64,000 bases of DNA from Croceibacter atlanticus HTCC2559 (GTDB lineage: Bacteria; Bacteroidota; Bacteroidia; Flavobacteriales; Flavobacteriaceae), in contig NC_014230.1 in assembly GCF_000196315.1 (NCBI RefSeq), forward strand, positions 868,001 to 932,000. Direction: 5' to 3'. Both the position numbers and the translations under genes were made by a program. The notes beneath the pieces are model-generated. The model saw nothing but the letters and a program-made list of their open reading frames with translations, had not been told where the DNA came from and made no database searches. Position 1 is the stretch's first letter; each line of letters opens with the position of its first letter. Shown here piece after piece: positions 1 to 64,000 of this stretch.

Positions 1-1
1 T

Positions 2-1225
2 AAACGTGCTTTAAGAGCCGAGTTACAAGCGGTAACTAAGTCTAACAACTTTGCTGGTCCTAACCTAGCATTAACCTTTACCAACCGTAATCTTTTTCAA
101 GGAGGTGAAACCTTAAATATTACGGGAAAAGTAGGATATGAAACACAATTTGCAAGTGGAGAAAATGCTGGTTTAAGTAGCATAACTTTAGGTTTGGGAG
201 CCGACTTAATTTTTCCTCGACTATTGTTTCCTGTAACAATTAGTAAGAATTACTTTAAATACGATATTCCTAAAACCAAGATTAGTTTAGAAGGAGATTA
301 TCTAAATAGAAGTCAGTTATACAGTATAACATCTGGTTCTGCAACTTTTGGATATTTATGGAATGCTAATAAGTATGTAACACACGAGCTTAACCCCATA
401 TCTATACAATACACAAAGCTTGGAAGCACTACAGATGAATTTAACCAGATTTTAGAAGACAACCCATTTTTACAAAACAGTTTTGAGCAACAGTTTATAG
501 CAGGTTTAACCTACTCTTTTTATTATAGCGAAATGGCCTCTCGTAGGACGCATCAATTTTATTTAAATACAAATTTAGATGTTGCAGGAAATACCGTTAG
601 TCTGTTTGGCCAAGAAGGTGACAATGGTAAAGACGAATTTTTAGGATTGGAGTATGCCCAATATGCAAAGTTAGACATAGATGTGCGTTACCATTTTAAC
701 TTTGGAAAAGAACAGAAAATAGCAACTCGCTTTTTTGCTGGTTATGGCTTGCCTTATGGAAATAGTGAGGTACTACCTTTTACAAAACAATTTTTTTCTG
801 GAGGTCCTTACAGTGTTCGTGCTTTTAGAACACGTAGTTTAGGTCCAGGAACTTTTCCCTTAAATAGCGAAGACGATAGGGAAGACACATTTTTTGATCA
901 AAGTGGTAATGTAAGATTAGAAGCAAATATAGAATACCGCTATCCTATATTTGGTGTAGTTAAAGGAGCTGTCTTTGCAGATGCTGGAAATGTTTGGAAT
1001 ACAAATAATGATGAAACGTCATTACCTGGCGGCGAGTTTTCTTCAAGCTTTATTAATGAGTTAGGAATTGGAGTAGGCACAGGCGTTCGCGTGGATATAC
1101 AAGGCTTTGTAATTCGCTTAGATTATGCAGTGCCAATACATACACCTTTTAAGCCTGAAGGTGAACGTTATGGATTTGAAATAGATAACTCTGTACTAAA
1201 CTTTGCTATTGGATACCCTTTCTAA
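2..1225 (+). CDS. Omp85/BamA-family outer-membrane protein, 3' part
   Basis: The reading frame is open from the window edge, so only the last 407 residues are visible and the true start lies upstream. The ATG-like start at 194 is internal to this frame. The visible part is a run of amphipathic beta strands ending in IGYPF, with the terminal Phe typical of outer-membrane barrels. The segment FFSGGPYSVRAFRTRSLGPG matches the conserved surface-antigen (D15) barrel region containing the (V/I)RG-like loop, here VRAF. Omp85 proteins fold or translocate proteins at the outer membrane. Whether this one is BamA, TamA or a lineage-specific paralogue cannot be told without the POTRA domains. It converges on the pigment cluster, with 39 bp between the two stops and no clear terminator. 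Confidence 0.8.
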   Translation, partial: KRALRAELQAVTKSNNFAGPNLALTFTNRNLFQGGETLNITGKVGYETQFASGENAGLSSITLGLGADLIFPRLLFPVTISKNYFKYDIPKTKISLEGDYLNRSQLYSITSGSATFGYLWNANKYVTHELNPISIQYTKLGSTTDEFNQILEDNPFLQNSFEQQFIAGLTYSFYYSEMASRRTHQFYLNTNLDVAGNTVSLFGQEGDNGKDEFLGLEYAQYAKLDIDVRYHFNFGKEQKIATRFFAGYGLPYGNSEVLPFTKQFFSGGPYSVRAFRTRSLGPGTFPLNSEDDREDTFFDQSGNVRLEANIEYRYPIFGVVKGAVFADAGNVWNTNNDETSLPGGEFSSSFINELGIGVGTGVRVDIQGFVIRLDYAVPIHTPFKPEGERYGFEIDNSVLNFAIGYPF

Positions 1226-1264
1226 AACCAGAGCTGTAAGCGTTAAATTTGTTGAAAAATATTA

Positions 1265-2554
1265 CTAAGGCCTTAAATCAATTAAATCAATTGGTTTTCT
1301 GCTCATTTTAGGAAACCGAATAGCGTTTAAAGATGCTTTATCATGAAACTCAACGCGTGGCAACACACGAAGTTTTGCTCTAAAATGATCTTTAATCTCT
1401 TGCAGAAATGCTTCAGAAGGATGTTCTGTAGCTATTTTAATTAATATTTCATCTGTTCCTAAATCATTGTGAGAAATTTCAATCACAAAACAAGATATTT
1501 CATTAAAGTGATTAAGTACATTATACATTGCTGGCGGATACAATGTGGTGCCTTTATATTTAATCATTTGTTTTTTTCTTCCTACAACTGGTCCTAAACG
1601 CATAGTGTTTCTTCCACAAGAACAAGGTTCTGTATGTGCTTTAACCATATCTCCGGTTTTAAAACGTAATAATGGCATTGCCTCTACACCTAAAGTAGTT
1701 ATAGTAAGTTCTCCAACCTCACCATTCTTAACGGGATTATTCTTTGCGTCTAATATTTCTGCAATAATAAGTTCAGGATGATGATGTCCTCCTTGGTGTT
1801 CTGAGCACTCATTAAAGGCAGTACTCATTTCTGTGGAGGCATATGTAGAGTATAGCTCTATATCCCAAGCAGACGTTATCTTTTCAGACAATACATTTAA
1901 CGAAAAATCATCATTTCTTATAGGTTCACCAATACAAATAGCGCCTTTTACTCCAGTATCTTTTAAACTAATATCATGTTGATTTGCAAACTCAATAAGC
2001 TTTAATAAAAAAGAAGGCACACAGATAAGATATGTAGGCTTAAACTTCTTAATGGTATCCCATTGTAATTCTGGAATACCAGAACCTACTCGTATGATTC
2101 CAGAACCAAGCTTGCGGCTCCCTAAAAAATAGGCCAAGCCTGCCATAAATCTTCGATCTATAGTGGTCATTAATTGTAAGACATCATCTTTTTGCACACC
2201 GCTACATGCAAAAGAAATAGCCTCGTTATATGCTAATCTATCTAAATCTTTATCTGTTAGTGCAAATATTACGGGCTCGCCTAATGTGCCAGAAGTTGTT
2301 ACATAATCTACAATCTTATGATTTGGAACACAGATAAATTGGTTGTTGTGTTGCTGTAGGTCTTCTTTAGTTGTTACTGGTAAATGTGTTAAATCTTCAA
2401 GTGTTTGTATTAACGATGGCTTAATGTTTTCACTTTTAAAAAGGTTCTTATAATATGTAGAATGCTCAGAAATGTAGGACAACATTTCTTTAAGTTTCAA
2501 TTCCTGAAACATTTTTATTTTAACCGCAGATTGCGTTTCAATTTCTGGAATCAT
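1265..2554 (-). CDS. PaaK-like adenylate-forming (acyl/aryl-CoA or ACP ligase) enzyme
   Basis: This protein of 429 aa belongs to the phenylacetate-CoA ligase/CapK branch of the ANL superfamily. Visible motifs are TSGTLGEP (about residues 87-94, phosphate-binding loop), YASTE (238-242), the KTGD aspartate motif (299-302) and GRKKQMIKYKG (325-335, hinge and C-terminal core). A CxC pair at 311-313 resembles the small metal-binding loop of some PaaK proteins. The family adenylates a carboxylate and passes it to CoA or a carrier. As the last gene of the pigment operon, one base from the C45 hydrolase gene, it plausibly activates the 4-hydroxycinnamate starter or the finished polyene acid. The substrate is inferred from context only. 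Confidence 0.78.
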   Translation of the reverse strand: MIPEIETQSAVKIKMFQELKLKEMLSYISEHSTYYKNLFKSENIKPSLIQTLEDLTHLPVTTKEDLQQHNNQFICVPNHKIVDYVTTSGTLGEPVIFALTDKDLDRLAYNEAISFACSGVQKDDVLQLMTTIDRRFMAGLAYFLGSRKLGSGIIRVGSGIPELQWDTIKKFKPTYLICVPSFLLKLIEFANQHDISLKDTGVKGAICIGEPIRNDDFSLNVLSEKITSAWDIELYSTYASTEMSTAFNECSEHQGGHHHPELIIAEILDAKNNPVKNGEVGELTITTLGVEAMPLLRFKTGDMVKAHTEPCSCGRNTMRLGPVVGRKKQMIKYKGTTLYPPAMYNVLNHFNEISCFVIEISHNDLGTDEILIKIATEHPSEAFLQEIKDHFRAKLRVLPRVEFHDKASLNAIRFPKMSRKPIDLIDLRP

Positions 2555-2555
2555 A

Positions 2556-4229
2556 TTAATTTACCTTCAATTTTTTAATGTACAAATTTATACGCTCTTC
2601 ATCTGGAAGTGTTGTAATAACTTTTGTCTTAGCATCTTGAAATGCTATTAATGCTGCAGCTTTATAGCCTTTGTTTAAGTAGTACAATCCTTGTAGATAA
2701 TACGGTTTCCAATAGTCAGGATTTAATGAGATAAGTGTATTAAATTTTACTCTAGGAATGTCATCTTCTTGCTTTAGGAGCATTTCAACTTCACGCTCTA
2801 AAACTCTGTAAGCCTCATAGTTTTTATAAGCTTCTGTAGTTAAAAACTTATCTTTTGAAATATTTAATGTTGACGTAGATAAACTTGTATTGTTCAATTT
2901 CGAATTGTCTTTTGAAAAAATCTCATTTAAATCATAAGCTACAAATTCGCCTAATTGATAGGGGTTAGAAGACACCCAAACCTTTAATTGCTCTGGCTGA
3001 AACACAATGCCATGATGTGCTAAGAGCTGATTTAATGCTTTTTCATTACCATAACCTAACGGCTGGTTATTCAAGCCCTTTTTATTTCTTAAGATAGAGA
3101 CAGCTTCAGTAACACTCAATTTATGTTCTTGAGATAAGAGTTCTTGCATACGGTCATATCTATATTGAGAATGACTGTTTTTAATCCAATCTAAATTTCG
3201 TTGGTCTTGTTGGTAAGCTTCACTTTGAAAGTGGTTAGAACAAATTAGCTGTTGTGCACTATTTGGCACCTCATACACTCCAAAGTTTGAAGGAGAAACT
3301 TCAATTAAAGCCGCTTTCCCATCTTTTGCGCTTCCTATAAAAATTGCTTCAGATACAAACACCTCTCTTTTTTTTGCAATAGCTACAGCTTCATCTATAG
3401 TAGCTGCATATTGTAGTATTTCTCTAGCTACAATTGATATTGGAGTCTTTGCAATTAATGGAATTTTAGATTTTCCTGCATTTATTGTTACCGTTAATCC
3501 TTGATTGTTCATGCCAGAAACAACACCCATCATGCCGCCCCAAGTATAAGACATATACTTATAGCCATTATCTGGATTTACAAATGCTATTATCTTTTCT
3601 TCAGCAAACTCATCTCCTGCATAAAAGTCGAAATTTCTTCCAATTAGTAAGTCACCATTTTCAGACTTCTCATCCCAAACAGCAAATGAAGAACAACCAA
3701 CTAAAGCTAAGTCTTGTAATGCATGACCTATGTCATGCGCACCGTGAAGATATAATGATCTTAAATACGGAGATGCTATATAATCATACTCGTGCCCAGA
3801 GTATCTTGAAACACCATAAATTTCTGTCTTAAACTCTTCGGGAATATAAGTGTACATTTTACGATTATACCACGCTAAGAATTTTCGTAAAACGCCTTGC
3901 CAAGTTTTATTAGGTACAAGATCATTTACTTTAGTAAAGAAAACAGACTCTTGCTTAATAATAAGCTCTTTTGTGAGGCTGCCAGTAATTAGTCCACGCT
4001 CTAAAGGGTCTCCTTCTACATAAAGTTCCCAAAGACCTTGCTTATTTTTTGTCAAGAAATTTTGTTCAATTCTAAATGTGGAGTCATTTACCGTTTCTCG
4101 CTCTACAATAGTTGAATTGTATGGAGCTGTTATTGGCTTATGGTTAATAGATTTATTAACACCACAAGACCACATTAGTCCAAGGAAAAGTATGTATATA
4201 GGTTTATATGTAAATTTTTTGTTGAACAT
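2556..4229 (-). CDS. C45-family (AAT-like) Ntn hydrolase/acyltransferase lipoprotein
   Basis: The protein has 557 aa and begins with a lipoprotein signal peptide whose likely lipidated Cys is residue 22 (LMWSC). The middle carries the acyl-CoA:6-aminopenicillanate acyltransferase-type fold of N-terminal nucleophile enzymes. LVGCSSFAVWD places the candidate self-cleavage nucleophile at Cys179, followed by GRNFDFY and GMNNQGLTVTINAG. These enzymes mature by autoproteolysis before the Cys and make or break amide or ester bonds. The C-terminal ~130 residues look like a helical TPR-like tail. The gene adjoins the cupin gene with no spacer. Flexirubins are esters of an aryl polyene acid, so an ester- or amide-forming role is possible, but this is inference. 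Confidence 0.75.
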   Translation of the reverse strand: MFNKKFTYKPIYILFLGLMWSCGVNKSINHKPITAPYNSTIVERETVNDSTFRIEQNFLTKNKQGLWELYVEGDPLERGLITGSLTKELIIKQESVFFTKVNDLVPNKTWQGVLRKFLAWYNRKMYTYIPEEFKTEIYGVSRYSGHEYDYIASPYLRSLYLHGAHDIGHALQDLALVGCSSFAVWDEKSENGDLLIGRNFDFYAGDEFAEEKIIAFVNPDNGYKYMSYTWGGMMGVVSGMNNQGLTVTINAGKSKIPLIAKTPISIVAREILQYAATIDEAVAIAKKREVFVSEAIFIGSAKDGKAALIEVSPSNFGVYEVPNSAQQLICSNHFQSEAYQQDQRNLDWIKNSHSQYRYDRMQELLSQEHKLSVTEAVSILRNKKGLNNQPLGYGNEKALNQLLAHHGIVFQPEQLKVWVSSNPYQLGEFVAYDLNEIFSKDNSKLNNTSLSTSTLNISKDKFLTTEAYKNYEAYRVLEREVEMLLKQEDDIPRVKFNTLISLNPDYWKPYYLQGLYYLNKGYKAAALIAFQDAKTKVITTLPDEERINLYIKKLKVN

Positions 4230-5108
4230 TTAAAGCGTCCCGTTGTCTAATTTCTCTTGAGTCTTTTTCTTAACTAGGTTCTCTTTGTAGTCTAGCCATT
4301 TTTGTCCTCTAATCTTACGCATAGCATTTTCAAAATGACGCATTATAAACACATTATAAAGTAATGTGCCCAGTTTTTTGGGAGATCTAGGAAACGCTCG
4401 TAAAGACATAGAAAATCCTGCGGTATCATAACTTACATAATGCCAATAACCGCTAGGAATAAAAAGAGCATCGCCATGGTGTAACACTGCTTTTATACCG
4501 TGTGCTTTTTTTAAGGCAGGATAGCTTTTAAAGTCTGGTTGTTCTATATTAATTTTTTCTATGTTATGAATGGTATAAGGCACACGGTAAAGATATTTTG
4601 TTTGTTCTGGCGGAAATAACCATACTGTTTTTTTGCCATGAAAATGAAACAGCATGTTATTAGCCAAATCTATATCGTAATGCATAAGGACTTTAGAGCC
4701 TTCTCCTCCAAAAAATAACACAGGTAACTTTTTAAAAAACTTGAGTCCGATGTCGGGATATTTAAAATCTTTAGTTAATTCTGGAATGTGGTTAAGGATG
4801 TTAAAAAAGAACATTCTAAGATCTGTGGGCTCTTTTTTAAGAAGCTCTATATAATCTTTAAGCTTCATTTTTTTTACAGGTTCTGCAGAGCTTTGCCTTC
4901 CTTTAGTAGGAACACTATCATAAAGAGGCACTGTTAAATTACCAGCTAAAGATTTTATATAATCTAAACTCCACGTTTTATAAGCAGGCCAATTTTTTGT
5001 TAGGTTACCTATAACAACAGGTTTTTGAGTTTTGAAATAGTTGTTTGTAAATTGGTCTTTAGATATAGTCTCAACACGATCTGCAGCAGTTGTTTTAATA
5101 CTATCCAT
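4230..5108 (-). CDS. JmjC-type cupin (cupin_8) protein, putative Fe(II)/2-oxoglutarate oxygenase
   Basis: This 292-aa protein has the cupin-like JmjC fold. The metal triad is visible as H143-x-D145 (MHYDID) and distal H223 (SGYWHYV). FHFHGKKTVWLFPPEQ gives the central strand with Lys159/160 as candidate 2-oxoglutarate ligands. Family members hydroxylate proteins or small molecules using Fe(II) and 2-oxoglutarate. It has no signal peptide, so it should be cytoplasmic. It sits between the CrtI-like flavoprotein and the C45 lipoprotein genes and reads in the same direction, which suggests a tailoring role in pigment synthesis. Its substrate is unknown. Confidence 0.75.
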   Translation of the reverse strand: MDSIKTTAADRVETISKDQFTNNYFKTQKPVVIGNLTKNWPAYKTWSLDYIKSLAGNLTVPLYDSVPTKGRQSSAEPVKKMKLKDYIELLKKEPTDLRMFFFNILNHIPELTKDFKYPDIGLKFFKKLPVLFFGGEGSKVLMHYDIDLANNMLFHFHGKKTVWLFPPEQTKYLYRVPYTIHNIEKINIEQPDFKSYPALKKAHGIKAVLHHGDALFIPSGYWHYVSYDTAGFSMSLRAFPRSPKKLGTLLYNVFIMRHFENAMRKIRGQKWLDYKENLVKKKTQEKLDNGTL

Positions 5109-5143
5109 AACGCATTAATAGTTTAAAATGAGAATGTAAATGC

Positions 5144-6670
5144 TTAATTGCTTTCCCATACTTTTTTCATTAAATACTCTGTTCCTAAAATTTCTCCACA
5201 AGTTAATACACCGCTTATTGTAACGCCTAGAATACCGTGCATATTTGTACTCTGTCCTGTAAAGAATAGATTTTCTATCTTGGTTCTTGCAGAAACATTA
5301 GAGTGTAATGGAAAATTCACATCTTTTTCGTACCCATACATTGAGCCTCTATTACTACCAATATAATCTCTGTATGAAAGTGGTGTTGAGGTGTACACAG
5401 TTTCAATACAAGCTCTAATATCTGGAAATTTTTTCTCTAATTCTTTTATAAATTGTTCTGTTTTTTCTTCCTTAAACTCTTTATAGGTTTGGCCTCTGTT
5501 GTTCTTGTGAGTAACTGTATTAAAGGTGTCTTCCCAAGGTTTTACTTCGTCATAATTCATATAGGCTAAGGCTGTAAAATTGTCTGCCCAAATGTCATTA
5601 TTAGTTTTTGGACCCATAGAAATCATATAAGATTCTGGCCAAGATTCATTGGTGTAGTTTTGGGAAGACCAAACAGAATCTTCCGATTTGTAGTGGTATA
5701 CATTGTAATTCTTGTAGCGAAAGGTATTTGGCTTTAAAACTACGTGAAGGCTAAATGCAGCTATTGTACTTTTTATATTTTTTATTCGTTTAATATAGGA
5801 TTTTCGTAAAGCATCTGTCTTCAGAATATCTAAGGTTAACTTTGGTTCTATATTCGAAATAAATGTTTTTCCTTTTATTATGTGACCTTGGTTTGTTTTA
5901 ACAGATACAGCAGTTTTGCCCTCACAAGTAATTTCTGTAACTTCTTGATGTTTAAATGCATGACCGCCATTTTCAAACAACCGTTTTATTAAAAACTTAG
6001 ATATTTGGCTTCCTCCGTTTAAGCACCTATAGGCACTTTTAATATAAGAGTCAACAGATAAGGCGTGTACATAAAATGGCGTTTTATCTCCTTGACCAGC
6101 ATAAAGCAAATTTGTTCCTGCCAATACGGCTTTTAATGTGTTGTTGTCTGTTATAGAATCTATATAAGATTTTGCACTTTCTTCAAACAAGTTAAAATCA
6201 TCATATTCTGGTTTCCCAACTTTCATACAGTATAAGGGAAACTTAGATGTAGTATCTTGAAGCTTTTTGCAATATTCAGAAATTGCTGTCTCTTCTTGAG
6301 GAAATTCTTCTAATAATGTGGCTTTAAAGTTATCTATACCTTGAGCGTGGCGGTATTCTTTGTCATTTTCTCCAAATGTTATAACATCAAAACCATCTTT
6401 ATCTAACTTTTTTAGTTTTAGGTCGTCTATAATATCTAAATATTTAAAATATTGATACATATTTTGACCTTCTTCTAGTCCGCCTATATAATGCACACCT
6501 GTATCAAAAATTGTTTTTTCTCTTACAAAGGTTTGTAGGTTTCCGCCATATTGGTTGTTTTTTTCCAAAATGCAGACACTATATCCTTCTTTTGCAAAGA
6601 TATTTCCAGCTACAAGACCACCTAAGCCACTTCCTATAATTACAATATCGTATTCTTGCTTTAACTTCAA
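5144..6670 (-). CDS. CrtI/phytoene desaturase-like FAD oxidoreductase
   Basis: The 508-aa flavoprotein starts with the Rossmann dinucleotide motif (IIGSGLGGLVAG, residues 11-22) and ends with the C-terminal FAD motif FFTGQSTNMHGILGVTISG, both typical of phytoene desaturases and retinol saturases. The family oxidises, isomerises or saturates polyene chains. The start is a TTG overlapping the TGA stop of the upstream MMPL gene (TTGA), implying translational coupling. In aryl-polyene clusters such an enzyme could adjust double bonds or hydroxylate the aryl end. No carotenoid genes (crtB, crtE) are nearby, so the polyene pigment is the likelier substrate than phytoene. Confidence 0.8.
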   Translation of the reverse strand: MKLKQEYDIVIIGSGLGGLVAGNIFAKEGYSVCILEKNNQYGGNLQTFVREKTIFDTGVHYIGGLEEGQNMYQYFKYLDIIDDLKLKKLDKDGFDVITFGENDKEYRHAQGIDNFKATLLEEFPQEETAISEYCKKLQDTTSKFPLYCMKVGKPEYDDFNLFEESAKSYIDSITDNNTLKAVLAGTNLLYAGQGDKTPFYVHALSVDSYIKSAYRCLNGGSQISKFLIKRLFENGGHAFKHQEVTEITCEGKTAVSVKTNQGHIIKGKTFISNIEPKLTLDILKTDALRKSYIKRIKNIKSTIAAFSLHVVLKPNTFRYKNYNVYHYKSEDSVWSSQNYTNESWPESYMISMGPKTNNDIWADNFTALAYMNYDEVKPWEDTFNTVTHKNNRGQTYKEFKEEKTEQFIKELEKKFPDIRACIETVYTSTPLSYRDYIGSNRGSMYGYEKDVNFPLHSNVSARTKIENLFFTGQSTNMHGILGVTISGVLTCGEILGTEYLMKKVWESN

Positions 6671-9600
6671 TCTTCAATTTTTTTAAAGATACTAAGATTG
6701 TCTTCTTTAGTTATTAATTTAAATGCGTTTGTATTACCAACTCTGTTTAATATACCATTTGAATTTATAATAATGATACTCTTATAGTTGCTGAAATTAA
6801 TTGTTATTTCATCTTCAGAAAAGTTATCTAAAATTAAAACAGATGCAGGCGTATTTAAAACGTCTTCTATCTTGTTGTAAAAGTTTAATTTATAATCTGA
6901 ATGAGAAGTGTAGCTATTGTTAAGTCTATCCAAATCTTTTGTATTCTTAATAGCACTATAAATTTTACGATTTGGTGCGTGTAACGCCAATAAGATATCT
7001 AACTGTCCTTTATGGTTGCCAAGGTGTGCAATAGTTTCCTTTTTGTCTAGAAAATTAATAATATGGAAATAGATTGTCTTATTTTTTTCTAGATCTAATT
7101 TTACGTTTTCAAACAGTTTGTGTCCTTTGTATTTGTACTCGTTTAAAATTCTATCTTTAAAATAGGTTTCTGTTTCAATCCTGTTTCTTAGGTTATTAAA
7201 TTCAGATTTAAAGTATTGGCTTATAAGTTTAGATTTTTCTTTGTATGAAGTGCCGTAAGCTTCACTGTTGTAGGGAATACGCTTTAAAACTTCAACAGTA
7301 ATTTTACCATCTTTAATAGCAAAACTACCTTTAGGAAGCACTTCACTATTACCGTGAATAAGAATAGGAATTATGTCTAATTTTAATTCTTCAGCTAAAT
7401 AAAATGCACCTTTATGAAAACGCCTTATGTAGTTAGTTTTAGATCTTGTGCCTTCTGGAAATGCCATTAAACTGTAACCTTCATCTACTTTTTTCTTTAA
7501 ATGCGACACGCCTTTCTCAATACCTCCAGAAACTGGATAAAATCCTGCTAATTGAACAGCCTTACCAAATATTGGGGAATTATAAACCCAGTCGTTAACC
7601 AAAAAAATAAGTTTTGGATGCATCATTCCTATCACGAGGATATCTAAAAAAGAGGTATGATTGGCTATAAGTATTGCTGGTTTATCAAACGTTTCTTTTG
7701 TTGTATTAATAACTTCTTTTTTTACAAACGGATTGGTGTTTAACACAGATTTCATAAAACCAGATATTGTTTTATGAAGAACAATCATTTTACTGCTCTT
7801 TTTAATTGGTAAAACCTTCATTACCGTAACACTTAACAGAGATAGAAGTAATCCTCCTAAGCCATAATATAAAAATGAGAAACCAGAATGTATTAGTTGT
7901 CTTAGTGTGGCTGGCAATTGGTGCTTAGAGCCAACCAATACTCGAAATAATAAAGGTTGTATTGTAAAAGCACAAAACATTGCAGAGAATATCCCAATTA
8001 TGCAAACCAAAGCTATACTGTATAATGCAGGATGCTTGGTAAAGATTAATACACCAATGCCCAATATGGTTGTTATTACAGAAAGTGTGATTGAGGTTTT
8101 GTGAGTATATAGAGTTGGTGTCCCAAAACGGTACTCTTTTAACAAGCCGTTGGTCATAAAAATGCAATAATCTACACCTAGACCAAAAATAAATGTAGAG
8201 ATTATGATGTTAAAAATATTAAACTCTAAACCTATTAACCCCATAAGGCCAATAGTTAATAGCCAACTTAATAGTATAGGTATACTGGTAATTAGTGTAA
8301 GAGTTATGCTTTTATAAAAAAGCAATAAAAGAACAACCACTACAATTAATGAATATCTAATAAGCTTATTAAAATCTGTTTTAAGGTTACCAAGTAGTGT
8401 TTCATTTATTTGCTGCCTATCTATAACAATCGTATTTTCTAAAGTTTTAAATGCATCTTTTACTTCTGTAACCTTTGCCTCTTTAACCTTGACTAAAGAA
8501 GTTACTGTAGTAAAGCCATTTTTAGTAGAAATATAGTCTGCAAGATTTATAGACGCCAAAGAATTATAGTCTGCAACATTAATAGGAGAAAAGGGTTTTT
8601 CTAAGACTCCATAAAAGGTGTTGAATGTAGTAGGTTTAAACCCAAACTTTGAACCTTCTGTTACCATCTCTTGTTGTAGTCGAGCTGTTTTTGTAGAATC
8701 CCAAAAGGTGTTCCAAGCTGAGATTTTTTCTTGTTGTAACGCTTTAGATTGTACAAGTGCACCAACATTGCTAAAGTTTAAAACTGTCTTATTTTCCTCA
8801 AGCGCGTTTAGTGTTTTATATATGTTGTCATTTTGCTGAAGAGCAGTTTGTAGAGTGTCACTATAACCGGTAATGTAAATAGATTTAGCTGAAAAATTTG
8901 TGAGCCTGTCTAAGCGTTGTTTAGCTTCAATTAAAGACTTTGGCTCATAATTAAGTTTAGAGATGTCATTATTAAATGAAGCGCTTTGATAAGTAAAGGC
9001 ACTAACTATAAATAAAACTATTAAAGTGCCAATTACCCATTTGTTTCTGTGAAATGAAAATTTAGAAAAGGAATCTATTATGTTAGATTTTTCTTGAATC
9101 TTTGAGTTTACACGATACACTTGCGGTATAAAAATTAAGGCAAAAACTGAAGCGCCAAGAACACTTATTGCAGCAAAAATCCCTAAATCTTGTAGTGCTT
9201 GTGACTTAATGAAAATTAAACATAAAAAAGCCATTGCAGTGGTTAAACTGCTCATTAAAATCGGCTTGGTCACATCTTTGTATAACGCTTTTACATCTGC
9301 GTTGTTTCTTAAATGCGTAAGAATATGTAGAGAATAGTCTAAAGTTACACCTAATAATACTGAGCCAATACCTAAGGATATTGCAGAAATTTGAGTTCTT
9401 ATTAGAAAAAGAGAAGCAATTGAAAGTAATCCTCCAAAAAGGGTTGGAACAAACAGTACTAAAGGTATTTGCACCTTTCTGTAAAAGAAAGCAAAAATAA
9501 GTAGCAAAATAGCCATTGCTATACCAACAGTATACTGTACATCTAATTTTATTTGCTTTGCATTTGCTACTGCAACAAGAACACCACCATAAACTTCTAA

Positions 9601-10344
9601 TGAAGCCTTATTTTTAAACGTTGTATTTAGTGAGTCTTTAATTAAATTTAAAGTTTCTACAAACACAGCATTCTCGTCTGTTTTTCCGGTGCCATAAGTT
9701 GGGGTGAGAAAAAGCAATACATTTTGCTCATCCTTACTTAGCAAAAATCCATTCTTAATTTTAAATTGATCACCAATACCTAGTGTTTCAAGTTTTTTTA
9801 ATCCAATAAAGGATAACCCTAAAGGATCTTTTAAAATTGTTTCTTTCGCAATTATGCCACTAGGAGAAATTAATGTTCTATAATTAGATGCTAGAGTAGC
9901 ACTAATACTGTCTGCTTTAATCTTATGAGCCAGTTGTTTGTAATCTGTACTATCTAAAAATAAAGGCAGGTTGTTGTAAACAAAATCTAAGGTATGTAAA
10001 ACATCGGCGTCTTCTATTTGGCCTTGAACATCTTTGATATAATTAGGCCTAAGACCAGAGATACTATCTACAAAAGCTGAAGCCATGTTTGTTAGATCTT
10101 CTGCACTTCCGTTATCAGATTGCCTAATGTTTACAATTATCTTATCAGTAAAATTAACGTTGTTTAATACCTTTTGAAGCTCTTTACCTTCTTCATCTGC
10201 AGGAATTAGTTTGGTTATATCTTCTTCAAACTTAAGTTGCAGTGCCGTATAGGCTAGCGCAGAAAATAAAGCAAGAAATAAGAAAAGGCTTAATAGCTTT
10301 CTTGATGCAATTAAATTATATGTCTTTAAAAAGAAGTTATTCAT
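6667..10344 (-). CDS. MMPL/RND exporter fused to PlsC acyltransferase and a degenerate methyltransferase-like tail
   Basis: This 1225-aa protein has three parts. Residues 1 to about 830 form an MMPL/RND transporter with two repeats of membrane helices. Both repeats keep the proton-relay Asp, in GVTLDYSLH and GLGVDYCIF. Residues about 880-1080 form a PlsC-type acyltransferase with NHTSFLD (near 890) and FPEGTRSK (near 965). Residues about 1095-1225 resemble a class I methyltransferase core in which the glycine-rich SAM loop has become HLGNHKGQLD, so this part is probably inactive. The exporter likely lifts the aryl polyene lipid from the inner membrane while the acyltransferase attaches an acyl group. 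The gene overlaps its neighbours at both ends. Confidence 0.82.
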   Translation of the reverse strand: MNNFFLKTYNLIASRKLLSLFLFLALFSALAYTALQLKFEEDITKLIPADEEGKELQKVLNNVNFTDKIIVNIRQSDNGSAEDLTNMASAFVDSISGLRPNYIKDVQGQIEDADVLHTLDFVYNNLPLFLDSTDYKQLAHKIKADSISATLASNYRTLISPSGIIAKETILKDPLGLSFIGLKKLETLGIGDQFKIKNGFLLSKDEQNVLLFLTPTYGTGKTDENAVFVETLNLIKDSLNTTFKNKASLEVYGGVLVAVANAKQIKLDVQYTVGIAMAILLLIFAFFYRKVQIPLVLFVPTLFGGLLSIASLFLIRTQISAISLGIGSVLLGVTLDYSLHILTHLRNNADVKALYKDVTKPILMSSLTTAMAFLCLIFIKSQALQDLGIFAAISVLGASVFALIFIPQVYRVNSKIQEKSNIIDSFSKFSFHRNKWVIGTLIVLFIVSAFTYQSASFNNDISKLNYEPKSLIEAKQRLDRLTNFSAKSIYITGYSDTLQTALQQNDNIYKTLNALEENKTVLNFSNVGALVQSKALQQEKISAWNTFWDSTKTARLQQEMVTEGSKFGFKPTTFNTFYGVLEKPFSPINVADYNSLASINLADYISTKNGFTTVTSLVKVKEAKVTEVKDAFKTLENTIVIDRQQINETLLGNLKTDFNKLIRYSLIVVVVLLLLFYKSITLTLITSIPILLSWLLTIGLMGLIGLEFNIFNIIISTFIFGLGVDYCIFMTNGLLKEYRFGTPTLYTHKTSITLSVITTILGIGVLIFTKHPALYSIALVCIIGIFSAMFCAFTIQPLLFRVLVGSKHQLPATLRQLIHSGFSFLYYGLGGLLLSLLSVTVMKVLPIKKSSKMIVLHKTISGFMKSVLNTNPFVKKEVINTTKETFDKPAILIANHTSFLDILVIGMMHPKLIFLVNDWVYNSPIFGKAVQLAGFYPVSGGIEKGVSHLKKKVDEGYSLMAFPEGTRSKTNYIRRFHKGAFYLAEELKLDIIPILIHGNSEVLPKGSFAIKDGKITVEVLKRIPYNSEAYGTSYKEKSKLISQYFKSEFNNLRNRIETETYFKDRILNEYKYKGHKLFENVKLDLEKNKTIYFHIINFLDKKETIAHLGNHKGQLDILLALHAPNRKIYSAIKNTKDLDRLNNSYTSHSDYKLNFYNKIEDVLNTPASVLILDNFSEDEITINFSNYKSIIIINSNGILNRVGNTNAFKLITKEDNLSIFKKIED

Positions 10345-11530
10345 TTTTAAGACTATTTTTTTTAGGCTTTAGCATATACAAAATAAAATATCCTAAACCA
10401 CCAAGTGCAACTGCGCTTACAGTTGCTAAAATTAAACTACCAATAACATAGGTTTGTAAATGGTTGAGTACGCCGTAACCTTTTGTGATATGCTCTAATT
10501 GGTAGGTGTCTTCTTGTCCTAAAACAAAACTACCAATGTTCATACTAGCTAAAAATACAAAGGGAATAAATGGCGGCAAACTAATATTAGAGCAGGCAAA
10601 TGAAATGGCTTTGTTTAGCTTGAAGAATATAGATAAGAATATAACCCCAATTGTGTGAAACCCCCAAAATGGAGATAACCCAATAAACACTCCTAAAGCT
10701 ATTGATAGTGCTTTCTTTTTAGGCGAGTCTTGATGCCCCAAAATATCTTCATATATAAATTCCTTGAAGCGCTTTGACTTAAATTTCCTGTAAAAATCTC
10801 TAGGCTTTATATAAAAAAATGCGACGAGTAGTAGCCAAGTGTTCAAGATGCTTATGCGTGTAAAATCTTGAAAAGGCCTAAAATGGGATACGCGCTCATT
10901 CTCATCATACAAAACATTTATAGGTATATTTTTAACTGTAGCACCACGCCAAGCAGACTTTACGATAACTTCTATTTCTAGTTCAAATTTATCTGTATAT
11001 AACTTTGTATGTTTTATGATATTTAAAGGATATAGTCTAAACCCAGATTGGGTATCCTCTAGCCAGATGCCTGTTTCAACTCCATACCAAAAGTTAGAAA
11101 ACTTATTGCCAAAACTACTCTTCTTTGGGACACCAACTTGCGTCATGTTTCTTGCGCCAATTAATAACAAAGAGTCGTCTTGTGCTATTTTAAGCTCTTT
11201 GATAAATACTGGGATATCTTTTGGAAAATGTTGACCATCAGAATCTATTGTAATTGCATAGGTAAATCCTAATGCAATTGCAGTTTTAAAACCTTGTTTT
11301 AACGCGTGTCCTTTACCAATATTTTTAGTGGAATGTAATACGATAAGATTTGGGTAACCTTCTAAAATACTGGTGGTATGATCTGTAGATCCGTCATTTA
11401 TGATTATAAGATCTTGGGTGTGCTTTAAAACGCCATCAATAACGCGCTTTAAGGTATTTGCATTATTATACGTAGGCATAATAACACAACATTTAGAGGG
11501 AAAGGTATGGTCTGTTAAAGATATTGCCAT
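10337..11530 (-). CDS. Family 2 glycosyltransferase with C-terminal DUF2062 membrane domain
   Basis: The 397-aa protein starts with a GT2 domain. IMPTYNNANTLKRVID, IINDGSTD and the metal-binding ITIDSDGQH are visible within the first ~120 residues, in the style of polyprenyl-phosphate mannosyl/glucosyl transferases. After about residue 265 comes a DUF2062 domain, with ALGVFIGLSPFWGFHTIG and several hydrophobic helices, which anchors it in the inner membrane. Its 3' end overlaps the start of the MMPL gene by 8 bp. Such GT2 proteins recur in aryl-polyene clusters and are thought to modify the pigment or its lipid anchor. The acceptor here is not known. Confidence 0.8.
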   Translation of the reverse strand: MAISLTDHTFPSKCCVIMPTYNNANTLKRVIDGVLKHTQDLIIINDGSTDHTTSILEGYPNLIVLHSTKNIGKGHALKQGFKTAIALGFTYAITIDSDGQHFPKDIPVFIKELKIAQDDSLLLIGARNMTQVGVPKKSSFGNKFSNFWYGVETGIWLEDTQSGFRLYPLNIIKHTKLYTDKFELEIEVIVKSAWRGATVKNIPINVLYDENERVSHFRPFQDFTRISILNTWLLLVAFFYIKPRDFYRKFKSKRFKEFIYEDILGHQDSPKKKALSIALGVFIGLSPFWGFHTIGVIFLSIFFKLNKAISFACSNISLPPFIPFVFLASMNIGSFVLGQEDTYQLEHITKGYGVLNHLQTYVIGSLILATVSAVALGGLGYFILYMLKPKKNSLKNE

Positions 11531-11706
11531 TAACGAATCTAGATTTCTTGCAACTACAAGATTACAAAACTAAGGCGCCAAGCTAAAGTGTTAACGTTAC
11601 TGTATTGCTATTACCACACTGCTTTTGCCACCTATGTCTTGGCGACGAAATTACTCTTTTTAATTGTAACGTAAAATGACCTAAACAGAAGGCGGCTTTT
11701 AATTAC
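11531..11706. other. Intergenic break inside the pigment operon with an inverted repeat
   Basis: This 176-bp gap is the longest inside the otherwise tightly packed operon. It contains an inverted pair, CGCCAAG at 11576-11582 and CTTGGCG at 11638-11644, about 55 bp apart, with a further possible GTG/CAC pairing just inside. No good reading frame or clear TAnnTTTG promoter is seen. It may be an RNA structure or an internal promoter region that sets expression of the downstream export and tailoring genes. Confidence 0.35.
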
Positions 11707-12090
11707 CTATTTAGAAAATGTGTCTTCTAAATTTTTAAACTGAGCTCTTAAGTTTAAAGCAATGGTATCATTATAGGAGATAATGGCTTTTACCTTAATA
11801 ACCTCTTCAACTTCAGAAATAGCAATGCTTAAAACTAACTTAGGATTAGCCTCTGGATTAACTGTTTCTAAAAACTTTACGTTAGATGAAACAGAAAGAA
11901 ATAACGATCTGTCTAGAGCTTTTTCTGTCAACTCTTTTATAATCTGAATAGAACAAACACCAGGTAAAATTGGATTTCCGGGAAAATGACCTTTAAATAT
12001 GTCGTGATCATTATTTAGGGTTATAGAGGCGTTTACTGTATTGTCTTCAAAAGAAAAATGATCTGTAGTATATAGTCCTTCAATAAGCAT
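11707..12090 (-). CDS. FabZ-like 3-hydroxyacyl-ACP dehydratase of the polyene synthase
   Basis: This small hotdog-fold protein (127 aa) carries the FabZ active-site signature GHFPGNPILPG, with catalytic His near residue 35. The usual Glu motif is changed, since the helix after the loop reads CSIQIIKEL. In aryl-polyene synthases a dehydratase removes water after each ketoreduction, giving the all-trans conjugated chain; known systems use a pair of different dehydratases. A second, FabA-like hotdog protein is encoded at 18836-19276, so the two may act as a pair. Confidence 0.75.
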   Translation of the reverse strand: MLIEGLYTTDHFSFEDNTVNASITLNNDHDIFKGHFPGNPILPGVCSIQIIKELTEKALDRSLFLSVSSNVKFLETVNPEANPKLVLSIAISEVEEVIKVKAIISYNDTIALNLRAQFKNLEDTFSK

Positions 12091-12103
12091 AGAAATTCTG
12101 TTT

Positions 12104-12718
12104 TTAAAGCTTTTGTAATGCTAAACTTAGCTTTATAGTATGGTGTTTAATTGTAATATAGTGTGCGCTTGCATTCTTAATATCTTCAAAAATAAATGTA
12201 ATTTTCTCTTTAGTTGATGAGGTGTTCACAATTTTTTTGAGAGACTTATTCTCTTTAGAAAACGCATAAAAGTTAAACCTTTTTCCATCTCTAGTTTTAT
12301 ATACAGTCTCTGTATTAGAAGAATATTCCTGTTGTACCACAAGAGTTTCTTTCAACAAGATTTTAAAATCCCTTTTTAAGGTATTTATTAGTATCGGTTT
12401 GTTTAGAGCATCAACTATAAAGTGGCTTTTAAAAGCATCTTCTTGAAATTCAAAATCAAATAGTGTGCTTCCAAATTCTGTAGTAAAAACCACACGATGT
12501 GTGTCTTCACTTATTTTTTTTATAATTAGTATACCACCAAAATGGTTGCCATAAACATCTATTTTAGACTTGTATACATAATCTGTATTAGGATTAGAAA
12601 AATAAGGGTTGGTTATAATATTCGTTGAACTAGTGTTGGCTTCAACTAAATTACGAGTTGTTTTTAAGGAACAGCTGCACAGTAAACATAAAATTAGGCT
12701 AGTGAGTAAAAACCGCAT
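12104..12718 (-). CDS. Pigment-cluster lipoprotein, unknown function
   Basis: This 204-aa protein starts with a short lipoprotein signal peptide ending in LLCSC, so it should be lipidated near residue 16. The rest is predicted mostly beta strand, with no motif I recognise. It overlaps the LolA-like gene by 20 bp and precedes the dehydratase gene. Aryl-polyene clusters of Gram-negative bacteria often carry a DUF3261-type lipoprotein next to a LolA homologue, and this gene sits in that position. It may be an outer-membrane acceptor or anchor in pigment transfer. That assignment rests on position and length, not on sequence motifs. Confidence 0.6.
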   Translation of the reverse strand: MRFLLTSLILCLLCSCSLKTTRNLVEANTSSTNIITNPYFSNPNTDYVYKSKIDVYGNHFGGILIIKKISEDTHRVVFTTEFGSTLFDFEFQEDAFKSHFIVDALNKPILINTLKRDFKILLKETLVVQQEYSSNTETVYKTRDGKRFNFYAFSKENKSLKKIVNTSSTKEKITFIFEDIKNASAHYITIKHHTIKLSLALQKL

Positions 12719-13328
12719 TGCTTACAGGTGTGTTTAAAACTCTATTCTTAAATACAATACGAGTGTAATCTTGAGAAGGTTCAATCATCTTTACTTCAAA
12801 TACTTGAGCATTGGTTTTATCAAATAATAATTCAAACTGCGCAATGTAATTTGATATCGCTTTCTCTTTTGGGATAAAGGTAGCTTTGTAGTAAGTGTTG
12901 CTTTTAAGGTAAGAGATATTAAAATCATTTTCAATAAACATATCTCCTTTAATGCTGCTAATTATTAACTCATTTAGATTTTTAAACAGCTTACTGCTAC
13001 CAATATCTACATTACTTTTGGTGCCATCATCATTAATTAAAAGTTGGTCTTCTTTAAAAATTACACTGTAGGAAAATGGTTTGGTATACTGCCACTTTAC
13101 CAAGTTTGGGGATTTAAAAACCATATGACCATTTGTCTCAATATCATTGGATAGTATGTCCAAATGTTTGTACTGCGTAAAATCACTTTTAATTGTAGTA
13201 ATAGATTTAGCTGAAGCTTTTACATTTTCCTTAAAGGTTTGTATTTCAGATTTACTCATAGACTTTTCTTGAGCAACACTGCTTAATAATAGTCCAAATA
13301 TAAAAATGAGTGTGATTAACTTACGCAT
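12699..13328 (-). CDS. LolA-like periplasmic carrier protein
   Basis: This 209-aa protein has a cleavable signal peptide (hydrophobic stretch to about residue 19, then AQEKS) and the LolA/LolB-like pattern: an early IKSDFTQYKHLDILS segment, GHMVFKSPNLVKWQYTKP and the following strand pairs. LolA proteins shuttle lipoproteins through the periplasm in an unclosed beta barrel. In aryl-polyene clusters a dedicated copy beside an MMPL exporter is common and probably carries the lipidated pigment. It overlaps the polysaccharide-deacetylase-like gene upstream by 8 bp and the lipoprotein gene downstream by 20 bp, indicating one transcript. Confidence 0.78.
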   Translation of the reverse strand: MRKLITLIFIFGLLLSSVAQEKSMSKSEIQTFKENVKASAKSITTIKSDFTQYKHLDILSNDIETNGHMVFKSPNLVKWQYTKPFSYSVIFKEDQLLINDDGTKSNVDIGSSKLFKNLNELIISSIKGDMFIENDFNISYLKSNTYYKATFIPKEKAISNYIAQFELLFDKTNAQVFEVKMIEPSQDYTRIVFKNRVLNTPVSNAVFTH

Positions 13329-14097
13329 AGGCTTTAATCTGAAAAAGCTGGTTAACAGTAACCGACTTAAGGTCTTTAGTTTTTAAAAATAACAATAACC
13401 GTTCCAACACAGCTACGCTTTTTTCACTTGTATCGTGAAGCAAAATAACATCTCCAGGTTTAAGATTTTTTGTAATTCTTTTAAAAATAGCATCTTCTGA
13501 AAGACTTGTGGTATCTAGGCTTCTTTGGTTCCAACCGATTGCGATTAAATTTAAGGCTTTAACTGCGTGTGCAATATTAGGATTAGTAACGCCAAAAGCT
13601 GGTCTAAATAATTGTATGTTTTTACCTGTTTGTTCTCTTAATAGGGCATTTGTTTTTTCCAGCTCTTTTCTAACTCTTGTTTTTGAAAAAAAACCAAAAG
13701 TTGTACTGTGAGAATACGTATGATTTCCAATGGTGTGGCCTTCTTTTAATATAGAGGCTACAACGTTTGGATTTTCTTCAATGTGTTTGCCTATTAAAAA
13801 AAATGTGGCTTTTGCACTGTGTGTCTTTAAAAGTTTAAGGACATCTTGTGTAAATTTTGAATGAGGACCATCATCAAAAGTAATAGCTACTTGTTGTTCT
13901 GTATGATTAGGTTTAGAGTGTAGCGATTTAAAAAAATAATTTAATCTAATAAACCAGGATCCCAATAAAACACACACTAACCAAATAGAAAAAAGGACTA
14001 CATATACCCACCAATTTATTTGGTTAAATATGTGAATTATAGCTGTTGTAATAACAATACAGCCAAAACCAATATTTACCAATTGTCCTATTCGCAT
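13321..14097 (-). CDS. Membrane-anchored polysaccharide deacetylase family protein (NodB domain)
   Basis: The protein has 258 aa. Two hydrophobic helices fill residues 8-50, followed by a NodB-type deacetylase domain: TFDDGPH (Asp75/Asp76), the metal site HTYSH (His126 and His130) and a late ILLHD motif. All expected metal ligands are present, so it should be active. These enzymes remove acetyl groups from sugars with a divalent metal. With a glycosyltransferase in the same operon, it may act on a sugar on the pigment or its anchor, but no direct evidence fixes the substrate. It overlaps the preceding ketosynthase-like gene by 10 bp. Confidence 0.8.
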   Translation of the reverse strand: MRIGQLVNIGFGCIVITTAIIHIFNQINWWVYVVLFSIWLVCVLLGSWFIRLNYFFKSLHSKPNHTEQQVAITFDDGPHSKFTQDVLKLLKTHSAKATFFLIGKHIEENPNVVASILKEGHTIGNHTYSHSTTFGFFSKTRVRKELEKTNALLREQTGKNIQLFRPAFGVTNPNIAHAVKALNLIAIGWNQRSLDTTSLSEDAIFKRITKNLKPGDVILLHDTSEKSVAVLERLLLFLKTKDLKSVTVNQLFQIKAYA

Positions 14098-15158
14098 GAC
14101 TTTAATAGTGTAAAGCTGTGGTGTTCTCCACGATACTGGTTGTATAGTAAAATTATAGATTGCTTTGTCTTTAAAGACTTACGCTTAATAATATCTTCTG
14201 GGGTTTGTTGATGCCTTATTAATTGGCTTGCTGTATATAATGCAAATGCCGATGCGGTATGATACTCGCCAATTAAATGTTTGTAATAAAGTATGCCCGT
14301 ATGAGCTTTGAGCAATGATGTGAAGGTGTTGTAAAAAGAGTCAAATTCAACATCACCGTTATAGCCTAAAACCACACTGTCTAAATTTTCTAAGGTTAAG
14401 TTGTGTGCAGATAAAAAAGCAATTAAAACTTCATTTAGATGTTCCTTTTTTAAGGTATTATGCATTGAGGTGCCTAAGAGTTTAGCATAAGTAGAATCTT
14501 GACGCTTGTTAGAAAGCACAAAGAAGTTTGCGCCTTCACCAAATATTGCACCCTTTGTAGTACTATTTAATAATTGGTTAGAAGCTGTAGCGGCATTTTT
14601 AATGTGATTAATTTTTTTGTGAATTTTTATAGAATGGTCGGAAAGCTCATCAATACCACCAACTAAAATGGTTTCCGCTTCATTAAGCTCGAGTTGTAAA
14701 GAGGCATCTAATAAAGCAGACTCAAAAGAATTACTTGCTTGAACATAGGTGAAATTATACCCTTTACAATTTATGTCTATTGCAATTTGACCTCCAACTG
14801 TATTGTGGGTAGACTGTATAAAAGGTGTTGGTGTAAGATATTGTTCATCATTATCTATAATGCTACCTACAAACTTTTCTGTATCTATAATACAGCCCAT
14901 TCCTGTTCCTGTTATTATTGCATTTATTGTAGGATGGTTGGCGTTTTTTAAAGCAATTTTAGCAGCGGTAATACCCATTTTAACACCGTTGGCCATACGT
15001 CTAGCTTTAGAAGGCACTATGTAATCTTTATAATTTGGAGAAACTGCTGGAAGTACCGTGTTGTTGTAATGTATAACCTCGTTTAAAAAATGAGTGTTGT
15101 CATAGGTTTTCTGAGACGAAATTGATCCTAGTCCATTTATGTAAATAGATTTTTTCAC
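14088..15158 (-). CDS. Chain-length-factor-like ketosynthase (active-site Cys replaced by Gln)
   Basis: This 356-aa thiolase-fold protein is shorter than a normal ketosynthase. Where ketosynthases have the nucleophilic Cys, the sequence reads YVQASNSFESALLDA, putting Gln140 there; the regions of the two catalytic His read VVLGYNGDVEFD and KHLIGEYHTAS, so both appear lost. Gln at the Cys position is the hallmark of type II polyketide chain-length factors, which pair with an active ketosynthase. It starts with GTG overlapping the TGA of the active ketosynthase gene (GTGA), so the two subunits should be co-translated, as in the ApeO/ApeC heterodimer of Xenorhabdus aryl polyenes. Confidence 0.8.
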   Translation of the reverse strand: MKKSIYINGLGSISSQKTYDNTHFLNEVIHYNNTVLPAVSPNYKDYIVPSKARRMANGVKMGITAAKIALKNANHPTINAIITGTGMGCIIDTEKFVGSIIDNDEQYLTPTPFIQSTHNTVGGQIAIDINCKGYNFTYVQASNSFESALLDASLQLELNEAETILVGGIDELSDHSIKIHKKINHIKNAATASNQLLNSTTKGAIFGEGANFFVLSNKRQDSTYAKLLGTSMHNTLKKEHLNEVLIAFLSAHNLTLENLDSVVLGYNGDVEFDSFYNTFTSLLKAHTGILYYKHLIGEYHTASAFALYTASQLIRHQQTPEDIIKRKSLKTKQSIILLYNQYRGEHHSFTLLKSCE

Positions 15159-16357
15159 GCGTCTTTAGAAAATATTAATGTAGAGCAATTGCCACCAAAC
15201 CCTAAGGAATTTGACATTACGGTTTGTAGTTGCTTATATTTTAAATTAAGTTGAGGTGTTAGTGTTGAATCCTTCATCTGTGTCTTAAAATTTAGATTTG
15301 GAAACACAACCTGATGCTGTAATGCTAAAATTGAAAAAACAGCTTCTACAGCACCAGCTGCAGCCAGCGTGTGTCCTGTAAACTGTTTTGTAGAACTAAA
15401 ATCGGGAACAACGTCTTTAAAGACACGTGTAATTGCACGACTTTCAGATAAATCATTATTTACTGTTGCAGTACCATGTGCGTTTATGTATGATATTTCT
15501 TCAGGAGTTAAGCTGGCTACATTTAACGCCTTTAGCATAGCTAAGGTTGCACCTTCACCATCTTCAGAAGATGCTGTTTGATGAAATGCATCATTGGCAT
15601 TGCCGTAGCCTTTCACATAACCTAAAACCGGTTTGCTTTCAGTAGTTATAACAGTATCAGACTCTAGCACTAAATATGCTGCAGCTTCGCCTAGATTCAA
15701 GCCATTTCTATCATTGTCAAATGGTGTGCAAAACGTATCAGATAATATCATTAAAGAATTAAATCCATTAATAGTAAATTTAGAAAGGCTGTCTGTTCCT
15801 CCAACTATTACACGATCTAACTTTCCTGCTTTTATAAGTCTTGCACCTAACATAATAGCATTTGCAGCAGATGAGCAAGCAGTGCTAATTGTTGTTACAA
15901 AAGCATTTGTAATATTAAGCTGTTCTGCTATTTTCTTTGTGGTGTCTGCTGCATGGTATCCATCTATATACTTCTCACTTTCTTTAGTGTCTAAAAACTT
16001 GTAAAAGTGTTGCTCCGTTTTATCCATACCACCAACAGTTGTGGCAGAGATTAAACCTGTTTTATAGCTTGAGGTGTTAGTAATACCTGCATTAGTTACA
16101 GCTTGCTTTGCTGCATAAACACCTAGCATTGCTGTTCTGGAGTAGTTATGGTTGTTAGGTAAACTTAAAGTTGCTGTTAATTGCGCGTTGGATAATGAAG
16201 CTTCTCCAACTAGTATTTTGTTTTGGTGGTGTGTCTCTAAATGTTTAACTCTGCCTAAACCCGAAGTTGAAGATAGTAAGGCTTCGTAATTCTCAGCCAC
16301 ATTGTTACCAATAGCTGAAATTATTCCCATTCCTGTAATAGCAACACCTTTATTCAA
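15155..16357 (-). CDS. Beta-ketoacyl-ACP synthase, elongating ketosynthase of the aryl polyene
   Basis: This 400-aa ketosynthase has a complete Cys-His-His set: Cys161 (STACSSAAN), His294 (NAHGTATVNND) and His329 (STKQFTGHTLAAAG). It condenses malonyl-ACP with the growing polyene. The adjacent downstream gene, overlapping by 4 bp, encodes its Gln-type partner, so it is the likely catalytic half of the elongating heterodimer (ApeO-like). An ACP gene lies 6 bp upstream. The reaction is secure from motifs; its place in the chain is inferred from the pairing. Confidence 0.85.
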   Translation of the reverse strand: MNKGVAITGMGIISAIGNNVAENYEALLSSTSGLGRVKHLETHHQNKILVGEASLSNAQLTATLSLPNNHNYSRTAMLGVYAAKQAVTNAGITNTSSYKTGLISATTVGGMDKTEQHFYKFLDTKESEKYIDGYHAADTTKKIAEQLNITNAFVTTISTACSSAANAIMLGARLIKAGKLDRVIVGGTDSLSKFTINGFNSLMILSDTFCTPFDNDRNGLNLGEAAAYLVLESDTVITTESKPVLGYVKGYGNANDAFHQTASSEDGEGATLAMLKALNVASLTPEEISYINAHGTATVNNDLSESRAITRVFKDVVPDFSSTKQFTGHTLAAAGAVEAVFSILALQHQVVFPNLNFKTQMKDSTLTPQLNLKYKQLQTVMSNSLGFGGNCSTLIFSKDA

Positions 16358-16363
16358 TACAGT

Positions 16364-16621
16364 TTATTTAGTGCGGTGTTCTTTAATATAAGTTGCCATA
16401 ACCTCAACAGACTCAAATATTCTTTTACCATCTTGAGGATCAGTTAATTTTATACCATAGTCCTTATCTAGCATAACAATTAGCTCTAACGCATCAATAG
16501 AGTCTAGACCTAAGCCATCTCCAAAAAGAGCATCATTATCTTCAATATCCTCAACTGCTACATCTTCTAAATTTAGCTGCTCTATAATTTTCTCTTTTAA
16601 TTCTTGTTTCAATGCTTCCAT
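16364..16621 (-). CDS. Acyl carrier protein (polyene cluster, first copy)
   Basis: An 85-aa acidic helical carrier protein. The phosphopantetheine attachment site is Ser41 in DGLGLDSIDALELI. It holds the starter or the growing polyene as a thioester. It overlaps the upstream half-ketosynthase gene by one base. A second ACP in the same cluster (20264-20506) suggests division of labour, as in other aryl-polyene systems with two carriers. Confidence 0.88.
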   Translation of the reverse strand: MEALKQELKEKIIEQLNLEDVAVEDIEDNDALFGDGLGLDSIDALELIVMLDKDYGIKLTDPQDGKRIFESVEVMATYIKEHRTK

Positions 16622-17232
16622 TAGGAATTATATAAATGGTTTAATTGGTCTGTAGTAAATGGGATGTTACCGTTTTTGCCTACTAAAAAGAGAATGGCTT
16701 CATTATTAGTGTCATCAACATTAACCCAACCACACAATACTTTTTCTGCTTTATTTGTGTGTAGCAATGCAGTAGTATAAGCTAATAAATGATCTGCATT
16801 GAACGCGTCAAAGATAAAAAAACTATTCTCAGAGTATAGTTGGTGCTTAATACTAATCTCACCCAAACAAATGTTGGGCAATGTATATACAAATGTTGAG
16901 GGACTTGGATAAAAACTATCTTCATCTGAAATTGATTTCTGATGTTTTCTATCTGTATCTAAACTGGATGCATTGTTAGAAAATACTAAGGCAATATCAG
17001 TTTCTGAATTGACTTGAGAGTTTAAAATAACATCTGCAGTTAGAAACGCCAACTTACTTAACGTATCCATTTTAAAAAACTTAGGATAGTTAATATCGAG
17101 TGTTTTATAGGCACTTTTAAGAAACTCCTGAAGCGTTTTGGCAAGGTTATCTTTATAGATAGTTTCTCCATTAAGCGAAATGCTATGCTCGTTAATACTA
17201 CAAAATTGCTCTATGGTGTAATTATCGTTCAA
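16621..17232 (-). CDS. Half-length ketosynthase-like protein, no visible catalytic residues
   Basis: This 203-aa protein starts at a TTG 5 bp after the upstream ketosynthase gene. It looks like the N-terminal half of the thiolase fold: a segment resembling the dimer-interface strand (PSTFVYTLPNICLGEISIKH) is followed by FIFDAFNADHLLAYTTALL where the Cys helix would be, without a Cys. There is no second half with His motifs. It may be a structural partner of one of the ketosynthases, a starter-specificity subunit, or a decayed gene. Its intact frame and tight placement argue against decay. I do not recognise a characterised homologue. Confidence 0.6.
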   Translation of the reverse strand: MNDNYTIEQFCSINEHSISLNGETIYKDNLAKTLQEFLKSAYKTLDINYPKFFKMDTLSKLAFLTADVILNSQVNSETDIALVFSNNASSLDTDRKHQKSISDEDSFYPSPSTFVYTLPNICLGEISIKHQLYSENSFFIFDAFNADHLLAYTTALLHTNKAEKVLCGWVNVDDTNNEAILFLVGKNGNIPFTTDQLNHLYNS

Positions 17233-17237
17233 TACTT

Positions 17238-18383
17238 TTAATTTACTTTTTTAAACACAGCAGCAGTATTACAACCGCCAAAACCAGAAGCCGTTTTTAA
17301 AAATATACGTAAGTTTTTTTCTTTGGTTTTGGTAATAATATTAAGTGGTTTAGAAGTGCCCTGAATCTTAAACCCTAAAGACGTAAATAATGTATTTTGA
17401 TGTAATGAATGCATACCTACAATAGTTTCTACTAATGCAGAAGCTCCTAAACTGTGTCCAAAATACCCTTTTAAACTATGTAAAGGTGTTTGCTGAAGCT
17501 CTAGCCTATTAAAAGCAATAGCTTCCATTTCATCATTAAATGGTGTGGCAGTACCGTGTGCAGAAATAAAATCGATATCAGCTTTAGAAATATCTGCATC
17601 ATTTAAAGCTGCTTGGACACTTCTAAATAAGCCTTCGCCAGTTCGCGATGGTCCAGAAATATGATTGGCATCATTTTTCGTGCTATCTCCCAAAACTTCA
17701 ACAGCTTCCTTACATAAATGATCTTTGCTTTTTGTAACAAGTGCACTTGCAACAACTTCTCCTAAATTAATTCCATTTCGATTAGTATCATATGGTCTGC
17801 AAGGTGATAAGCTCATTGCTTGAAAACTATTAAATCCTGAAAGAACAAACTTTGAAACCAGATCTCCACCAACAACAAAGACATGATCATAAAGTCCTAA
17901 AGTGATGTATTTTTTTGCAGCTGTAATAGCCAGAACGCCAGAAACACAAGCATTAGATAATACGACAGCATCATTCTTAAAATTAAAATGAGAGGTTATA
18001 GTCTTACCTAAACTGCTTAAATATGCTCTTTCTTCTGGGAATGGATTGGCATTATCTAAAACATCGATATTGCCTTTTGTGGTAGAAATTATGATACCAA
18101 CTTTTTCATCTAAATTTAAATTGGCTGTATTTATGGTGTCCTGTAACGAGACAATCATCATCTTTTCTAAAACGGTGTAATCATGTTTAGCATTTAGTTT
18201 AGAGAAAGAGGTTTCTAAAATCTCCTTATTTATAACCGAAGTGTAAAATGGTTCCTGAAACAGCTCCTTGTCGTGCAGTTTCTTTAGCCCAGAAACTTCA
18301 TTTTTAATGTTTGAGACCACAGCCTTGCTTGAAAAACCAAGTGATGATATAATAGTATTATGAGATACATAGACGTTACTCAT
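17238..18383 (-). CDS. Beta-ketoacyl synthase (second ketosynthase)
   Basis: A 381-aa ketosynthase with the full catalytic set: Cys146 (SNACVSGVL), His276 (SAHGTATPFND) and His310 (KGYFGHSLGAS). The sequence around the Cys differs from the other two active copies, implying another substrate, for example loading of the aryl starter or a late elongation step. Its 5' end overlaps the thioesterase gene by 8 bp. It may use the half-length protein encoded just downstream as a partner. Confidence 0.82.
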   Translation of the reverse strand: MSNVYVSHNTIISSLGFSSKAVVSNIKNEVSGLKKLHDKELFQEPFYTSVINKEILETSFSKLNAKHDYTVLEKMMIVSLQDTINTANLNLDEKVGIIISTTKGNIDVLDNANPFPEERAYLSSLGKTITSHFNFKNDAVVLSNACVSGVLAITAAKKYITLGLYDHVFVVGGDLVSKFVLSGFNSFQAMSLSPCRPYDTNRNGINLGEVVASALVTKSKDHLCKEAVEVLGDSTKNDANHISGPSRTGEGLFRSVQAALNDADISKADIDFISAHGTATPFNDEMEAIAFNRLELQQTPLHSLKGYFGHSLGASALVETIVGMHSLHQNTLFTSLGFKIQGTSKPLNIITKTKEKNLRIFLKTASGFGGCNTAAVFKKVN

Positions 18384-18822
18384 CTAACAATCCTACTTTT
18401 TGTTTCCAAGCTTTAAAAAATGGTGGAATGGTTAAGGATAAGTCTCCGTCTAACTCTACAAAAACCTGTATGGTTTCTCCTGTACAAACTATTTGTCCTT
18501 GCGGATTATATATTTCGTAATTAAAAATCATCTTAGCTGCAGGAGAATCCTTGTATATTGTTTTAATAGTAGCAACATCTCCGTAGCGAAGCGGTAATTT
18601 ATGCTCTGAAGTAGATTTAACTATCGGTGTGCTAAAGTTATGTTTTTTTTGGTCTAAGTATGAAATGCCATGATGTCTTCCAAAAGCTTCTCTGCCGTCT
18701 TCAAAATACTGTATGTAGTTACCATGCCATACTATTCCCAAAGGATCTGTTTCAACAAACCGAACTCTAATTTCACTTGTAAATGAAATCTCTTTTGCTT
18801 GTGACTCATCTTTTTTTGGCAT
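18376..18822 (-). CDS. Hotdog acyl thioesterase (4-hydroxybenzoyl-CoA thioesterase family)
   Basis: The protein is a compact hotdog thioesterase. The motif VETDPLGIVWHGNYIQYFEDGR contains the catalytic Asp and the HGNY turn of the 4HBT family. I chose the ATG at 18822 (148 aa) rather than the TTG at 18849, which would overlap the upstream gene and add a weak leader; both are possible. It would hydrolyse an acyl-ACP or acyl-CoA, either releasing the finished polyene or editing stalled chains. Acyl thioesterases of this type recur in aryl-polyene clusters. Confidence 0.8.
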   Translation of the reverse strand: MPKKDESQAKEISFTSEIRVRFVETDPLGIVWHGNYIQYFEDGREAFGRHHGISYLDQKKHNFSTPIVKSTSEHKLPLRYGDVATIKTIYKDSPAAKMIFNYEIYNPQGQIVCTGETIQVFVELDGDLSLTIPPFFKAWKQKVGLLDE

Positions 18823-18835
18823 TTTAGATAGTGTT

Positions 18836-19276
18836 TTAAGCGTTAGCAATAGCTGTTTTCATTTCACATTCAGATATTAATGTGTCATCTTTCATACAAC
18901 GTAATTTCACCAATGTAATACCCATAAATTCGGTTACAATAGTTGCGGTTGTTGTTAGTACATCTGTCACCTTTGGCAATGTAAAAACCTCTACTTTTTT
19001 TATGGCGCCAATAAACCCAATTGGCACATCTCCTTGTTCATCTTTATTTTTATAACCGCTATGTAATGCAATGGTTTGTGCCATATGTTCAATTATACCA
19101 GCTTCTGTAAATGTGTTGTGGGCTGTAAAGATATTTTCTTCTGTTATTGTTAGTGAAGCTTTAACTTCTGTATCAGAATACGCTAAAAGTTTATCTACCA
19201 TGATAATAGGCTCTCGTTGAGGTATTAATGCCTTAATCTGTTCTTTGTCTGAAACTGGAAGTGTATTAATAGCCAT
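18836..19276 (-). CDS. FabA/FabZ-like hotdog dehydratase (second polyene dehydratase)
   Basis: A hotdog-fold protein with the dehydratase opening ALIPQREPIIMVDKLL and the helix TEAGIIEHMAQTIALHSGY. This resembles the ApeP-type proteins rather than housekeeping FabZ, because the HFPGxP turn is replaced by AHNTF and the helix keeps only part of the Glu motif. Start chosen at the ATG at 19276 (146 aa) instead of TTG at 19300. It probably works with the FabZ-like protein encoded at 11707-12090, one of the two providing the catalytic residues, as shown for ApeI/ApeP in Xenorhabdus. Confidence 0.72.
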   Translation of the reverse strand: MAINTLPVSDKEQIKALIPQREPIIMVDKLLAYSDTEVKASLTITEENIFTAHNTFTEAGIIEHMAQTIALHSGYKNKDEQGDVPIGFIGAIKKVEVFTLPKVTDVLTTTATIVTEFMGITLVKLRCMKDDTLISECEMKTAIANA

Positions 19277-19372
19277 AGTAGTCTTTTTAAAACGGTTCAA
19301 AAATACAATAAATGGTACTTGTGTAGTGAGATATTAACGGGACTTGTACACAGATTACTCTTAAGTTTATAT

Positions 19373-20245
19373 TTAGTTCCAAAACTTAAAATAATTAAAC
19401 CACTGTAAAGGATATTTTTGAAGTACAAGTTCTAAATCTTGTATGTAAACTTTTAAAATTTCTTGTGCCGATTTTTGTTCGGTTTGTGTGGTACGCGTGT
19501 ATAAATGGTAATGTGTTTTAGACGCTTTCATAACATATACAAAAGCAACAGGTGTTTTTAGTTTAGATGCTATTTGAAATGGTCCTGAAGGAAACTCTGC
19601 TTCTGCACCTAAAAAAGTATCTGTAAATGTTTTGGTATTATCTATATAGCGATCTCCTGTTATGCACACCAATTCTCCATTATTTAATGCTGCACTAATC
19701 TTATAGATATGAGAAAAGTCATTTTGAATAACTATTATCTTAAGGTTTGATTTGTGTGTAACCTTATTTAGGTACGCTTTAATGTGTTGGTGTTCTGCAT
19801 CTGTAATAACTAGGTTTATTTGAGATTGTAAATCGATATCATCAAAAAAGAATTCTCCAATTTCAAAATTACCTATGTGGGCACTTATTAAAATACCGCC
19901 TTTTCCTTGTTTTAATAGTGCGTTTAGCTTCTCTATACCATCAAACTCATAAGTGAATTTATGTTTTAAACCACTACCAATAGCTGTTTTGTCTATAATA
20001 GTCTGTCCAAAAACTATATAGTTCTTATAAACAGACCAAAGGCTTTTAATGTTAGAGTATACTAGCCTTTTATTAAAATAATAAAATAAAGCTTTGGTGC
20101 TTTTAACGCTAAATAAGAGGTAATACAATGCTACAGGTACGAGGAGAATATAAGCTGCAGTAAGACCAAGATTCTTAATAAAGAATACAAAGATTTTATA
20201 GCCTAAAACTGTGCCTTTAGATTTTCCTTCCCATTTGGTAGCCAT
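19373..20245 (-). CDS. LpxL/HtrB-type lysophospholipid acyltransferase family protein
   Basis: The 290-aa protein has an N-terminal hydrophobic helix (about 20-48) and the HxxxxE active-site motif in SAHIGNFEIGE, with later GAEAEFPSGPFQIA matching the lipid A late-acyltransferase family. These enzymes transfer acyl groups from ACP to a lipid acceptor at the inner membrane. In the cluster it may transfer the aryl polyene from its ACP to a membrane lipid anchor. It sits between the second ACP gene (18 bp) and the dehydratase gene (96 bp). Confidence 0.78.
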   Translation of the reverse strand: MATKWEGKSKGTVLGYKIFVFFIKNLGLTAAYILLVPVALYYLLFSVKSTKALFYYFNKRLVYSNIKSLWSVYKNYIVFGQTIIDKTAIGSGLKHKFTYEFDGIEKLNALLKQGKGGILISAHIGNFEIGEFFFDDIDLQSQINLVITDAEHQHIKAYLNKVTHKSNLKIIVIQNDFSHIYKISAALNNGELVCITGDRYIDNTKTFTDTFLGAEAEFPSGPFQIASKLKTPVAFVYVMKASKTHYHLYTRTTQTEQKSAQEILKVYIQDLELVLQKYPLQWFNYFKFWN

Positions 20246-20263
20246 TAAAATGTAGGGGTTTGC

Positions 20264-20506
20264 TTAGTTTACCTTACGCTCAATAAGGTCGTAAAAATCT
20301 TGAAGGACAACCACGTTGGTAAAATCATCTCCTACAAGCTTCACTCCAAAGTTAGACTCAACCGCTACAACTAGGTCTACAAAGTCTAAGCTGTCTAACT
20401 CCAAGGTAGTTTTTAAATTTGCTTGAGGCGTAATATCATCTTCATCCGCCTCAAATTCATCTATGAGAAAATAATTTACCTTCTCAATGATTTGATCTTT
20501 AGTCAT
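20264..20506 (-). CDS. Acyl carrier protein (polyene cluster, second copy)
   Basis: An 80-aa carrier protein with the phosphopantetheine Ser39 in TLELDSLDFVDL. It is strongly acidic. It overlaps the end of the FabF-like gene by 8 bp. Its sequence around the Ser differs from the first ACP (LDSLDF against LDSIDA), which suggests each carrier serves different enzymes. Confidence 0.88.
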   Translation of the reverse strand: MTKDQIIEKVNYFLIDEFEADEDDITPQANLKTTLELDSLDFVDLVVAVESNFGVKLVGDDFTNVVVLQDFYDLIERKVN

Positions 20507-21728
20507 CTTCCGTTACAATTTTTTTGATAATTAATGCTGAATTGGTCCCGCCAAATCCAAAAGAATTGGACAAAAATACATTAAAATTTTTATCCATAGT
20601 TTTAGATACCAAGTTTAAATTTTGGGCAGCTTCATCAGGATGTTCCAAGTTAATATTAGGAGCAATAAACGAGTGTTGCATCATTAGCATAGAGTAAACA
20701 ATTTCACTAGCTCCTGCCATCCAGCATTCGTGACCGGTCATAGATTTTGTACTGCTAACATAAGGCTTGTAGTCTCCAAATACCTTTGCAATAGCTAACG
20801 CTTCATTAGCATCTCCTACTGGTGTCGAAGTGGCGTGTGCGTTAACATAGGTAATTGTCTTAGGGTCTATGTTTGCCATCTGTATAGCTTTGTTCATTGC
20901 TATAGATGGCCCTTCGACATTTGGTGTGGAAATGTGCTCTCCATTAGATGAAAAGCCATAACCTATAATTTCTCCAAGAATTGGCGCACCTCTTTTAATT
21001 GCAGATTCATAACTTTCTATGACCACAGTAGCCGCGCCACCACTTGGTATTAAACCGTCTCTGTCTTTATCGAAAGGGCGTGAAGCTTTCTCCGGATTTT
21101 CATTGGTAGAAAAAACGCCTAGACCATCAAAACTACCAAAGGCTTCCTTATTAATTTCTTGAGCACCACCGCAAATTATAATATCCTGAAGGCCGCTTTT
21201 AATTAGGTGGTAGCCTAAACCAATGGCATGAGAACCACTTGCGCAGGCAGCACTAATAGTCATGTTTACACCTCTTAATTTAAAGATGGTAGAAAGATTC
21301 ATGGTAACTGTGGAGTTCATAGCTTGAAAAATAGCTCCAGACCCAACTAATGTGGTGTCTTTCTTATCTCTAACTTTGTCTATTGAATCTATCACAGATT
21401 TTGCAGTGCTATCATTACCAAATAAGATGCCTACTTCATTTTCATTTAAATAGTCTTGAGATATTTTAGCATTTTCTAAAGCTTCAATTGTAGAAGCATA
21501 AGCGTAAAAACCTTCTTGTCCCATACTTATACGCTCTCTTCTTGACAGTTGTTTTTTAAGGTCTGGAAGCTCGACCATGCCAGAAAGACAAGACCTATAC
21601 CCAAACTCTTTTCTATCTGGGTCATATTTAATACCAGACACACCATTATAAAGAGATTCTTTTACTTCAGAAAGATTTTTACCGATACAAGAATAAATTC
21701 CCATACCAGTGATGACCACACGTTTCAT
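20499..21728 (-). CDS. FabB/FabF-type beta-ketoacyl-ACP synthase (third ketosynthase)
   Basis: A 409-aa ketosynthase, the most FabF-like of the set. Catalytic residues are Cys162 (SAACASGSHAIG), His298 (VNAHATSTPVGD) and His333 (STKSMTGHECWMAG). It begins 18 bp after the FabG gene and overlaps the second ACP gene, giving a KR-KS-ACP module. In aryl-polyene systems an extra ketosynthase of this kind (ApeR-like) is thought to perform the first condensation on the aryl starter. That role is inferred here. Confidence 0.85.
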   Translation of the reverse strand: MKRVVITGMGIYSCIGKNLSEVKESLYNGVSGIKYDPDRKEFGYRSCLSGMVELPDLKKQLSRRERISMGQEGFYAYASTIEALENAKISQDYLNENEVGILFGNDSTAKSVIDSIDKVRDKKDTTLVGSGAIFQAMNSTVTMNLSTIFKLRGVNMTISAACASGSHAIGLGYHLIKSGLQDIIICGGAQEINKEAFGSFDGLGVFSTNENPEKASRPFDKDRDGLIPSGGAATVVIESYESAIKRGAPILGEIIGYGFSSNGEHISTPNVEGPSIAMNKAIQMANIDPKTITYVNAHATSTPVGDANEALAIAKVFGDYKPYVSSTKSMTGHECWMAGASEIVYSMLMMQHSFIAPNINLEHPDEAAQNLNLVSKTMDKNFNVFLSNSFGFGGTNSALIIKKIVTEDD

Positions 21729-21746
21729 AATTTTAAATTTCTTGCA

Positions 21747-22490
21747 TTATGAATAGATACCGCCATTAATATTAATGACTTCTCCGGTAATATACGAAGC
21801 ATTTCTTGAAGCTAAAAAGGAGACTAAATGCGCAACTTCTTCTGCTTCTCCAAACCTATTGGCAGGAATTAACTTTTTAAGTTCCTTTTCATTAAGCTCA
21901 CTTGTCATATCTGTATTTATAAAACCAGGAGCTACAGCATTTACGGTAACATTTCTTTTTGCCACTTCTTGTGCTAAAGCTTTAGTTGCAGCAACTACAG
22001 CACCTTTAGCGGCAGAATAATTGGTTTGGCCAGGTGTACCTTTTACGCCAGATACAGATACCATATTTATAATACGACCGTATTTATTTACCAATAATTG
22101 CTTAATAAGATGATTGGTGACATTAAAAAACCCATTTAAACTGGTATTTATAACACTGTTCCAATCTTGAGTTGTCATCCACATAAATAAGCCATCTTTA
22201 TTTATACCTGCATTATTAACTAAAACTTCTATAACAGCTTCTGGGTTGCTTTCCTGCCAAGCGTCTAAAGATTTTGATACACTTTCTGCATTGGCAACAT
22301 CAAATTTTAAAAGTTCAGCTTTATTGCCTTCAGCTTCTACAGCAACTTTTGTCTCATTTGCTGCAGTTTCATTGCTATTGTAGTTTATAAGGATTTTATA
22401 ATCACTGTCTTTTGCTAGTTGAATGCAAACTGCTCTGCCAATACCTCTTGAGCCACCTGTAACCAATGCATATTTTGTTTTTTCTGACAT
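21747..22490 (-). CDS. FabG-type 3-oxoacyl-ACP reductase (polyene ketoreductase)
   Basis: A 247-aa short-chain dehydrogenase with TGGSRGIG at the NADP site, NNAG, and the catalytic Ser and YSAAK pair. It reduces the beta-keto group after each condensation so that the dehydratases can make the double bond. It lies 35 bp after the tyrosine ammonia-lyase gene and 18 bp before the FabF-like gene. Housekeeping FabG would be very similar, but the location assigns this copy to the pigment cluster. Confidence 0.85.
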   Translation of the reverse strand: MSEKTKYALVTGGSRGIGRAVCIQLAKDSDYKILINYNSNETAANETKVAVEAEGNKAELLKFDVANAESVSKSLDAWQESNPEAVIEVLVNNAGINKDGLFMWMTTQDWNSVINTSLNGFFNVTNHLIKQLLVNKYGRIINMVSVSGVKGTPGQTNYSAAKGAVVAATKALAQEVAKRNVTVNAVAPGFINTDMTSELNEKELKKLIPANRFGEAEEVAHLVSFLASRNASYITGEVININGGIYS

Positions 22491-22525
22491 ATATGTAGTT
22501 TCTGTTATACAACAAAAATAGAGTG

Positions 22526-24061
22526 TTAGTCTTGCTCTATTTCAGTTTCAATAATAAATGATTTTACCTTATTAACATAAGGATACATAACCACATCTTC
22601 TTTAAAAGCGGGAACTATTTCTCTTATTTGATCAAAGAAAACCTTTGTTTTAGAAGATACTTTGTCTTTTACATCTAAGAACTCAATGGCTTGAACAATA
22701 GTTATTAATTCAATAGCTACAACTTCAAAAGCATTTTCAATTACTTTCTTAGTGATTAAAGCAGCATTTGTGCCCATACTCACAACGTCTTGGTTGTCAT
22801 TGTTGTTAGGTATGCTATGTACATACATTGGGTTAGAAAGCATTTGATTTTCTGCAGTAGTAGAAGTTGCAGTAAATTGAACACCTTGCATCCCAAAATT
22901 TAAACCAAGTTGTCCTAAATTCACAAAAGGAGTGAGAATATTATTTAGTTTAGAATTTAGCAGGTAATTAAGCTGTCTTTCTGCAAGCATACTCAACTTA
23001 GCAACTACAATTTTTAACTTGTCCATCTCTAAAGACACATAGTCACCGTGAAAATTACCACCATGATATACTTGTTTATCTTTAACGTTTACAATAGGGT
23101 TGTCATTTGCAGAGTTTACTTCTTCAATCAGTATTTTTTCGACCATATTTAAAGTGTCTAACACAGGTCCTAATATTTGTGGAACACAACGTAAAGAATA
23201 ATATTCTTGTACTTTTTCTTCGAAGACAGTAACGTTCTTGTTGTCTTTATAAAGGTGATGCTCTCTTTTTCGAGTTAATTTGCTATCAGATAAATGGTTG
23301 CGCATCATTTCTGCAATATCACGTTGCCCAACATGCTTTTTTGTATTATTAAGCTCAAAAGATAAATGATCATCATAAGCTTGTACAATTTCATTTATAG
23401 CAGAAGAACAGGCAACCATCCAATGTAAAAGACGTCTTGTGTAGAGTGTGTTTACAATGCCAATACCTGTCATAACAGAGGTGCCATTCATAATAGCTAA
23501 ACCTTCTCTCAACTCTACTTTAATAGGATTTAAATTGTCTTTGGTAAACACATCTTTGGTTAATAAGCGTTGGCCTTTAACAAAAACTTCGCCTTCACCT
23601 ATTAAAACAAGAGCCATATGTGCAAGTTGTACTAAGTCTCCACTCGCGCCAACACCACCATGCTCATAAATTAAAGGTGTAATATCTTTATTTATTAGTT
23701 CTGCCATTAAAGCTACAACAGATTTGTGAACGCCAGAATTTCCTAAGCACAATGTGTTTAGTCTTGCTAACATTGCTGCTTTTACATAACGTCCTGTTAA
23801 TGGGTTGCCAGTTCCAGAAGCATGACTTCTTATTAAGTTGTATTGTAATTGTATGCGTTGGGAGTCTTCAATCTTATATTGTGCCATTGGGCCAAACCCA
23901 GTATTTACACCATAAATAACTTTATTTTCAGAAAACGATTTTAAAAAATTGAAGCTTTCTTCAACAAGCTCTGTAACAGATTTATCTATGGTAATCTGTT
24001 CTTTATTAAAAACAACTTGGTAAAAATCTGAGATTTCTAATTTACCCTTTAGTGTAAACAT
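22526..24061 (-). CDS. Tyrosine ammonia-lyase (aromatic starter unit)
   Basis: The 511-aa protein belongs to the histidine/phenylalanine/tyrosine ammonia-lyase family. The MIO cofactor forms from Ala139-Ser140-Gly141 in GGVGASGDLVQLAH. Tyr50 in VIYGVNTGFGPMA is the expected base. NLIRSHASGTGNPL and the C-terminal SIPNNNDNQD are strongly like the characterised Flavobacterium johnsoniae tyrosine ammonia-lyase. The reaction converts L-tyrosine to 4-coumarate and ammonia, which supplies the 4-hydroxyphenyl end of flexirubin-type pigments. It is the first gene of the minus-strand operon, with a promoter candidate at 24121-24128. A catabolic histidase role is unlikely because no hut genes are present. 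Confidence 0.88.
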   Translation of the reverse strand: MFTLKGKLEISDFYQVVFNKEQITIDKSVTELVEESFNFLKSFSENKVIYGVNTGFGPMAQYKIEDSQRIQLQYNLIRSHASGTGNPLTGRYVKAAMLARLNTLCLGNSGVHKSVVALMAELINKDITPLIYEHGGVGASGDLVQLAHMALVLIGEGEVFVKGQRLLTKDVFTKDNLNPIKVELREGLAIMNGTSVMTGIGIVNTLYTRRLLHWMVACSSAINEIVQAYDDHLSFELNNTKKHVGQRDIAEMMRNHLSDSKLTRKREHHLYKDNKNVTVFEEKVQEYYSLRCVPQILGPVLDTLNMVEKILIEEVNSANDNPIVNVKDKQVYHGGNFHGDYVSLEMDKLKIVVAKLSMLAERQLNYLLNSKLNNILTPFVNLGQLGLNFGMQGVQFTATSTTAENQMLSNPMYVHSIPNNNDNQDVVSMGTNAALITKKVIENAFEVVAIELITIVQAIEFLDVKDKVSSKTKVFFDQIREIVPAFKEDVVMYPYVNKVKSFIIETEIEQD

Positions 24062-24120
24062 GTATTATAATTCTTAGTGTTCTATTCGGGAAGAATAAAT
24101 TTTAAAAATAATTTGAGCTA

Positions 24121-24128
24121 CAAATGTA
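24121..24128 (-). promoter_or_regulatory. Candidate -7 element for the pigment operon
   Basis: On the minus strand the sequence reads TACATTTG, a perfect match to the Bacteroidota -7 consensus TAnnTTTG. It lies 60 bp before the tyrosine ammonia-lyase start in the divergent intergenic region. No clean TTG is seen at the -33 position. It could drive the whole 22-kb operon. Confidence 0.5.
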
Positions 24129-24159
24129 TACTAAAACTAAGTATCTGTAATTTTAGGGC

Positions 24160-25407
24160 ATGAAAAATATAAAAACAGATGTTCTTGTTATTGGAGCAGG
24201 ACCTTCTGGATGTGTTGCATCTGCATATCTACAGGCTAACAACATAGATGTGTTAGTTGTTGAAAAAAGTAAATTTCCAAGATTTGTTATTGGAGAAAGT
24301 CTACTGCCTAGATGTATGGATCACTTTGAAGAGGTAGGACTTTTAGACTGTCTTAAGGCTGAAGGTTTTGAGGTTAAATCTGGCGCACGATTTATTAAAG
24401 GAAATAAAGTGTGTGATTTTGAGTTTGATAAGAAATTTAGTCCTGGTTGGGATTGGACATGGCAAGTGCCTAGAGCAGATTTTGACCACGCCCTAACAAA
24501 CGAATTGCAACGAAAAGGAGTTTCAATATATTTTGAACATGAAGTTGTAGACGTTGAATTTTATAAGGATGGAAGCTCTAAGACTTCACTTAAAGACAGA
24601 AATGGTGTTATTACTGTGGTTGAAGCTAAGTTTGTAATAGATTCAAGCGGTCATGGAAGAGTTTTACCAAGATTATTGGGTCTAGACAAACCATCAAAAA
24701 TACCTAAGCACTCGTCTTTATTTACCCATGTAAAAGATTTAAGAAGACCTTCTTCTTTAGAAGGAACAAGAATAACGTTTGATGTTATTAATAAGGATGT
24801 TTGGCTTTGGGTTATTCCTTTTTCTAATGGAATAACTAGTTTAGGTTTAGTAGGTCCTACAGACTACTTTGAAGATTTTAAGGGAACTACCACTGAAAAA
24901 CTACAACAATTAATGGCACTTTCAGATTTTTATAACCCTAGATTTAAAGATATAGAATACGAGTTTGAGCCAAAAATGATTAAAAATATCTCAAAATCTG
25001 TAACAAAATTATATGGTAATGGGTTTGCATTAACTGGTAATAGTGCAGAGTTTTTAGACCCAGTATTTTCATCTGGAGTTACTTTTGCTACAGAGTCTGG
25101 GCTTTTAGCGGCTAAACTTGCAGCTAAAGAGATTACTGGAGAGAAAGTTAATTGGGAAACAGACTATAAGGATTACATTCTTTCTGGCGTCACTGTATTT
25201 TCAACTTATGTAAGTGAATGGTATACAGGTAATTTGCAAAAAATATTCTTTTATGATAAAATAAGCCCTAGTGTAAAAGCGCAAATTTGCTCTGTCTTGG
25301 CTGGTTATGTTTGGGATACTACAAACCCTTTTGTGAAAAACCATCATAGACTTGTAAAAACATTGTCTAAGGTCATAGACTTAGAAACTGAAGGCAATAC
25401 AGATTAA
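24160..25407 (+). CDS. Halogenase-like FAD-dependent monooxygenase of the pigment cluster
   Basis: A 415-aa flavoprotein with GAGPSGCVA (12-20) and the sequence SKFPRFVIGESLLPR typical of flavin-dependent halogenases and geranylgeranyl-reductase-like enzymes. Two Trp-rich motifs appear: DWTWQVPRADFD near 98-109 and WLWVIP at 215-220; the latter fits the WxWxIP pattern used to recognise flavin halogenases. It is divergent from the ammonia-lyase gene with 98 bp between them. Some flexirubins are chlorinated on the aromatic ring, so halogenation is plausible; hydroxylation or reduction are alternatives. I cannot confirm the catalytic Lys. Confidence 0.7.
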   Translation: MKNIKTDVLVIGAGPSGCVASAYLQANNIDVLVVEKSKFPRFVIGESLLPRCMDHFEEVGLLDCLKAEGFEVKSGARFIKGNKVCDFEFDKKFSPGWDWTWQVPRADFDHALTNELQRKGVSIYFEHEVVDVEFYKDGSSKTSLKDRNGVITVVEAKFVIDSSGHGRVLPRLLGLDKPSKIPKHSSLFTHVKDLRRPSSLEGTRITFDVINKDVWLWVIPFSNGITSLGLVGPTDYFEDFKGTTTEKLQQLMALSDFYNPRFKDIEYEFEPKMIKNISKSVTKLYGNGFALTGNSAEFLDPVFSSGVTFATESGLLAAKLAAKEITGEKVNWETDYKDYILSGVTVFSTYVSEWYTGNLQKIFFYDKISPSVKAQICSVLAGYVWDTTNPFVKNHHRLVKTLSKVIDLETEGNTD

Positions 25408-25418
25408 ACAATCTAGTC

Positions 25419-26441
25419 TTACTCTTTCTTGCTAAGGGCTAGTTCCCATTTCCAAGCACTCTTTAAAGCATTTTGTAAGCTGTATTTTGGTGTCCAGCCT
25501 AATACAGTTTTACTTTTAGTAGTATCTGCGTATGCTGCAATCACATCTCCTTTTCTTCTTTCTGCTATTTTGTAATTCAAAGATTTTTGATTTGCAGATT
25601 CAAAAGCATTTATAACCTCTAATACAGAATTTCCGGTTCCAGTACCAATATTAAAAACTTCATAATTGTCTTCGCTTTTTTTATTAAGAAGACGTTCCAA
25701 AGCTACAACGTGAGCTTCTGCTAAATCCATAACATGAATATAATCTCTTATACATGTACCGTCTTGAGTAGGGTAATCATCTCCAAACACAGAAAGTTCA
25801 GCACGCTTACCAATAGCTGTTTGAGTGATAAATGGAACTAGGTTTTGAGGTACACCTATAGGAAGCTCACCAATTAAAGCACTGGAATGAGCACCAATTG
25901 GATTAAAATAGCGTAATGCAATAGCAGAGAAATTTGGATATGCATTGCAAGTATCCTCAATTATTTGTTCTCCAACTTTTTTTGTGTTTCCGTAAGGAGA
26001 TTCTGCTGGTTTTATAGGTGCACTTTCAGTAATAGGAAGTTTGTCTGCTTGTCCATATACAGTACAGGAAGAGCTAAAAATTAGTGGTGCAGACGCTATC
26101 TTTTGTAATTCTTGTAATAATGTGGTTAATGTGCCTAAGTTGTTTTCATAATAGGCTAGTGGTTTATTTACACTTTCTCCAACAGCTTTAGAAGCCGCAA
26201 AATGAATAACACCATTTATATCTTTATGCTTTTCAAAAAAAGATATGACGTCTTCTTTTTGTCGCATATCTATTTTTTCAAAATCTGGAGACTTACCGGT
26301 TATTTCGGTAATTCCTGCTAATACATCTAATGAAGAGTTGCTGAGGTTGTCAATAATTACAACGTCAAACCCTTTATTTTGTAAGGCTACTACAGTATGT
26401 GAGCCAATATATCCTAAACCACCTGTAACTAATATTTTCAT
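25419..26441 (-). CDS. galE: UDP-glucose 4-epimerase
   Basis: A 340-aa extended short-chain dehydrogenase with TGGLGYIGSHT (NAD site), SSSCTVYG and the catalytic YGNTK, plus the typical C-terminal VLGWTPKYSL. It interconverts UDP-glucose and UDP-galactose for surface polysaccharide or galactose use. It converges with the halogenase-like gene (11 bp between the stops), so it is probably the boundary of the pigment cluster and not part of it. Confidence 0.92.
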   Translation of the reverse strand: MKILVTGGLGYIGSHTVVALQNKGFDVVIIDNLSNSSLDVLAGITEITGKSPDFEKIDMRQKEDVISFFEKHKDINGVIHFAASKAVGESVNKPLAYYENNLGTLTTLLQELQKIASAPLIFSSSCTVYGQADKLPITESAPIKPAESPYGNTKKVGEQIIEDTCNAYPNFSAIALRYFNPIGAHSSALIGELPIGVPQNLVPFITQTAIGKRAELSVFGDDYPTQDGTCIRDYIHVMDLAEAHVVALERLLNKKSEDNYEVFNIGTGTGNSVLEVINAFESANQKSLNYKIAERRKGDVIAAYADTTKSKTVLGWTPKYSLQNALKSAWKWELALSKKE

Positions 26442-26476
26442 AAAACAATTATACGATTTTCTTTATTGAAGAAAAC

Positions 26477-26509
26477 AAAAAACCCTAGCGTTTATAGCTA
26501 GGGTTTTTT
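26477..26509 (-). terminator. Intrinsic terminator downstream of the M13 peptidase gene
   Basis: A 13-bp perfect stem (AAAAAACCCTAGC pairing with GCTAGGGTTTTTT) with a 7-nt loop, A/T flanked, so it can work in both directions. It ends transcription of the peptidase gene 20 bp after its stop and lies just upstream of galE. Confidence 0.85.
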
Positions 26510-26529
26510 ATATAAGTTCCGAAAAATTA

Positions 26530-28596
26530 TTACCAGATTCTCACTCGTTTTTCTGGCTCTAAATACATTGCATCTCCTTCTTTAATATCAAATGCTTTAT
26601 AAAATGCATCTACATTTAAAAGAGGTTGTGTAGCTCTGTAACGACCTGGAGAATGCGGGTCTGTCTTAATTTGAGAACGTAACGCTTCATCACGTTGTTT
26701 TGTTCTCCAAACAGTTGCCCAACTCATAAAGAATCGTTGTTCTGGAGTAAAACCATCAATATTTTCAGGGCGACCATTTTCTTCATAATATTTCTGAAGT
26801 CCGTCATAAGCACCTAATAAACCACCAAGGTCACCAATATTTTCACCAAGTGTAAATTTTCCATTTATGTAAACACTGTCTAACACCTCAACTTGGCTGT
26901 ATTGTTCTGCTAAAGCATTACCGCGTTCAGTAAATTTATCTAAATCTTCTTTAGACCACCAGTTAACTAAATTTCCTTCTGCATCAAAACGAGAACCGCT
27001 ATCATCAAAAGCGTGAGAAATTTCGTGACCGATTACAGCGCCAATTCCACCATAATTTACAGCTTCATCTGCTTTGTAATCGTAAAATGGTGGTTGTAGT
27101 ATTGCTGCTGGAAATACAATCTCATTGTTAAATGGATTAAAGTATGCATTTACAGTTTGTGGAGACATTCCCCATTCTTTTCTATCAACCGGCTCATTTA
27201 TTCTATCTAAGTTGTCTTTAATTTGCCAAGCAGCAACAGCAACCATGTTGTCATAATATGATTTGTCTGAAGAAACCTCCATTGTTGAATAGTCTTCCCA
27301 CTCGTCTGGATATCCAATCTTAACAGTAAATTTGTCTAATTTTTCGATAGCTTTTGTTTTTGTGCTATCACTCATCCATTCTAATTTTTCAATTCTTTCT
27401 TGATATGCTTCAATAATATTAGCAATCATTTTTTCTGCTTTAGCTTTAGCTTCTGGCGGAAACTGCTTTTCTACATATAATTTTCCTACAGCTTCACCAA
27501 CTGTGTTGTTTACTGTTGCTAGAGCGCGCTCATCTGCAGGACGTTGTTTTTTAGTTTCATTAAGATATTTGCTGTAAAAATCCCAATTTGCTTTTTCAAT
27601 TTCTGTAGTTAAATAACCAGCAGATGTATTAAGTGTAGCCCATCTAAGTAACGTTTTCCACTCATCAATATTTCCAGTATTAAGTTTTTGCTGTACAACT
27701 TCCATATACTTTGGTTGCATAACAATTAAAGTATCTACATCTTTTTCTACTCCCATATCCTTTAACGCTTCTTCCCAAGAAATTGCAGGCACCATTTTTT
27801 GAACTTCAGAAATAGAACGAGGATTATTAAAGTTTCTGAAATCACGACTTGCAACCTTATCTAATCTTGGTGTAGCTAGCTCTGTTTCTAATTTAAGAAT
27901 AGTTTCTGCTTGTTTGCGAGCTTCTTCTTCTGAGTCTCCTAAAAATTGAAGCATTCTTGTAATATGGTTAACATATTCTAATCTAATTTCCTTTGACTTA
28001 GAATCTGTATTTGTGTAATAATCTCTGTCTGGTAAGCCTAATGAACCTGGCGTAAGATATGCCGAGTTAATTGATGAGTTATTTGGATTAGAGAATGCTG
28101 CAAGTCCAAAGAAAGGTTGTGCAACTAATACCGCTTCTTCTGTAATTACTTTTTGAAAGTCTTCGGTAGAGTTTATGTTTTCAATTAATTTTAAAGCTGG
28201 CTGTAACGGTTTAATACCTGCTTCATCTCTTGCTACAGTATCCAGTTCAGATTCAAAAATAGCTAAAGCTTTTGCTTGGTCTGTGCTTGCATCATATTTG
28301 CCACTTTCTTTAGCTTCTGCTAAGATGTTAAGTACATTTTTATCTGTTGATTTACGTAAAACACCAAAACCACCCCAACGTGATTGGTCGTCTGGAATTT
28401 CAGTATTCTTCATCCAATTACCATTAACGTAATTGTAAAAGTCGTCTTTAGGGTTTACTGTGGTATCCATGTTTGAGAGGATGATACCGTGTTCTCCTTC
28501 ATCTGCCTTGGCAACATCTTTGTTGTCTTTGCAAGACACAGTCACTAATGCAACAGCACAAGTAGAGAGTAAGAAAGTTTTGAAGTAGGTTTTCAT
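26530..28596 (-). CDS. pepO: M13-family zinc metallopeptidase lipoprotein (neprilysin/PepO-like)
   Basis: A 688-aa protein with a lipoprotein signal (VTVSC near residue 23) and an M13 peptidase. The zinc motif HEISH is near residue 520 in GAVIGHEISHAFDDSG, with the third ligand in ENIGDLGG. NAYFNPFNNEIVFPAAILQ is the conserved substrate-binding stretch and the protein ends in RVRIW as is usual for the family. It degrades peptides at the cell envelope. It is monocistronic, with a terminator after it, and its upstream region abuts the tRNA-Asn-integrated element. Confidence 0.9.
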   Translation of the reverse strand: MKTYFKTFLLSTCAVALVTVSCKDNKDVAKADEGEHGIILSNMDTTVNPKDDFYNYVNGNWMKNTEIPDDQSRWGGFGVLRKSTDKNVLNILAEAKESGKYDASTDQAKALAIFESELDTVARDEAGIKPLQPALKLIENINSTEDFQKVITEEAVLVAQPFFGLAAFSNPNNSSINSAYLTPGSLGLPDRDYYTNTDSKSKEIRLEYVNHITRMLQFLGDSEEEARKQAETILKLETELATPRLDKVASRDFRNFNNPRSISEVQKMVPAISWEEALKDMGVEKDVDTLIVMQPKYMEVVQQKLNTGNIDEWKTLLRWATLNTSAGYLTTEIEKANWDFYSKYLNETKKQRPADERALATVNNTVGEAVGKLYVEKQFPPEAKAKAEKMIANIIEAYQERIEKLEWMSDSTKTKAIEKLDKFTVKIGYPDEWEDYSTMEVSSDKSYYDNMVAVAAWQIKDNLDRINEPVDRKEWGMSPQTVNAYFNPFNNEIVFPAAILQPPFYDYKADEAVNYGGIGAVIGHEISHAFDDSGSRFDAEGNLVNWWSKEDLDKFTERGNALAEQYSQVEVLDSVYINGKFTLGENIGDLGGLLGAYDGLQKYYEENGRPENIDGFTPEQRFFMSWATVWRTKQRDEALRSQIKTDPHSPGRYRATQPLLNVDAFYKAFDIKEGDAMYLEPEKRVRIW

Positions 28597-28713
28597 TATT
28601 CTGTAGTTTGGTTTAAGTTATTTAAGAAAAATAATTAATTGCGACGCTAAAGTTACAGAATTGAAGCGATTTAAGTATAATTATTATAACATTGTTTATT
28701 GAAGTAAAAACAA

Positions 28714-28745
28714 AAAAGCCTTAACTAATAAAAGTTAAGGCTTTT
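28714..28745 (-). terminator. Original terminator of the tRNA-Asn gene, now split from it
   Basis: A 13-bp perfect stem (AAAAGCCTTAACT with AGTTAAGGCTTTT) and a 6-nt loop, directly adjoining the displaced 3' end of tRNA-Asn. Before integration it would have followed the tRNA. It could also shield pepO from the element. Confidence 0.75.
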
Positions 28746-28747
28746 GA

Positions 28748-28793
28748 GCTCCCCTTCTTGGACTCGAACCAAGGACCCTCTGATTAACAGTCA
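28748..28793 (-). repeat. attL: displaced 3' part of tRNA-Asn
   Basis: These 46 bp are identical to 35739-35784, the 3' part of the intact tRNA-Asn gene, from the anticodon stem to just past the discriminator. The 5' half of a tRNA is missing, so this is not a gene. It marks the left boundary of the integrated element, next to the integrase gene. Confidence 0.93.
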
Positions 28794-28910
28794 TATTTTT
28801 ATCACAAAACACCAAAATAACAAACGATGAAAAATGCTTTAAATTACTTGCAATACAATGATTTAATGTGAATAATATTTGATTTGTTATGTTTATTCTT
28901 TGCTTTATTG

Positions 28911-28940
28911 TGTTACATTTGTGTTACAATTGTGTAACAA
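28911..28940. repeat. Candidate integrase arm-type sites, left end
   Basis: Two direct TGTTACA copies (28911-28917 and 28922-28928) are followed by an inverted copy TGTAACA (28933-28939), giving a perfect inverted repeat GTTACA-ATTG-TGTAAC. The 15-bp stretch 28926-28940 recurs exactly at 35676-35690, near the right end. They lie 118-147 bp inside attL, just before the integrase start. They could be arm-binding sites, an operator for the integrase gene, or both. Confidence 0.6.
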
Positions 28941-28955
28941 CATAAATAATAAGGT

Positions 28956-30176
28956 TTGAATATAGCAAGCACAAAAATTTACTTAGATAGAAATAGACCT
29001 AAAGAAAACGGAAAATGTTCTGTAAAAATTAAAGTTACATTCAACAGAAAACGAAAATATTTTGCTACTGGAGTTGATTTAACGCCTGATGAGTTTGAGC
29101 AAATTTTCTATGGTAAGCGTAAAAATCCAAAGCAAAAGGAAATTAAAAATCGCATAGAATACTTTGAGTCTAAAGCAGACGATGTTATTAAAGCTCTCAA
29201 AGTTTTTTCTTTTGATGCATTCAAAGAACACTACTTAGATGAAAGAAACACGACCGACAGCGTTTCATTCGCATTTGATAAGTACATTGAGAGTCTTAAA
29301 GTTGAAAAGCGAATTGGTACGGCTGTAAGTTATGAATGTGCTAAGAATAGTATTTCGAGCTTCAATAAGAACTTAACCTTTGCAGACATAACACCAAATT
29401 TCCTAAAGAAGTATGAAAATTGGATGCTTGAAAACCGCAACAGTATTTCAACAGTAGGTATTTATTTAAGAAGTCTAAGGGCTGTTTACAATAAGCAAAA
29501 GATTGACAAAACAGCTTATCCTTTCGGTAAAGAAAAATACACGATACCAACCAGTGAGAACACTAAAAAGGCTTTAACCATTGATGAGGTTGGAAAAATT
29601 TTTCATTTTGAGATTGAGCCGAACAGTACTAAAGAAATGGCAAGAGATTACTGGATATTCCTATACCTATGTAATGGTATGAACGTAAAGGATTTTTGTT
29701 TGCTTAAATGGAGTAATATTTCTGATAATATTATTAGATATTCAAGAGCTAAAACAAAACGAAGTCAAAAGAAACAAAAAGAAATAACCGTGGCACTCAA
29801 ACCGCAAAGCCTTGAAATTATAAGAAAATGGGGGCAACCCTCAATAAACAAAGATGCTTTTATCTTTCCGCACCTCAACGATAAAATGAATGAAGTACAA
29901 AAAAGAGCTACGCATCAACAACTAACTAAAATCATAAATAAATACGTTAATCAAGTGGCAAAAGATGTAGGTATAAATAAAAAAGTAACAACCTATTTTG
30001 CAAGGCATAGTTTTGCGACTATTTTAAAGCGTTCAGGTGCTAATATCTCAATGATAAGCGATTTATTGGGGCATAGTGACGTATCTGTAACCGAAAGTTA
30101 TTTAGGGCAATTTGAGGACGATAAAATACAAGAGCAAACAGACGTTTTAACAACAGCATTTGAAAAAGCTATGTAA
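28956..30176 (+). CDS. int: Tyrosine recombinase/integrase of the island
   Basis: A 406-aa integrase with a Bacteroidota-type N-terminal arm-binding domain (KIYLDRNRPKENGKC), a central SAM-like core-binding domain and a C-terminal catalytic domain. Arg350 (ARHSFAT), His373 (LGHSD) and Tyr382 (TESYL) are present. At the position of the first catalytic Arg the sequence reads LCNGMNVKDF, so Asn240 seems to replace it; loss of this Arg is also known from IntDOT of the Bacteroides element CTnDOT. The start is TTG, with AAGG just upstream. It would insert and excise the element at tRNA-Asn. Repeats before the gene may let it control its own expression. Confidence 0.9.
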   Translation: MNIASTKIYLDRNRPKENGKCSVKIKVTFNRKRKYFATGVDLTPDEFEQIFYGKRKNPKQKEIKNRIEYFESKADDVIKALKVFSFDAFKEHYLDERNTTDSVSFAFDKYIESLKVEKRIGTAVSYECAKNSISSFNKNLTFADITPNFLKKYENWMLENRNSISTVGIYLRSLRAVYNKQKIDKTAYPFGKEKYTIPTSENTKKALTIDEVGKIFHFEIEPNSTKEMARDYWIFLYLCNGMNVKDFCLLKWSNISDNIIRYSRAKTKRSQKKQKEITVALKPQSLEIIRKWGQPSINKDAFIFPHLNDKMNEVQKRATHQQLTKIINKYVNQVAKDVGINKKVTTYFARHSFATILKRSGANISMISDLLGHSDVSVTESYLGQFEDDKIQEQTDVLTTAFEKAM

Positions 30177-30216
30177 TTTTTTTACGCTTCACATTAATCA
30201 CTAATTCAATTATAAA

Positions 30217-30450
30217 ATGATAAACATTAACACCAACGGAAAAGGCGTGCCGTTTATACAACAGCGTGTTCTTACAGATACTGAAATGCTTAAAATTCTG
30301 AACAGTGATAAGTTTACTGGAGCTGAAAAGGAACAGGTTAGACAGCTTCAAAGGAATTTAAATAAAATGATAATTGAACAGGGCTTTTCTAAGGACCGTT
30401 TAATACCAATGATAGACAGCAATAACAAAACATTTATTTGGTTCGACTAA
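30217..30450 (+). CDS. Small island protein, unknown function
   Basis: A 77-aa hydrophilic protein, mostly helical and Lys/Gln-rich in the middle (GAEKEQVRQLQRNLNKMIIEQ), with an N-terminal beta-like stretch. It has no membrane segment, signal peptide or recognised motif. It starts 41 bp after the integrase gene and precedes the 466-aa gene by 24 bp, so it is probably co-transcribed. A DNA-architectural or regulatory role is possible but unsupported. Confidence 0.6.
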   Translation: MININTNGKGVPFIQQRVLTDTEMLKILNSDKFTGAEKEQVRQLQRNLNKMIIEQGFSKDRLIPMIDSNNKTFIWFD

Positions 30451-30474
30451 GGCGACCGTAAGTATAAAAGACAA

Positions 30475-31875
30475 ATGATAGGACTTGTTAAAGATGATTG
30501 GCTAATTAACAATCATAATATTTTTGAATTACAACAGGATATCGAACTGTCAATATCTGTTATTCAATATGAAATACTAAACCAAATAGAATTAAAAGAC
30601 ATTAATTCCATTGAGAAATATTTAAGGTTTGAAGTTGATATATCTCAAGAAATATGGGGAACTGAAAACCTCACTATTGAAAAAGTCTTTGCAGATTTTT
30701 TAGGACTTGAAAGCATTAACCCCTTAGAACAAATAACGATTAAGATTAGTCAAGTTTTAAACTATTTACAATTATCCTTGCTTAAAGAATACTACGAAAA
30801 TAAACACAAAAACATACTTACTTTTTCCCAGTATAAAACGCAATATAATTTATTGCTCCAAAGTTTTTTGAATTCAAATATTGATACAGATGAACAAGAT
30901 TTTATTAAAGTTGAACTGAGCTTTTGTAATAAACTTATAACTGAACTTGATAAGCCTGTTTATAGCTTAATTAGCCCTTTAAATAAGATAATAGACAAGC
31001 CTTGCGATTTCAAGAAAAACCTTACAAACAGCATTGATAAACGTAAAAAATTCCTTGAACAAAAGGAAAAAGAAAAGCTACAACCAGTCAAAGAAAATGA
31101 AACTGAAAAGAAAATTGAAATTTGGTATTCCGAGTATGAGCTAAGACGGTTTATTGATATGGCTTTACGTTGGGGCATTGATGCAGTTTATAACAGTAGA
31201 ACAGAAAACAACCCTTATTCTGTATACGACCATTTCGTGAAAAACGCCCGTATAAACTTTGATTTGTTTGCTCAACAATTAAATACGAAACTTACCGAAA
31301 ATGAGAATTGGAAAGCAATAGAAATAGACTTAAACAATCGTTTTCTTATAGGACTAAAAAAGTACATTAATTGGTACAATGAGAATAGAAAAGAATTAAA
31401 TAAATTTCAACCGTATTGCCCGTATTCTTTAATGCTCAATGTAATCGAAAGCACCAAAGCAGAAATTATAAAATACTTTCCTGATTTAGAAAATAAAGTC
31501 TTACCACCTCTACAAACCGAAATGCCAAAGCCTGAGCAAGACGAAGTTTTAAGTTTTCAAATAACACACCCTAAAAGAACTGAAATAGCTAATGCAATTA
31601 AAAGTAAATACAGAAGCTATAAAGGAAAAGATTTTAAAATACTTTATGAAGCTTTATTACAGTTAGATTTATTTCCTAAAAAAGGAAAAAGAAGCGTGTT
31701 TTTTAGATGTTTGCAAAACGAGGGTTATAATATCAATAACGTTCAAATGCTCGAAGATAAGCATTTTAAAAAAGGGCAAATTCTAAAAACAACAGATAAA
31801 TATTTACTTTCAGAAGACGAAAGACAACGTGATGAGATAATTGAACATTTAAAAACAATAATTGAAACAAAGTAA
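30475..31875 (+). CDS. 466-aa island protein of unknown function
   Basis: I do not recognise this protein. It is soluble and rich in Lys, Glu, Asn and Ile. The N-terminal ~190 residues look helical; residues about 185-215 form a charged linker (KFLEQKEKEKLQPVKENETEKK). The C-terminal ~100 residues (KRTEIANAIKSKYRSYKGKDFKILYEALLQ onward) resemble a small helical DNA-binding or adaptor domain. No nuclease, ATPase or toxin motif is visible. It sits in the cargo position between the recombinase genes and the HTH operon, where satellites often carry phage-interference or defence genes. A function in regulation of excision is an equally open possibility. Confidence 0.65.
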   Translation: MIGLVKDDWLINNHNIFELQQDIELSISVIQYEILNQIELKDINSIEKYLRFEVDISQEIWGTENLTIEKVFADFLGLESINPLEQITIKISQVLNYLQLSLLKEYYENKHKNILTFSQYKTQYNLLLQSFLNSNIDTDEQDFIKVELSFCNKLITELDKPVYSLISPLNKIIDKPCDFKKNLTNSIDKRKKFLEQKEKEKLQPVKENETEKKIEIWYSEYELRRFIDMALRWGIDAVYNSRTENNPYSVYDHFVKNARINFDLFAQQLNTKLTENENWKAIEIDLNNRFLIGLKKYINWYNENRKELNKFQPYCPYSLMLNVIESTKAEIIKYFPDLENKVLPPLQTEMPKPEQDEVLSFQITHPKRTEIANAIKSKYRSYKGKDFKILYEALLQLDLFPKKGKRSVFFRCLQNEGYNINNVQMLEDKHFKKGQILKTTDKYLLSEDERQRDEIIEHLKTIIETK

Positions 31876-31961
31876 ATCACTTGCACAAAGTTGTATTTAC
31901 TTGTATGCAAGTTTTTACAACTGAATATCAACAAGTTAAGTATAAAAACCATCATAGTTTT

Positions 31962-31988
31962 ACAGCAGTATTAATTTAAAACTGTTGT
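31962..31988. promoter_or_regulatory. Possible operator before the HTH gene
   Basis: An interrupted inverted repeat, ACAGCAGT (31962-31969) and ACTGTTGT (31981-31988), matches at 7 of 8 pairs and ends one base before the ATG of the HTH protein. An upstream perfect pair ACTTGCA/TGCAAGT flanks about 20 bp at 31879-31914. The 114-bp gap is thus rich in dyads, as expected for a regulated promoter of the replication operon. Confidence 0.4.
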
Positions 31989-31989
31989 A

Positions 31990-32346
31990 ATGGAAAACTA
32001 TTTAACTCACGACACCTTACCACAAGGAGTAACACAGCTAATTAAAGAATTTAGCGAACTCAAACGCCTGATAATTGAAAAACAGGAAACGAAACTCACC
32101 GAACAAGCCGAACAATGGCTTGACCTCAATGACCTATGTAAATACGACCCTGAAAAACGTGCCAAAGCGACTTGGTACAGCAAGATTTCGAGGGGCGAAG
32201 TGCCTTACCACAAACGAGGTAAAAAGGTCTATTTTCTAAAATCCGAAATTGATGCGTGGCTAAAGCAAGGCAAATGCAAGTCAAACGCTGAAATTGAACA
32301 GGAAGCCGAAGCGTATTTATCTAACAATAGAAAAGGGTTGAAATAA
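31990..32346 (+). CDS. HTH_17/excisionase-like DNA-binding protein
   Basis: A 118-aa protein with a central winged MerR-like helix-turn-helix: WLDLNDLCKYDPEKRAKATWYSKISRGEVPYHKRGKKVYFLKSEIDAWLKQG. The pattern (helix-turn-helix, then R-G-x-K-x-YF and a helix ending in W) is that of excisionases and of many Bacteroidota element regulators. The N-terminal ~35 residues form a coiled helix. It may direct excision with the integrase or control the replication genes. It starts the tightly packed rightward operon and its stop overlaps the next ATG (TAATG). Confidence 0.8.
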   Translation: MENYLTHDTLPQGVTQLIKEFSELKRLIIEKQETKLTEQAEQWLDLNDLCKYDPEKRAKATWYSKISRGEVPYHKRGKKVYFLKSEIDAWLKQGKCKSNAEIEQEAEAYLSNNRKGLK

Positions 32347-32651
32347 TGAGAAACACTAATAACAACCCTTTGCATAAAAGACAAGACAAAGATAAGCGAT
32401 TTAAGGCACAATTAAAGCAAGTTTACACAGCTTTGATGGCAAAGCCTATGACAATGAAAGAAACAGATGTTTACACAGGCGTAATGCGTGAAAACATTTG
32501 TAGATACATAGGTACTTTACGTGAAGAAGGTAGAATTGCATTGGTACGAAAACGTAAATGCACAATTACAGGATATAATAATGTTGGAGAATACACAGCA
32601 AATCCTGATTTATTCCCTGTTTCTAACCAATTAAAACTACCATTATGTTAG
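32346..32651 (+). CDS. Winged-helix-like small protein of the replication operon
   Basis: A 101-aa basic protein. The segment QVYTALMAKPMTMKETDVYTGVMRENICRYIGTLREEGRIALV looks like a winged helix, with recognition helix REN-ICRYIGTLREEGRI and a wing with RKRKC. It overlaps its upstream neighbour by one base and the DUF3987 gene by 7 bp, indicating co-translation. A role in origin binding or loading of the DUF3987 ATPase is plausible from position; no closer family can be named. Confidence 0.7.
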   Translation: MRNTNNNPLHKRQDKDKRFKAQLKQVYTALMAKPMTMKETDVYTGVMRENICRYIGTLREEGRIALVRKRKCTITGYNNVGEYTANPDLFPVSNQLKLPLC

Positions 32652-33913
32652 CAGATGTTATAGACTTAGAGATGAAAGAAAATACTAAAGGGTTTCCCTT
32701 AGATGTATTTCCTGATGCGATACAGGAACTAATTAAAGATGCTGAAAACACAAAGCTATTCAATCCTGATTATTTTAGTGCTGGCATCCTTTCGGCTTGC
32801 TCAACAGCAATTGGTAACAGCGTTTCATTATACAATGGGAGTTATAGCGCAAAGCCTATCCTTTGGATTTCAATAATTGGAAGCCGTGGCGTTGGTAAGT
32901 CTCATCCATTGGAGTTTGCAAAGGCTCCTTTGGAGCAAAAAGATAGTGATGCTTATACTTTTTATAAAACTGAATTGACTGAATATGAAAAACAGGAAGT
33001 CAAAGGAAAAAAGCCGAGATACTCAAAACTTATCCTAAATGATTTCACACCTGAAAAGCTGGCAGACGTATTACAGCATAGCGAAAAGGGTATCCTGATA
33101 TTTCAAGATGAGCTGATGAGGTGGATTAACAGTTTTGACCAATACAAAAAGGGTGGCGACCAGCAGATGTATTTGAGTCTTTTCAACGGCTCTACATTAA
33201 CAGTCGAGAGAGTGTCTAAAGAACCAATTAGAATTGAGCAAACTAACGTAAATATTATTGGTGGAATGCAACCCGAGATTATCAAACAGCTGGCGCAAAA
33301 TAACAGAAGCGAGGACGGTTTCTTAGACCGCTTTTTATTTGTGTATCCTAAAAACTTGAAACCCTCACTGTATACAGGCAAAGATATTTCAGGCAGAAAC
33401 AGGGAAAACTATTGGCGTTTTATAAATAACCTCTTAGATGTTCCTGAAATGACTATTAAGGCAAAAGCGGACAACGTTGAAACCTATAAGCAATGGCAAC
33501 ATCAAAAGATAACAGAATGTTTTGATGATACGATTGAGCGTGCTATTCAAGCAAAGATGGAAACCTATGTTTGGCGTTTAGCTTTGGTGCTTGAAATGAT
33601 GCAACAGGCAACCCTTGGAGACTTTACTCCATCTTTGAGTAATGCAAGTCTAAGTAATGCCATAAGGCTTGCAGAATATTTCAGGGAAAACGCCTTGACC
33701 ATCAATGACAAAATAACCGTAAACAATCCTTTGGAGGACATTACAGGCGACCAGTTGGAGCTTTACACGGAATTACCCTATGATTTCAAAAGAAGTCAAG
33801 TGCTGGCTTTATTTGAAGCCAAAGCCATAAAAGGTAGAAGTATTGACCGCTTCCTTAGTAAGAAAAAACTCTTTCAGAATTACAGACACGGACACTATAA
33901 AAAGAAACACTAA
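32645..33913 (+). CDS. DUF3987 P-loop ATPase, helicase-like replication protein
   Basis: A 422-aa protein matching the Bacteroidota DUF3987 family. Walker A is GSRGVGKS (79-86); Walker B is ILIFQDE (150-156); PRFxR-like sensor residues follow in SEDGFLDRFLFVYPK. DUF3987 proteins pair with primases in phages, plasmids and integrated elements and are thought to act as replicative helicases. It overlaps the winged-helix gene by 7 bp; its stop overlaps a small coupled frame that runs through a repeat region. Together with the primase-like gene it implies the element can replicate after excision. Confidence 0.82.
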   Translation: MLADVIDLEMKENTKGFPLDVFPDAIQELIKDAENTKLFNPDYFSAGILSACSTAIGNSVSLYNGSYSAKPILWISIIGSRGVGKSHPLEFAKAPLEQKDSDAYTFYKTELTEYEKQEVKGKKPRYSKLILNDFTPEKLADVLQHSEKGILIFQDELMRWINSFDQYKKGGDQQMYLSLFNGSTLTVERVSKEPIRIEQTNVNIIGGMQPEIIKQLAQNNRSEDGFLDRFLFVYPKNLKPSLYTGKDISGRNRENYWRFINNLLDVPEMTIKAKADNVETYKQWQHQKITECFDDTIERAIQAKMETYVWRLALVLEMMQQATLGDFTPSLSNASLSNAIRLAEYFRENALTINDKITVNNPLEDITGDQLELYTELPYDFKRSQVLALFEAKAIKGRSIDRFLSKKKLFQNYRHGHYKKKH

Positions 33914-34098
33914 TGACAATTTCGACAATTTCGACAATTTTGCACTTAACTCGTTGTATTTCATTCTATTGTGTAATTATTTTAAAATGGCAAATTGCCA
34001 ACTTTGCCAAATACAAAAATAATATTGCCAAGTGTAAGCCATTGCTATTACTGCAATTTGTCGGAATTGTCAACTTTGCCAACATAATAATAAAATGA
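33913..34098 (+). CDS. Possible 61-aa coupled frame across the repeat region
   Basis: This frame begins in the stop of the DUF3987 gene (TAATG) and ends in the start of the primase-like gene (ATGA). Such double overlap normally means a real gene. The predicted product is hydrophobic and Ile/Leu-rich, but its sequence is dictated by DNA repeats (three tandem 9-mers and several TTGCCAA copies), which argues that the DNA may matter more than the protein. It may serve only to carry ribosomes from one gene to the next. Confidence 0.35.
   Translation: MTISTISTILHLTRCISFYCVIILKWQIANFAKYKNNIAKCKPLLLLQFVGIVNFANIIIK
33915..34082. repeat. Iteron-like repeats between helicase-like and primase-like genes
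   Basis: At 33915-33941 the 9-mer GACAATTTC is present three times in tandem (the last ending in T). Further on, TTGCCAA occurs four times in the same orientation, at 33995, 34004, 34025 and 34076, plus an inverted TGGCAA at 33988 that forms the palindrome TGGCAA-A-TTGCCA. The region is AT-rich. Repeats plus AT-rich DNA between two replication genes is the usual form of an iteron-type origin. It is a candidate origin of the excised element. Confidence 0.5.
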
Positions 34099-35156
34099 CT
34101 CCATACAGATACATATTAGACACCTCGAGCAAAAAGTATAGATGCCCTAAATGCCAAAAGAAAACCTTTGTTTGTTTCATAGATACTGATACTGGCGAAG
34201 TGATGCCTGATGAGTTTGGCAGATGCGACAGGGAAAGCAAATGCAGATACTTTAATGTTCCTAAAAGTGAAATAAAAACTGATTTCAACTATGAGTACAT
34301 ACCACCAGCCAAGCCATCTTATCACGATTATAATTTAGTAATTGAAAGCGGACGTAATTTTAAGGCTAACAATTTCATTAAATTTTTGAAAAGCATCTTT
34401 AATGCTGATGAGGTTAAAGACACCATTAGACGTTATTTAATTGGCTCTACTAAGTATTTCGAGGGCGGTACAGTCTTTTGGCAGATAGACGACAAGCAAA
34501 ATGTAAGGCACGGAAAAGTAATGGCTTACGATGCTACAACTGGAAAGCGTTCAAAGGATGCAAACGGCAAAGCACATATTAATAGTGTACGCAGTATAAT
34601 GAAGCTAAAGGATTTCAATTTGAAACAATGCCTGTTTGGGTTGCACTTAATCAATGAAACTAACTGCAAAAAAATTGCTTTGGTAGAAGGTGAAAAGACC
34701 GCAATAATGATGAGCATTTTTAAGCCTGAATACCTTTGGTTGGCTACTGGAAGCAAGCACGGTTTCAAATACGAATACCTAAAGCCGTTAAAAGGATTTG
34801 AAATTGTAGCGTTTCCTGATAAGAGCGAATACAGCGACTGGCTGGCAAAGGCTAATAAGGTTAAACGTTATGGCTTAGATGTTTCTGTTAGTCAATGGAT
34901 GGAAACAACAGCTTATCCTGATGGAACTGATTTGGCAGACGTGTATTTAATGGAGCGTAAAAAGTCAAGTCCTGAAACACCTCAACAATTTTCAAAACTG
35001 GAACAAGATGAGACGGTTAAAAAAAGTGAAAACCGCATTTATTCAACAAGTGAAAAGATATTGAAAAAACTTGCTTGCATTAACCCTAATGTATTGGAAC
35101 TCGTAAAGCAATTTGAATTGACCGACATTAATGGAATTGCATTAAAAGTACAATAG
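34095..35156 (+). CDS. Zinc-finger/Toprim-like primase protein (DUF6371-like)
   Basis: A 353-aa protein. Cys17/Cys20 (CPKC) and Cys44/Cys50 (GRCDRESKC) form a primase-type zinc ribbon. The Toprim-like core follows, with VEGEKTA (197-203) and AFPDKSEY near 245-252 supplying the acidic metal ligands. Such proteins are described as DUF6371 or CHC2-like primases in Bacteroidota mobile elements. It would lay primers or act with the DUF3987 ATPase at the element's origin. A short basic C-terminal tail after about residue 300 looks like a linker plus a small helical domain that may bind the helicase. Confidence 0.8.
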   Translation: MTPYRYILDTSSKKYRCPKCQKKTFVCFIDTDTGEVMPDEFGRCDRESKCRYFNVPKSEIKTDFNYEYIPPAKPSYHDYNLVIESGRNFKANNFIKFLKSIFNADEVKDTIRRYLIGSTKYFEGGTVFWQIDDKQNVRHGKVMAYDATTGKRSKDANGKAHINSVRSIMKLKDFNLKQCLFGLHLINETNCKKIALVEGEKTAIMMSIFKPEYLWLATGSKHGFKYEYLKPLKGFEIVAFPDKSEYSDWLAKANKVKRYGLDVSVSQWMETTAYPDGTDLADVYLMERKKSSPETPQQFSKLEQDETVKKSENRIYSTSEKILKKLACINPNVLELVKQFELTDINGIALKVQ

Positions 35157-35180
35157 CAACTCACTAACAACTCTAAAACA

Positions 35181-35564
35181 ATGGGAAAAGAAAAAAACTT
35201 TGGTACTAAGATTAACTCTAACGGGTTTAGTAAAAATCCTGAAAATATTAATAGGAAAGGGAGACCAGTCTCTATAAGGCAAAACTTAAAAGATATGCTG
35301 GAGAATGAGGGAGAGCTTAGAGTAGACCCTGAGAACGTTATAAGCGTTAATAAAGACGGCAGTGTATCTATAAAGCTCCCTAAGACTGATGCAATAACGT
35401 ATAAGCTTATGGACTGGGCTATTAATGGAAACGGAAACGAAAGCATTAAAGCTATACAGATAATGCTGGAGCAGATAGACGGAAAACCAAATAAAACAAT
35501 TGATGTTAATGAGAGGTTAGAGATACCTCTTATAGATATTCCTATAACACGCTGGGTTGAGTAA
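35181..35564 (+). CDS. DUF5681-like protein, possible packaging or DNA-binding factor
   Basis: A 127-aa protein opening with GFSKNPENINRKGRP, the signature of DUF5681, and ending in a helical region with KAIQIMLEQIDGKPNK. Similar proteins are often found beside phage terminase or replication genes; the N-K-G-R-P motif and short helical body recall small terminase subunits, but this is a resemblance, not proof. It is the last gene of the rightward operon, 24 bp after the primase-like gene. If it is a small terminase subunit, it would redirect a helper phage's packaging machine to the element. Confidence 0.65.
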   Translation: MGKEKNFGTKINSNGFSKNPENINRKGRPVSIRQNLKDMLENEGELRVDPENVISVNKDGSVSIKLPKTDAITYKLMDWAINGNGNESIKAIQIMLEQIDGKPNKTIDVNERLEIPLIDIPITRWVE

Positions 35565-35616
35565 TTACTTAACTTGTATTTGTAGTATTTAATTAATCAT
35601 ACAAAATCAAAACAAT

Positions 35617-35628
35617 ACGCGCGCGCGT
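35617..35628. other. GC-only alternating palindrome in AT-rich DNA
   Basis: ACGCGCGCGCGT is a perfect 12-bp palindrome of alternating purine and pyrimidine, in a 175-bp AT-rich gap between the DUF5681 gene and attR. Such sequences favour Z-DNA and are rare in AT-rich genomes. It could be a binding site for an element protein. Confidence 0.6.
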
Positions 35629-35672
35629 GTTTAATTTAGATACTCAAAAATTGTTGCTAAAAACCAAATTGC

Positions 35673-35690
35673 GTAACAATTGTGTAACAA
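35673..35690. repeat. Candidate integrase arm-type sites, right end
   Basis: Two tandem GTAACAATTG-like copies lie here; the 15 bp at 35676-35690 are identical to 28926-28940 at the left end. The site is about 50 bp inside attR. The same motif at both ends of one element is what an arm-binding integrase needs. Confidence 0.6.
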
Positions 35691-35701
35691 TGGAAAATAA
35701 A

Positions 35702-35730
35702 AAAAGAGCTACATTTCTGTAACTCTTTCA
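35702..35730 (-). terminator. Element-borne terminator-like hairpin for tRNA-Asn
   Basis: AAAGAG-c-TACA pairs with TGTA-a-CTCTTT around a short loop, with A/T runs on both sides. It follows the intact tRNA-Asn on the minus strand and would replace the host terminator (28714-28745) that integration moved 7 kb away. Confidence 0.5.
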
Positions 35731-35738
35731 TTTTCAAC

Positions 35739-35784
35739 GCTCCCCTTCTTGGACTCGAACCAAGGACCCTCTGATTAACAGTCA
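35739..35784 (-). repeat. attR: 3' part of tRNA-Asn, right repeat
   Basis: Identical over 46 bp to 28748-28793. The match ends on the right with TCA; the next base differs (G against T). It overlaps the 3' part of the intact tRNA-Asn gene, which the element therefore keeps functional. Confidence 0.93.
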
Positions 35785-35813
35785 GATGCTCTAACCAACT
35801 GAGCTAAAGAGGA
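35740..35813 (-). tRNA. tRNA-Asn (GTT)
   Basis: A complete 74-nt cloverleaf: acceptor TCCTCTT pairs with AAGGGGA, D-arm AGCTCAGTTGGTTAGAGC, anticodon loop with GTT (CTGTTAAT), T-arm GGTTCGAGTCC, discriminator G. CCA is not encoded. It is the integration target of the adjoining island. Confidence 0.96.
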
Positions 35814-35877
35814 ATGTATTTTAAAATTTTTACAATCTTGTTGCAAAAAAGAACTAATGTTTCTTTCAAAACGGATG

Positions 35878-35906
35878 CAAATATAAAACAATTTTTAAAC
35901 TCGCAA
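35878..35906 (-). promoter_or_regulatory. Promoter of tRNA-Asn
   Basis: On the minus strand TTG (35906-35904) is followed after 18 bp by TATATTTG (35885-35878), a full match to the Bacteroidota TTG-N19-TAnnTTTG pattern. It lies about 65 bp before the tRNA 5' end. Confidence 0.65.
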
Positions 35907-35928
35907 AATGTTTTCTTTTATTTTTTTG

Positions 35929-37251
35929 CTATTCGAAAATAGCTCTGTAAATATCATTACCGTTTGCAAATAAAACTAACGCAATAATAATAAAGAAACC
36001 AACAAGTTGTGCGTATTCCATAAACTTATCTCCTGGCTTTCTTCCGCTTATTATTTCATAAAGGAGAAACATAACATGACCACCATCTAATGCAGGAATT
36101 GGCAAAATGTTCATAAATGCTAATATGATAGAAATTAAGGCTGTTGTCATCCAAAATGCCTGCCAGTTCCAAGCATCTGGGAATAAGTTCCCTATTGCTC
36201 CAAAACCACCAACTTGTGTTGCACCTTTGGCTGTAAACACATATTTAAATTGTGCTACGTAGTCCCTAAGTGTGTCATAACCATAGCTAAACCCTTCTGT
36301 TATACTTTGTCCCAATGTATATTGCTTAGTTTCAATACTTACGTTTTGCTTTGCAGACAAGCCTAGGTTCTCATCTTTTTCGGCAATTAAATTTAAAGTT
36401 TGTGTTGCTCCGTTTCTTATTACACCTACAGTAAACTCATTAGTTTCTAGGTTTGCTCTTTTTCTTTTAAACTCATTAAAAGAAGTAACTTTTTCTCCAT
36501 TTATAGAAGTTAAATTATCTCCAACCAGAAAACCTGCTTTATCTGCTTTTGTGTTTTTTCCTATACTATCTAAAGTTACAGTTACTAGAGGTTGTATAGG
36601 TGTTGTAAGACCAGACTGCCAAAGTGTGTCACCAATATCTTCAGGGATATTTAATGTTTCCCTTGTACCGTCACTGTGTAACACTGTTATAGTATTTACA
36701 TCTCTTAGCATTAAGTCTCTGTTAATAGCTAAAGAGTTTTCGTAGTCTTTGCCATTTACTTGTAAAATTTGATCTCCATTTTGAAATCCGTATTGCTCAA
36801 ACTCTTCAGCAACATATAAGCCGTCTGGCATTTGTTCTGGGCCAGTGTAACCGCTTCCCCAAACAAATAAAACCATCATATATATAAAAAACCCTAATAC
36901 AATATTTACAACAACACCACCAACCATAATAATTAGGCGTTGCCAAGCTGGTTTTGAACGAAACTCCCATTCTTTTGGTTCTTGGGCCATTTGTTCTTTG
37001 TCCATGCTTTCATCTATCATACCAGAGATTTTAACATAGCCTCCAAGTGGTAACCAGCCGATACCATAAACTGTCTCGCCAATTTTCTTTTTGAAAAGAG
37101 CAAACTTCACATCAAAGAATAGGAAAAACTTTTCTACTCGAGTTTTAAAGATTTTAGCAGGAATGTAATGTCCAAATTCATGTAGGACAATTAATAGTGA
37201 TAAACTAAGTAATAACTGTATAGCTTTTATAAAGAATGGACTCATTTCCAT
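35929..37251 (-). CDS. rseP: RseP-type site-2 zinc metalloprotease (M50)
   Basis: A 440-aa membrane protease. HEFGH (His24, Glu25, His28) supplies the zinc site in the first helix, and NILPIPALDGGH provides the third ligand near the C terminus. At least one, probably two PDZ-like regions lie between (e.g. GFQNGDQILQVNGKDY and GFLVGDNLTSINGEKV). It cuts membrane-bound anti-sigma factors or signal-peptide remnants inside the membrane. In Flavobacteriaceae it is the usual single RseP. A minus-strand -7 candidate lies at 37275-37282. Confidence 0.92.
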   Translation of the reverse strand: MEMSPFFIKAIQLLLSLSLLIVLHEFGHYIPAKIFKTRVEKFFLFFDVKFALFKKKIGETVYGIGWLPLGGYVKISGMIDESMDKEQMAQEPKEWEFRSKPAWQRLIIMVGGVVVNIVLGFFIYMMVLFVWGSGYTGPEQMPDGLYVAEEFEQYGFQNGDQILQVNGKDYENSLAINRDLMLRDVNTITVLHSDGTRETLNIPEDIGDTLWQSGLTTPIQPLVTVTLDSIGKNTKADKAGFLVGDNLTSINGEKVTSFNEFKRKRANLETNEFTVGVIRNGATQTLNLIAEKDENLGLSAKQNVSIETKQYTLGQSITEGFSYGYDTLRDYVAQFKYVFTAKGATQVGGFGAIGNLFPDAWNWQAFWMTTALISIILAFMNILPIPALDGGHVMFLLYEIISGRKPGDKFMEYAQLVGFFIIIALVLFANGNDIYRAIFE

Positions 37252-37274
37252 AGTGTTGTCTAAATTTTAGTGTG

Positions 37275-37282
37275 CAAAAGTA
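37275..37282 (-). promoter_or_regulatory. Candidate -7 element for rseP
   Basis: The minus strand reads TACTTTTG, matching TAnnTTTG, 24 bp upstream of the rseP start. No TTG at the -33 position is visible. Confidence 0.45.
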
Positions 37283-37367
37283 AACTTTTCAGAATTTATG
37301 TCTCTTTTAAAGACATTTAATTAGTAAAGATTTAGCAATCTGTGTTACAAAATATGTTGCTGGATTG

Positions 37368-37375
37368 TAATTTTG
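37368..37375 (+). promoter_or_regulatory. Candidate -7 element for the SCO gene
   Basis: TAATTTTG matches the TAnnTTTG consensus 17 bp before the ATG of the SCO gene, implying a very short leader. Confidence 0.45.
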
Positions 37376-37391
37376 CACAAATAATTTTCAG

Positions 37392-38063
37392 ATGCTTCAG
37401 TTTTTTTCAAAATACAAGTGGTTTTTTGTGGTGATGTTTGTGCTTTCAGCAATTATTATCTACACATTTTATACCGTTTTAAAACCAACAAAAAAGCTGC
37501 CAATTTATCAGCCTGCAGATGTTAATGTTGAGTTGGTAGATACTACTGTACAATATGTAAGGAAGTATCATAAAATAAAAGATTTTGAGCTCATAAATCA
37601 AAACGGAGAAATAGTTACCCAGCAGGTCTTTGCAAATAAAATTTACGTAGCAGATTTTTTCTTCACTACCTGTCAAACTATTTGCCCTATAATGACAGAT
37701 CACATGGCTAACCTTCAAGAAGAGCTACTTAACAACGATAATGTTTTGCTCTTGTCACATACCGTACAACCTGAAGTTGATAGTGTGCCTCAATTAAAAA
37801 AATACGCAAAAAAGAAAGGTGTTATAAATTCTAAATGGCATTTAGTAACTGGTAAGAAGAAAGACATTTACGATTTAGCCAGAAAAAGTTATTTGGCAAG
37901 TAAAACAGATGGCAACGGTGGTCCTTATGATATGATACATACCGAAAACTTTGTTTTGGTAGACCAGCAAAGGCGTATACGTGGCTTTTATGATGGGACT
38001 AAGCCAGAAAGTATAACTGAGATTTTAGAAGATATTAAGATTTTAGAACGAGAAGTAGAGTAG
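37392..38063 (+). CDS. SCO1/SenC/PrrC copper chaperone
   Basis: A 223-aa thioredoxin-fold protein with an N-terminal membrane anchor (residues 9-30). The copper site is complete: Cys94 and Cys98 in FFTTCQTICPIM and His183 in DMIHTENF. SCO proteins deliver copper to, or reduce, the CuA site of cytochrome c oxidase on the outer face of the membrane. No oxidase genes are adjacent here. It is divergent from rseP and precedes the feo operon, with a separate promoter before feoA. Confidence 0.9.
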   Translation: MLQFFSKYKWFFVVMFVLSAIIIYTFYTVLKPTKKLPIYQPADVNVELVDTTVQYVRKYHKIKDFELINQNGEIVTQQVFANKIYVADFFFTTCQTICPIMTDHMANLQEELLNNDNVLLLSHTVQPEVDSVPQLKKYAKKKGVINSKWHLVTGKKKDIYDLARKSYLASKTDGNGGPYDMIHTENFVLVDQQRRIRGFYDGTKPESITEILEDIKILEREVE

Positions 38064-38110
38064 TTATAGAAGTTTATCTCATTATATTTTCCAAACCACT
38101 ATAAATCGAC

Positions 38111-38118
38111 TACTTTTG
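38111..38118 (+). promoter_or_regulatory. Candidate -7 element for feoAB
   Basis: TACTTTTG matches TAnnTTTG 30 bp upstream of the feoA TTG start. No convincing Fur site was recognised by eye. Confidence 0.45.
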
Positions 38119-38147
38119 CTTATCTAAATTCAATCTAAATAAAAAAG

Positions 38148-38378
38148 TTGAAAGTAACTGTTGCTCATTTAAAACGCGGCCAACGCGGTATCATAAAAGA
38201 TATTTCTGCAGAGGTTATTCCTTTAAAGCTTCTAGAAATGGGATGTTTGCCTGGCAATGAAGTAACATTGGTACAAACTGCGCCATTTAAGGATCCTATG
38301 TATCTTAATATAAATGGGAGCCATTTGGCTATAAGAAAAGAAACAGCTTTAAATATTGAAATAGATATTATCTCGTAA
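38148..38378 (+). CDS. feoA: Ferrous iron transport protein A
   Basis: A 76-aa SH3-like FeoA protein: LKRGQRGIIKDI, LLEMGCLPGNEVTLVQTAPFKDPM and the last strand HLAIRKETALNIEI. The start is TTG. FeoA binds FeoB at the inner membrane and is needed for ferrous iron uptake. Its last base is the first base of feoB (TAATG). Confidence 0.92.
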   Translation: MKVTVAHLKRGQRGIIKDISAEVIPLKLLEMGCLPGNEVTLVQTAPFKDPMYLNINGSHLAIRKETALNIEIDIIS

Positions 38379-40477
38379 TGCCCAAAAACATCAACGTCGC
38401 TCTTATTGGAAACCCAAACACAGGAAAGACATCTGTCTTTAACCATTTAACGGGTTTAAATCAACAAGTAGGAAACTATCCAGGTATTACTGTAGAAAAG
38501 AAAGAAGGTATTTGCAAATTGCCACGAGGCCTTAAAGCCCATATTTTAGATCTTCCAGGTACTTATAGCTTAAACGCTTCATCCTTAGATGAAAATGTGG
38601 TAATTGAGTTGTTATTAAATAAGAACGATAAAGATTACCCAGATGTTGCGGTAGTAGTTAGTGATGTTGAAAACCTAAAGCGAAATCTATTACTTTTTAC
38701 ACAGATAAAAGATTTAGGTTTACCAACAATTTTAGTGATTAATATGGCAGATCGTATGAAACGAAAAGCCATTAGTCTTGATATTCCTCTTTTAGAGAAA
38801 CAGCTTAAAACTAAGATTGCTTTAGTTAGTGCCCGTAAAAAAGAAGGAATAGAAGAACTTAAAGAGTTAATCACAAATTTTAAACATATTTCCGACGAGC
38901 CCTGTGTAAATGCATCTGTAATAGCTCCAGATTATTTTGACAGGTTAAAAAAAGCATTTCCTAACCAATCCCTTTATAAGTTATGGTTGGTGATTACACA
39001 GGATGTAAACTTCGGAAAAATAGATAGAAAAAGGCCAGATGGTATTGCCTCTTTTAAAACTGAAAACACGAGCACTCTTAAACGGCTTCAGCAAAAAGAA
39101 ACCATTTTAAGATATCAATTTATAAATGGCGTTTTAAGAGAAGGTTTAACTGTGGATAAAGAGAATGCTAAAGACCTTCGAGCAAGACTAGATAGGATAT
39201 TAACCCATAAGGTTTGGGGGTACCTTATTTTCTTTGGAATCTTGTTGTTAATCTTCCAAGCTATTTACGACTGGTCTAGCTACCCAATGGATTTTATTGA
39301 TGGCACATTTGCCTCTTTGGGCGAATGGGTTAAACAAGTATTGCCAGCTGGTGCATTTACAAACCTTATAAGTGAAGGAATTATACCTGGCTTAGGAGGT
39401 ATTATCATATTTATACCTCAAATTGCCTTTTTATTTCTCTTTATTTCTGTTTTGGAAGAAAGTGGGTATATGAGTCGAGTGGTCTTTTTAATGGATCGAA
39501 TAATGAGACGATTTGGCCTTAGTGGTAAAAGTGTTGTTCCATTAGTTTCAGGTACTGCTTGTGCCATTCCTGCTGTTATGGCATCGCGAAATATAGAAAG
39601 TTGGAAGGAACGGTTAATTACAATTCTTGTAGTGCCATTTACCACGTGTTCTGCACGGTTGCCTGTTTATCTTATAATAATTGCTTTGGTGATTCCTGAA
39701 GAGAAGTTCTTATTCTTCAATTTACAAGGGTTAACCTTAATGTTGCTTTATCTCTTGGGATTTGGAATGGCTATATTTTCTGCATTTATCCTTAATAAAA
39801 TTCTTAAAATTAAAAGTAAAACTTACTTTGTTATAGAAATGCCCAACTATAAGCTGCCAATGCTTAAAAATGTGGCTATTAATGTAATAGAAAAAACCAA
39901 ATCTTTTGTTGTAGGTGCTGGTAAAATTATACTAGCAATTAGTATTGTACTTTGGGTATTAGCTAGTTATGGTCCTGGTGAAAAATTTGAAAATGCAGAA
40001 ACTTACGTTACTGAAAATATAGCTGCAGCAAATGCTACACAAGATGAGATAGATAAACACGTTGCCTCTTATAAACTTGAAAATTCTTATATAGGAATTA
40101 TGGGTAAGTTTATTGAACCTGCAGTAAGTCCTTTGGGTTATGACTGGAAAATAGGAATAGCTATTGTAAGTTCTTTTGCAGCAAGAGAAGTATTTGTAGG
40201 AACATTGGCCACAATTTATAGTGTTGGTAGTGATGAAGAAGAAACGATTAAACGCCGTATGGCTGCAGAAGTGAACCCAATTTTAGGAGGACCTTTATTT
40301 AATCTTGCAAGCGGAATAAGCTTGTTGTTATTCTATGCTTTTGCCATGCAGTGTATGAGTACCTTGGCAATAGTTAAAAGAGAAACCAATACCTGGAAAT
40401 GGCCGGTATTACAACTTGGTATAATGACAGCTATTGCTTACGTTGCAGCATTGGTTGCTTTTCAATTATTAAAATAG
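38378..40477 (+). CDS. feoB: Ferrous iron transporter B (GTPase-permease)
   Basis: A 699-aa FeoB. The G domain has GNPNTGKTS (11-19), DLPGTYSL and NMAD motifs; the membrane part contains the Gate motifs with conserved Cys (SGTACAIPAVMASRN and FTTCSARLPVYLII). It moves Fe(II) into the cell under micro-oxic conditions. It is followed 12 bp later by a small Cys-rich gene and preceded directly by feoA. Confidence 0.95.
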   Translation: MPKNINVALIGNPNTGKTSVFNHLTGLNQQVGNYPGITVEKKEGICKLPRGLKAHILDLPGTYSLNASSLDENVVIELLLNKNDKDYPDVAVVVSDVENLKRNLLLFTQIKDLGLPTILVINMADRMKRKAISLDIPLLEKQLKTKIALVSARKKEGIEELKELITNFKHISDEPCVNASVIAPDYFDRLKKAFPNQSLYKLWLVITQDVNFGKIDRKRPDGIASFKTENTSTLKRLQQKETILRYQFINGVLREGLTVDKENAKDLRARLDRILTHKVWGYLIFFGILLLIFQAIYDWSSYPMDFIDGTFASLGEWVKQVLPAGAFTNLISEGIIPGLGGIIIFIPQIAFLFLFISVLEESGYMSRVVFLMDRIMRRFGLSGKSVVPLVSGTACAIPAVMASRNIESWKERLITILVVPFTTCSARLPVYLIIIALVIPEEKFLFFNLQGLTLMLLYLLGFGMAIFSAFILNKILKIKSKTYFVIEMPNYKLPMLKNVAINVIEKTKSFVVGAGKIILAISIVLWVLASYGPGEKFENAETYVTENIAAANATQDEIDKHVASYKLENSYIGIMGKFIEPAVSPLGYDWKIGIAIVSSFAAREVFVGTLATIYSVGSDEEETIKRRMAAEVNPILGGPLFNLASGISLLLFYAFAMQCMSTLAIVKRETNTWKWPVLQLGIMTAIAYVAALVAFQLLK

Positions 40478-40489
40478 TAAATTAAAGAG

Positions 40490-40636
40490 ATGGAACAATT
40501 GCAGAATATACTCGTAATAATCACAGCTAGTTTAGCTGTAATGTATTTAGTGGGCAAGTTTATTTGGAAACCAGCTTTTTTAAAGCCAAAAGCATCTAAA
40601 GTTGGTTGTGGTGAAAATGACTGTGGTTGCCACTAG
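40490..40636 (+). CDS. FeoB-associated Cys-rich membrane protein
   Basis: A 48-aa protein starting 12 bp after feoB. One membrane helix spans residues about 7-25; the tail KVGCGENDCGCH has three Cys (40, 45, 47) and a His. It matches the small FeoB-associated Cys-rich family in placement and composition. It may bind iron or assist FeoB assembly. Its stop and that of the convergent protease gene share the sequence CTAG. Confidence 0.82.
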   Translation: MEQLQNILVIITASLAVMYLVGKFIWKPAFLKPKASKVGCGENDCGCH

Positions 40637-42240
40637 TCTAAAAATCGACTAGCATCTTCGGTAGATATCTTAATTACCTTCTTTATAAACGCATCATCTT
40701 CATTTACTAATTTCTCAAAAGCATTACTGCCATATAATTGTTGTGCCATTGTTGCTTTTAGGTAACGTTTTAGATCAGGTAAATGATTTTTAACTTGTAG
40801 CCTATATCCTTGGTTTGCCGTATAGTTTATAAATTCTTGAGCTGTAGCATTTGTAATAAGTTCTTTCTCTACAAATTCATTAAAACTTAAACTCGTATAA
40901 AAGTCTCTGTTTTTTTCTAAAAGATTAAACACAAACCTGTTCATAAAGCCGCTTCGTAATAAAAAACGAATACTTTCACTTTCATATGAGGTGTCTTTAG
41001 GTATAAATATATCTGGTATAATACCGCCGCCACCATAAACAATTTTACCTTTTGGTGTTCTAAACTTTAAAGAATCTGCAACTGTTATACTGTCTTGGCT
41101 AATAAGCTCGCCATTTTTATATCTGTTTAAGTAATCACTAAAGTAAGCGTCGTTCCCATTTTCATAAGGTTTTTGGATGCTTCTTCCAGTAGGCGTGTAA
41201 TAACGTGCAATGGTAAGGCGTACAGCGCTACCATCTCCTAGTGCCATTTCGCGTTGCACTAATCCTTTACCATAAGACCTGCGTCCTATAATTAATCCTC
41301 TATCGTTGTCTTGTATGGCTCCAGCTATAATTTCTGATGCAGACGCAGATGTTTCATCAATAAGCACATAAATACCACCATCTTCAAAGTTTCCGCTTCT
41401 TGTAGCGTAGGTGTTTTCTACCTTGCCCTTTTTGTTTTTTGTGAAAAGGATAAGCTTGTCGTCTTCTAAAAATTCATCTATAATTTTAGTGGTTTGACCA
41501 ATATAGCCTCCAGGATTTCCGCGTAAATCTATAGCCAGTTCTGTGGCGCCTTGTTGTTGTAGGGTTGTAAGTGCCTGCTTAAATTCTGTATAGGTGCTTT
41601 CTGCAAAGCGGTTCATTTTTATATATCCCAACTCATCTGTTAGCATATAAAAGGCATCAACACTTTTTAGGGGAACATCACCTCGCTTAATTGTGGTTTT
41701 GAAGGTTTTGTCTTCACTAGGCCTGTAAACCGTAAGCGTTACATTTGTATTTCTTTTCCCTTTTAGAAAATTTGAAAGAGAATCGTTAGTTACATTATTT
41801 CCAAATAGCTTTATATTGTCTGCATAAAGTATTCTGTCTCCGCCAACAATACCACTTTTTTCACTTGGGCCACCTTCAATAGTATTTATAACAGAAATTG
41901 TATCTCTTATGGTGTAAAAACTAACACCAATCCCTACAAAGTCTCCTTTCATATTTTCGGCAACTGCTTTGTATTCGCTTTGAGGTATATATGTTGAGTG
42001 TGGGTCTAAATTTTCTAAGATGCCATCTACAGTAACATCTACAATGCTATCTGTATTAACTTGGTCTACATACTCATAGTCTATATAATCTATAAGTCTG
42101 TTTAGTTTTTCTTTTTTAGGGTTAGAGGCAAAAAGGCTTTCGCTTCCGTTAGAGAAGTTAAGCTTTGCGCCTAGAAATATTCCAAAAGCACAGGCTATGC
42201 CTAAAAAAAGTGGGAGATAAGATTTTTTGTAAAATTTCAA
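40633..42240 (-). CDS. S41-family C-terminal processing peptidase with PDZ domain
   Basis: A 535-aa protease with an N-terminal hydrophobic helix (7-26), a PDZ domain (about 95-175, GIGVSFYTIRDTISVINTIE), and the S41 catalytic domain. The nucleophile Ser lies in DETSASASEIIAG and the Lys in SYGKGLVQ. It trims or degrades proteins in the periplasm. The start is TTG, 10 bp after the deaminase gene, so they form one operon. Confidence 0.9.
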   Translation of the reverse strand: MKFYKKSYLPLFLGIACAFGIFLGAKLNFSNGSESLFASNPKKEKLNRLIDYIDYEYVDQVNTDSIVDVTVDGILENLDPHSTYIPQSEYKAVAENMKGDFVGIGVSFYTIRDTISVINTIEGGPSEKSGIVGGDRILYADNIKLFGNNVTNDSLSNFLKGKRNTNVTLTVYRPSEDKTFKTTIKRGDVPLKSVDAFYMLTDELGYIKMNRFAESTYTEFKQALTTLQQQGATELAIDLRGNPGGYIGQTTKIIDEFLEDDKLILFTKNKKGKVENTYATRSGNFEDGGIYVLIDETSASASEIIAGAIQDNDRGLIIGRRSYGKGLVQREMALGDGSAVRLTIARYYTPTGRSIQKPYENGNDAYFSDYLNRYKNGELISQDSITVADSLKFRTPKGKIVYGGGGIIPDIFIPKDTSYESESIRFLLRSGFMNRFVFNLLEKNRDFYTSLSFNEFVEKELITNATAQEFINYTANQGYRLQVKNHLPDLKRYLKATMAQQLYGSNAFEKLVNEDDAFIKKVIKISTEDASRFLD

Positions 42241-42250
42241 GTTGTTTGTG

Positions 42251-42682
42251 TTAGTCGTCTGGATTAGAAATATGTTCTATAAGGACGCCAGCTTTTTCTA
42301 AAAATTTCAATCCAGAGTTATCTTTATAGTCGTGTTGATATACAACGCGTTTTATGCCAGATTGGTGTATGAGTTTGCTACAATCTTTACAAGGAGACAT
42401 TGTTATGTATAATGTTGCGTCCCTACAGGATTGTGTGCTTCCGGCAACTTTTAAAATGGCATTAGCTTCTGCATGCAATACATACCATTTTGTATAGCCT
42501 TCATCATCTTCACAATAATTTTCAAAACCAGTTGGGGTACCATTGTACCCATCACTTATAATCATCCTATCCTTTACAATAAGCGCGCCAACTTGTTTTC
42601 GTTTACAATGCGACAGCTGTCCCCATTCTCTAGCTATGCGTAAATAGGCTTTGTCGTATTTAAGTTGTTTTTTTTGAGACAT
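42251..42682 (-). CDS. dCMP/cytidine deaminase
   Basis: A 143-aa zinc deaminase. The zinc and proton-transfer motif is HAEANAIL, with the second zinc motif SPCKDCSKL. The N-terminal RIAREWGQLSHCKRKQVGALIV is typical of dCMP deaminases of the ComE/competence type. It makes dUMP from dCMP for thymidylate synthesis. It is upstream of the S41 peptidase gene, with 10 bp between. Confidence 0.9.
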   Translation of the reverse strand: MSQKKQLKYDKAYLRIAREWGQLSHCKRKQVGALIVKDRMIISDGYNGTPTGFENYCEDDEGYTKWYVLHAEANAILKVAGSTQSCRDATLYITMSPCKDCSKLIHQSGIKRVVYQHDYKDNSGLKFLEKAGVLIEHISNPDD

Positions 42683-42742
42683 TTAAGTGGGTTTAAAACT
42701 TTTTAAAAGTAATAGATTTATTATAAAAAAGAATTTAAGAGC

Positions 42743-43324
42743 TTACCAAAGCCAGTTTTCAAAAAGTATAGGTAAAACTATACCTATTACTATAGAAGAG
42801 GAAACAATAATCCAATCTCTGCGACTTATGCTTAATAAAGACTGGCAAACAAAACTAATTCCTAGAACGGCTAATACTACAAGAATTTGAGATACTTCTA
42901 TTCCAGCTGCAAACCCTACTAATGGCAAAACTTTTTGATCTCCAGTAGCTATCATTTTAAAATACGTTGAAAACCCAAAACCGTGTATTAACCCAAAGAA
43001 AAGCGTCGCAATGTATTGACCATAATGTTTTCTGGCAGTTGTGTTTTTATCCGCAATCTTTAAATTGTAAACAGCTGCTAGTATAATGGTTACGGGTATT
43101 AAAAACTCTATAATTGAGCTGTCAACCGTAAAAATACCGAATGATGATACTATTAATGAGAGTGTGTGTCCAATTGTAAACAGCGTAACCAGAGCAAGAA
43201 CTTTTTGCCATTCCTTAAATGAATACACAGCTACTAATACAATAAAGAACAATACATGATCGTAGGCGTTAATATCTAAGACGTGAGTTAAACCAAGCTC
43301 AAAAAAAAGCTGTAATTGATTCAT
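42743..43324 (-). CDS. HupE/UreJ-like membrane protein
   Basis: A 193-aa protein with about six hydrophobic helices and HVLFFIVLVAVYSFKEWQ and FTIGHTLSL motifs of the HupE/UreJ family, including conserved His residues. Family members are proposed metal (nickel or cobalt) permeases; no hydrogenase or urease genes are near, so the substrate here is unknown. It is a single-gene unit. Confidence 0.78.
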   Translation of the reverse strand: MNQLQLFFELGLTHVLDINAYDHVLFFIVLVAVYSFKEWQKVLALVTLFTIGHTLSLIVSSFGIFTVDSSIIEFLIPVTIILAAVYNLKIADKNTTARKHYGQYIATLFFGLIHGFGFSTYFKMIATGDQKVLPLVGFAAGIEVSQILVVLAVLGISFVCQSLLSISRRDWIIVSSSIVIGIVLPILFENWLW

Positions 43325-43424
43325 TGTTTTTAATAGTTTAATTGGAGCTTATAAAGGTACTTAATCTATAGTAGATACGTTAACAGCTATTTCTGAAGAA
43401 TGATTAAAAAGTACTTTTCAATAA

Positions 43425-43465
43425 AAAACCCATAATAACAAATAGAATTTGCTGTTATGGGTTTT
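43425..43465 (-). terminator. Terminator downstream of tRNA-Leu
   Basis: An 11-bp perfect stem (AAAACCCATAA with TTATGGGTTTT) with a 19-nt loop follows the tRNA-Leu 3' end by 2 bp, with A/T runs outside. Confidence 0.75.
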
Positions 43466-43467
43466 CG

Positions 43468-43549
43468 TACTCAAGGCGGGAATCGAACCCGCACAACCGA
43501 AGTTACTGGATTTTGAATCCAGCGCGTCTACCAGTTCCGCCACTTGAGC
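43468..43549 (-). tRNA. tRNA-Leu (CAA)
   Basis: An 82-nt class II tRNA. Acceptor GCTCAAG pairs with CTTGAGT; anticodon loop TTCAAAA gives CAA; a long variable arm (TAACTTCGGTTG) and GGTTCGATTCC T-arm follow. Discriminator A, no encoded CCA. A -7-like TAATTTTG lies at 43569-43562 on the minus strand. Confidence 0.95.
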
Positions 43550-43561
43550 ATTAATGGACGG

Positions 43562-43569
43562 CAAAATTA
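43562..43569 (-). promoter_or_regulatory. Candidate -7 element for tRNA-Leu
   Basis: The minus strand reads TAATTTTG, a TAnnTTTG match, 13 bp before the tRNA 5' end. Confidence 0.45.
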
Positions 43570-43635
43570 ACAAATTATTTTATAGGTAACCTTAAATTTC
43601 ACCACATTCTTTTACCTTAAACTCAAAGAATTACC

Positions 43636-43643
43636 TATTTTTG
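43636..43643 (+). promoter_or_regulatory. Candidate -7 element for prs
   Basis: TATTTTTG matches TAnnTTTG 43 bp upstream of the prs ATG. Confidence 0.5.
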
Positions 43644-43686
43644 CACCTCATTTTGAAAACTTAAGCTTAACCAACTCAAAATCAAT

Positions 43687-44628
43687 ATGCCAGAGGTTAC
43701 TACAGAAGCAAAAATCTTTGCTTGTACACAAAGTAAAACACTAGCTGAAAACATAGCAAGCCATTACGGTGTGCCAATTGGTAACGTTATAACATCAACT
43801 TATAGTGATGGTGAGTTTCAGCCTTCATTTGAGGAGTCTGTAAGAGGTACAAGAGTTTTTATTATTGGGTCTACAAATCCTGGACCTAATAACTTAATGG
43901 AAATGTTACTTATGCTTGATGCTGCTAAACGTGCATCTGCAAGACATATAACTGCAGTATTGCCATATTTTGGATGGGCAAGACAAGACAGAAAAGACAA
44001 ACCAAGAGTGCCAATTGCGGCAAAATTGGTAGCAAAAATGCTAGAGACTGCTGGAGCAACACGTATAATTACAATGGACCTTCACGCAGACCAAATACAA
44101 GGCTTTTTTGAAAGGCCAGTAGATCATTTATTTGCTTCAACAATTTTCTTGGAGCAAATTAGAGATTTAAACTTAGACAATCTTATGATAGCTTCTCCAG
44201 ATATGGGAGGTTCTAAAAGAGCATATGCATACAGCAAAGCTCTTGAAAGTGAGGTTGTTATTTGTTATAAACAACGTGCCAAGGCCAATGTTATTTCGCA
44301 TATGGAGCTAATTGGTGATGTTACAGGCAAGAATGTCATCCTTGTAGATGATATGGTAGACACTGCTGGAACATTAACAAAAGCTGCAGATTTAATGATG
44401 GAGCGTGGCGCAAAAAGTGTACGAGCAATATGTACACACCCAATTTTATCTGGGAATGCTTATGAACGTATAGAGAATTCTAAACTGGAACAATTAATTG
44501 TTACAGATTCAATCCCTCTAACACAAAAAAGCAATAAGATAAAAGTGGTGTCTTGTGCTAAACTCTTTGCAGAGGTTATGACAAGAGTACACCACAACAA
44601 GTCGATTAGTTCGACATTTGTAATGTAA
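43687..44628 (+). CDS. prs: Ribose-phosphate pyrophosphokinase
   Basis: A 313-aa PRPP synthase with ARQDRKDKPRVPI (ATP loop), DLHADQIQGFF (metal-binding) and the PRPP motif VDDMVDTAGTL. It makes PRPP from ribose-5-phosphate and ATP for nucleotide, His and Trp synthesis. It heads the row prs-rplY-pth-ribF on the plus strand, 27 bp before rplY. Confidence 0.96.
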   Translation: MPEVTTEAKIFACTQSKTLAENIASHYGVPIGNVITSTYSDGEFQPSFEESVRGTRVFIIGSTNPGPNNLMEMLLMLDAAKRASARHITAVLPYFGWARQDRKDKPRVPIAAKLVAKMLETAGATRIITMDLHADQIQGFFERPVDHLFASTIFLEQIRDLNLDNLMIASPDMGGSKRAYAYSKALESEVVICYKQRAKANVISHMELIGDVTGKNVILVDDMVDTAGTLTKAADLMMERGAKSVRAICTHPILSGNAYERIENSKLEQLIVTDSIPLTQKSNKIKVVSCAKLFAEVMTRVHHNKSISSTFVM

Positions 44629-44655
44629 TTTATTAATTAATCAAAATAGACTAAT

Positions 44656-45309
44656 ATGAAGTCAATTACGATTTACGGATCGAAAAGAGAAAGCCTAGGG
44701 AAGAAGGCAACTAAAGCCCTACGTAATGCTGAAGCGGTTCCTTGCGTATTATACGGAGGAGAAAAACCTGTACATTTTTCAGCAGAAGAAAAAGAGTTCA
44801 GAAACCTTATCTATACGCCAGATGTACACACTGTCGTAATTGAATTAGATAATGGAGAAAAGTACAATGCAATTGTACAAGATCTTCAGTTTCACCCAGT
44901 ATCAGAAGCTATCTTACACGTAGATTTCTACGAAATTGTAGATGGTCGTCCTATTACTATGGAAATTCCTATCCACAGTGAAGGTGTAGCAAAAGGTGTT
45001 AAGAATGGTGGTGTTTTACGTTTTAACCTAAGACGTTTAAAAGTTAAAGGTTTAGCTAAAAACTTACCAGATTATATCGTTGCAGATGTTACTAAACTTA
45101 AAATTGGTAACAAGTTATATGTAACTGAAGTTGCAAATGACGATTACAAAATTCTTCACCCAGATAACACGGTAATTTGCCAAGTTAAAACATCTCGTAA
45201 CATTACAGCTCTTGATGATGAGGATGATGAGGATGAAGTGGCACCAGGAGATGTTCCAGCTACAGAAACAGACGATGTTGCTGCAGTTAAAGAAGGAACA
45301 GACGAATAG
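44656..45309 (+). CDS. rplY: Ribosomal protein bL25, CTC type
   Basis: A 217-aa long form of bL25 with the N-terminal 5S-rRNA-binding domain (REKLGKK-like [24 protein letters not shown]) and the C-terminal TL5/CTC beta domain, followed by an acidic tail (DDEDDEDEV onward). It binds 5S rRNA in the large subunit. A terminator hairpin lies about 30 bp after the stop. Confidence 0.95.
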
Positions 45310-45338
45310 TCTTAAATCTCATAAGCAAATCATAAAAC

Positions 45339-45372
45339 ATCCGTCCATATGGCGGATGTTTTTTATTTTTAC
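45339..45372 (+). terminator. Intrinsic terminator after rplY
   Basis: ACATCCG pairs with CGGATGT around a loop containing CCATATGG, followed by a run of T (TTTTTTATTTTT). It ends the prs-rplY transcript. The ATG at 45349 falls inside the hairpin, so it is unlikely to be the pth start. Confidence 0.8.
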
Positions 45373-45378
45373 AGAAGT

Positions 45379-46008
45379 ATGTTAGCATTCTTCGGAAGAC
45401 TTTTTAGTAAACCAAAAGACGCTTCACCAGAAATTGACCCTATGCGAAAATTTTTGATTGTAGGCCTAGGTAATATTGGGCCAAAATATCACAATACAAG
45501 ACACAATATTGGTTTTAAGATATTAGACCATTTAGCAGAACAAGAAGATCTTGTTTTTGAACCTAATAAATTAGGAGACACTGCAACCTATAAATTTAAA
45601 GGACGCACCTTTATACTGCTTAAGCCATCTACATTTATGAACTTAAGTGGAAAAGCTGTAAATTATTGGATGCAGAAAGAAAAAATTAGAACCAGTAATT
45701 TACTAATTATAACAGACGACTTAAACTTACCATTTGGTACTATACGTTTAAAAACTAAAGGAAGTGATGGTGGTCATAATGGATTAAAAGATATACAGGC
45801 ACAGCTAAAAACAGTTGGTTATCCTAGGTTTAGGTTTGGGATATCTAATGAGTTTTCTAAAGGAAGGCAGGTAGACTACGTTTTAGGTGAATGGAGTGAG
45901 GAAGAAGAATCACAGATGAAAGAACGCTTAGATACCTCTGTAGAACTTATAAAATCTTTTGGCACTGCAGGCGTATCTATCACAATGAATACATTTAACG
46001 GCAAATAA
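45379..46008 (+). CDS. pth: Peptidyl-tRNA hydrolase
   Basis: A Pth enzyme with the conserved [21 protein letters not shown] start of the domain, catalytic His in NTRHNIG, and [10 protein letters not shown] and DLNLPFG motifs. It frees tRNA from peptidyl-tRNA that drops off the ribosome. I place the start at the ATG at 45379 (209 aa), because the ATG at 45349 lies in the rplY terminator hairpin; another ATG at 45442 would give the bare domain. ribF follows after 2 bp. Confidence 0.92.
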
Positions 46009-46010
46009 TT

Positions 46011-46934
46011 TTGGAGCAACACACAAACGCTAATACATTTTCAGGTTCTAAAAATACCGTTGTAACAATTGGTACTTTTGATGGTGTACACATAGGGCAT
46101 CAAAAAATAGTAAATCGCTTGGTTAATCAGGCTGAACTAGATTCTGTTATCCTTACATTTTTTCCGCACCCAAGAATGGTGTTACAGCAAGACAACACAA
46201 TAAAGTTGTTGCATACTATAGAGGAAAAAACAACCGTATTAGAGCAATTAGGCTTAGATCATTTAGTTATACATCCTTTTACAAAAGAGTTTAGTAGGTT
46301 AACGGCTCAACAATTTGTAGAAAACATTTTAGTGAATCAATTAAAAGCAAAAAAAATTATAATAGGTTATGATCATAGGTTTGGTAGAAATCGTACCGCA
46401 GATATAAGCACTTTTAAAGACTTTGGAGAACAGTATGGATTTGTGGTTGAGGAGATTACAAAGCAAGATGTTGATGATGTTGCTGTGAGTTCTACCAAGA
46501 TAAGAACTGCGTTGCAAAAAGGACAAATAGAGAAAGCAAATGCTTTTTTAGGACAACCATATATGTTAACCGGTACTATTGTAAAGGGTAAAGGAATTGG
46601 TAAGACCTTAGGCTATCCCACAGCAAACATTCAAATTGAAGAAGCCTATAAGCTAATTCCTAAAAATGGAGTTTACATTGTTAAAACAAACTTTAAAGGA
46701 ATCACATACTTTGGAATGATGAATATTGGGACTAACCCTACAGTTGGCGGTAAATCTCAAACAATAGAGACCTATTTCTTTAATATGGATACTGATTTGT
46801 ATGGAAGTAAAATGACCATACAAATGCTTAAGCGTATTAGAGATGAAAAGAAATTTGCGAGCGTAGACCAACTTATTGAAGCGATGCAGAACGATGAGAA
46901 AATATCAATCAATTATATTGAAACGTTATCATGA
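46011..46934 (+). CDS. ribF: Bifunctional riboflavin kinase/FAD synthetase
   Basis: A 307-aa RibF. The FAD-synthetase half has TIGTFDGVHIGHQKIV and YDHRFGRNR; the flavokinase half has GKGIGKTLGYPTANIQ and MMNIGTNPTVGG. It converts riboflavin to FMN and FAD. The start is TTG, 2 bp after pth. Its stop overlaps the start of the next gene (ATGA), so co-translation is likely. Confidence 0.94.
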   Translation: MEQHTNANTFSGSKNTVVTIGTFDGVHIGHQKIVNRLVNQAELDSVILTFFPHPRMVLQQDNTIKLLHTIEEKTTVLEQLGLDHLVIHPFTKEFSRLTAQQFVENILVNQLKAKKIIIGYDHRFGRNRTADISTFKDFGEQYGFVVEEITKQDVDDVAVSSTKIRTALQKGQIEKANAFLGQPYMLTGTIVKGKGIGKTLGYPTANIQIEEAYKLIPKNGVYIVKTNFKGITYFGMMNIGTNPTVGGKSQTIETYFFNMDTDLYGSKMTIQMLKRIRDEKKFASVDQLIEAMQNDEKISINYIETLS

Positions 46935-48274
46935 ACCTCAATAAACTCCTCTTTAAGCAAATAGACAACAGTGCACTTATCGTTTTTAGATGGATATTTG
47001 GGCTACTCATTACGTTAGAAGCTTGGGGAGCTATTTTTACAGGTTGGATAAAGCGCACCTTAATTGAACCACAACAAACCTTTAATTTTATCGGCTTAGA
47101 TTTCTTACAGCCTTTACCTGGAGATGGTATGTATTATTACTACGCATTAATGGGACTTTTTGGGGTATTGGTAATGATAGGTTATAAGTATAGGTTTAGC
47201 ATGTCTTGCTATACAGTTATGTGGGCGTGTGTATATTTAATGCAAAAGTCTTCATATAATAATCATTATTATTTATTAATGTTGTTGTGCTTTATAATGA
47301 TCTTTTTACCTGCGCACAGATGGGCTAGTGTAGATGCTTGGAAAAAACCTAGCATTAAGAAGATTAAAATGCCAAGATGGGTTGTGCTATTTATAATAGT
47401 TCAGCTTTGGATTGTATACACCTACGCATCAGTGGCTAAACTTTACCCAGATTGGCTAAATGCAACCGTAGCAGAAAACCTTATGAGAGGTAAGAAAGAC
47501 TATTGGTTGGTTGGAGACTTTCTTCAACAGGATTGGGTACATTATTGTATTGCATATACCGGTATATTATTCGACTTACTTGTTATACCACTATTGCTAA
47601 TTAAACGTACACGTTGGTTTATAGTTATTGCGAGTGTATTTTTTCATTTGTTTAATAGCTTTGTTTTTCAAATAGGTATTTTTCCTTATCTCTCATTAGC
47701 ATTTATTTTATTTTTCTTCACGACAGAAACGATAAACAAAAGATTTTTAAAAGGAAAACCTCATTATTCTGAAGGTGAAATTATTATACCTAACTATAAA
47801 CCAATCCTTATTTGTATTACTGGAGTTTGGTTTATTATTCAGATAGGGTTGCCATTAAGGCATTGGGTAATACCAGACAATGTTTTGTGGACCGAAGAAG
47901 GCCATAGACTTAGCTGGAGAATGATGTTGAGAAGTAAATCAGGAAGCACTTCTTTTGTGGTTGAAGAAAAGGATACAGGAAAAAGAACCCGAGTAAATTT
48001 AGAAGACTACTTGACTAGAAAACAACTTAGGACAGTGTCTTCCAAACCAGATTGTATGTGGCAATTTGCACAACGTCTTAAGAGTGAATATGCTGCCAAA
48101 GGCAAGGATATAGCGGTGTATGTAAATTCTCGAGTAAAAGTAAATGGTAGGCCTTATCAGCAATTTACAGACCCTAATGTAGATCTTGCAAATACCAAAT
48201 GGGATTATTTTGGACACGCCACTTGGATTATGCCAAGTAAATTAGAAGAGGTTAAACCTATGCTTAAGAAGTAG
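46931..48274 (+). CDS. HTTM-domain membrane protein (vitamin K-dependent carboxylase-like)
   Basis: A 447-aa protein with a HTTM domain: several hydrophobic helices in the first ~290 residues, including WIFGLLITLEAWGAI and SYNNHYYLLMLLCFIMIFLPAHRW, as in vitamin K-dependent gamma-carboxylase homologues of bacteria. The C-terminal ~140 residues form a soluble part outside the membrane. The bacterial role of this family is not well established. It overlaps ribF by 4 bp and converges on the RND gene, overlapping its stop by 11 bp. Confidence 0.82.
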   Translation: MNLNKLLFKQIDNSALIVFRWIFGLLITLEAWGAIFTGWIKRTLIEPQQTFNFIGLDFLQPLPGDGMYYYYALMGLFGVLVMIGYKYRFSMSCYTVMWACVYLMQKSSYNNHYYLLMLLCFIMIFLPAHRWASVDAWKKPSIKKIKMPRWVVLFIIVQLWIVYTYASVAKLYPDWLNATVAENLMRGKKDYWLVGDFLQQDWVHYCIAYTGILFDLLVIPLLLIKRTRWFIVIASVFFHLFNSFVFQIGIFPYLSLAFILFFFTTETINKRFLKGKPHYSEGEIIIPNYKPILICITGVWFIIQIGLPLRHWVIPDNVLWTEEGHRLSWRMMLRSKSGSTSFVVEEKDTGKRTRVNLEDYLTRKQLRTVSSKPDCMWQFAQRLKSEYAAKGKDIAVYVNSRVKVNGRPYQQFTDPNVDLANTKWDYFGHATWIMPSKLEEVKPMLKK

Positions 48275-50675
48275 ATTTTTCATTCTCTACATCTTCCATA
48301 TCTTCTTCTTCTGCAATTATCCTTAAAGATGGTTCTCTCATAACCTCTTTATTTGCAATCACTTTTTCTAAAGATAGTAATAGCGCAGGCAATAAAATAA
48401 GGTTAGAAAGCATAGCAAAAAGTAGCGTAGCAGAAACCAAGCCTCCAAGCGCTTTTGTGCCTCCAAAATTACTAATCATGAATATTGAAAATCCAAAGAA
48501 TAATACAATTGATGTATAAAACATACTTACACCGGTTTCTTTTAAAGCTGCATAAACAGACTTCTTAATACGCCAGTTGTTTGCTTTGAGCTCTTGCCTA
48601 TATTTTGCCAAGAAATGAATAGTATCATCTACAGAAATACCAAATGCGATACTAAATACTAAAATTGTTGAAGGTTTTATAGGAATGCCTAAAAAGCCCA
48701 TCATACCAGCTGTTACTAATAATGGTAATAGGTTTGGTACTAGTGATACAAAAATCATTCTAGCAGACCTAAACATCCAAGCCATAAAAACAGCTATTAG
48801 TAAGATGGCTAATGATAGTGAAAGCACAAGGTTGTTTACTAAATACGTAGTTCCTTTTTGAAAGATTAATGCACGACCTGTAAATGTTACATCATACCTG
48901 TCTTCTGGAAATATCTTATTAATTTGAGGCCATAACGCTTCCTCTATGCGCTCCATTTTTTCTGTACCAATGTCTTTCATAAACGTAGTCATGCGGGCAT
49001 ACTGTCCTGTGGAGTCTACATAAGTGCTTAATATATTACCGTTAGCAGATGAGTTTTTGGTATAGGGTAAGATGAAGTTGCGCTCTTGAGAAGTTGGCAA
49101 TTGGTAATACTTAGGATTACCATTGTAATAAGCCTGTTTTGTATACTTTACCAAACTCACTACAGAGAGTGGTTTAGAAAGTTCAGGAACATCAACTAAA
49201 AGCTCTTGAAGTTGATCCATACGTTTAAGTGTGGCAGCTTTTAATACTCCATTTTTGCGCTTAGTATCAATAAGAATTTCTAATGGCATAACGCCACCAA
49301 ATTCATCTTGAAAAAACTCAATGTCTTTAAAAAAGCTAGCTTCCTTAGGCATATCCTCAAGTAGGCTTCCTGATAATTTTATGGTATAAATTCCTATAAT
49401 ACTTGTTACTAAGAGAATTATAGAGACTATATAAATCATTATACGTTTATGGCGCACAATGTTTTCTATCCAATTTACCCAACCTTCAACCCAACGTTTA
49501 TTCAAATGCTCAAGGTGCTTTTCTTTAGGCATTGGTAAGTAACTATACAGTATAGGTATAATTAAAAGACTTAACAGGAAGATGGCTAATATGTTTATTG
49601 AAGCCACAACACCAAACTCTTTAAGAAGTGTGCTGTCTGTAAGTATAAACGTAGCAAAACCAGAAGCTGTAGTTACGTTTGTCATTAAAGTTGCATTACC
49701 AATTTTAGTAATTACACGTTGTAAAGACTTTGCTTTATTACCGTGATTTTTAATTTCTTGTTGGTATTTATTTATAAGGAAGATACAGTTAGGTATTCCT
49801 ATTACAATGATTAAAGGTGGTATTATGGCCGTAAGAACAGTAATTTCATATCGCAGTAGGCCTAAGAACCCAAAAGCCCACATAACACCTATAAGTACAG
49901 TAATCATAGAAATTAAAGTGGCTCTAAAGCTTCTAAAAAAGAGGAAGAAAATCAAGGAGGTTACAAATAATGCACCACCTACAAACAATCCAATTTCATC
50001 AATAATGTTTTGTGAGTTTAAGGTCCTTATATAAGGCATACCAGAGACATAAACATTAATGTCTTGGCTTTCTTCAAACTCCTCAATAATTGGAATGAGT
50101 TCTTTTAGTATAAAGTCTTTACGGGCTTTTTTATTTATAATAGCCTTGTCTAAATACAGTGCGGTTTGTACGGTATTGGTCTTCTTGCTATATACCAAGC
50201 CTTCATAAAATGGAAGCTTGTTAAATATGGTAGTTTCGTAGTTTTTTAATGAATCTGCATTTAAAACTTTTGGTGCAGCATCAACAAGCTCGAACCTGTT
50301 TGGGTCTGAAAATTTTTCTAACCTCTTAAGGTTGTCAACTCCAATTGTAGATTCTACTTCGCTGTAAGTTCTTAGTTTTTTGGTAAGGGCATTCCAAGCT
50401 TCAAATTTCTTGGGTATAAATAATGTTGAGTCATTTGTGGCAATAACAATAAGATTACCTTCTTCTCCAAACTTGTCTAAGAATTTATTGTACTCAATAT
50501 TTATAGGGTGATCATCTGGTAGTAAATTGGCTTCAGTAAAAGAAAACTGCATGTGTTTCCATTGTGAACCAAGAAAAACGGTAGCACCAATTACTGCAAT
50601 TAATATTAATAGACGATTTCGAAGTATAAATCGTGCAATTGTATTCCAGAACCCAAAACTGAATAGTTTAGCCAT
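48264..50675 (-). CDS. RND/MMPL-superfamily exporter
   Basis: An 803-aa protein counted from the ATG at 50675 (TTG one codon earlier is possible). It has the two-repeat layout of MMPL/HpnN-type exporters: a first helix, a large periplasmic loop, five helices, and the same again. The second repeat has the Asp pair in AFGISVDDTIHFLAKY; the first has Asn in the same place (VIGIPNCIFLINKY), so only one half keeps acidic relay residues. The C terminus is acidic. It may move lipids or hopanoid-like compounds; the substrate is not known. Confidence 0.82.
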   Translation of the reverse strand: MAKLFSFGFWNTIARFILRNRLLILIAVIGATVFLGSQWKHMQFSFTEANLLPDDHPINIEYNKFLDKFGEEGNLIVIATNDSTLFIPKKFEAWNALTKKLRTYSEVESTIGVDNLKRLEKFSDPNRFELVDAAPKVLNADSLKNYETTIFNKLPFYEGLVYSKKTNTVQTALYLDKAIINKKARKDFILKELIPIIEEFEESQDINVYVSGMPYIRTLNSQNIIDEIGLFVGGALFVTSLIFFLFFRSFRATLISMITVLIGVMWAFGFLGLLRYEITVLTAIIPPLIIVIGIPNCIFLINKYQQEIKNHGNKAKSLQRVITKIGNATLMTNVTTASGFATFILTDSTLLKEFGVVASINILAIFLLSLLIIPILYSYLPMPKEKHLEHLNKRWVEGWVNWIENIVRHKRIMIYIVSIILLVTSIIGIYTIKLSGSLLEDMPKEASFFKDIEFFQDEFGGVMPLEILIDTKRKNGVLKAATLKRMDQLQELLVDVPELSKPLSVVSLVKYTKQAYYNGNPKYYQLPTSQERNFILPYTKNSSANGNILSTYVDSTGQYARMTTFMKDIGTEKMERIEEALWPQINKIFPEDRYDVTFTGRALIFQKGTTYLVNNLVLSLSLAILLIAVFMAWMFRSARMIFVSLVPNLLPLLVTAGMMGFLGIPIKPSTILVFSIAFGISVDDTIHFLAKYRQELKANNWRIKKSVYAALKETGVSMFYTSIVLFFGFSIFMISNFGGTKALGGLVSATLLFAMLSNLILLPALLLSLEKVIANKEVMREPSLRIIAEEEDMEDVENEKSTS

Positions 50676-50734
50676 CAACTCAAATTAAGAGCTGCAAAGT
50701 TAGGCATTGTTAGGAATACTAAAGGATTGTAAAC

Positions 50735-53179
50735 TTACAATTTAAGGTAAAATGTAAATTTAATAGAAAGGTTGTCTGTCCAGTCTGATAAATGGTAGGC
50801 GCCATACCTATAAGCAAAGCTGGTTCCGAACCCTAAAAACAGTTTGTTTATCTCTAAACCGGCTTCATTATAACCGTGATTTAGTGTGTTGTATGGCCTA
50901 CTGTGGTTTTCTTGATTGCCACTATCACCTATAGCGTGACGTGAAATAAGCACAACTTCTGGCTGAAACTTAGTTGTAAAATTAAGCGGCCTTAATGTGT
51001 GTCTTATTTGTAAGGTTGCAAGTTTATCACTAAAAAACTCACTAAAATACATAGTTTCAAAACTTCGTCTTCCGGCTACTGAAAAGCGTTGAAACACAGT
51101 TTCTTTAGTTGGTGCGTTAGGGTAGGCGTGAAATAAATGCGTTAGGGGTATGTTACCAAAAGAATAATCTCCTTCTAGCAAAATAGCTGTGTGGCTTTTA
51201 TTTAAGCGTTTAATCTGATAGTCTATTTTAGCACCAATTTTTGTGTAATTGAAGTCACCTTCTAAAACACCATCAAAACTTTGAACTATTTGAGCAGAAA
51301 ACTTAGGGAAATTTTCCTCAAACTCTATCGTCTTTCTCGGCCCTCTCAAAAACTTACTAAAAGGGCTCCATCTTACTGCAAAAACAGCTTCGGTTATGCG
51401 ATAATCATTGTATAGCACGCCGTCATCTAAAAAGCGGTATCCTGCTGTTTGGAAAATATGACTTCTCCTGAACATAGTTTCAGTAAGAAGTTTGGGAGTA
51501 AATTTATGTTGTAAGCTTGTACGCCACGTTTTATGCTGGTAGTAAAAATCTATATTAACCAATCTTGGTTCAAAAAGAGAATACACCAACTTATCTGTGA
51601 GGTAAACAAAACTACCAACCTCTGCAACATCGCTTGTATAATTTACATTAAACCAAGAAGAAGACTCTTCTCGAAGCAGCACACCAGCACCAAAGCTATA
51701 TTTAAAGGTGTGATCCTTAAATCCATACACACCGTAACCTTCTAGCCTAAAGTCTTTTGAAAATTTTTGATTGGTAATACCGCCAGTTCCCAAACGCATA
51801 CCTTCGTAATTATTATATTTTACAAGGGTTCTTAAATCTACATCCCAAAAACCGATAGGGTAATAACCTTCATTAAAGTTTTGAATAACATCTATACGGC
51901 GTTCAATATTTTCTGCTTTAACTATACTGTCTACGCGTTTAGAGGTTGCTTTGTCTCTATCTGTAAATGGTTCTGACCTGTAAGTTTCCCAAAACGATTC
52001 AGGTTTATCAATTGCTTCTGGTAAGATTTCAATAGCGTAATTACCACGGCTAAGCGCTAAATCTGGATTTAAAACAACATCTGAAACTGTAGATGTTGAG
52101 CTTAAGTATAGCTTGTCTGCATCTATACCGCTTATGGTGTCATTTTTTTTAATGTTTTTTCTTTGTAATTGTCCTACAGAAATATTTCCACCAAAAACAG
52201 AGATAGATTTACCTCCTTTTCCAGGTTTTATTGTCACAGATGACGACTCTGGAAACCACACATCTTGTGAGTTTAGATAACTAAACTCTTGTGTGGTTTC
52301 AATATTTACAACACCATTTAATTGTCCTATTGCTTTTTGAAGCGCTAAAGACTCTGTGTCTAAATAAAGAACTCCTTCTAAACCTGCAACTGCTCGCTGT
52401 CTTTTTGGCTTAAAGTAAATTACATAAGCTGGCCTACTACCAGTTGTTGTGTCTAGTATTTTATACCTGTAATTATTAAAGGGCTTTTTTGAAAGTGGGC
52501 TTGCATAGTCGGTTTCAAAAACAGTATAGTCTTCTTTATACCACGAAAGTGACTGTAGTTGTAATGCTAAAAGTTCATAAACTGGTTTCTCAAAGCCGGC
52601 AGTATTAGTACCCTTAACAGTTTCTTTTAATCCTTTTTCCTTAGAGTACTCGTAAGTACTTACCTTTTCTGAAAGATAGGCTCTACTTGAATTTATAAGT
52701 GTTTCAATTTCAAAATTAGCAGAATCTACGTCAACTTTAAAATCTTCATTATCTATAATAAACTTATTATAAGAGGTGTATTTATAAGAAGACAGTTTTT
52801 GATCTGGATCGTTCTGAGTTTTATTTTTAATAGCTAATGCTATAATCTCATTTGCAGGATTATTTTGCTCTGTAAGAACAACCTCATTAAGCTGTTCTTG
52901 AGATGCTTTAAGGACAATGCTATACTTAAATTTTGAGTCTTTTAGCTTAATAGTTTTTGGAGCAAAACCAATATAGCTAACTGTAAACTCTTTAGCAGAA
53001 GTAGAGTTTGTGAATTCAAAAACCCCATTAATATCTGTTAGGGTAACAGGATTATTGTTTATGCTTATTTGCGCAAATGCTAAAGGCTCTTTTTGTGTTG
53101 TAACTGTTCCTGTAATATATTGTTGAGCAGTTCCCGTTATAGAGAACAAGCAACAAACAAAAACAAGCAGTCTTAGCAT
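50735..53179 (-). CDS. DUF5686 outer-membrane protein with CarboxypepD_reg-like domain
   Basis: An 814-aa protein with a signal peptide (to about residue 18), a CarboxypepD_reg-like beta sandwich (20-105: ITGTVTTQKEPLAFAQISI) and a long barrel-like C-terminal region ending in SIKFTFYLKL, as in the DUF5686 family of Bacteroidota. Family members resemble TonB-dependent receptors without a plug. It lies downstream of frr, separated by a strong terminator, so it has its own promoter. Confidence 0.82.
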   Translation of the reverse strand: MLRLLVFVCCLFSITGTAQQYITGTVTTQKEPLAFAQISINNNPVTLTDINGVFEFTNSTSAKEFTVSYIGFAPKTIKLKDSKFKYSIVLKASQEQLNEVVLTEQNNPANEIIALAIKNKTQNDPDQKLSSYKYTSYNKFIIDNEDFKVDVDSANFEIETLINSSRAYLSEKVSTYEYSKEKGLKETVKGTNTAGFEKPVYELLALQLQSLSWYKEDYTVFETDYASPLSKKPFNNYRYKILDTTTGSRPAYVIYFKPKRQRAVAGLEGVLYLDTESLALQKAIGQLNGVVNIETTQEFSYLNSQDVWFPESSSVTIKPGKGGKSISVFGGNISVGQLQRKNIKKNDTISGIDADKLYLSSTSTVSDVVLNPDLALSRGNYAIEILPEAIDKPESFWETYRSEPFTDRDKATSKRVDSIVKAENIERRIDVIQNFNEGYYPIGFWDVDLRTLVKYNNYEGMRLGTGGITNQKFSKDFRLEGYGVYGFKDHTFKYSFGAGVLLREESSSWFNVNYTSDVAEVGSFVYLTDKLVYSLFEPRLVNIDFYYQHKTWRTSLQHKFTPKLLTETMFRRSHIFQTAGYRFLDDGVLYNDYRITEAVFAVRWSPFSKFLRGPRKTIEFEENFPKFSAQIVQSFDGVLEGDFNYTKIGAKIDYQIKRLNKSHTAILLEGDYSFGNIPLTHLFHAYPNAPTKETVFQRFSVAGRRSFETMYFSEFFSDKLATLQIRHTLRPLNFTTKFQPEVVLISRHAIGDSGNQENHSRPYNTLNHGYNEAGLEINKLFLGFGTSFAYRYGAYHLSDWTDNLSIKFTFYLKL

Positions 53180-53187
53180 AACAATTT

Positions 53188-53267
53188 ATTTAAAAAAAGA
53201 CTGCCTAAAACATAAAGACACTCTTAATGATAACCATTAAGACAACGCATTAATGTTTTAGGCAGTA
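53188..53267 (-). terminator. Large nested terminator after pyrH-frr
   Basis: A 14-bp perfect stem (ACTGCCTAAAACAT at 53201-53214 with ATGTTTTAGGCAGT at 53254-53267) encloses a second 7-bp hairpin (CTTAATG/CATTAAG). On the minus strand it is followed by CTTTTTTTAAA. It ends frr transcription; the nested hairpin is unusual for a plain terminator. Confidence 0.78.
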
Positions 53268-53290
53268 TATAATGTCTAAATGAAAAATAG

Positions 53291-53848
53291 TTAGACTTTC
53301 ATAATTTCAACCTCTTTTGCAGCATACACTTCATCTATTTTTGCAATGTATTTATCTGTAAGGTTTTGTACGTCTATCTCTGCGTTTTTCTTAAGATCCT
53401 CAGAAGCGTCTTCTAACTTCTTAATTTCTTGGTTTGCATTTTTACGGTCATTTCTAACCCCAATTTTAGATTCTTCAGCTTCGTTTTTAGCTTGTTTAGC
53501 TAATTCTTTACGACGCTCTTCTGTTAATGGTGGCACGTTTATAATTACGCTCTCTCCATTGTTCATAGGATTAAAACCTAAATTGGCATTCATGATAGCT
53601 TTTTCAATCTCCTGGATCATAGATTTTTCAAAAGGCTGAATAGATATTGTTCTTGCGTCTGGTGTATTTACATTACCAACTTGATTAAGAGGTGTTGGAG
53701 ACCCATAATAGTCTACCATTACTCCAGATAACATTGCAGGACTAGCTTTTCCTGCGCGTATATTTATAAGTTTCTTTTCTAAGTGCTTTATGGCTTTTTC
53801 CATATCTTCCTTAGTGCTGTCTATTATAAATTTTAAATCGTCGTTCAT
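53291..53848 (-). CDS. frr: Ribosome recycling factor
   Basis: A 185-aa RRF with the long helical domain (AIKHLEKKLINIRAGKASPAML; KNAEIDVQNLTDKYIAKID) and the YYGSPTPLNQVGNV beta domain. It splits ribosomes after termination together with EF-G. It follows pyrH by 48 bp in the usual pyrH-frr order. Confidence 0.96.
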   Translation of the reverse strand: MNDDLKFIIDSTKEDMEKAIKHLEKKLINIRAGKASPAMLSGVMVDYYGSPTPLNQVGNVNTPDARTISIQPFEKSMIQEIEKAIMNANLGFNPMNNGESVIINVPPLTEERRKELAKQAKNEAEESKIGVRNDRKNANQEIKKLEDASEDLKKNAEIDVQNLTDKYIAKIDEVYAAKEVEIMKV

Positions 53849-53896
53849 GATATTTATAGTATTTTAAAAAAACTCAAATCAAATGTTGCGCCAAAG

Positions 53897-54604
53897 TTAC
53901 ATATTAACTTTGGTTCCAATAGTTTCTCCAGAAACCACTTTTAGTAAATTACCTGGTGTATTCATATCAAATACAATTATCGGCAATTTGTTTTCTTGGC
54001 TTAATGTAAATGCCGTTGTATCCATAACTTTCAAACCTTTTTTAAGAACATCATCAAACGTTATGTAATCAAACTTAGTAGCTTCTTTATCTTTTTCTGG
54101 ATCTGCTGTGTAAATACCATCTACACGAGTTCCTTTTAAGATTACATCTGCTTCAATCTCTATAGCTCTAAGAACTGCAGCAGAGTCTGTAGTAAAGTAA
54201 GGATTACCTGTGCCTCCACCAAAAATAACCACGCGTCCTTTTTCTAAATGGCGCATAGCTTTACGTCTAATAAAAGGCTCTGCAACTTCATTTATTTTTA
54301 TAGCGGTTTGTAAGCGTGTCTGTATACCGGCATCTTCACAAGCACTTTGTAGCGCCAAGCCATTAATTACAGTGGCTAACATACCCATATGATCGCCCTG
54401 TACGCGATCCATACCTCTACTAGCTCCAGCAACACCTCTAAAGATATTGCCACCACCAATAACTATTGCAACCTCTACACCTTTATCTATAATAGTTTTT
54501 ATATCCTGTGCATACTCTGCTAGGCGATCTGGGTCTATCCCGTATTGGCGGTTTCCCATTAAAGCTTCACCAGAAAGTTTGAGTAAGATGCGTTTGTATT
54601 GCAT
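53897..54604 (-). CDS. pyrH: UMP kinase
   Basis: A 235-aa bacterial UMP kinase of the amino-acid kinase fold: [39 protein letters not shown] and VKGT-like [18 protein letters not shown]. It phosphorylates UMP to UDP. A minus-strand -7 candidate (TATTTTTG) lies at 54643-54636, about 32 bp upstream. Confidence 0.96.
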
Positions 54605-54635
54605 AGGTAGATATTAAGTAATGTGAAATTTTGCA

Positions 54636-54643
54636 CAAAAATA
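54636..54643 (-). promoter_or_regulatory. Candidate -7 element for pyrH-frr
   Basis: The minus strand reads TATTTTTG, matching TAnnTTTG. Confidence 0.5.
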
Positions 54644-54753
54644 ATCAAAAAAACTCAGTGTGCTTAGGATATTAAAACTAGTGTATTAGTTTTTACGTTA
54701 GTATGTAAGATACTTTATTTATTTTCGACCTAATAGTTTAATATTCAGTAGTT

Positions 54754-55488
54754 ATGACCTATTCCTATAAACCTTTTTTATTAGTGTTATTTTGTGCGTT
54801 TATATCTTGTAATGTAGATGAAGATGCCAACAAAAATAACGAAGACAATAATTTTAATACAGTTAATGAGGTGCCAGAAGAACCTAATGATAACACACCC
54901 TTAACGGCAACCTATACTGTTGAGTTTATTGGTGAGTGGACCGCAGAAAGTCATCCTAATATGTTTCCTAATGATGACCATTTTTCTAAAACCATACTAC
55001 TTACGCATAATGCTAATGTGACTTTATTTACTGAAGGCGAATTGGCTAGTACAGGTATTGAAGATATGTCTGAAATAGGCGACAATGACAATTTAGAAGT
55101 TGAAATGCAAACGTTAATATCTGCTGGAGAGGCAAACCAATATAAAATTGGACCAGCAAGTATACCAGGTAATGGCACAGATTTACTTACTGTTGAAGCT
55201 ACTCAAAATTTCTCTAAGTTAAGTTATGTAGCTATGATAGCGCCAAGCCCAGATTGGTTTTCTGGAGTATCATCTGTATCATTATTTGAAAATGATTCTT
55301 GGGTAAACACTGTTGAAATTGATGTAAAGGCCTATGATGCTGGTACAGAAAACGGAAATACATTTAGCTATGATAATGCTGAAACAATACCGCAACAACC
55401 AATTACCCAAATATCTGACGCACCATTAGGAGATGGAACAACAGTATCACCACGTTTAGGTTATTTAAGAATAACGTTACAGGAGTAA
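54754..55488 (+). CDS. Spondin-N domain lipoprotein
   Basis: A 244-aa protein with a lipoprotein signal (FISC near residue 19), an acidic Asn/Glu-rich linker, then a spondin-N-like domain: TYTVEFIGEWTAESHPNMFP, HFSKTILLTHN, APSPDWFSGVSSVSLFEN and a C-terminal DAPLGDGTTVSPRLGYLRI. These proteins are surface-exposed; their function in Bacteroidota is unknown. It is a single-gene unit diverging from pyrH. Confidence 0.82.
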   Translation: MTYSYKPFLLVLFCAFISCNVDEDANKNNEDNNFNTVNEVPEEPNDNTPLTATYTVEFIGEWTAESHPNMFPNDDHFSKTILLTHNANVTLFTEGELASTGIEDMSEIGDNDNLEVEMQTLISAGEANQYKIGPASIPGNGTDLLTVEATQNFSKLSYVAMIAPSPDWFSGVSSVSLFENDSWVNTVEIDVKAYDAGTENGNTFSYDNAETIPQQPITQISDAPLGDGTTVSPRLGYLRITLQE

Positions 55489-55513
55489 AAACTTGCATTT
55501 TTATTTTGAACGC

Positions 55514-56161
55514 TTACTCCACTTTATTTAAAGTATAAAAGCCAAGGCGAATACGATCATCGCCAAGCTCGCCTAATGGGTACGTGAATGTGCCAGAAAC
55601 CCGCATAACAAGCTTAATTTGCTCCACAGGATTACCTTGGCTGTTGGCAGGGATGTGCTGGATGTACATTCTATAGGGTATGTAATCCCGCTGCGGATCA
55701 TCTATATGTAATTTGACTGCCAACTCGTCTGTGCAGGTCTCACACAACTCGGTATTATTTATGTTTGTTATGTAATTTCCCTTAATGAGGTGTTCATAAG
55801 GATCTGTCGAAGATTGTAGCTCTCCTAAAGAGTTGACAAGCTCTATACCTTCACTATTGATGTATTTATATTCACCATAAAGCATGTCTTCTTCATATTC
55901 AGCATTAGTATATGATGTGGTAAGATATTTCTCGTTAAAAACCAGAGATAGTTCAAATGTTTCCAAGCCACTGGTAACCTTCCAAGTGCCAACCAACCTG
56001 CCCAAATCATTGTTAAAGTCCTTGTAGTAGGTATTCTCTTGTGCTATTTCACGCCAGTTGTCGTTACTGTAAAGTGGTTTGGTCTCCTGTACAAATTGCG
56101 CCTTGCAGGATATTGCTGTTAACAGTATTATAGCTATCAAATATATTCTAGTCATCATCAT
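55514..56161 (-). CDS. DUF6705-like secreted protein
   Basis: A 215-aa protein with a signal peptide or lipoprotein signal (ILLTAISCKAQF). The body is beta-rich: LGRLVGTWKVTSGLETFELSLVFNEKYL, and NYITNINNTELCETC, with a CETC pair. It resembles the DUF6705 family of Flavobacteriia, of unknown role. The start lies at one of three consecutive ATGs (56161-56153). It converges with the spondin-N gene (25 bp apart). Confidence 0.7.
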   Translation of the reverse strand: MMMTRIYLIAIILLTAISCKAQFVQETKPLYSNDNWREIAQENTYYKDFNNDLGRLVGTWKVTSGLETFELSLVFNEKYLTTSYTNAEYEEDMLYGEYKYINSEGIELVNSLGELQSSTDPYEHLIKGNYITNINNTELCETCTDELAVKLHIDDPQRDYIPYRMYIQHIPANSQGNPVEQIKLVMRVSGTFTYPLGELGDDRIRLGFYTLNKVE

Positions 56162-56264
56162 TAATTACAGGTGTTTGAGGTGTCCAGTGTATCATTTTCG
56201 CCTAAGCCTAATTTAGTCCAGTTAGAGATTTGCTCTGTATAAAATTAACTTTTTAAAAACAAAA

Positions 56265-56292
56265 AAAGGCCTCTCATTTCTGAGAAGCCTTT
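56265..56292 (-). terminator. Terminator after tsf
   Basis: AAAGGC-CTCTCA pairs with TGAG-GCCTTT with a small internal loop; A and T runs on both sides. It lies 24 bp after the tsf stop on the minus strand. Confidence 0.75.
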
Positions 56293-56315
56293 ATATAGTA
56301 AAGTGTTTTAAGATA

Positions 56316-57281
56316 TTATCCTAAAGTAACACGTTTAAACGCTACAACATCTGCATCGCCTTGGCTAGCTACATATTGTGCTACGTTTTTGCTGTCATCC
56401 ATAATAAAGCGTTGGTCTAGCAATGCTTTTTCGTGGTCTAAAGTTGTGTTGTCTGCAACAAAACGCTCAACCTTACCTGGTACAATTTTGTCCCAAATTT
56501 TTTCTGGCTTTCCTTCAGCTTTTAATTCTGCTTTAATATCTTCTTCTGCCTTAGCCATAACTTCTGGAGTTAACTGAGACATAGAGATGTATTGAGGAAC
56601 ATTCTTTTGAGTTTTTCCTAAACGGCCCAACTCAATGTTTTCCTTTTCAATAGCAGCAATACGAGCATCTGTTTCAGAAGCAACGAAATCTGCATCAAAA
56701 TCTTTATAAGATAATGTAGTTGCACCCATAGATGCTACTTGCATAGATACGTTTTTAGCAACCTCAGCAGCATTGTCTATTTCTTTAGACAAACCAACTA
56801 ATGCTCCAATTTTGTTACCGTGAACATAAGAGCCTACAAATGGTGCTTCTAAAACTTCAAAACCACCAATTTCAATCTTCTCACCAATAACACCTGTTTG
56901 CTCAATAAGTTTTTCGGCAACAGTCATACCATCAAAATCTGCAGCAAGAAACTCTTCTTTAGAATTTGTGTTTATTGCAATATCTCCCATTTTGTTAGCC
57001 ATTTCTACGTAAGAATCGTTCTTAGCAACAAAATCTGTTTCACAGTTAAGAGAAACAACCACACCTTTAGTGTTGTCGTCGTTTATTTTAGCAACAACAG
57101 CACCTTCACTAGAGTCTCTGTCTGCTCTCTTTTCAGCAATTTTCTGTCCTTTTTTACGTAAGATGCTAATTGCAGCGTCGAAGTCACCTTCTGCTTCAAC
57201 TAAAGCTTTCTTACAGTCCATCATACCGGCACCGGTAGCTTTTCTCAATTTATTTACGTCTGCAGCAGTTATTTTTGCCAT
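56316..57281 (-). CDS. tsf: Elongation factor Ts
   Basis: A 321-aa EF-Ts: VNKLRKATGAGMMDCKKALVEAEGD is the N-terminal UBA-like domain, and VVSLNCETDFVAKN the core. A longer-than-E. coli insertion in the core is typical of Bacteroidota. It exchanges nucleotide on EF-Tu. It follows rpsB by 114 bp. Confidence 0.96.
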   Translation of the reverse strand: MAKITAADVNKLRKATGAGMMDCKKALVEAEGDFDAAISILRKKGQKIAEKRADRDSSEGAVVAKINDDNTKGVVVSLNCETDFVAKNDSYVEMANKMGDIAINTNSKEEFLAADFDGMTVAEKLIEQTGVIGEKIEIGGFEVLEAPFVGSYVHGNKIGALVGLSKEIDNAAEVAKNVSMQVASMGATTLSYKDFDADFVASETDARIAAIEKENIELGRLGKTQKNVPQYISMSQLTPEVMAKAEEDIKAELKAEGKPEKIWDKIVPGKVERFVADNTTLDHEKALLDQRFIMDDSKNVAQYVASQGDADVVAFKRVTLG

Positions 57282-57395
57282 TGTATTTATATTTTATAAT
57301 TTAAAAAAAGTCGTCAAGCTAATTTTTGCTACTACTCAGCCAGCAGAATGCAAAGAAAAACTCAACGACTTTAAATTGTATTACCTAATTGTTAT

Positions 57396-58193
57396 TTATT
57401 CTTCTTCGCTAGATGCTACAGCTTTTTTAGCAGGAGCTTTCTTTGCTGCAGGTTTAGTCGCTTTTTTAGCGTCTTTTTCTGCTTTAGATTGCTCTTTGTC
57501 TGCCTTACGCTCGTTTAATCCATCTACGATAGCATCTGTTACGTAAGAAATTACTTTCTTAACAGATTTAGATGCATCATCATTTGCAGGGATTGCGAAA
57601 TCTACTTCTCTAGGATCACTGTTGGTATCTACCATAGCGAAAATAGGAATGTTTAATTTCTGAGCTTCTTTTACAGCAATGTGCTCACGAGTAATATCCA
57701 CTACGAATAATGCACCTGGAAGACGCGTCATATCTGCGATTGAACCTAAGTTTTTCTCAAGTTTTGCACGCATACGCTCTACCTGTAACTTCTCTTTCTT
57801 TGATAATGTATCAAAGCGACCATCTTTTTTCATACGGTCTACAGAAGTCATCTTCTTAACTGCCTTACGGATAGTTACGAAGTTGGTAAGCATACCACCA
57901 GGCCAGCGCTCAGTGATATAAGGCATGTTAGCCTTCTCTGCTTCTTCAGCTACAATTTCTTTAGCTTGTTTTTTAGTTGCTACAAAAAGGATCTTACGAC
58001 CACTAGCAGCAATTTTACTAAGTGCATCTGCAGCCTCTTGCATTTTAGCAGCACTTTTGTAAAGGTTTATAATGTGAATCCCGTTACGTTCCATATAGAT
58101 ATACGGAGCCATATTTGGGTTCCAACGTCTTGTGAGGTGACCAAAGTGGACACCAGCATCAAGGAGTTCTTTAACTTCTATGTTATTTGCCAT
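57396..58193 (-). CDS. rpsB: Ribosomal protein uS2
   Basis: A 265-aa S2 with HFGHLTRRWNPNM, FVATKKQAKEIV and PGALFVVDITREHIAVKEAQ motifs, plus a Lys/Ala-rich C-terminal tail (about 225-265) that looks disordered. It belongs to the 30S subunit. Its 5' leader (58194-58372) is structured and may be a regulatory target of S2. Confidence 0.96.
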   Translation of the reverse strand: MANNIEVKELLDAGVHFGHLTRRWNPNMAPYIYMERNGIHIINLYKSAAKMQEAADALSKIAASGRKILFVATKKQAKEIVAEEAEKANMPYITERWPGGMLTNFVTIRKAVKKMTSVDRMKKDGRFDTLSKKEKLQVERMRAKLEKNLGSIADMTRLPGALFVVDITREHIAVKEAQKLNIPIFAMVDTNSDPREVDFAIPANDDASKSVKKVISYVTDAIVDGLNERKADKEQSKAEKDAKKATKPAAKKAPAKKAVASSEEE

Positions 58194-58228
58194 TTTATTA
58201 AATAGTTTACGTTCTGTTTGGACTTAGC

Positions 58229-58300
58229 AATACTCAGGTGGTCACTTGCGTTCGCCGAGAGTATTTAGATGCTAAACTAACTTTCGATACCAGATCGAAG
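58229..58300 (-). promoter_or_regulatory. Structured leader of rpsB-tsf, possible ribosomal-protein leader RNA
   Basis: In the 179-bp gap between rpsI and rpsB two hairpins stand out: AATACTC at 58229-58235 with GAGTATT at 58259-58265, and CTTTCGAT with ATCGAAG at 58281-58300. Stable structures directly before a ribosomal-protein gene are typical of autoregulatory leaders. No named family can be assigned. Confidence 0.45.
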
Positions 58301-58372
58301 TACAGCACTATAATGTTTATAATTTTATGAAATTCCTCAAGAAACTTCGCCAACCAAAGGTTAGCAGAAATA

Positions 58373-58759
58373 TTAACGTTTCGAGAATTGGAATTTTTTA
58401 CGGGCTTTCTTCTGACCGAATTTCTTACGCTCAACCATTCTTGGGTCTCTAGTAAGTAAACCTTCTGGTTTAAGAACCAAACGGTTCTCAGCATCTAGCT
58501 CACACATAATTCTTGAGATAGCCAAACGGATAGCTTCTGCTTGTCCAGTAATACCACCACCAAATACATTGATACTTAGGTCATACTTGCCTTCGTTCTC
58601 TGTAAGCATTAATGGTTGTGCTACTTTATACTGAAGTGTTCCGGTTGTAAAATAGTCGTTAACGTCTTTTTTATTTACAGTAATGTTACCGCTACCGTCT
58701 TTAAGGTAAACTCTGGCAACAGCTGTTTTTCTTCTACCAATTTTGTGAATTGTTTCCAT
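58373..58759 (-). CDS. rpsI: Ribosomal protein uS9
   Basis: A 128-aa S9: HKIGRRKTAVARVYLKDGSG at the start, GGGITGQAEAIRLAISR in the core, and RKKFGQKKARKKFQFSKR at the C terminus, which reaches the decoding site. It follows rplM with no spacer. Confidence 0.96.
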   Translation of the reverse strand: METIHKIGRRKTAVARVYLKDGSGNITVNKKDVNDYFTTGTLQYKVAQPLMLTENEGKYDLSINVFGGGITGQAEAIRLAISRIMCELDAENRLVLKPEGLLTRDPRMVERKKFGQKKARKKFQFSKR

Positions 58760-59215
58760 TTACACCAAGTCGTTAATGTTAATTACTTCTGGTTTTTGAG
58801 CGTCAAGCGAATGCTCTCCACCAACAAAAACTCTCATGTTTCTAAACAACGCTGCGCCTAATTTGTTCTTAGGTAGCATTCCTTTTACTGCATTCTCGAC
58901 AAGACGCGTTGGGTCTTTTTCGAATAATTGCGTAGCCGTAAGACTGCGTTGTCCTCCTGGATAACCGGTGTAACGTTGGTATTCTTTGCTAGTCCACTTT
59001 TTACCTGTAAGGTTGATTTTTTCTGCATTAATAACAATTACGTTATCTCCACAGTCAACGTGAGGTGTAAAGTCTACTTTGTGTTTACCACGTAACATTC
59101 TGGCAACAACAGAAGACAGCCGTCCAAGGCTCTGTCCCTCAGCATCCACAAGCACCCAGTTTTTTGTAACTGTTGCTTTATTGGCAGACACTGTTTTGTA
59201 GCTTAATGTGTTCAC
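58760..59215 (-). CDS. rplM: Ribosomal protein uL13
   Basis: A 151-aa L13: WVLVDAEGQSLGRLSSVVARMLRGKHK, HVDCGDNVIVINAEK and YPGGQRSLTATQLFEKDPTRLVENAV. It starts with GTG (59213-59215). It heads the rplM-rpsI row with a well-formed promoter at 59270-59299. Confidence 0.96.
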   Translation of the reverse strand: MNTLSYKTVSANKATVTKNWVLVDAEGQSLGRLSSVVARMLRGKHKVDFTPHVDCGDNVIVINAEKINLTGKKWTSKEYQRYTGYPGGQRSLTATQLFEKDPTRLVENAVKGMLPKNKLGAALFRNMRVFVGGEHSLDAQKPEVININDLV

Positions 59216-59248
59216 ACTAATAAATTTTAATTATACAAATAGTTTATT

Positions 59249-59299
59249 TCCGTCTAAAAAAACGGAGTGCAAATGTACAACTATTTATTTATTCGGCAA
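59249..59299 (-). promoter_or_regulatory. Promoter and 5' hairpin of rplM
   Basis: On the minus strand TTG (59299-59297), 19 bp, then TACATTTG (59277-59270): a full match to the flavobacterial TTG-N19-TAnnTTTG promoter. The predicted transcript begins near 59264, so its first bases form a small hairpin (TCCGT/ACGGA, 59249-59266). Confidence 0.7.
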
Positions 59300-59351
59300 C
59301 ACCTGATTTTGAATTAATTCTGAAGTGCTTAACTCCTTAATTTTAATGGTT

Positions 59352-59359
59352 TATATTTG
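59352..59359 (+). promoter_or_regulatory. Candidate -7 element for the lipocalin-like gene
   Basis: TATATTTG matches TAnnTTTG 28 bp before the ATG of the small lipoprotein gene. Confidence 0.45.
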
Positions 59360-59387
59360 GCAAGCTTAATCTTTAAAACAATACGTT

Positions 59388-59930
59388 ATGCACTTCAATA
59401 AATACATCCTGAAATCTACTTTATATATAGGTGTTCTATTTCTGTTTTTTAGCTGTGATAATGATGACAGTTCTTCAAATTTAATTGAGCCTACTCCAAT
59501 TCTAAATGGCACCTACATACTTACAACATTAAACGCAGATGTTCCAGTTGATTTAAATAACGATGATATTACTAACACAGACTTATTAGAAGAGACCTCT
59601 TGTTTTGATATTATGGAAGTCAACTTTAATACTGATGGCTCTTTTAGTGCTATAAACTCTAAACTTGATTTTAATGGTGGTGCAAGTGGTAATGAGGTTA
59701 CTTGTACAACGAGAACAGATAGCGGTACTTGGTCTTTAACCGAAAATGCACTTACATTATCTGTAATTATTGCAGGCTCTACAATTACAGAGACTAAAGA
59801 AATTTCACTTACAGATACTACATTTTCATTTAATGTTACAGAAAGTGAAATAGATGCTTATGTTGAAGACACTTCAGAAAGCTCTTCTAGTAGTATAACA
59901 GAATTGTTTTTAGAATACACTAAACAGTAA
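59388..59930 (+). CDS. Small lipocalin-like lipoprotein
   Basis: A 180-aa protein with a lipoprotein signal (FFSC near residue 23), a short acidic/Ser linker (DNDDSSSN) and a beta-rich domain of lipocalin-like type: ILNGTYILTTLNADVPVDL, MEVNFNTDGSFSAINSKL and RTDSGTWSLTENALTLSV. It contains a Cys pair that may form a disulfide. Such proteins lie on the cell surface and have no known role. It precedes the receptor gene by 14 bp and may be part of its operon. Confidence 0.7.
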   Translation: MHFNKYILKSTLYIGVLFLFFSCDNDDSSSNLIEPTPILNGTYILTTLNADVPVDLNNDDITNTDLLEETSCFDIMEVNFNTDGSFSAINSKLDFNGGASGNEVTCTTRTDSGTWSLTENALTLSVIIAGSTITETKEISLTDTTFSFNVTESEIDAYVEDTSESSSSSITELFLEYTKQ

Positions 59931-59944
59931 TCTTTCTAAACTAA

Positions 59945-62299
59945 ATGAAACATATTGCGTTGTTTCTTTTTTTATGCACATCATTTATTCAAGTGATGGC
60001 ACAAGATATTACAATACGTGGTAATGTTATAGATTCTGAAGGTAGTCCTATACCTTTTGCCACCATAAAATGTTTAAATACTTCACTAGCAACGACGACA
60101 TCCTTAGAAGGTACTTTTTCACTTCAACTAGATGAGCCAGCTGTATACAAATTAGAAGTTGCAGCAGCTGGATTTAAAACTTTTTATGAGACTCTGGATG
60201 TAACAACGGGTTCCAAAACTGTAAGGATTAATTTGCAAAAAGATACAGAGCAGTTATCGGAGGTCATTGTAAAATCGCCATCTAAAATTAGCTTATTAAA
60301 CCAGCAGGCTTTAGCTATTTCAACTTTAGACTTTTCATTAAGTCAAAATAGCTCCCAAGATGCTTTAGATATTTTAAATAGAGCAAATGGCATTCGGGTA
60401 AGACAAACTGGAGGTACAGGAAGTGATATTAATATTTCTATACAAGGAGCTCAGGGAAATGCCATAAGACGTTATTATGATGGGCTACCTTTAAAATATC
60501 TAGCGTCTGGAATAGATATTAATAATTTTCCCGTAAACCAAATAAGCAGAATTGACATTTATAAAGGTGTAACACCATTACAGGTTGGTACAGACGCTTT
60601 AGGTGGAGGTATACATATAATTCCAAAGACATTTTATACCTCTTATATAGAAGCCAATTATCAAATGGGAAGTTTTAATACTCACAAAGCTTCAGTTAAT
60701 TTGTTCACACTTAATGAAAACAATATGTTTTTAGGGTCTAACTTGTTCCTTAATTATTCAGACAATACATATAGGATTGATGCGCAAGATTTTAATGAAG
60801 AGACTAGACAAGCAGAACATGTTATAGAAGTAGAGCGTTTTAATAATTTATACAGATCCTATTATGCAGATGTTTCTGTTGGATTACGTGATAAACATTG
60901 GGCAGATGCACTTAAATTAAACCTAGCTTACACCAATACATTTAAAGAAATACAAACTGGAGTTTTGTTTAACCCTGTAAGACCTTTGGGAGATGTGTTT
61001 ACTGAAGATGAAGGTGTTAGCGCAACTTTAAGCTATAATGTTAACCTTTTAAATGATAAATTGACGATTGTTAGTAAATCTAATTTGGGTGTTTATAAAG
61101 AAAAAGTGACAGACTCTACTTCTAATTTTTACAACTGGTATGGAGAGCCATTAACAATCACAAATACTATTGGTGCCGAATTATTTAGTGAGCCATCCTT
61201 AATAGAGATAGACAAAACTATTTTTTTACAGCGACTTACAGGAATCTATACCATAAATGATAAGCATAGTCTAACGGCAAGTAACCTATATATTCATCAA
61301 TTCAGAACAGGAAAAAATGCACTTATAGCTGCTGAAAATGATGTGTTACAGTTTCCTTCTAGATTAAACCAGAATTTTGCAGGAATTGAATGGAAAGGAA
61401 GCTTTTTTAAAAATCATATTGAAACAGTTGCTACATATAAAAACTACCATTATGCAATACGTGGTACTAGTAATGAAAATGCAATAACTAATGAGTTTGT
61501 GGAGCAAGATGTATCAAAAAACTATAGTGGAGGAAATCTTGCCCTAAAATATACGGTGTCACCAAAATTGTTTTTTAGAGTGTCTTATGAAACAGCATAT
61601 AGGTTGCCTGAAGATACAGAGGTGTTTGGAAATAACACTACCATACGTGCCAATCTAAACTTAGAACCAGAACAAAGTAACAATTATAATTTTGGAACAT
61701 CATTTAAGTCCTCATTATTTAAAATACCATTTTCTGCTGAACTAAATGGATTTTACAGAAAACAGAAAGACAGAATAATCTTATTGGCTTCAGGATTCGA
61801 TTTGGCGCAATATTTTAATGAAGAAGAAGTAGAAATAAAAGGAATTGATGGGTTTGTAACTTTTAAACCATTTAAAAACTTTCAATTAAATATGTCTGCT
61901 ACATATCAAGATGTACGCATACAGAGTGCTTTGGTAGCAGCAGATAATAATCTTATAGGTACACGAGTGCCTAATTTACCATCATTTTTTGCTAACGTAG
62001 ATGTAGGTTATACTTGGGAAAAACTAATACACGAAGAAGACCAGTTTAAATTAAACTATTACTATAATTACGTAGAAAAATTTTCTTCCATACGCGAAGC
62101 CAATGCTTTGCAAAACATTGCTAACTTTGTTCCTACTCAACATATTAGCAGTCTAGAATGTATTTATTCTGGAAAGCACGAAAAATATTCAATAGCATTG
62201 AGAATTAATAATATGTTTGATGATGATGCTTATGACAATTTTAGAGTACAACGACCTGGTCGTAGTTACTCTATTAAATTAAGGTATGTGATAGATTGA
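59945..62299 (+). CDS. TonB-dependent receptor with CarboxypepD_reg-like extension
   Basis: A 784-aa outer-membrane receptor. After a signal peptide (to about residue 19), residues 23-105 form a CarboxypepD_reg-like domain (TIRGNVIDSEGSPIPFATIKC). The plug follows (NRANGIRVRQTGGTGSDINIS, DIYKGVTPLQVGTDALGGGI), then a 22-strand-type barrel ending in SYSIKLRYVID. It takes up a ligand using TonB energy. It is not SusC-like (no SusD partner follows); instead a DUF4374-like lipoprotein gene comes next, as in the siderophore system XusAB. Confidence 0.85.
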   Translation: MKHIALFLFLCTSFIQVMAQDITIRGNVIDSEGSPIPFATIKCLNTSLATTTSLEGTFSLQLDEPAVYKLEVAAAGFKTFYETLDVTTGSKTVRINLQKDTEQLSEVIVKSPSKISLLNQQALAISTLDFSLSQNSSQDALDILNRANGIRVRQTGGTGSDINISIQGAQGNAIRRYYDGLPLKYLASGIDINNFPVNQISRIDIYKGVTPLQVGTDALGGGIHIIPKTFYTSYIEANYQMGSFNTHKASVNLFTLNENNMFLGSNLFLNYSDNTYRIDAQDFNEETRQAEHVIEVERFNNLYRSYYADVSVGLRDKHWADALKLNLAYTNTFKEIQTGVLFNPVRPLGDVFTEDEGVSATLSYNVNLLNDKLTIVSKSNLGVYKEKVTDSTSNFYNWYGEPLTITNTIGAELFSEPSLIEIDKTIFLQRLTGIYTINDKHSLTASNLYIHQFRTGKNALIAAENDVLQFPSRLNQNFAGIEWKGSFFKNHIETVATYKNYHYAIRGTSNENAITNEFVEQDVSKNYSGGNLALKYTVSPKLFFRVSYETAYRLPEDTEVFGNNTTIRANLNLEPEQSNNYNFGTSFKSSLFKIPFSAELNGFYRKQKDRIILLASGFDLAQYFNEEEVEIKGIDGFVTFKPFKNFQLNMSATYQDVRIQSALVAADNNLIGTRVPNLPSFFANVDVGYTWEKLIHEEDQFKLNYYYNYVEKFSSIREANALQNIANFVPTQHISSLECIYSGKHEKYSIALRINNMFDDDAYDNFRVQRPGRSYSIKLRYVID

Positions 62300-62301
62300 T
62301 T

Positions 62302-63576
62302 ATGAAGAACATTTTACCAAATCTTATTATCGTTTCTTTTTTAACTATTGTTCTTAGTTGTGCAACAGATGATGCTATACCTGTTGCAGAGAACACTACA
62401 ACACCAAATCCCACAGAAGATCCTACCGAAGACCCACAACAGCAATATGATTATATGCTTTATACAAGAAGTGGCTCATCTTCTAATGGGTTTATAACAG
62501 GATTTGACAATTTCCCGGAAGGCGATTTAGATATCCCAAATTTACCAACAACATTGGCCTATCCTTCTATATCTGGAGGTGTGTCTTACAACCGTTACAC
62601 AGTTAATCAACAAAAATTGTTTGGTGGAGCTGGCTACCAAAGAGTTATCTTAGATGAAAATAAAGTGCCAAATGAAGGCGAGATAATTGAAACTTTAGGC
62701 GGAGGCTCAAGTGTAGTTATTCTTAATGACACCAAAGGATACTACACAGATTTTAATACGCTAAATATTCAGATATTTAATCCTCAAACTTTTCAAAGAA
62801 TAGGTGAGATAGATATGAGTCAAGCTTATAGTATTCCAGAAAACGATGCTAATTATTACAATTCACTATATGTTGTTGGCAATACACTTTATGCGTGTTT
62901 GTATACTGGTCGTTCCTTTCCGCCATTTATATACGAAAGTAATGTAGGAAGTATAGTTGCTATTATAGATACTGCTACAGATACATACCAGTCTAACATT
63001 TTTAGGGAAGAGACTAAGTATCCTGGACAACCCTTTTTAAGATTTAAAAACAGCACTGTAGATGAGCAAGGTAATTTATATTTACCAACCCAAGGTGGAT
63101 TTGGTTTAGAGGAAGACCCAGAAATTCCTGTTTTTGCAAAACTTACACGAATATCTAATGAGACCTCAAATTTTGATGATTTTGAGTTTATTCCTCAGTT
63201 AAGCATACCTTCATCTAATGCCGAAACCGTAATAAATGCAGGGTTTTTATATGTAGGTAACGGTATAGCCTATACTAATGTGTTAATGGAAGATCCAGAA
63301 ACTTCATCAGATTTGGTAAACAAAGCATTAATGCGTTGGGTAAGGGTAGATCTAATATCGCAAACAGCTCAATTAATAGAAGGCATACCTAGAAATGCAG
63401 GCCTTACAACCGGAATGGCTTATAATTTTAATAATAAAGTACAGCTTCCTGTTTATGACCCAGAATCAGGAGAAAGTGCTATTTACGAAACAGATCCTTC
63501 TAGCACGCTAGGTACAAGAGTATTTAATGTTACCGCTGGCGGAATAATTTATGGATTTTACCAAGTTGAAGAATAA
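62302..63576 (+). CDS. DUF4374-like surface lipoprotein
   Basis: A 424-aa protein from the ATG at 62302 (a TTG at 62296 overlapping the receptor stop is less likely). It has a lipoprotein signal (IVLSC near residue 20), a Thr/Pro/Glu linker, then repeated beta-sheet blades consistent with a propeller (for example GGVSYNRYTVNQQKLFGGAG; KGYYTDFNTLNIQIFNPQTF). The architecture and place right after a receptor match DUF4374 proteins such as XusB, which capture siderophores for their receptor. The family call is by pattern only. Confidence 0.6.
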   Translation: MKNILPNLIIVSFLTIVLSCATDDAIPVAENTTTPNPTEDPTEDPQQQYDYMLYTRSGSSSNGFITGFDNFPEGDLDIPNLPTTLAYPSISGGVSYNRYTVNQQKLFGGAGYQRVILDENKVPNEGEIIETLGGGSSVVILNDTKGYYTDFNTLNIQIFNPQTFQRIGEIDMSQAYSIPENDANYYNSLYVVGNTLYACLYTGRSFPPFIYESNVGSIVAIIDTATDTYQSNIFREETKYPGQPFLRFKNSTVDEQGNLYLPTQGGFGLEEDPEIPVFAKLTRISNETSNFDDFEFIPQLSIPSSNAETVINAGFLYVGNGIAYTNVLMEDPETSSDLVNKALMRWVRVDLISQTAQLIEGIPRNAGLTTGMAYNFNNKVQLPVYDPESGESAIYETDPSSTLGTRVFNVTAGGIIYGFYQVEE

Positions 63577-63577
63577 T

Positions 63578-64000
63578 ATGAAACCTACATTTTACATAAC
63601 CTACATATTGCTTTTAGCTGTTGGCTATTTGCAAGCCCAAACTTTATCTAACGGAGATTTTGAAACGTTTGGAGTTCAAACTACACAACTTTATACACGA
63701 GATGGTGGCGCCTATAATGGAGAAACCTGTATGATAGATGGTGGTACTATTCAGGAAGCTGGTACTTATGAAGGCGTTGGAAGACCAATAGGATTTACAA
63801 CTACAGATGATGCTTTTGAGCAATCACCTAGTACAGTAGAGCAAACTACAGACGCCAATTCTGGCGCTTCTGCAATACAATTAACAACAAACGGTTTTGA
63901 TGTTATTGGTTTGGTAGGTTTATTTGAGCCAGAAGTCCTTAGGCAAGAATTAATACCTGTTGCTTACCCATTTACTGCAGTACCAACATCTATAGATGGA
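63578..64000 (+). CDS. Secreted protein, third gene of the receptor operon (5' part)
   Basis: The frame is open to the window edge; 141 codons are visible. It starts with a signal peptide (YILLLAVGYLQAQ) and continues with a beta-rich domain (NGDFETFGVQTTQLYTRDGG), resembling N-terminal jelly-roll domains of PCMD-type proteins. It begins one base after the DUF4374-like gene stop, so it is co-transcribed. The function cannot be judged without the rest. Confidence 0.7.
   Translation, partial: MKPTFYITYILLLAVGYLQAQTLSNGDFETFGVQTTQLYTRDGGAYNGETCMIDGGTIQEAGTYEGVGRPIGFTTTDDAFEQSPSTVEQTTDANSGASAIQLTTNGFDVIGLVGLFEPEVLRQELIPVAYPFTAVPTSIDG

Follow-up and report, generated by a model that had tools for sequence, protein, structure and literature searches.

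The fusion gene and its pigment operon

The window, i.e., the whole 64,000-nt stretch of Croceibacter atlanticus HTCC2559 DNA that we analyzed and to which all coordinates refer, carries on its minus strand an open reading frame (ORF 6667-10344) that starts with ATG and runs as a single open frame of 1225 codons, encoding a protein of 1225 aa. In the C. atlanticus genome (2.95 Mb, single contig), this ORF was the sole full-length match to its own product. A first-pass annotation had read the protein as an MMPL transporter joined to a PlsC acyltransferase (AT) and a methyltransferase (MT)-like domain, a layout borne out by Pfam, by the predicted fold and by homology to intact versions of the protein. 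The MMPL/RND-type exporter part (7915..10344, minus strand, about residues 1-810) was matched by Pfam PF03176 in two stretches (E 1.4e-17). It is followed by a PlsC-type AT part (7240..7914, minus strand, about residues 811-1035), in which PF01553 matched residues 884-996 (E 1.2e-21) and the motifs NHTSFLD (7642..7662, residues 895-901) and FPEGTR (7444..7461, residues 962-967), both on the minus strand, are intact in sequence. An AlphaFold model of the AT and the tail together (pLDDT 86.5) had as its best structure match 5kym, the PlsC of T. maritima (TMt 0.85), followed by MTs, so that the AT part combines the NH....D and FPEG motifs, PF01553 and a predicted 5kym-like fold, as expected of a PlsC. 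The gene closes with a pseudo-methyltransferase tail (6670..7233, minus strand, residues 1038-1225). Sequence and structure prediction therefore confirm the product as an MMPL exporter, a PlsC-type AT and a tail of predicted class I MT fold in one polypeptide.

The neighbors of the fusion gene, which include ketosynthases and ACPs, make up a flexirubin/aryl-polyene operon. All of the following lie on the minus strand. The listed ORF for a CrtD/CrtISO-like FAD oxidoreductase (5144..6670) overlaps the end of the fusion gene by 4 nt, and a glycosyltransferase with a TIGR03546-like C-terminal part, below the model's cut-off (10337..11530), overlaps its start by 8 nt. Pfam identified a LolA-type outer-membrane carrier (12699..13328), and a domain match identified a Cupin_8 protein (4230..5108). 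Matches over the NCBIfam cut-offs were found for an FlxY acyl-CoA ligase (1265..2554), a C45 family autoproteolytic acyltransferase/hydrolase (2556..4229), an FlxB SDR reductase (21747..22490) and an FlxA tyrosine ammonia-lyase (22526..24061). FlxA, FlxB and FlxY of a flexirubin cluster are thus present and DarA, DarB and DarH are missing: in the C. atlanticus genome, DarH had no match, DarB had none over the cut-off (best E 1e-9), and there was no match at E 1e-20 to a candidate DarA (L287:8883-9872) that was itself assigned from its position beside DarB. Since aryl polyenes become flexirubin-type pigments where the DAR genes are present, according to the available part of PMC5932025, the gene content suggests that the C. 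atlanticus product is probably an aryl polyene and not a true resorcinol-esterified flexirubin.

A predicted methyltransferase fold without its cofactor motifs

Sequence searches with the tail found nothing: Pfam gave no match at E 1 to the last 159 residues alone, NCBIfam gave none at E 0.01 to residues 1038-1225, and a tail profile had 0 matches in a sequence search of the PDB. To compare its fold with those of class I MTs, as had been suggested, residues 1038-1225 were modeled with AlphaFold together with 53 relatives (pLDDT 93.2, pTM 0.87). The model consists of helices followed by an alternating beta/alpha sheet with an antiparallel pair last. Foldseek returned 108 PDB matches at E <= 0.001, of which the best 50 were SAM methyltransferases nearly throughout (TrmR, caffeoyl-CoA O-MT-like, Trm5, Dot1L and others); 3gnl, among the matches listed, is titled uncharacterised. 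When Foldseek's top 1000 entries were aligned with VIA-align, 934/1000 reached Z >= 8, and the best 50 rows (Z 12.3-13.8 over 138-175 residues) were mostly SAM MTs, with nicotianamine synthase accounting for two. The predicted fold is therefore class I MT-like, as the first-pass annotation had proposed from the layout of the domain.

The same annotation had observed that the former SAM glycine loop reads HLGNHKGQLD, which alignment places at residues 1107-1116 (6997..7026, minus strand), and that the next acidic position is lost, and both observations held. For comparison, an MT was called intact where motif I, [DE].G[CSAT]G.G, occurred after residue 1000, a definition that selected 46 of the 95 loci first compared and makes the motif I glycines true by definition. 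Not so defined, and nonetheless found in 46/46 intact rows, were the motif I cysteine, the acid (D) at the end of beta-2 and the histidine of an LHY motif; Pfam PF13649 also recognises the intact MT (E 1.1e-12). Where these relatives have D-x-G-C-G-Y-G, the C. atlanticus tail has H-L-G-N-H-K-G, keeping the first and third glycines and losing the second, and the beta-2-end residue is I. Of the 41 degenerate rows with an AT, 6 (ORF 6667-10344 included) keep the first glycine, 2 the second, 39 the third and none all three. The beta-2 acid occurs in 0/41 (I in 26, L in 7, V in 3, and F, Y, M, N and S in one each), while the LHY histidine is kept in 1/41 and falls in a gap in 37/41. From motif I to the protein end, the median is 120 residues in degenerate and 168 in intact rows, a loss of ~48. 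Because a complete G.G.G motif I and the ribose-binding acid are missing, we classify the C. atlanticus tail, which has the predicted fold of class I MTs, as a pseudo-methyltransferase and not as a class I MT enzyme.

Intact and degenerate tails are nonetheless homologous, as judged by profile comparisons in both directions. With an HMM of degenerate tails only, two intact tails scored 52 and 40 bits, and with one of intact tails only, the C. atlanticus tail scored 28 bits; given the small sets, these values are to be read as bits and not as E-values. A search of the locus ORFs with another intact-only HMM recovered 38 of the 40 remaining degenerate tails at E < 0.01, and hhalign aligned the two kinds with a probability of 99.0. 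An origin of the tail by chance or frameshift was ruled out by the model and by the same kind of tail in 80 relatives (the best 80 of 576, a non-random sample). These best 80 came mostly from Flavobacteriaceae, along with one Chryseobacterium MAG and two MAGs whose names go no further than Bacteroidetes or Bacteroidia. Nor does the MT appear to have moved elsewhere: no second relative of the intact MT was found in the C. atlanticus genome at E 1e-6, and in the 24 genomes searched there was none at this limit bar one weak match (G073).

Distribution, selection and associated genes

ORF 6667-10344 had matches at E <= 1e-200 in 44/199 genomes of its family, and an intact relative, P0001, used as query across the class, gave matches at E <= 1e-60 in 69/395 genomes. 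Beyond the 95 loci of the first comparison, 13 class-level genomes and one genome of the same family (G015) were read afterwards. On a FastTree phylogeny of the MMPL region (95 rows, local SH-like support marked here with an asterisk, some long branches), the 47 Flavobacteriales rows formed one clade (100*), comprising 39 with AT and degenerate tail, 6 with MMPL only (one clade, 98*) and 2 with MMPL and tail without AT (L070 and L071, both members of one clade, 100*). Outside the order, 46/48 rows had an intact MT. The exceptions, L146 and L147, have a shortened, degenerate tail; both sit on long branches, L147 as sister of the Flavobacteriales clade (98*) and L146 elsewhere, which on this tree implies at least two events of MT degeneration. 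Motif I was found in 12/13 of the added class-level genomes, several of which were cut by contig ends; in G606 the MT is encoded by an overlapping frame of its own, and G481, also from outside Flavobacteriales, has an 834-aa exporter alone. G015 has an AT and a tail without motif I, at a contig end. In total, the 61 genomes outside Flavobacteriales comprised 58 with an MT that looks intact (in one case on a broken frame), 2 degenerate and 1 exporter only, and the 48 inside comprised 0 intact, 40 with AT and degenerate tail, 2 with tail but no AT and 6 with the exporter alone. Considering that 0/48 Flavobacteriales genomes are intact versus 58/61 outside, the degeneration of the MT is old and order-wide. 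The comparison of homologues for an intact GxGxG, which the first-pass annotation had recommended, thus located the intact motif outside Flavobacteriales and showed that degeneration is not confined to the C. atlanticus protein. Chlorination in place of methylation was considered and rejected, since a CmlS-like FAD gene (24160-25407) has relatives in 76/80 genomes whatever the state of the MT and does not discriminate.

Selection was estimated by the Nei-Gojobori method on 24 sequences of one genus, using the 79 pairs with an MMPL dS < 1.3. Summed dN/dS was 0.058 for MMPL, 0.115 for AT and 0.20 for the tail, values that are rough because dS averaged ~1, near saturation, and the pairs are non-independent; a rerun with other borders (78 pairs) gave 0.061, 0.103 and 0.207, respectively. 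Intact-relative MT domains gave 0.017-0.075, although three pairs are too few for a strong contrast, and MMPL reached 0.165 in one intact-relative group. By these estimates, the tail seems to be under purifying selection, weaker than that on AT or MMPL. In 54 flavobacterial tails, 18/188 positions were conserved at >= 90%, and 10/18 of these fell within 26 residues (model residues 66-91) from the old SAM loop to beta-2 (Fisher p 1e-5, kinship ignored). At the old loop the tails carry a signature, H.....GQLD (H in 49, G in 54, Q in 50, L in 50 and D in 49 of the 54), that is frequent but not universal. The first-pass description of the domain as decayed is therefore apt for the cofactor motifs, which are lost, but simple decay does not fit a domain that is order-wide, under apparent purifying selection and marked by a new conserved loop signature. 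Purifying selection and the new signature at the old SAM loop suggest instead that the tail has been remodelled.

Most AT rows retain both NH....D and FPEG. Among those that deviate, five f42 rows read NHMSLIE and L122 reads YPAG; FPEG is absent in L060, L132, L151 and L154, and the NH motif was not found in L129. The AT itself is missing in 8/95 rows. A CrtD-like gene was found in the locus of 71/87 AT rows and 0/8 AT-less rows, a pattern that, like those below for CrtD genome-wide and for Dar, corresponds to no more than two independent losses of the AT on the 95-row tree and cannot reach significance. A genome-wide search of 23 chosen genomes (limit 1e-40; relatives found at E 3.5e-114 or better) found a close CrtD relative in 15/15 with AT and 0/8 without. 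DarH was found in 64/72 AT genomes versus 0/8 AT-less genomes (80 of the 95 genomes searched), and the resorcinol genes DarB/DarH were missing in all 8 AT-less genomes tested. AT and CrtD are not an unbreakable pair, as the exporter-only G481 has a CrtD-like neighbor (35% identity, E 6e-89) and no AT. C. atlanticus keeps both AT and CrtD although DarB, DarH and the DarA candidate are missing. The frequent AT-CrtD pairing and the lack of Dar genes in the AT-less genomes tested are pointers to the pathway step that the AT may serve.

The role of the tail and comparison with known systems

Aryl polyenes and flexirubins are very common bacterial pigments, and to our knowledge their route to the outer membrane is unsolved. 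We propose, with a probability of roughly 55% for the reading as a whole, that ORF 6667-10344 encodes a three-part exporter that occurs in aryl-polyene/flexirubin clusters of Bacteroidota, in the form typical of Flavobacteriales. Judging from gene context and homology to E. coli ApeM and ApeD, the MMPL part would extract the finished pigment-lipid from the inner membrane and send it on in the direction of LolA and the outer membrane, and the PlsC part, presumably facing the cytosol, would load the pigment acyl chain onto a lipid acceptor beside the exporter. The tail would descend from a SAM methyltransferase that related families keep intact and, before Flavobacteriales diversified, would have lost motif I, the ribose-binding acid and ~48 residues. 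Because of these losses, methylation by the fusion protein most likely stopped at that point. With the fold retained and the old cofactor loop turned into the conserved H.....GQLD site, the tail may now serve, without catalysis, to bind or dock the polyene substrate, its carrier protein or the AT. A more specific version, which we put forward tentatively and hold to be possible at best, is that this site captures the aryl-polyene chain or the protein carrying it and passes it to AT and exporter, the third domain gating loading; if true, the fusion protein would be an acylate-and-export channel.

Some of the evidence runs against our reading. The tail's dN/dS exceeds that of AT and MMPL, six relatives do without both tail and AT, the C. 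atlanticus tail retains 2/3 motif I glycines, and folding alone can explain purifying selection. The tail might be a passive remnant, kept only because its removal destabilises the AT or the whole polypeptide, in keeping with a dN/dS above that of its neighbors and of intact MT domains (0.017-0.075, from only 3 pairs) and with the shortened, degenerate tails that also occur outside Flavobacteriales in L146 and L147. We consider this rather improbable, since conservation is focused on the former cofactor loop and not the core (10/18 columns in 26/188 residues) and the tail was retained in L070/L071 though the AT is gone. In those two tails G.G and an acid following beta-2 are also preserved, which, with the retained fold, the third glycine in 39/41 degenerate rows and the first as well in C. 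atlanticus, could mean that the tail, by way of an unusual loop, can still bind SAM or SAH and acts as a methylase or a SAM sensor. Such a role is very unlikely given the first glycine in 6/41, the second in 2/41 and all three in 0/41 degenerate rows, the beta-2 acid in 0/41, the LHY histidine in 1/41 (gap in 37) and the ~48 residues lost.

A different doubt concerns the AT, which has the PlsC-type motifs and fold common to lysophospholipid acyltransferases in general and which might make an ordinary phospholipid or lipid-A-like anchor instead of acylating with the pigment chain, the fusion serving only to fix stoichiometry. That AT and CrtD are separable, as in the exporter-only G481 with its CrtD-like neighbor (35% identity), fits this alternative and makes it slightly more probable. 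It is unlikely, however, as the AT lies within the pigment operon, goes together with the pigment-cluster CrtD-like gene in 23/23 genomes searched, and is accompanied in its absence by missing Dar genes in all 8 genomes tested. In the three-part exporter that we favor, acyl transfer and export reside in a single protein, which makes their coupling testable, and the natural series of intact MT, pseudo-MT, no AT and exporter only offers ready-made comparisons.

The aryl polyene genes of E. coli include apeM, apeD, apeL and apeB, and the roles proposed for exporter and acyltransferase are export and acylation to an anchor, according to the available part of PMC8253772. With family HMMs, E. coli ApeM is homologous to the MMPL part (164 bits) and ApeD to the AT part (89 bits); together with the nearby LolA gene, C. 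atlanticus thus has an export set of ApeM/ApeD/ApeL type, in which exporter and acyltransferase, separate genes in E. coli, are fused. ApeB, in contrast, combines a Dimerisation2-like domain with Methyltransf_2, and both Pfam matches are missing from the C. atlanticus tail; ApeB scored weakly with the intact-MT HMM (18.6 bits), and its score with the degenerate-tail HMM was below zero. ApeB is the presumed ring methylase of E. coli. Separate ApeB-type MTs occur in all 6 MMPL-only Flavobacteriales clusters and in a Persicobacter plasmid cluster. They are also present in some AT and degenerate-tail loci (L159, L160, L171 and L183, partly truncated at the locus boundaries, as well as L293 in the case of G072) and in some of the loci with an intact MT (L139, L142, L145, L148 and L311). 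None was found in the examined stretch of many other loci, including the operon of the fusion gene, though loci differ in the genes covered.

In the available part of PMC3992019, the phospholipid acyltransferase, LolA, glycosyltransferase and exporter of the Chitinophaga pinensis flx cluster (flxP-flxU) are proposed to act in pigment export, and the ring methyl of C. pinensis flexirubin comes from methionine. C. atlanticus resembles this cluster in its matches to the FlxA, FlxB and FlxY models and differs in having neither an intact fused MT nor Dar genes. The C. pinensis ring methyl makes the fused MT attractive as a ring methylase, an assignment that is not established and that has to be set beside the separate ApeB-type MT of some clusters; the literature searched held no statement as to whether the ring methyl is missing from flavobacterial pigments.

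The closest named counterpart is RefSeq WP_264793640.1 of Aureispira anguillae (plasmid pAUEa), the 'trifunctional MMPL family transporter/lysophospholipid acyltransferase/class I SAM-dependent methyltransferase', which by name has the same domain order, has similar neighbors (FAD oxidoreductase, C45, AMP-binding protein) and is 39.7% identical over 99% to the intact-MT relative P0001; a Persicobacter homologue is named as an acyltransferase. The C. atlanticus protein shares the MMPL and PlsC parts with the trifunctional protein but lacks an MT with motif I glycines and beta-2 acid. Since the third domain in Flavobacteriales is degenerate and shorter, the automatic name would overstate function there, promising a methyltransferase for which the sequence offers no support. 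No such pseudo-methyltransferase was found in the papers searched. Thus, the three-part fusion is already known to annotation, whereas the pseudo-MT branch, with its remodelled, selected loop, is new.

Pigment type of the operon

The operon at window 1265-25407 passed the FlxA, FlxB and FlxY models, but a genome-wide search for the dialkylresorcinol genes that turn an aryl polyene into flexirubin found no DarH, no DarB over the cut-off and no match to a DarA candidate, and the organism is therefore probably an aryl-polyene producer rather than a flexirubin producer. FlxA is adjoined by a gene on the plus strand (window 24160-25407) for an FAD protein resembling the halogenase CmlS, although its score lies under the cut-off of that model. 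Relatives of this protein were found in 76 of 80 exporter-carrying genomes, and it is perhaps a constant, so far unrecognised, member of the pathway.

Other genes in the window

A second MMPL/RND-type protein (window 48498-49997; open frame of 806 aa) matched the exporter weakly. Since the TamL-type match at window 194-1225 (plus strand) covers only the C-terminal half of these translocation lipoproteins (positions 402-747 of 747), the gene may start upstream of the window edge.

Exporter architectures and separate methyltransferases

Within the window's order, loci L070 and L071 lack the acyltransferase and keep the methyltransferase-like tail immediately after the exporter; their tails, and that of L181, look the least degenerate. 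Outside the order, L300 (genome G481) has an exporter-only gene with CrtD-like and FlxB-like neighbours, and neither acyltransferase nor methyltransferase was present in the locus stretch examined. In L301 (G606), exporter-acyltransferase is followed by an intact methyltransferase in a separate, overlapping reading frame, so that either the frame is broken or the gene is genuinely split. Aureispira anguillae (L298) and Persicobacter psychrovividus (L299) carry the exporter cluster on large plasmids.

Each of the six MMPL-only clusters in the window's order (L062:215-1279, L063, L065, L068, L069 and L072) has a separate gene for a methyltransferase of the type of E. coli ApeB, and so do scattered other clusters, among them L293 and L299:2459-3532, as if ring methylation there were supplied by another enzyme.
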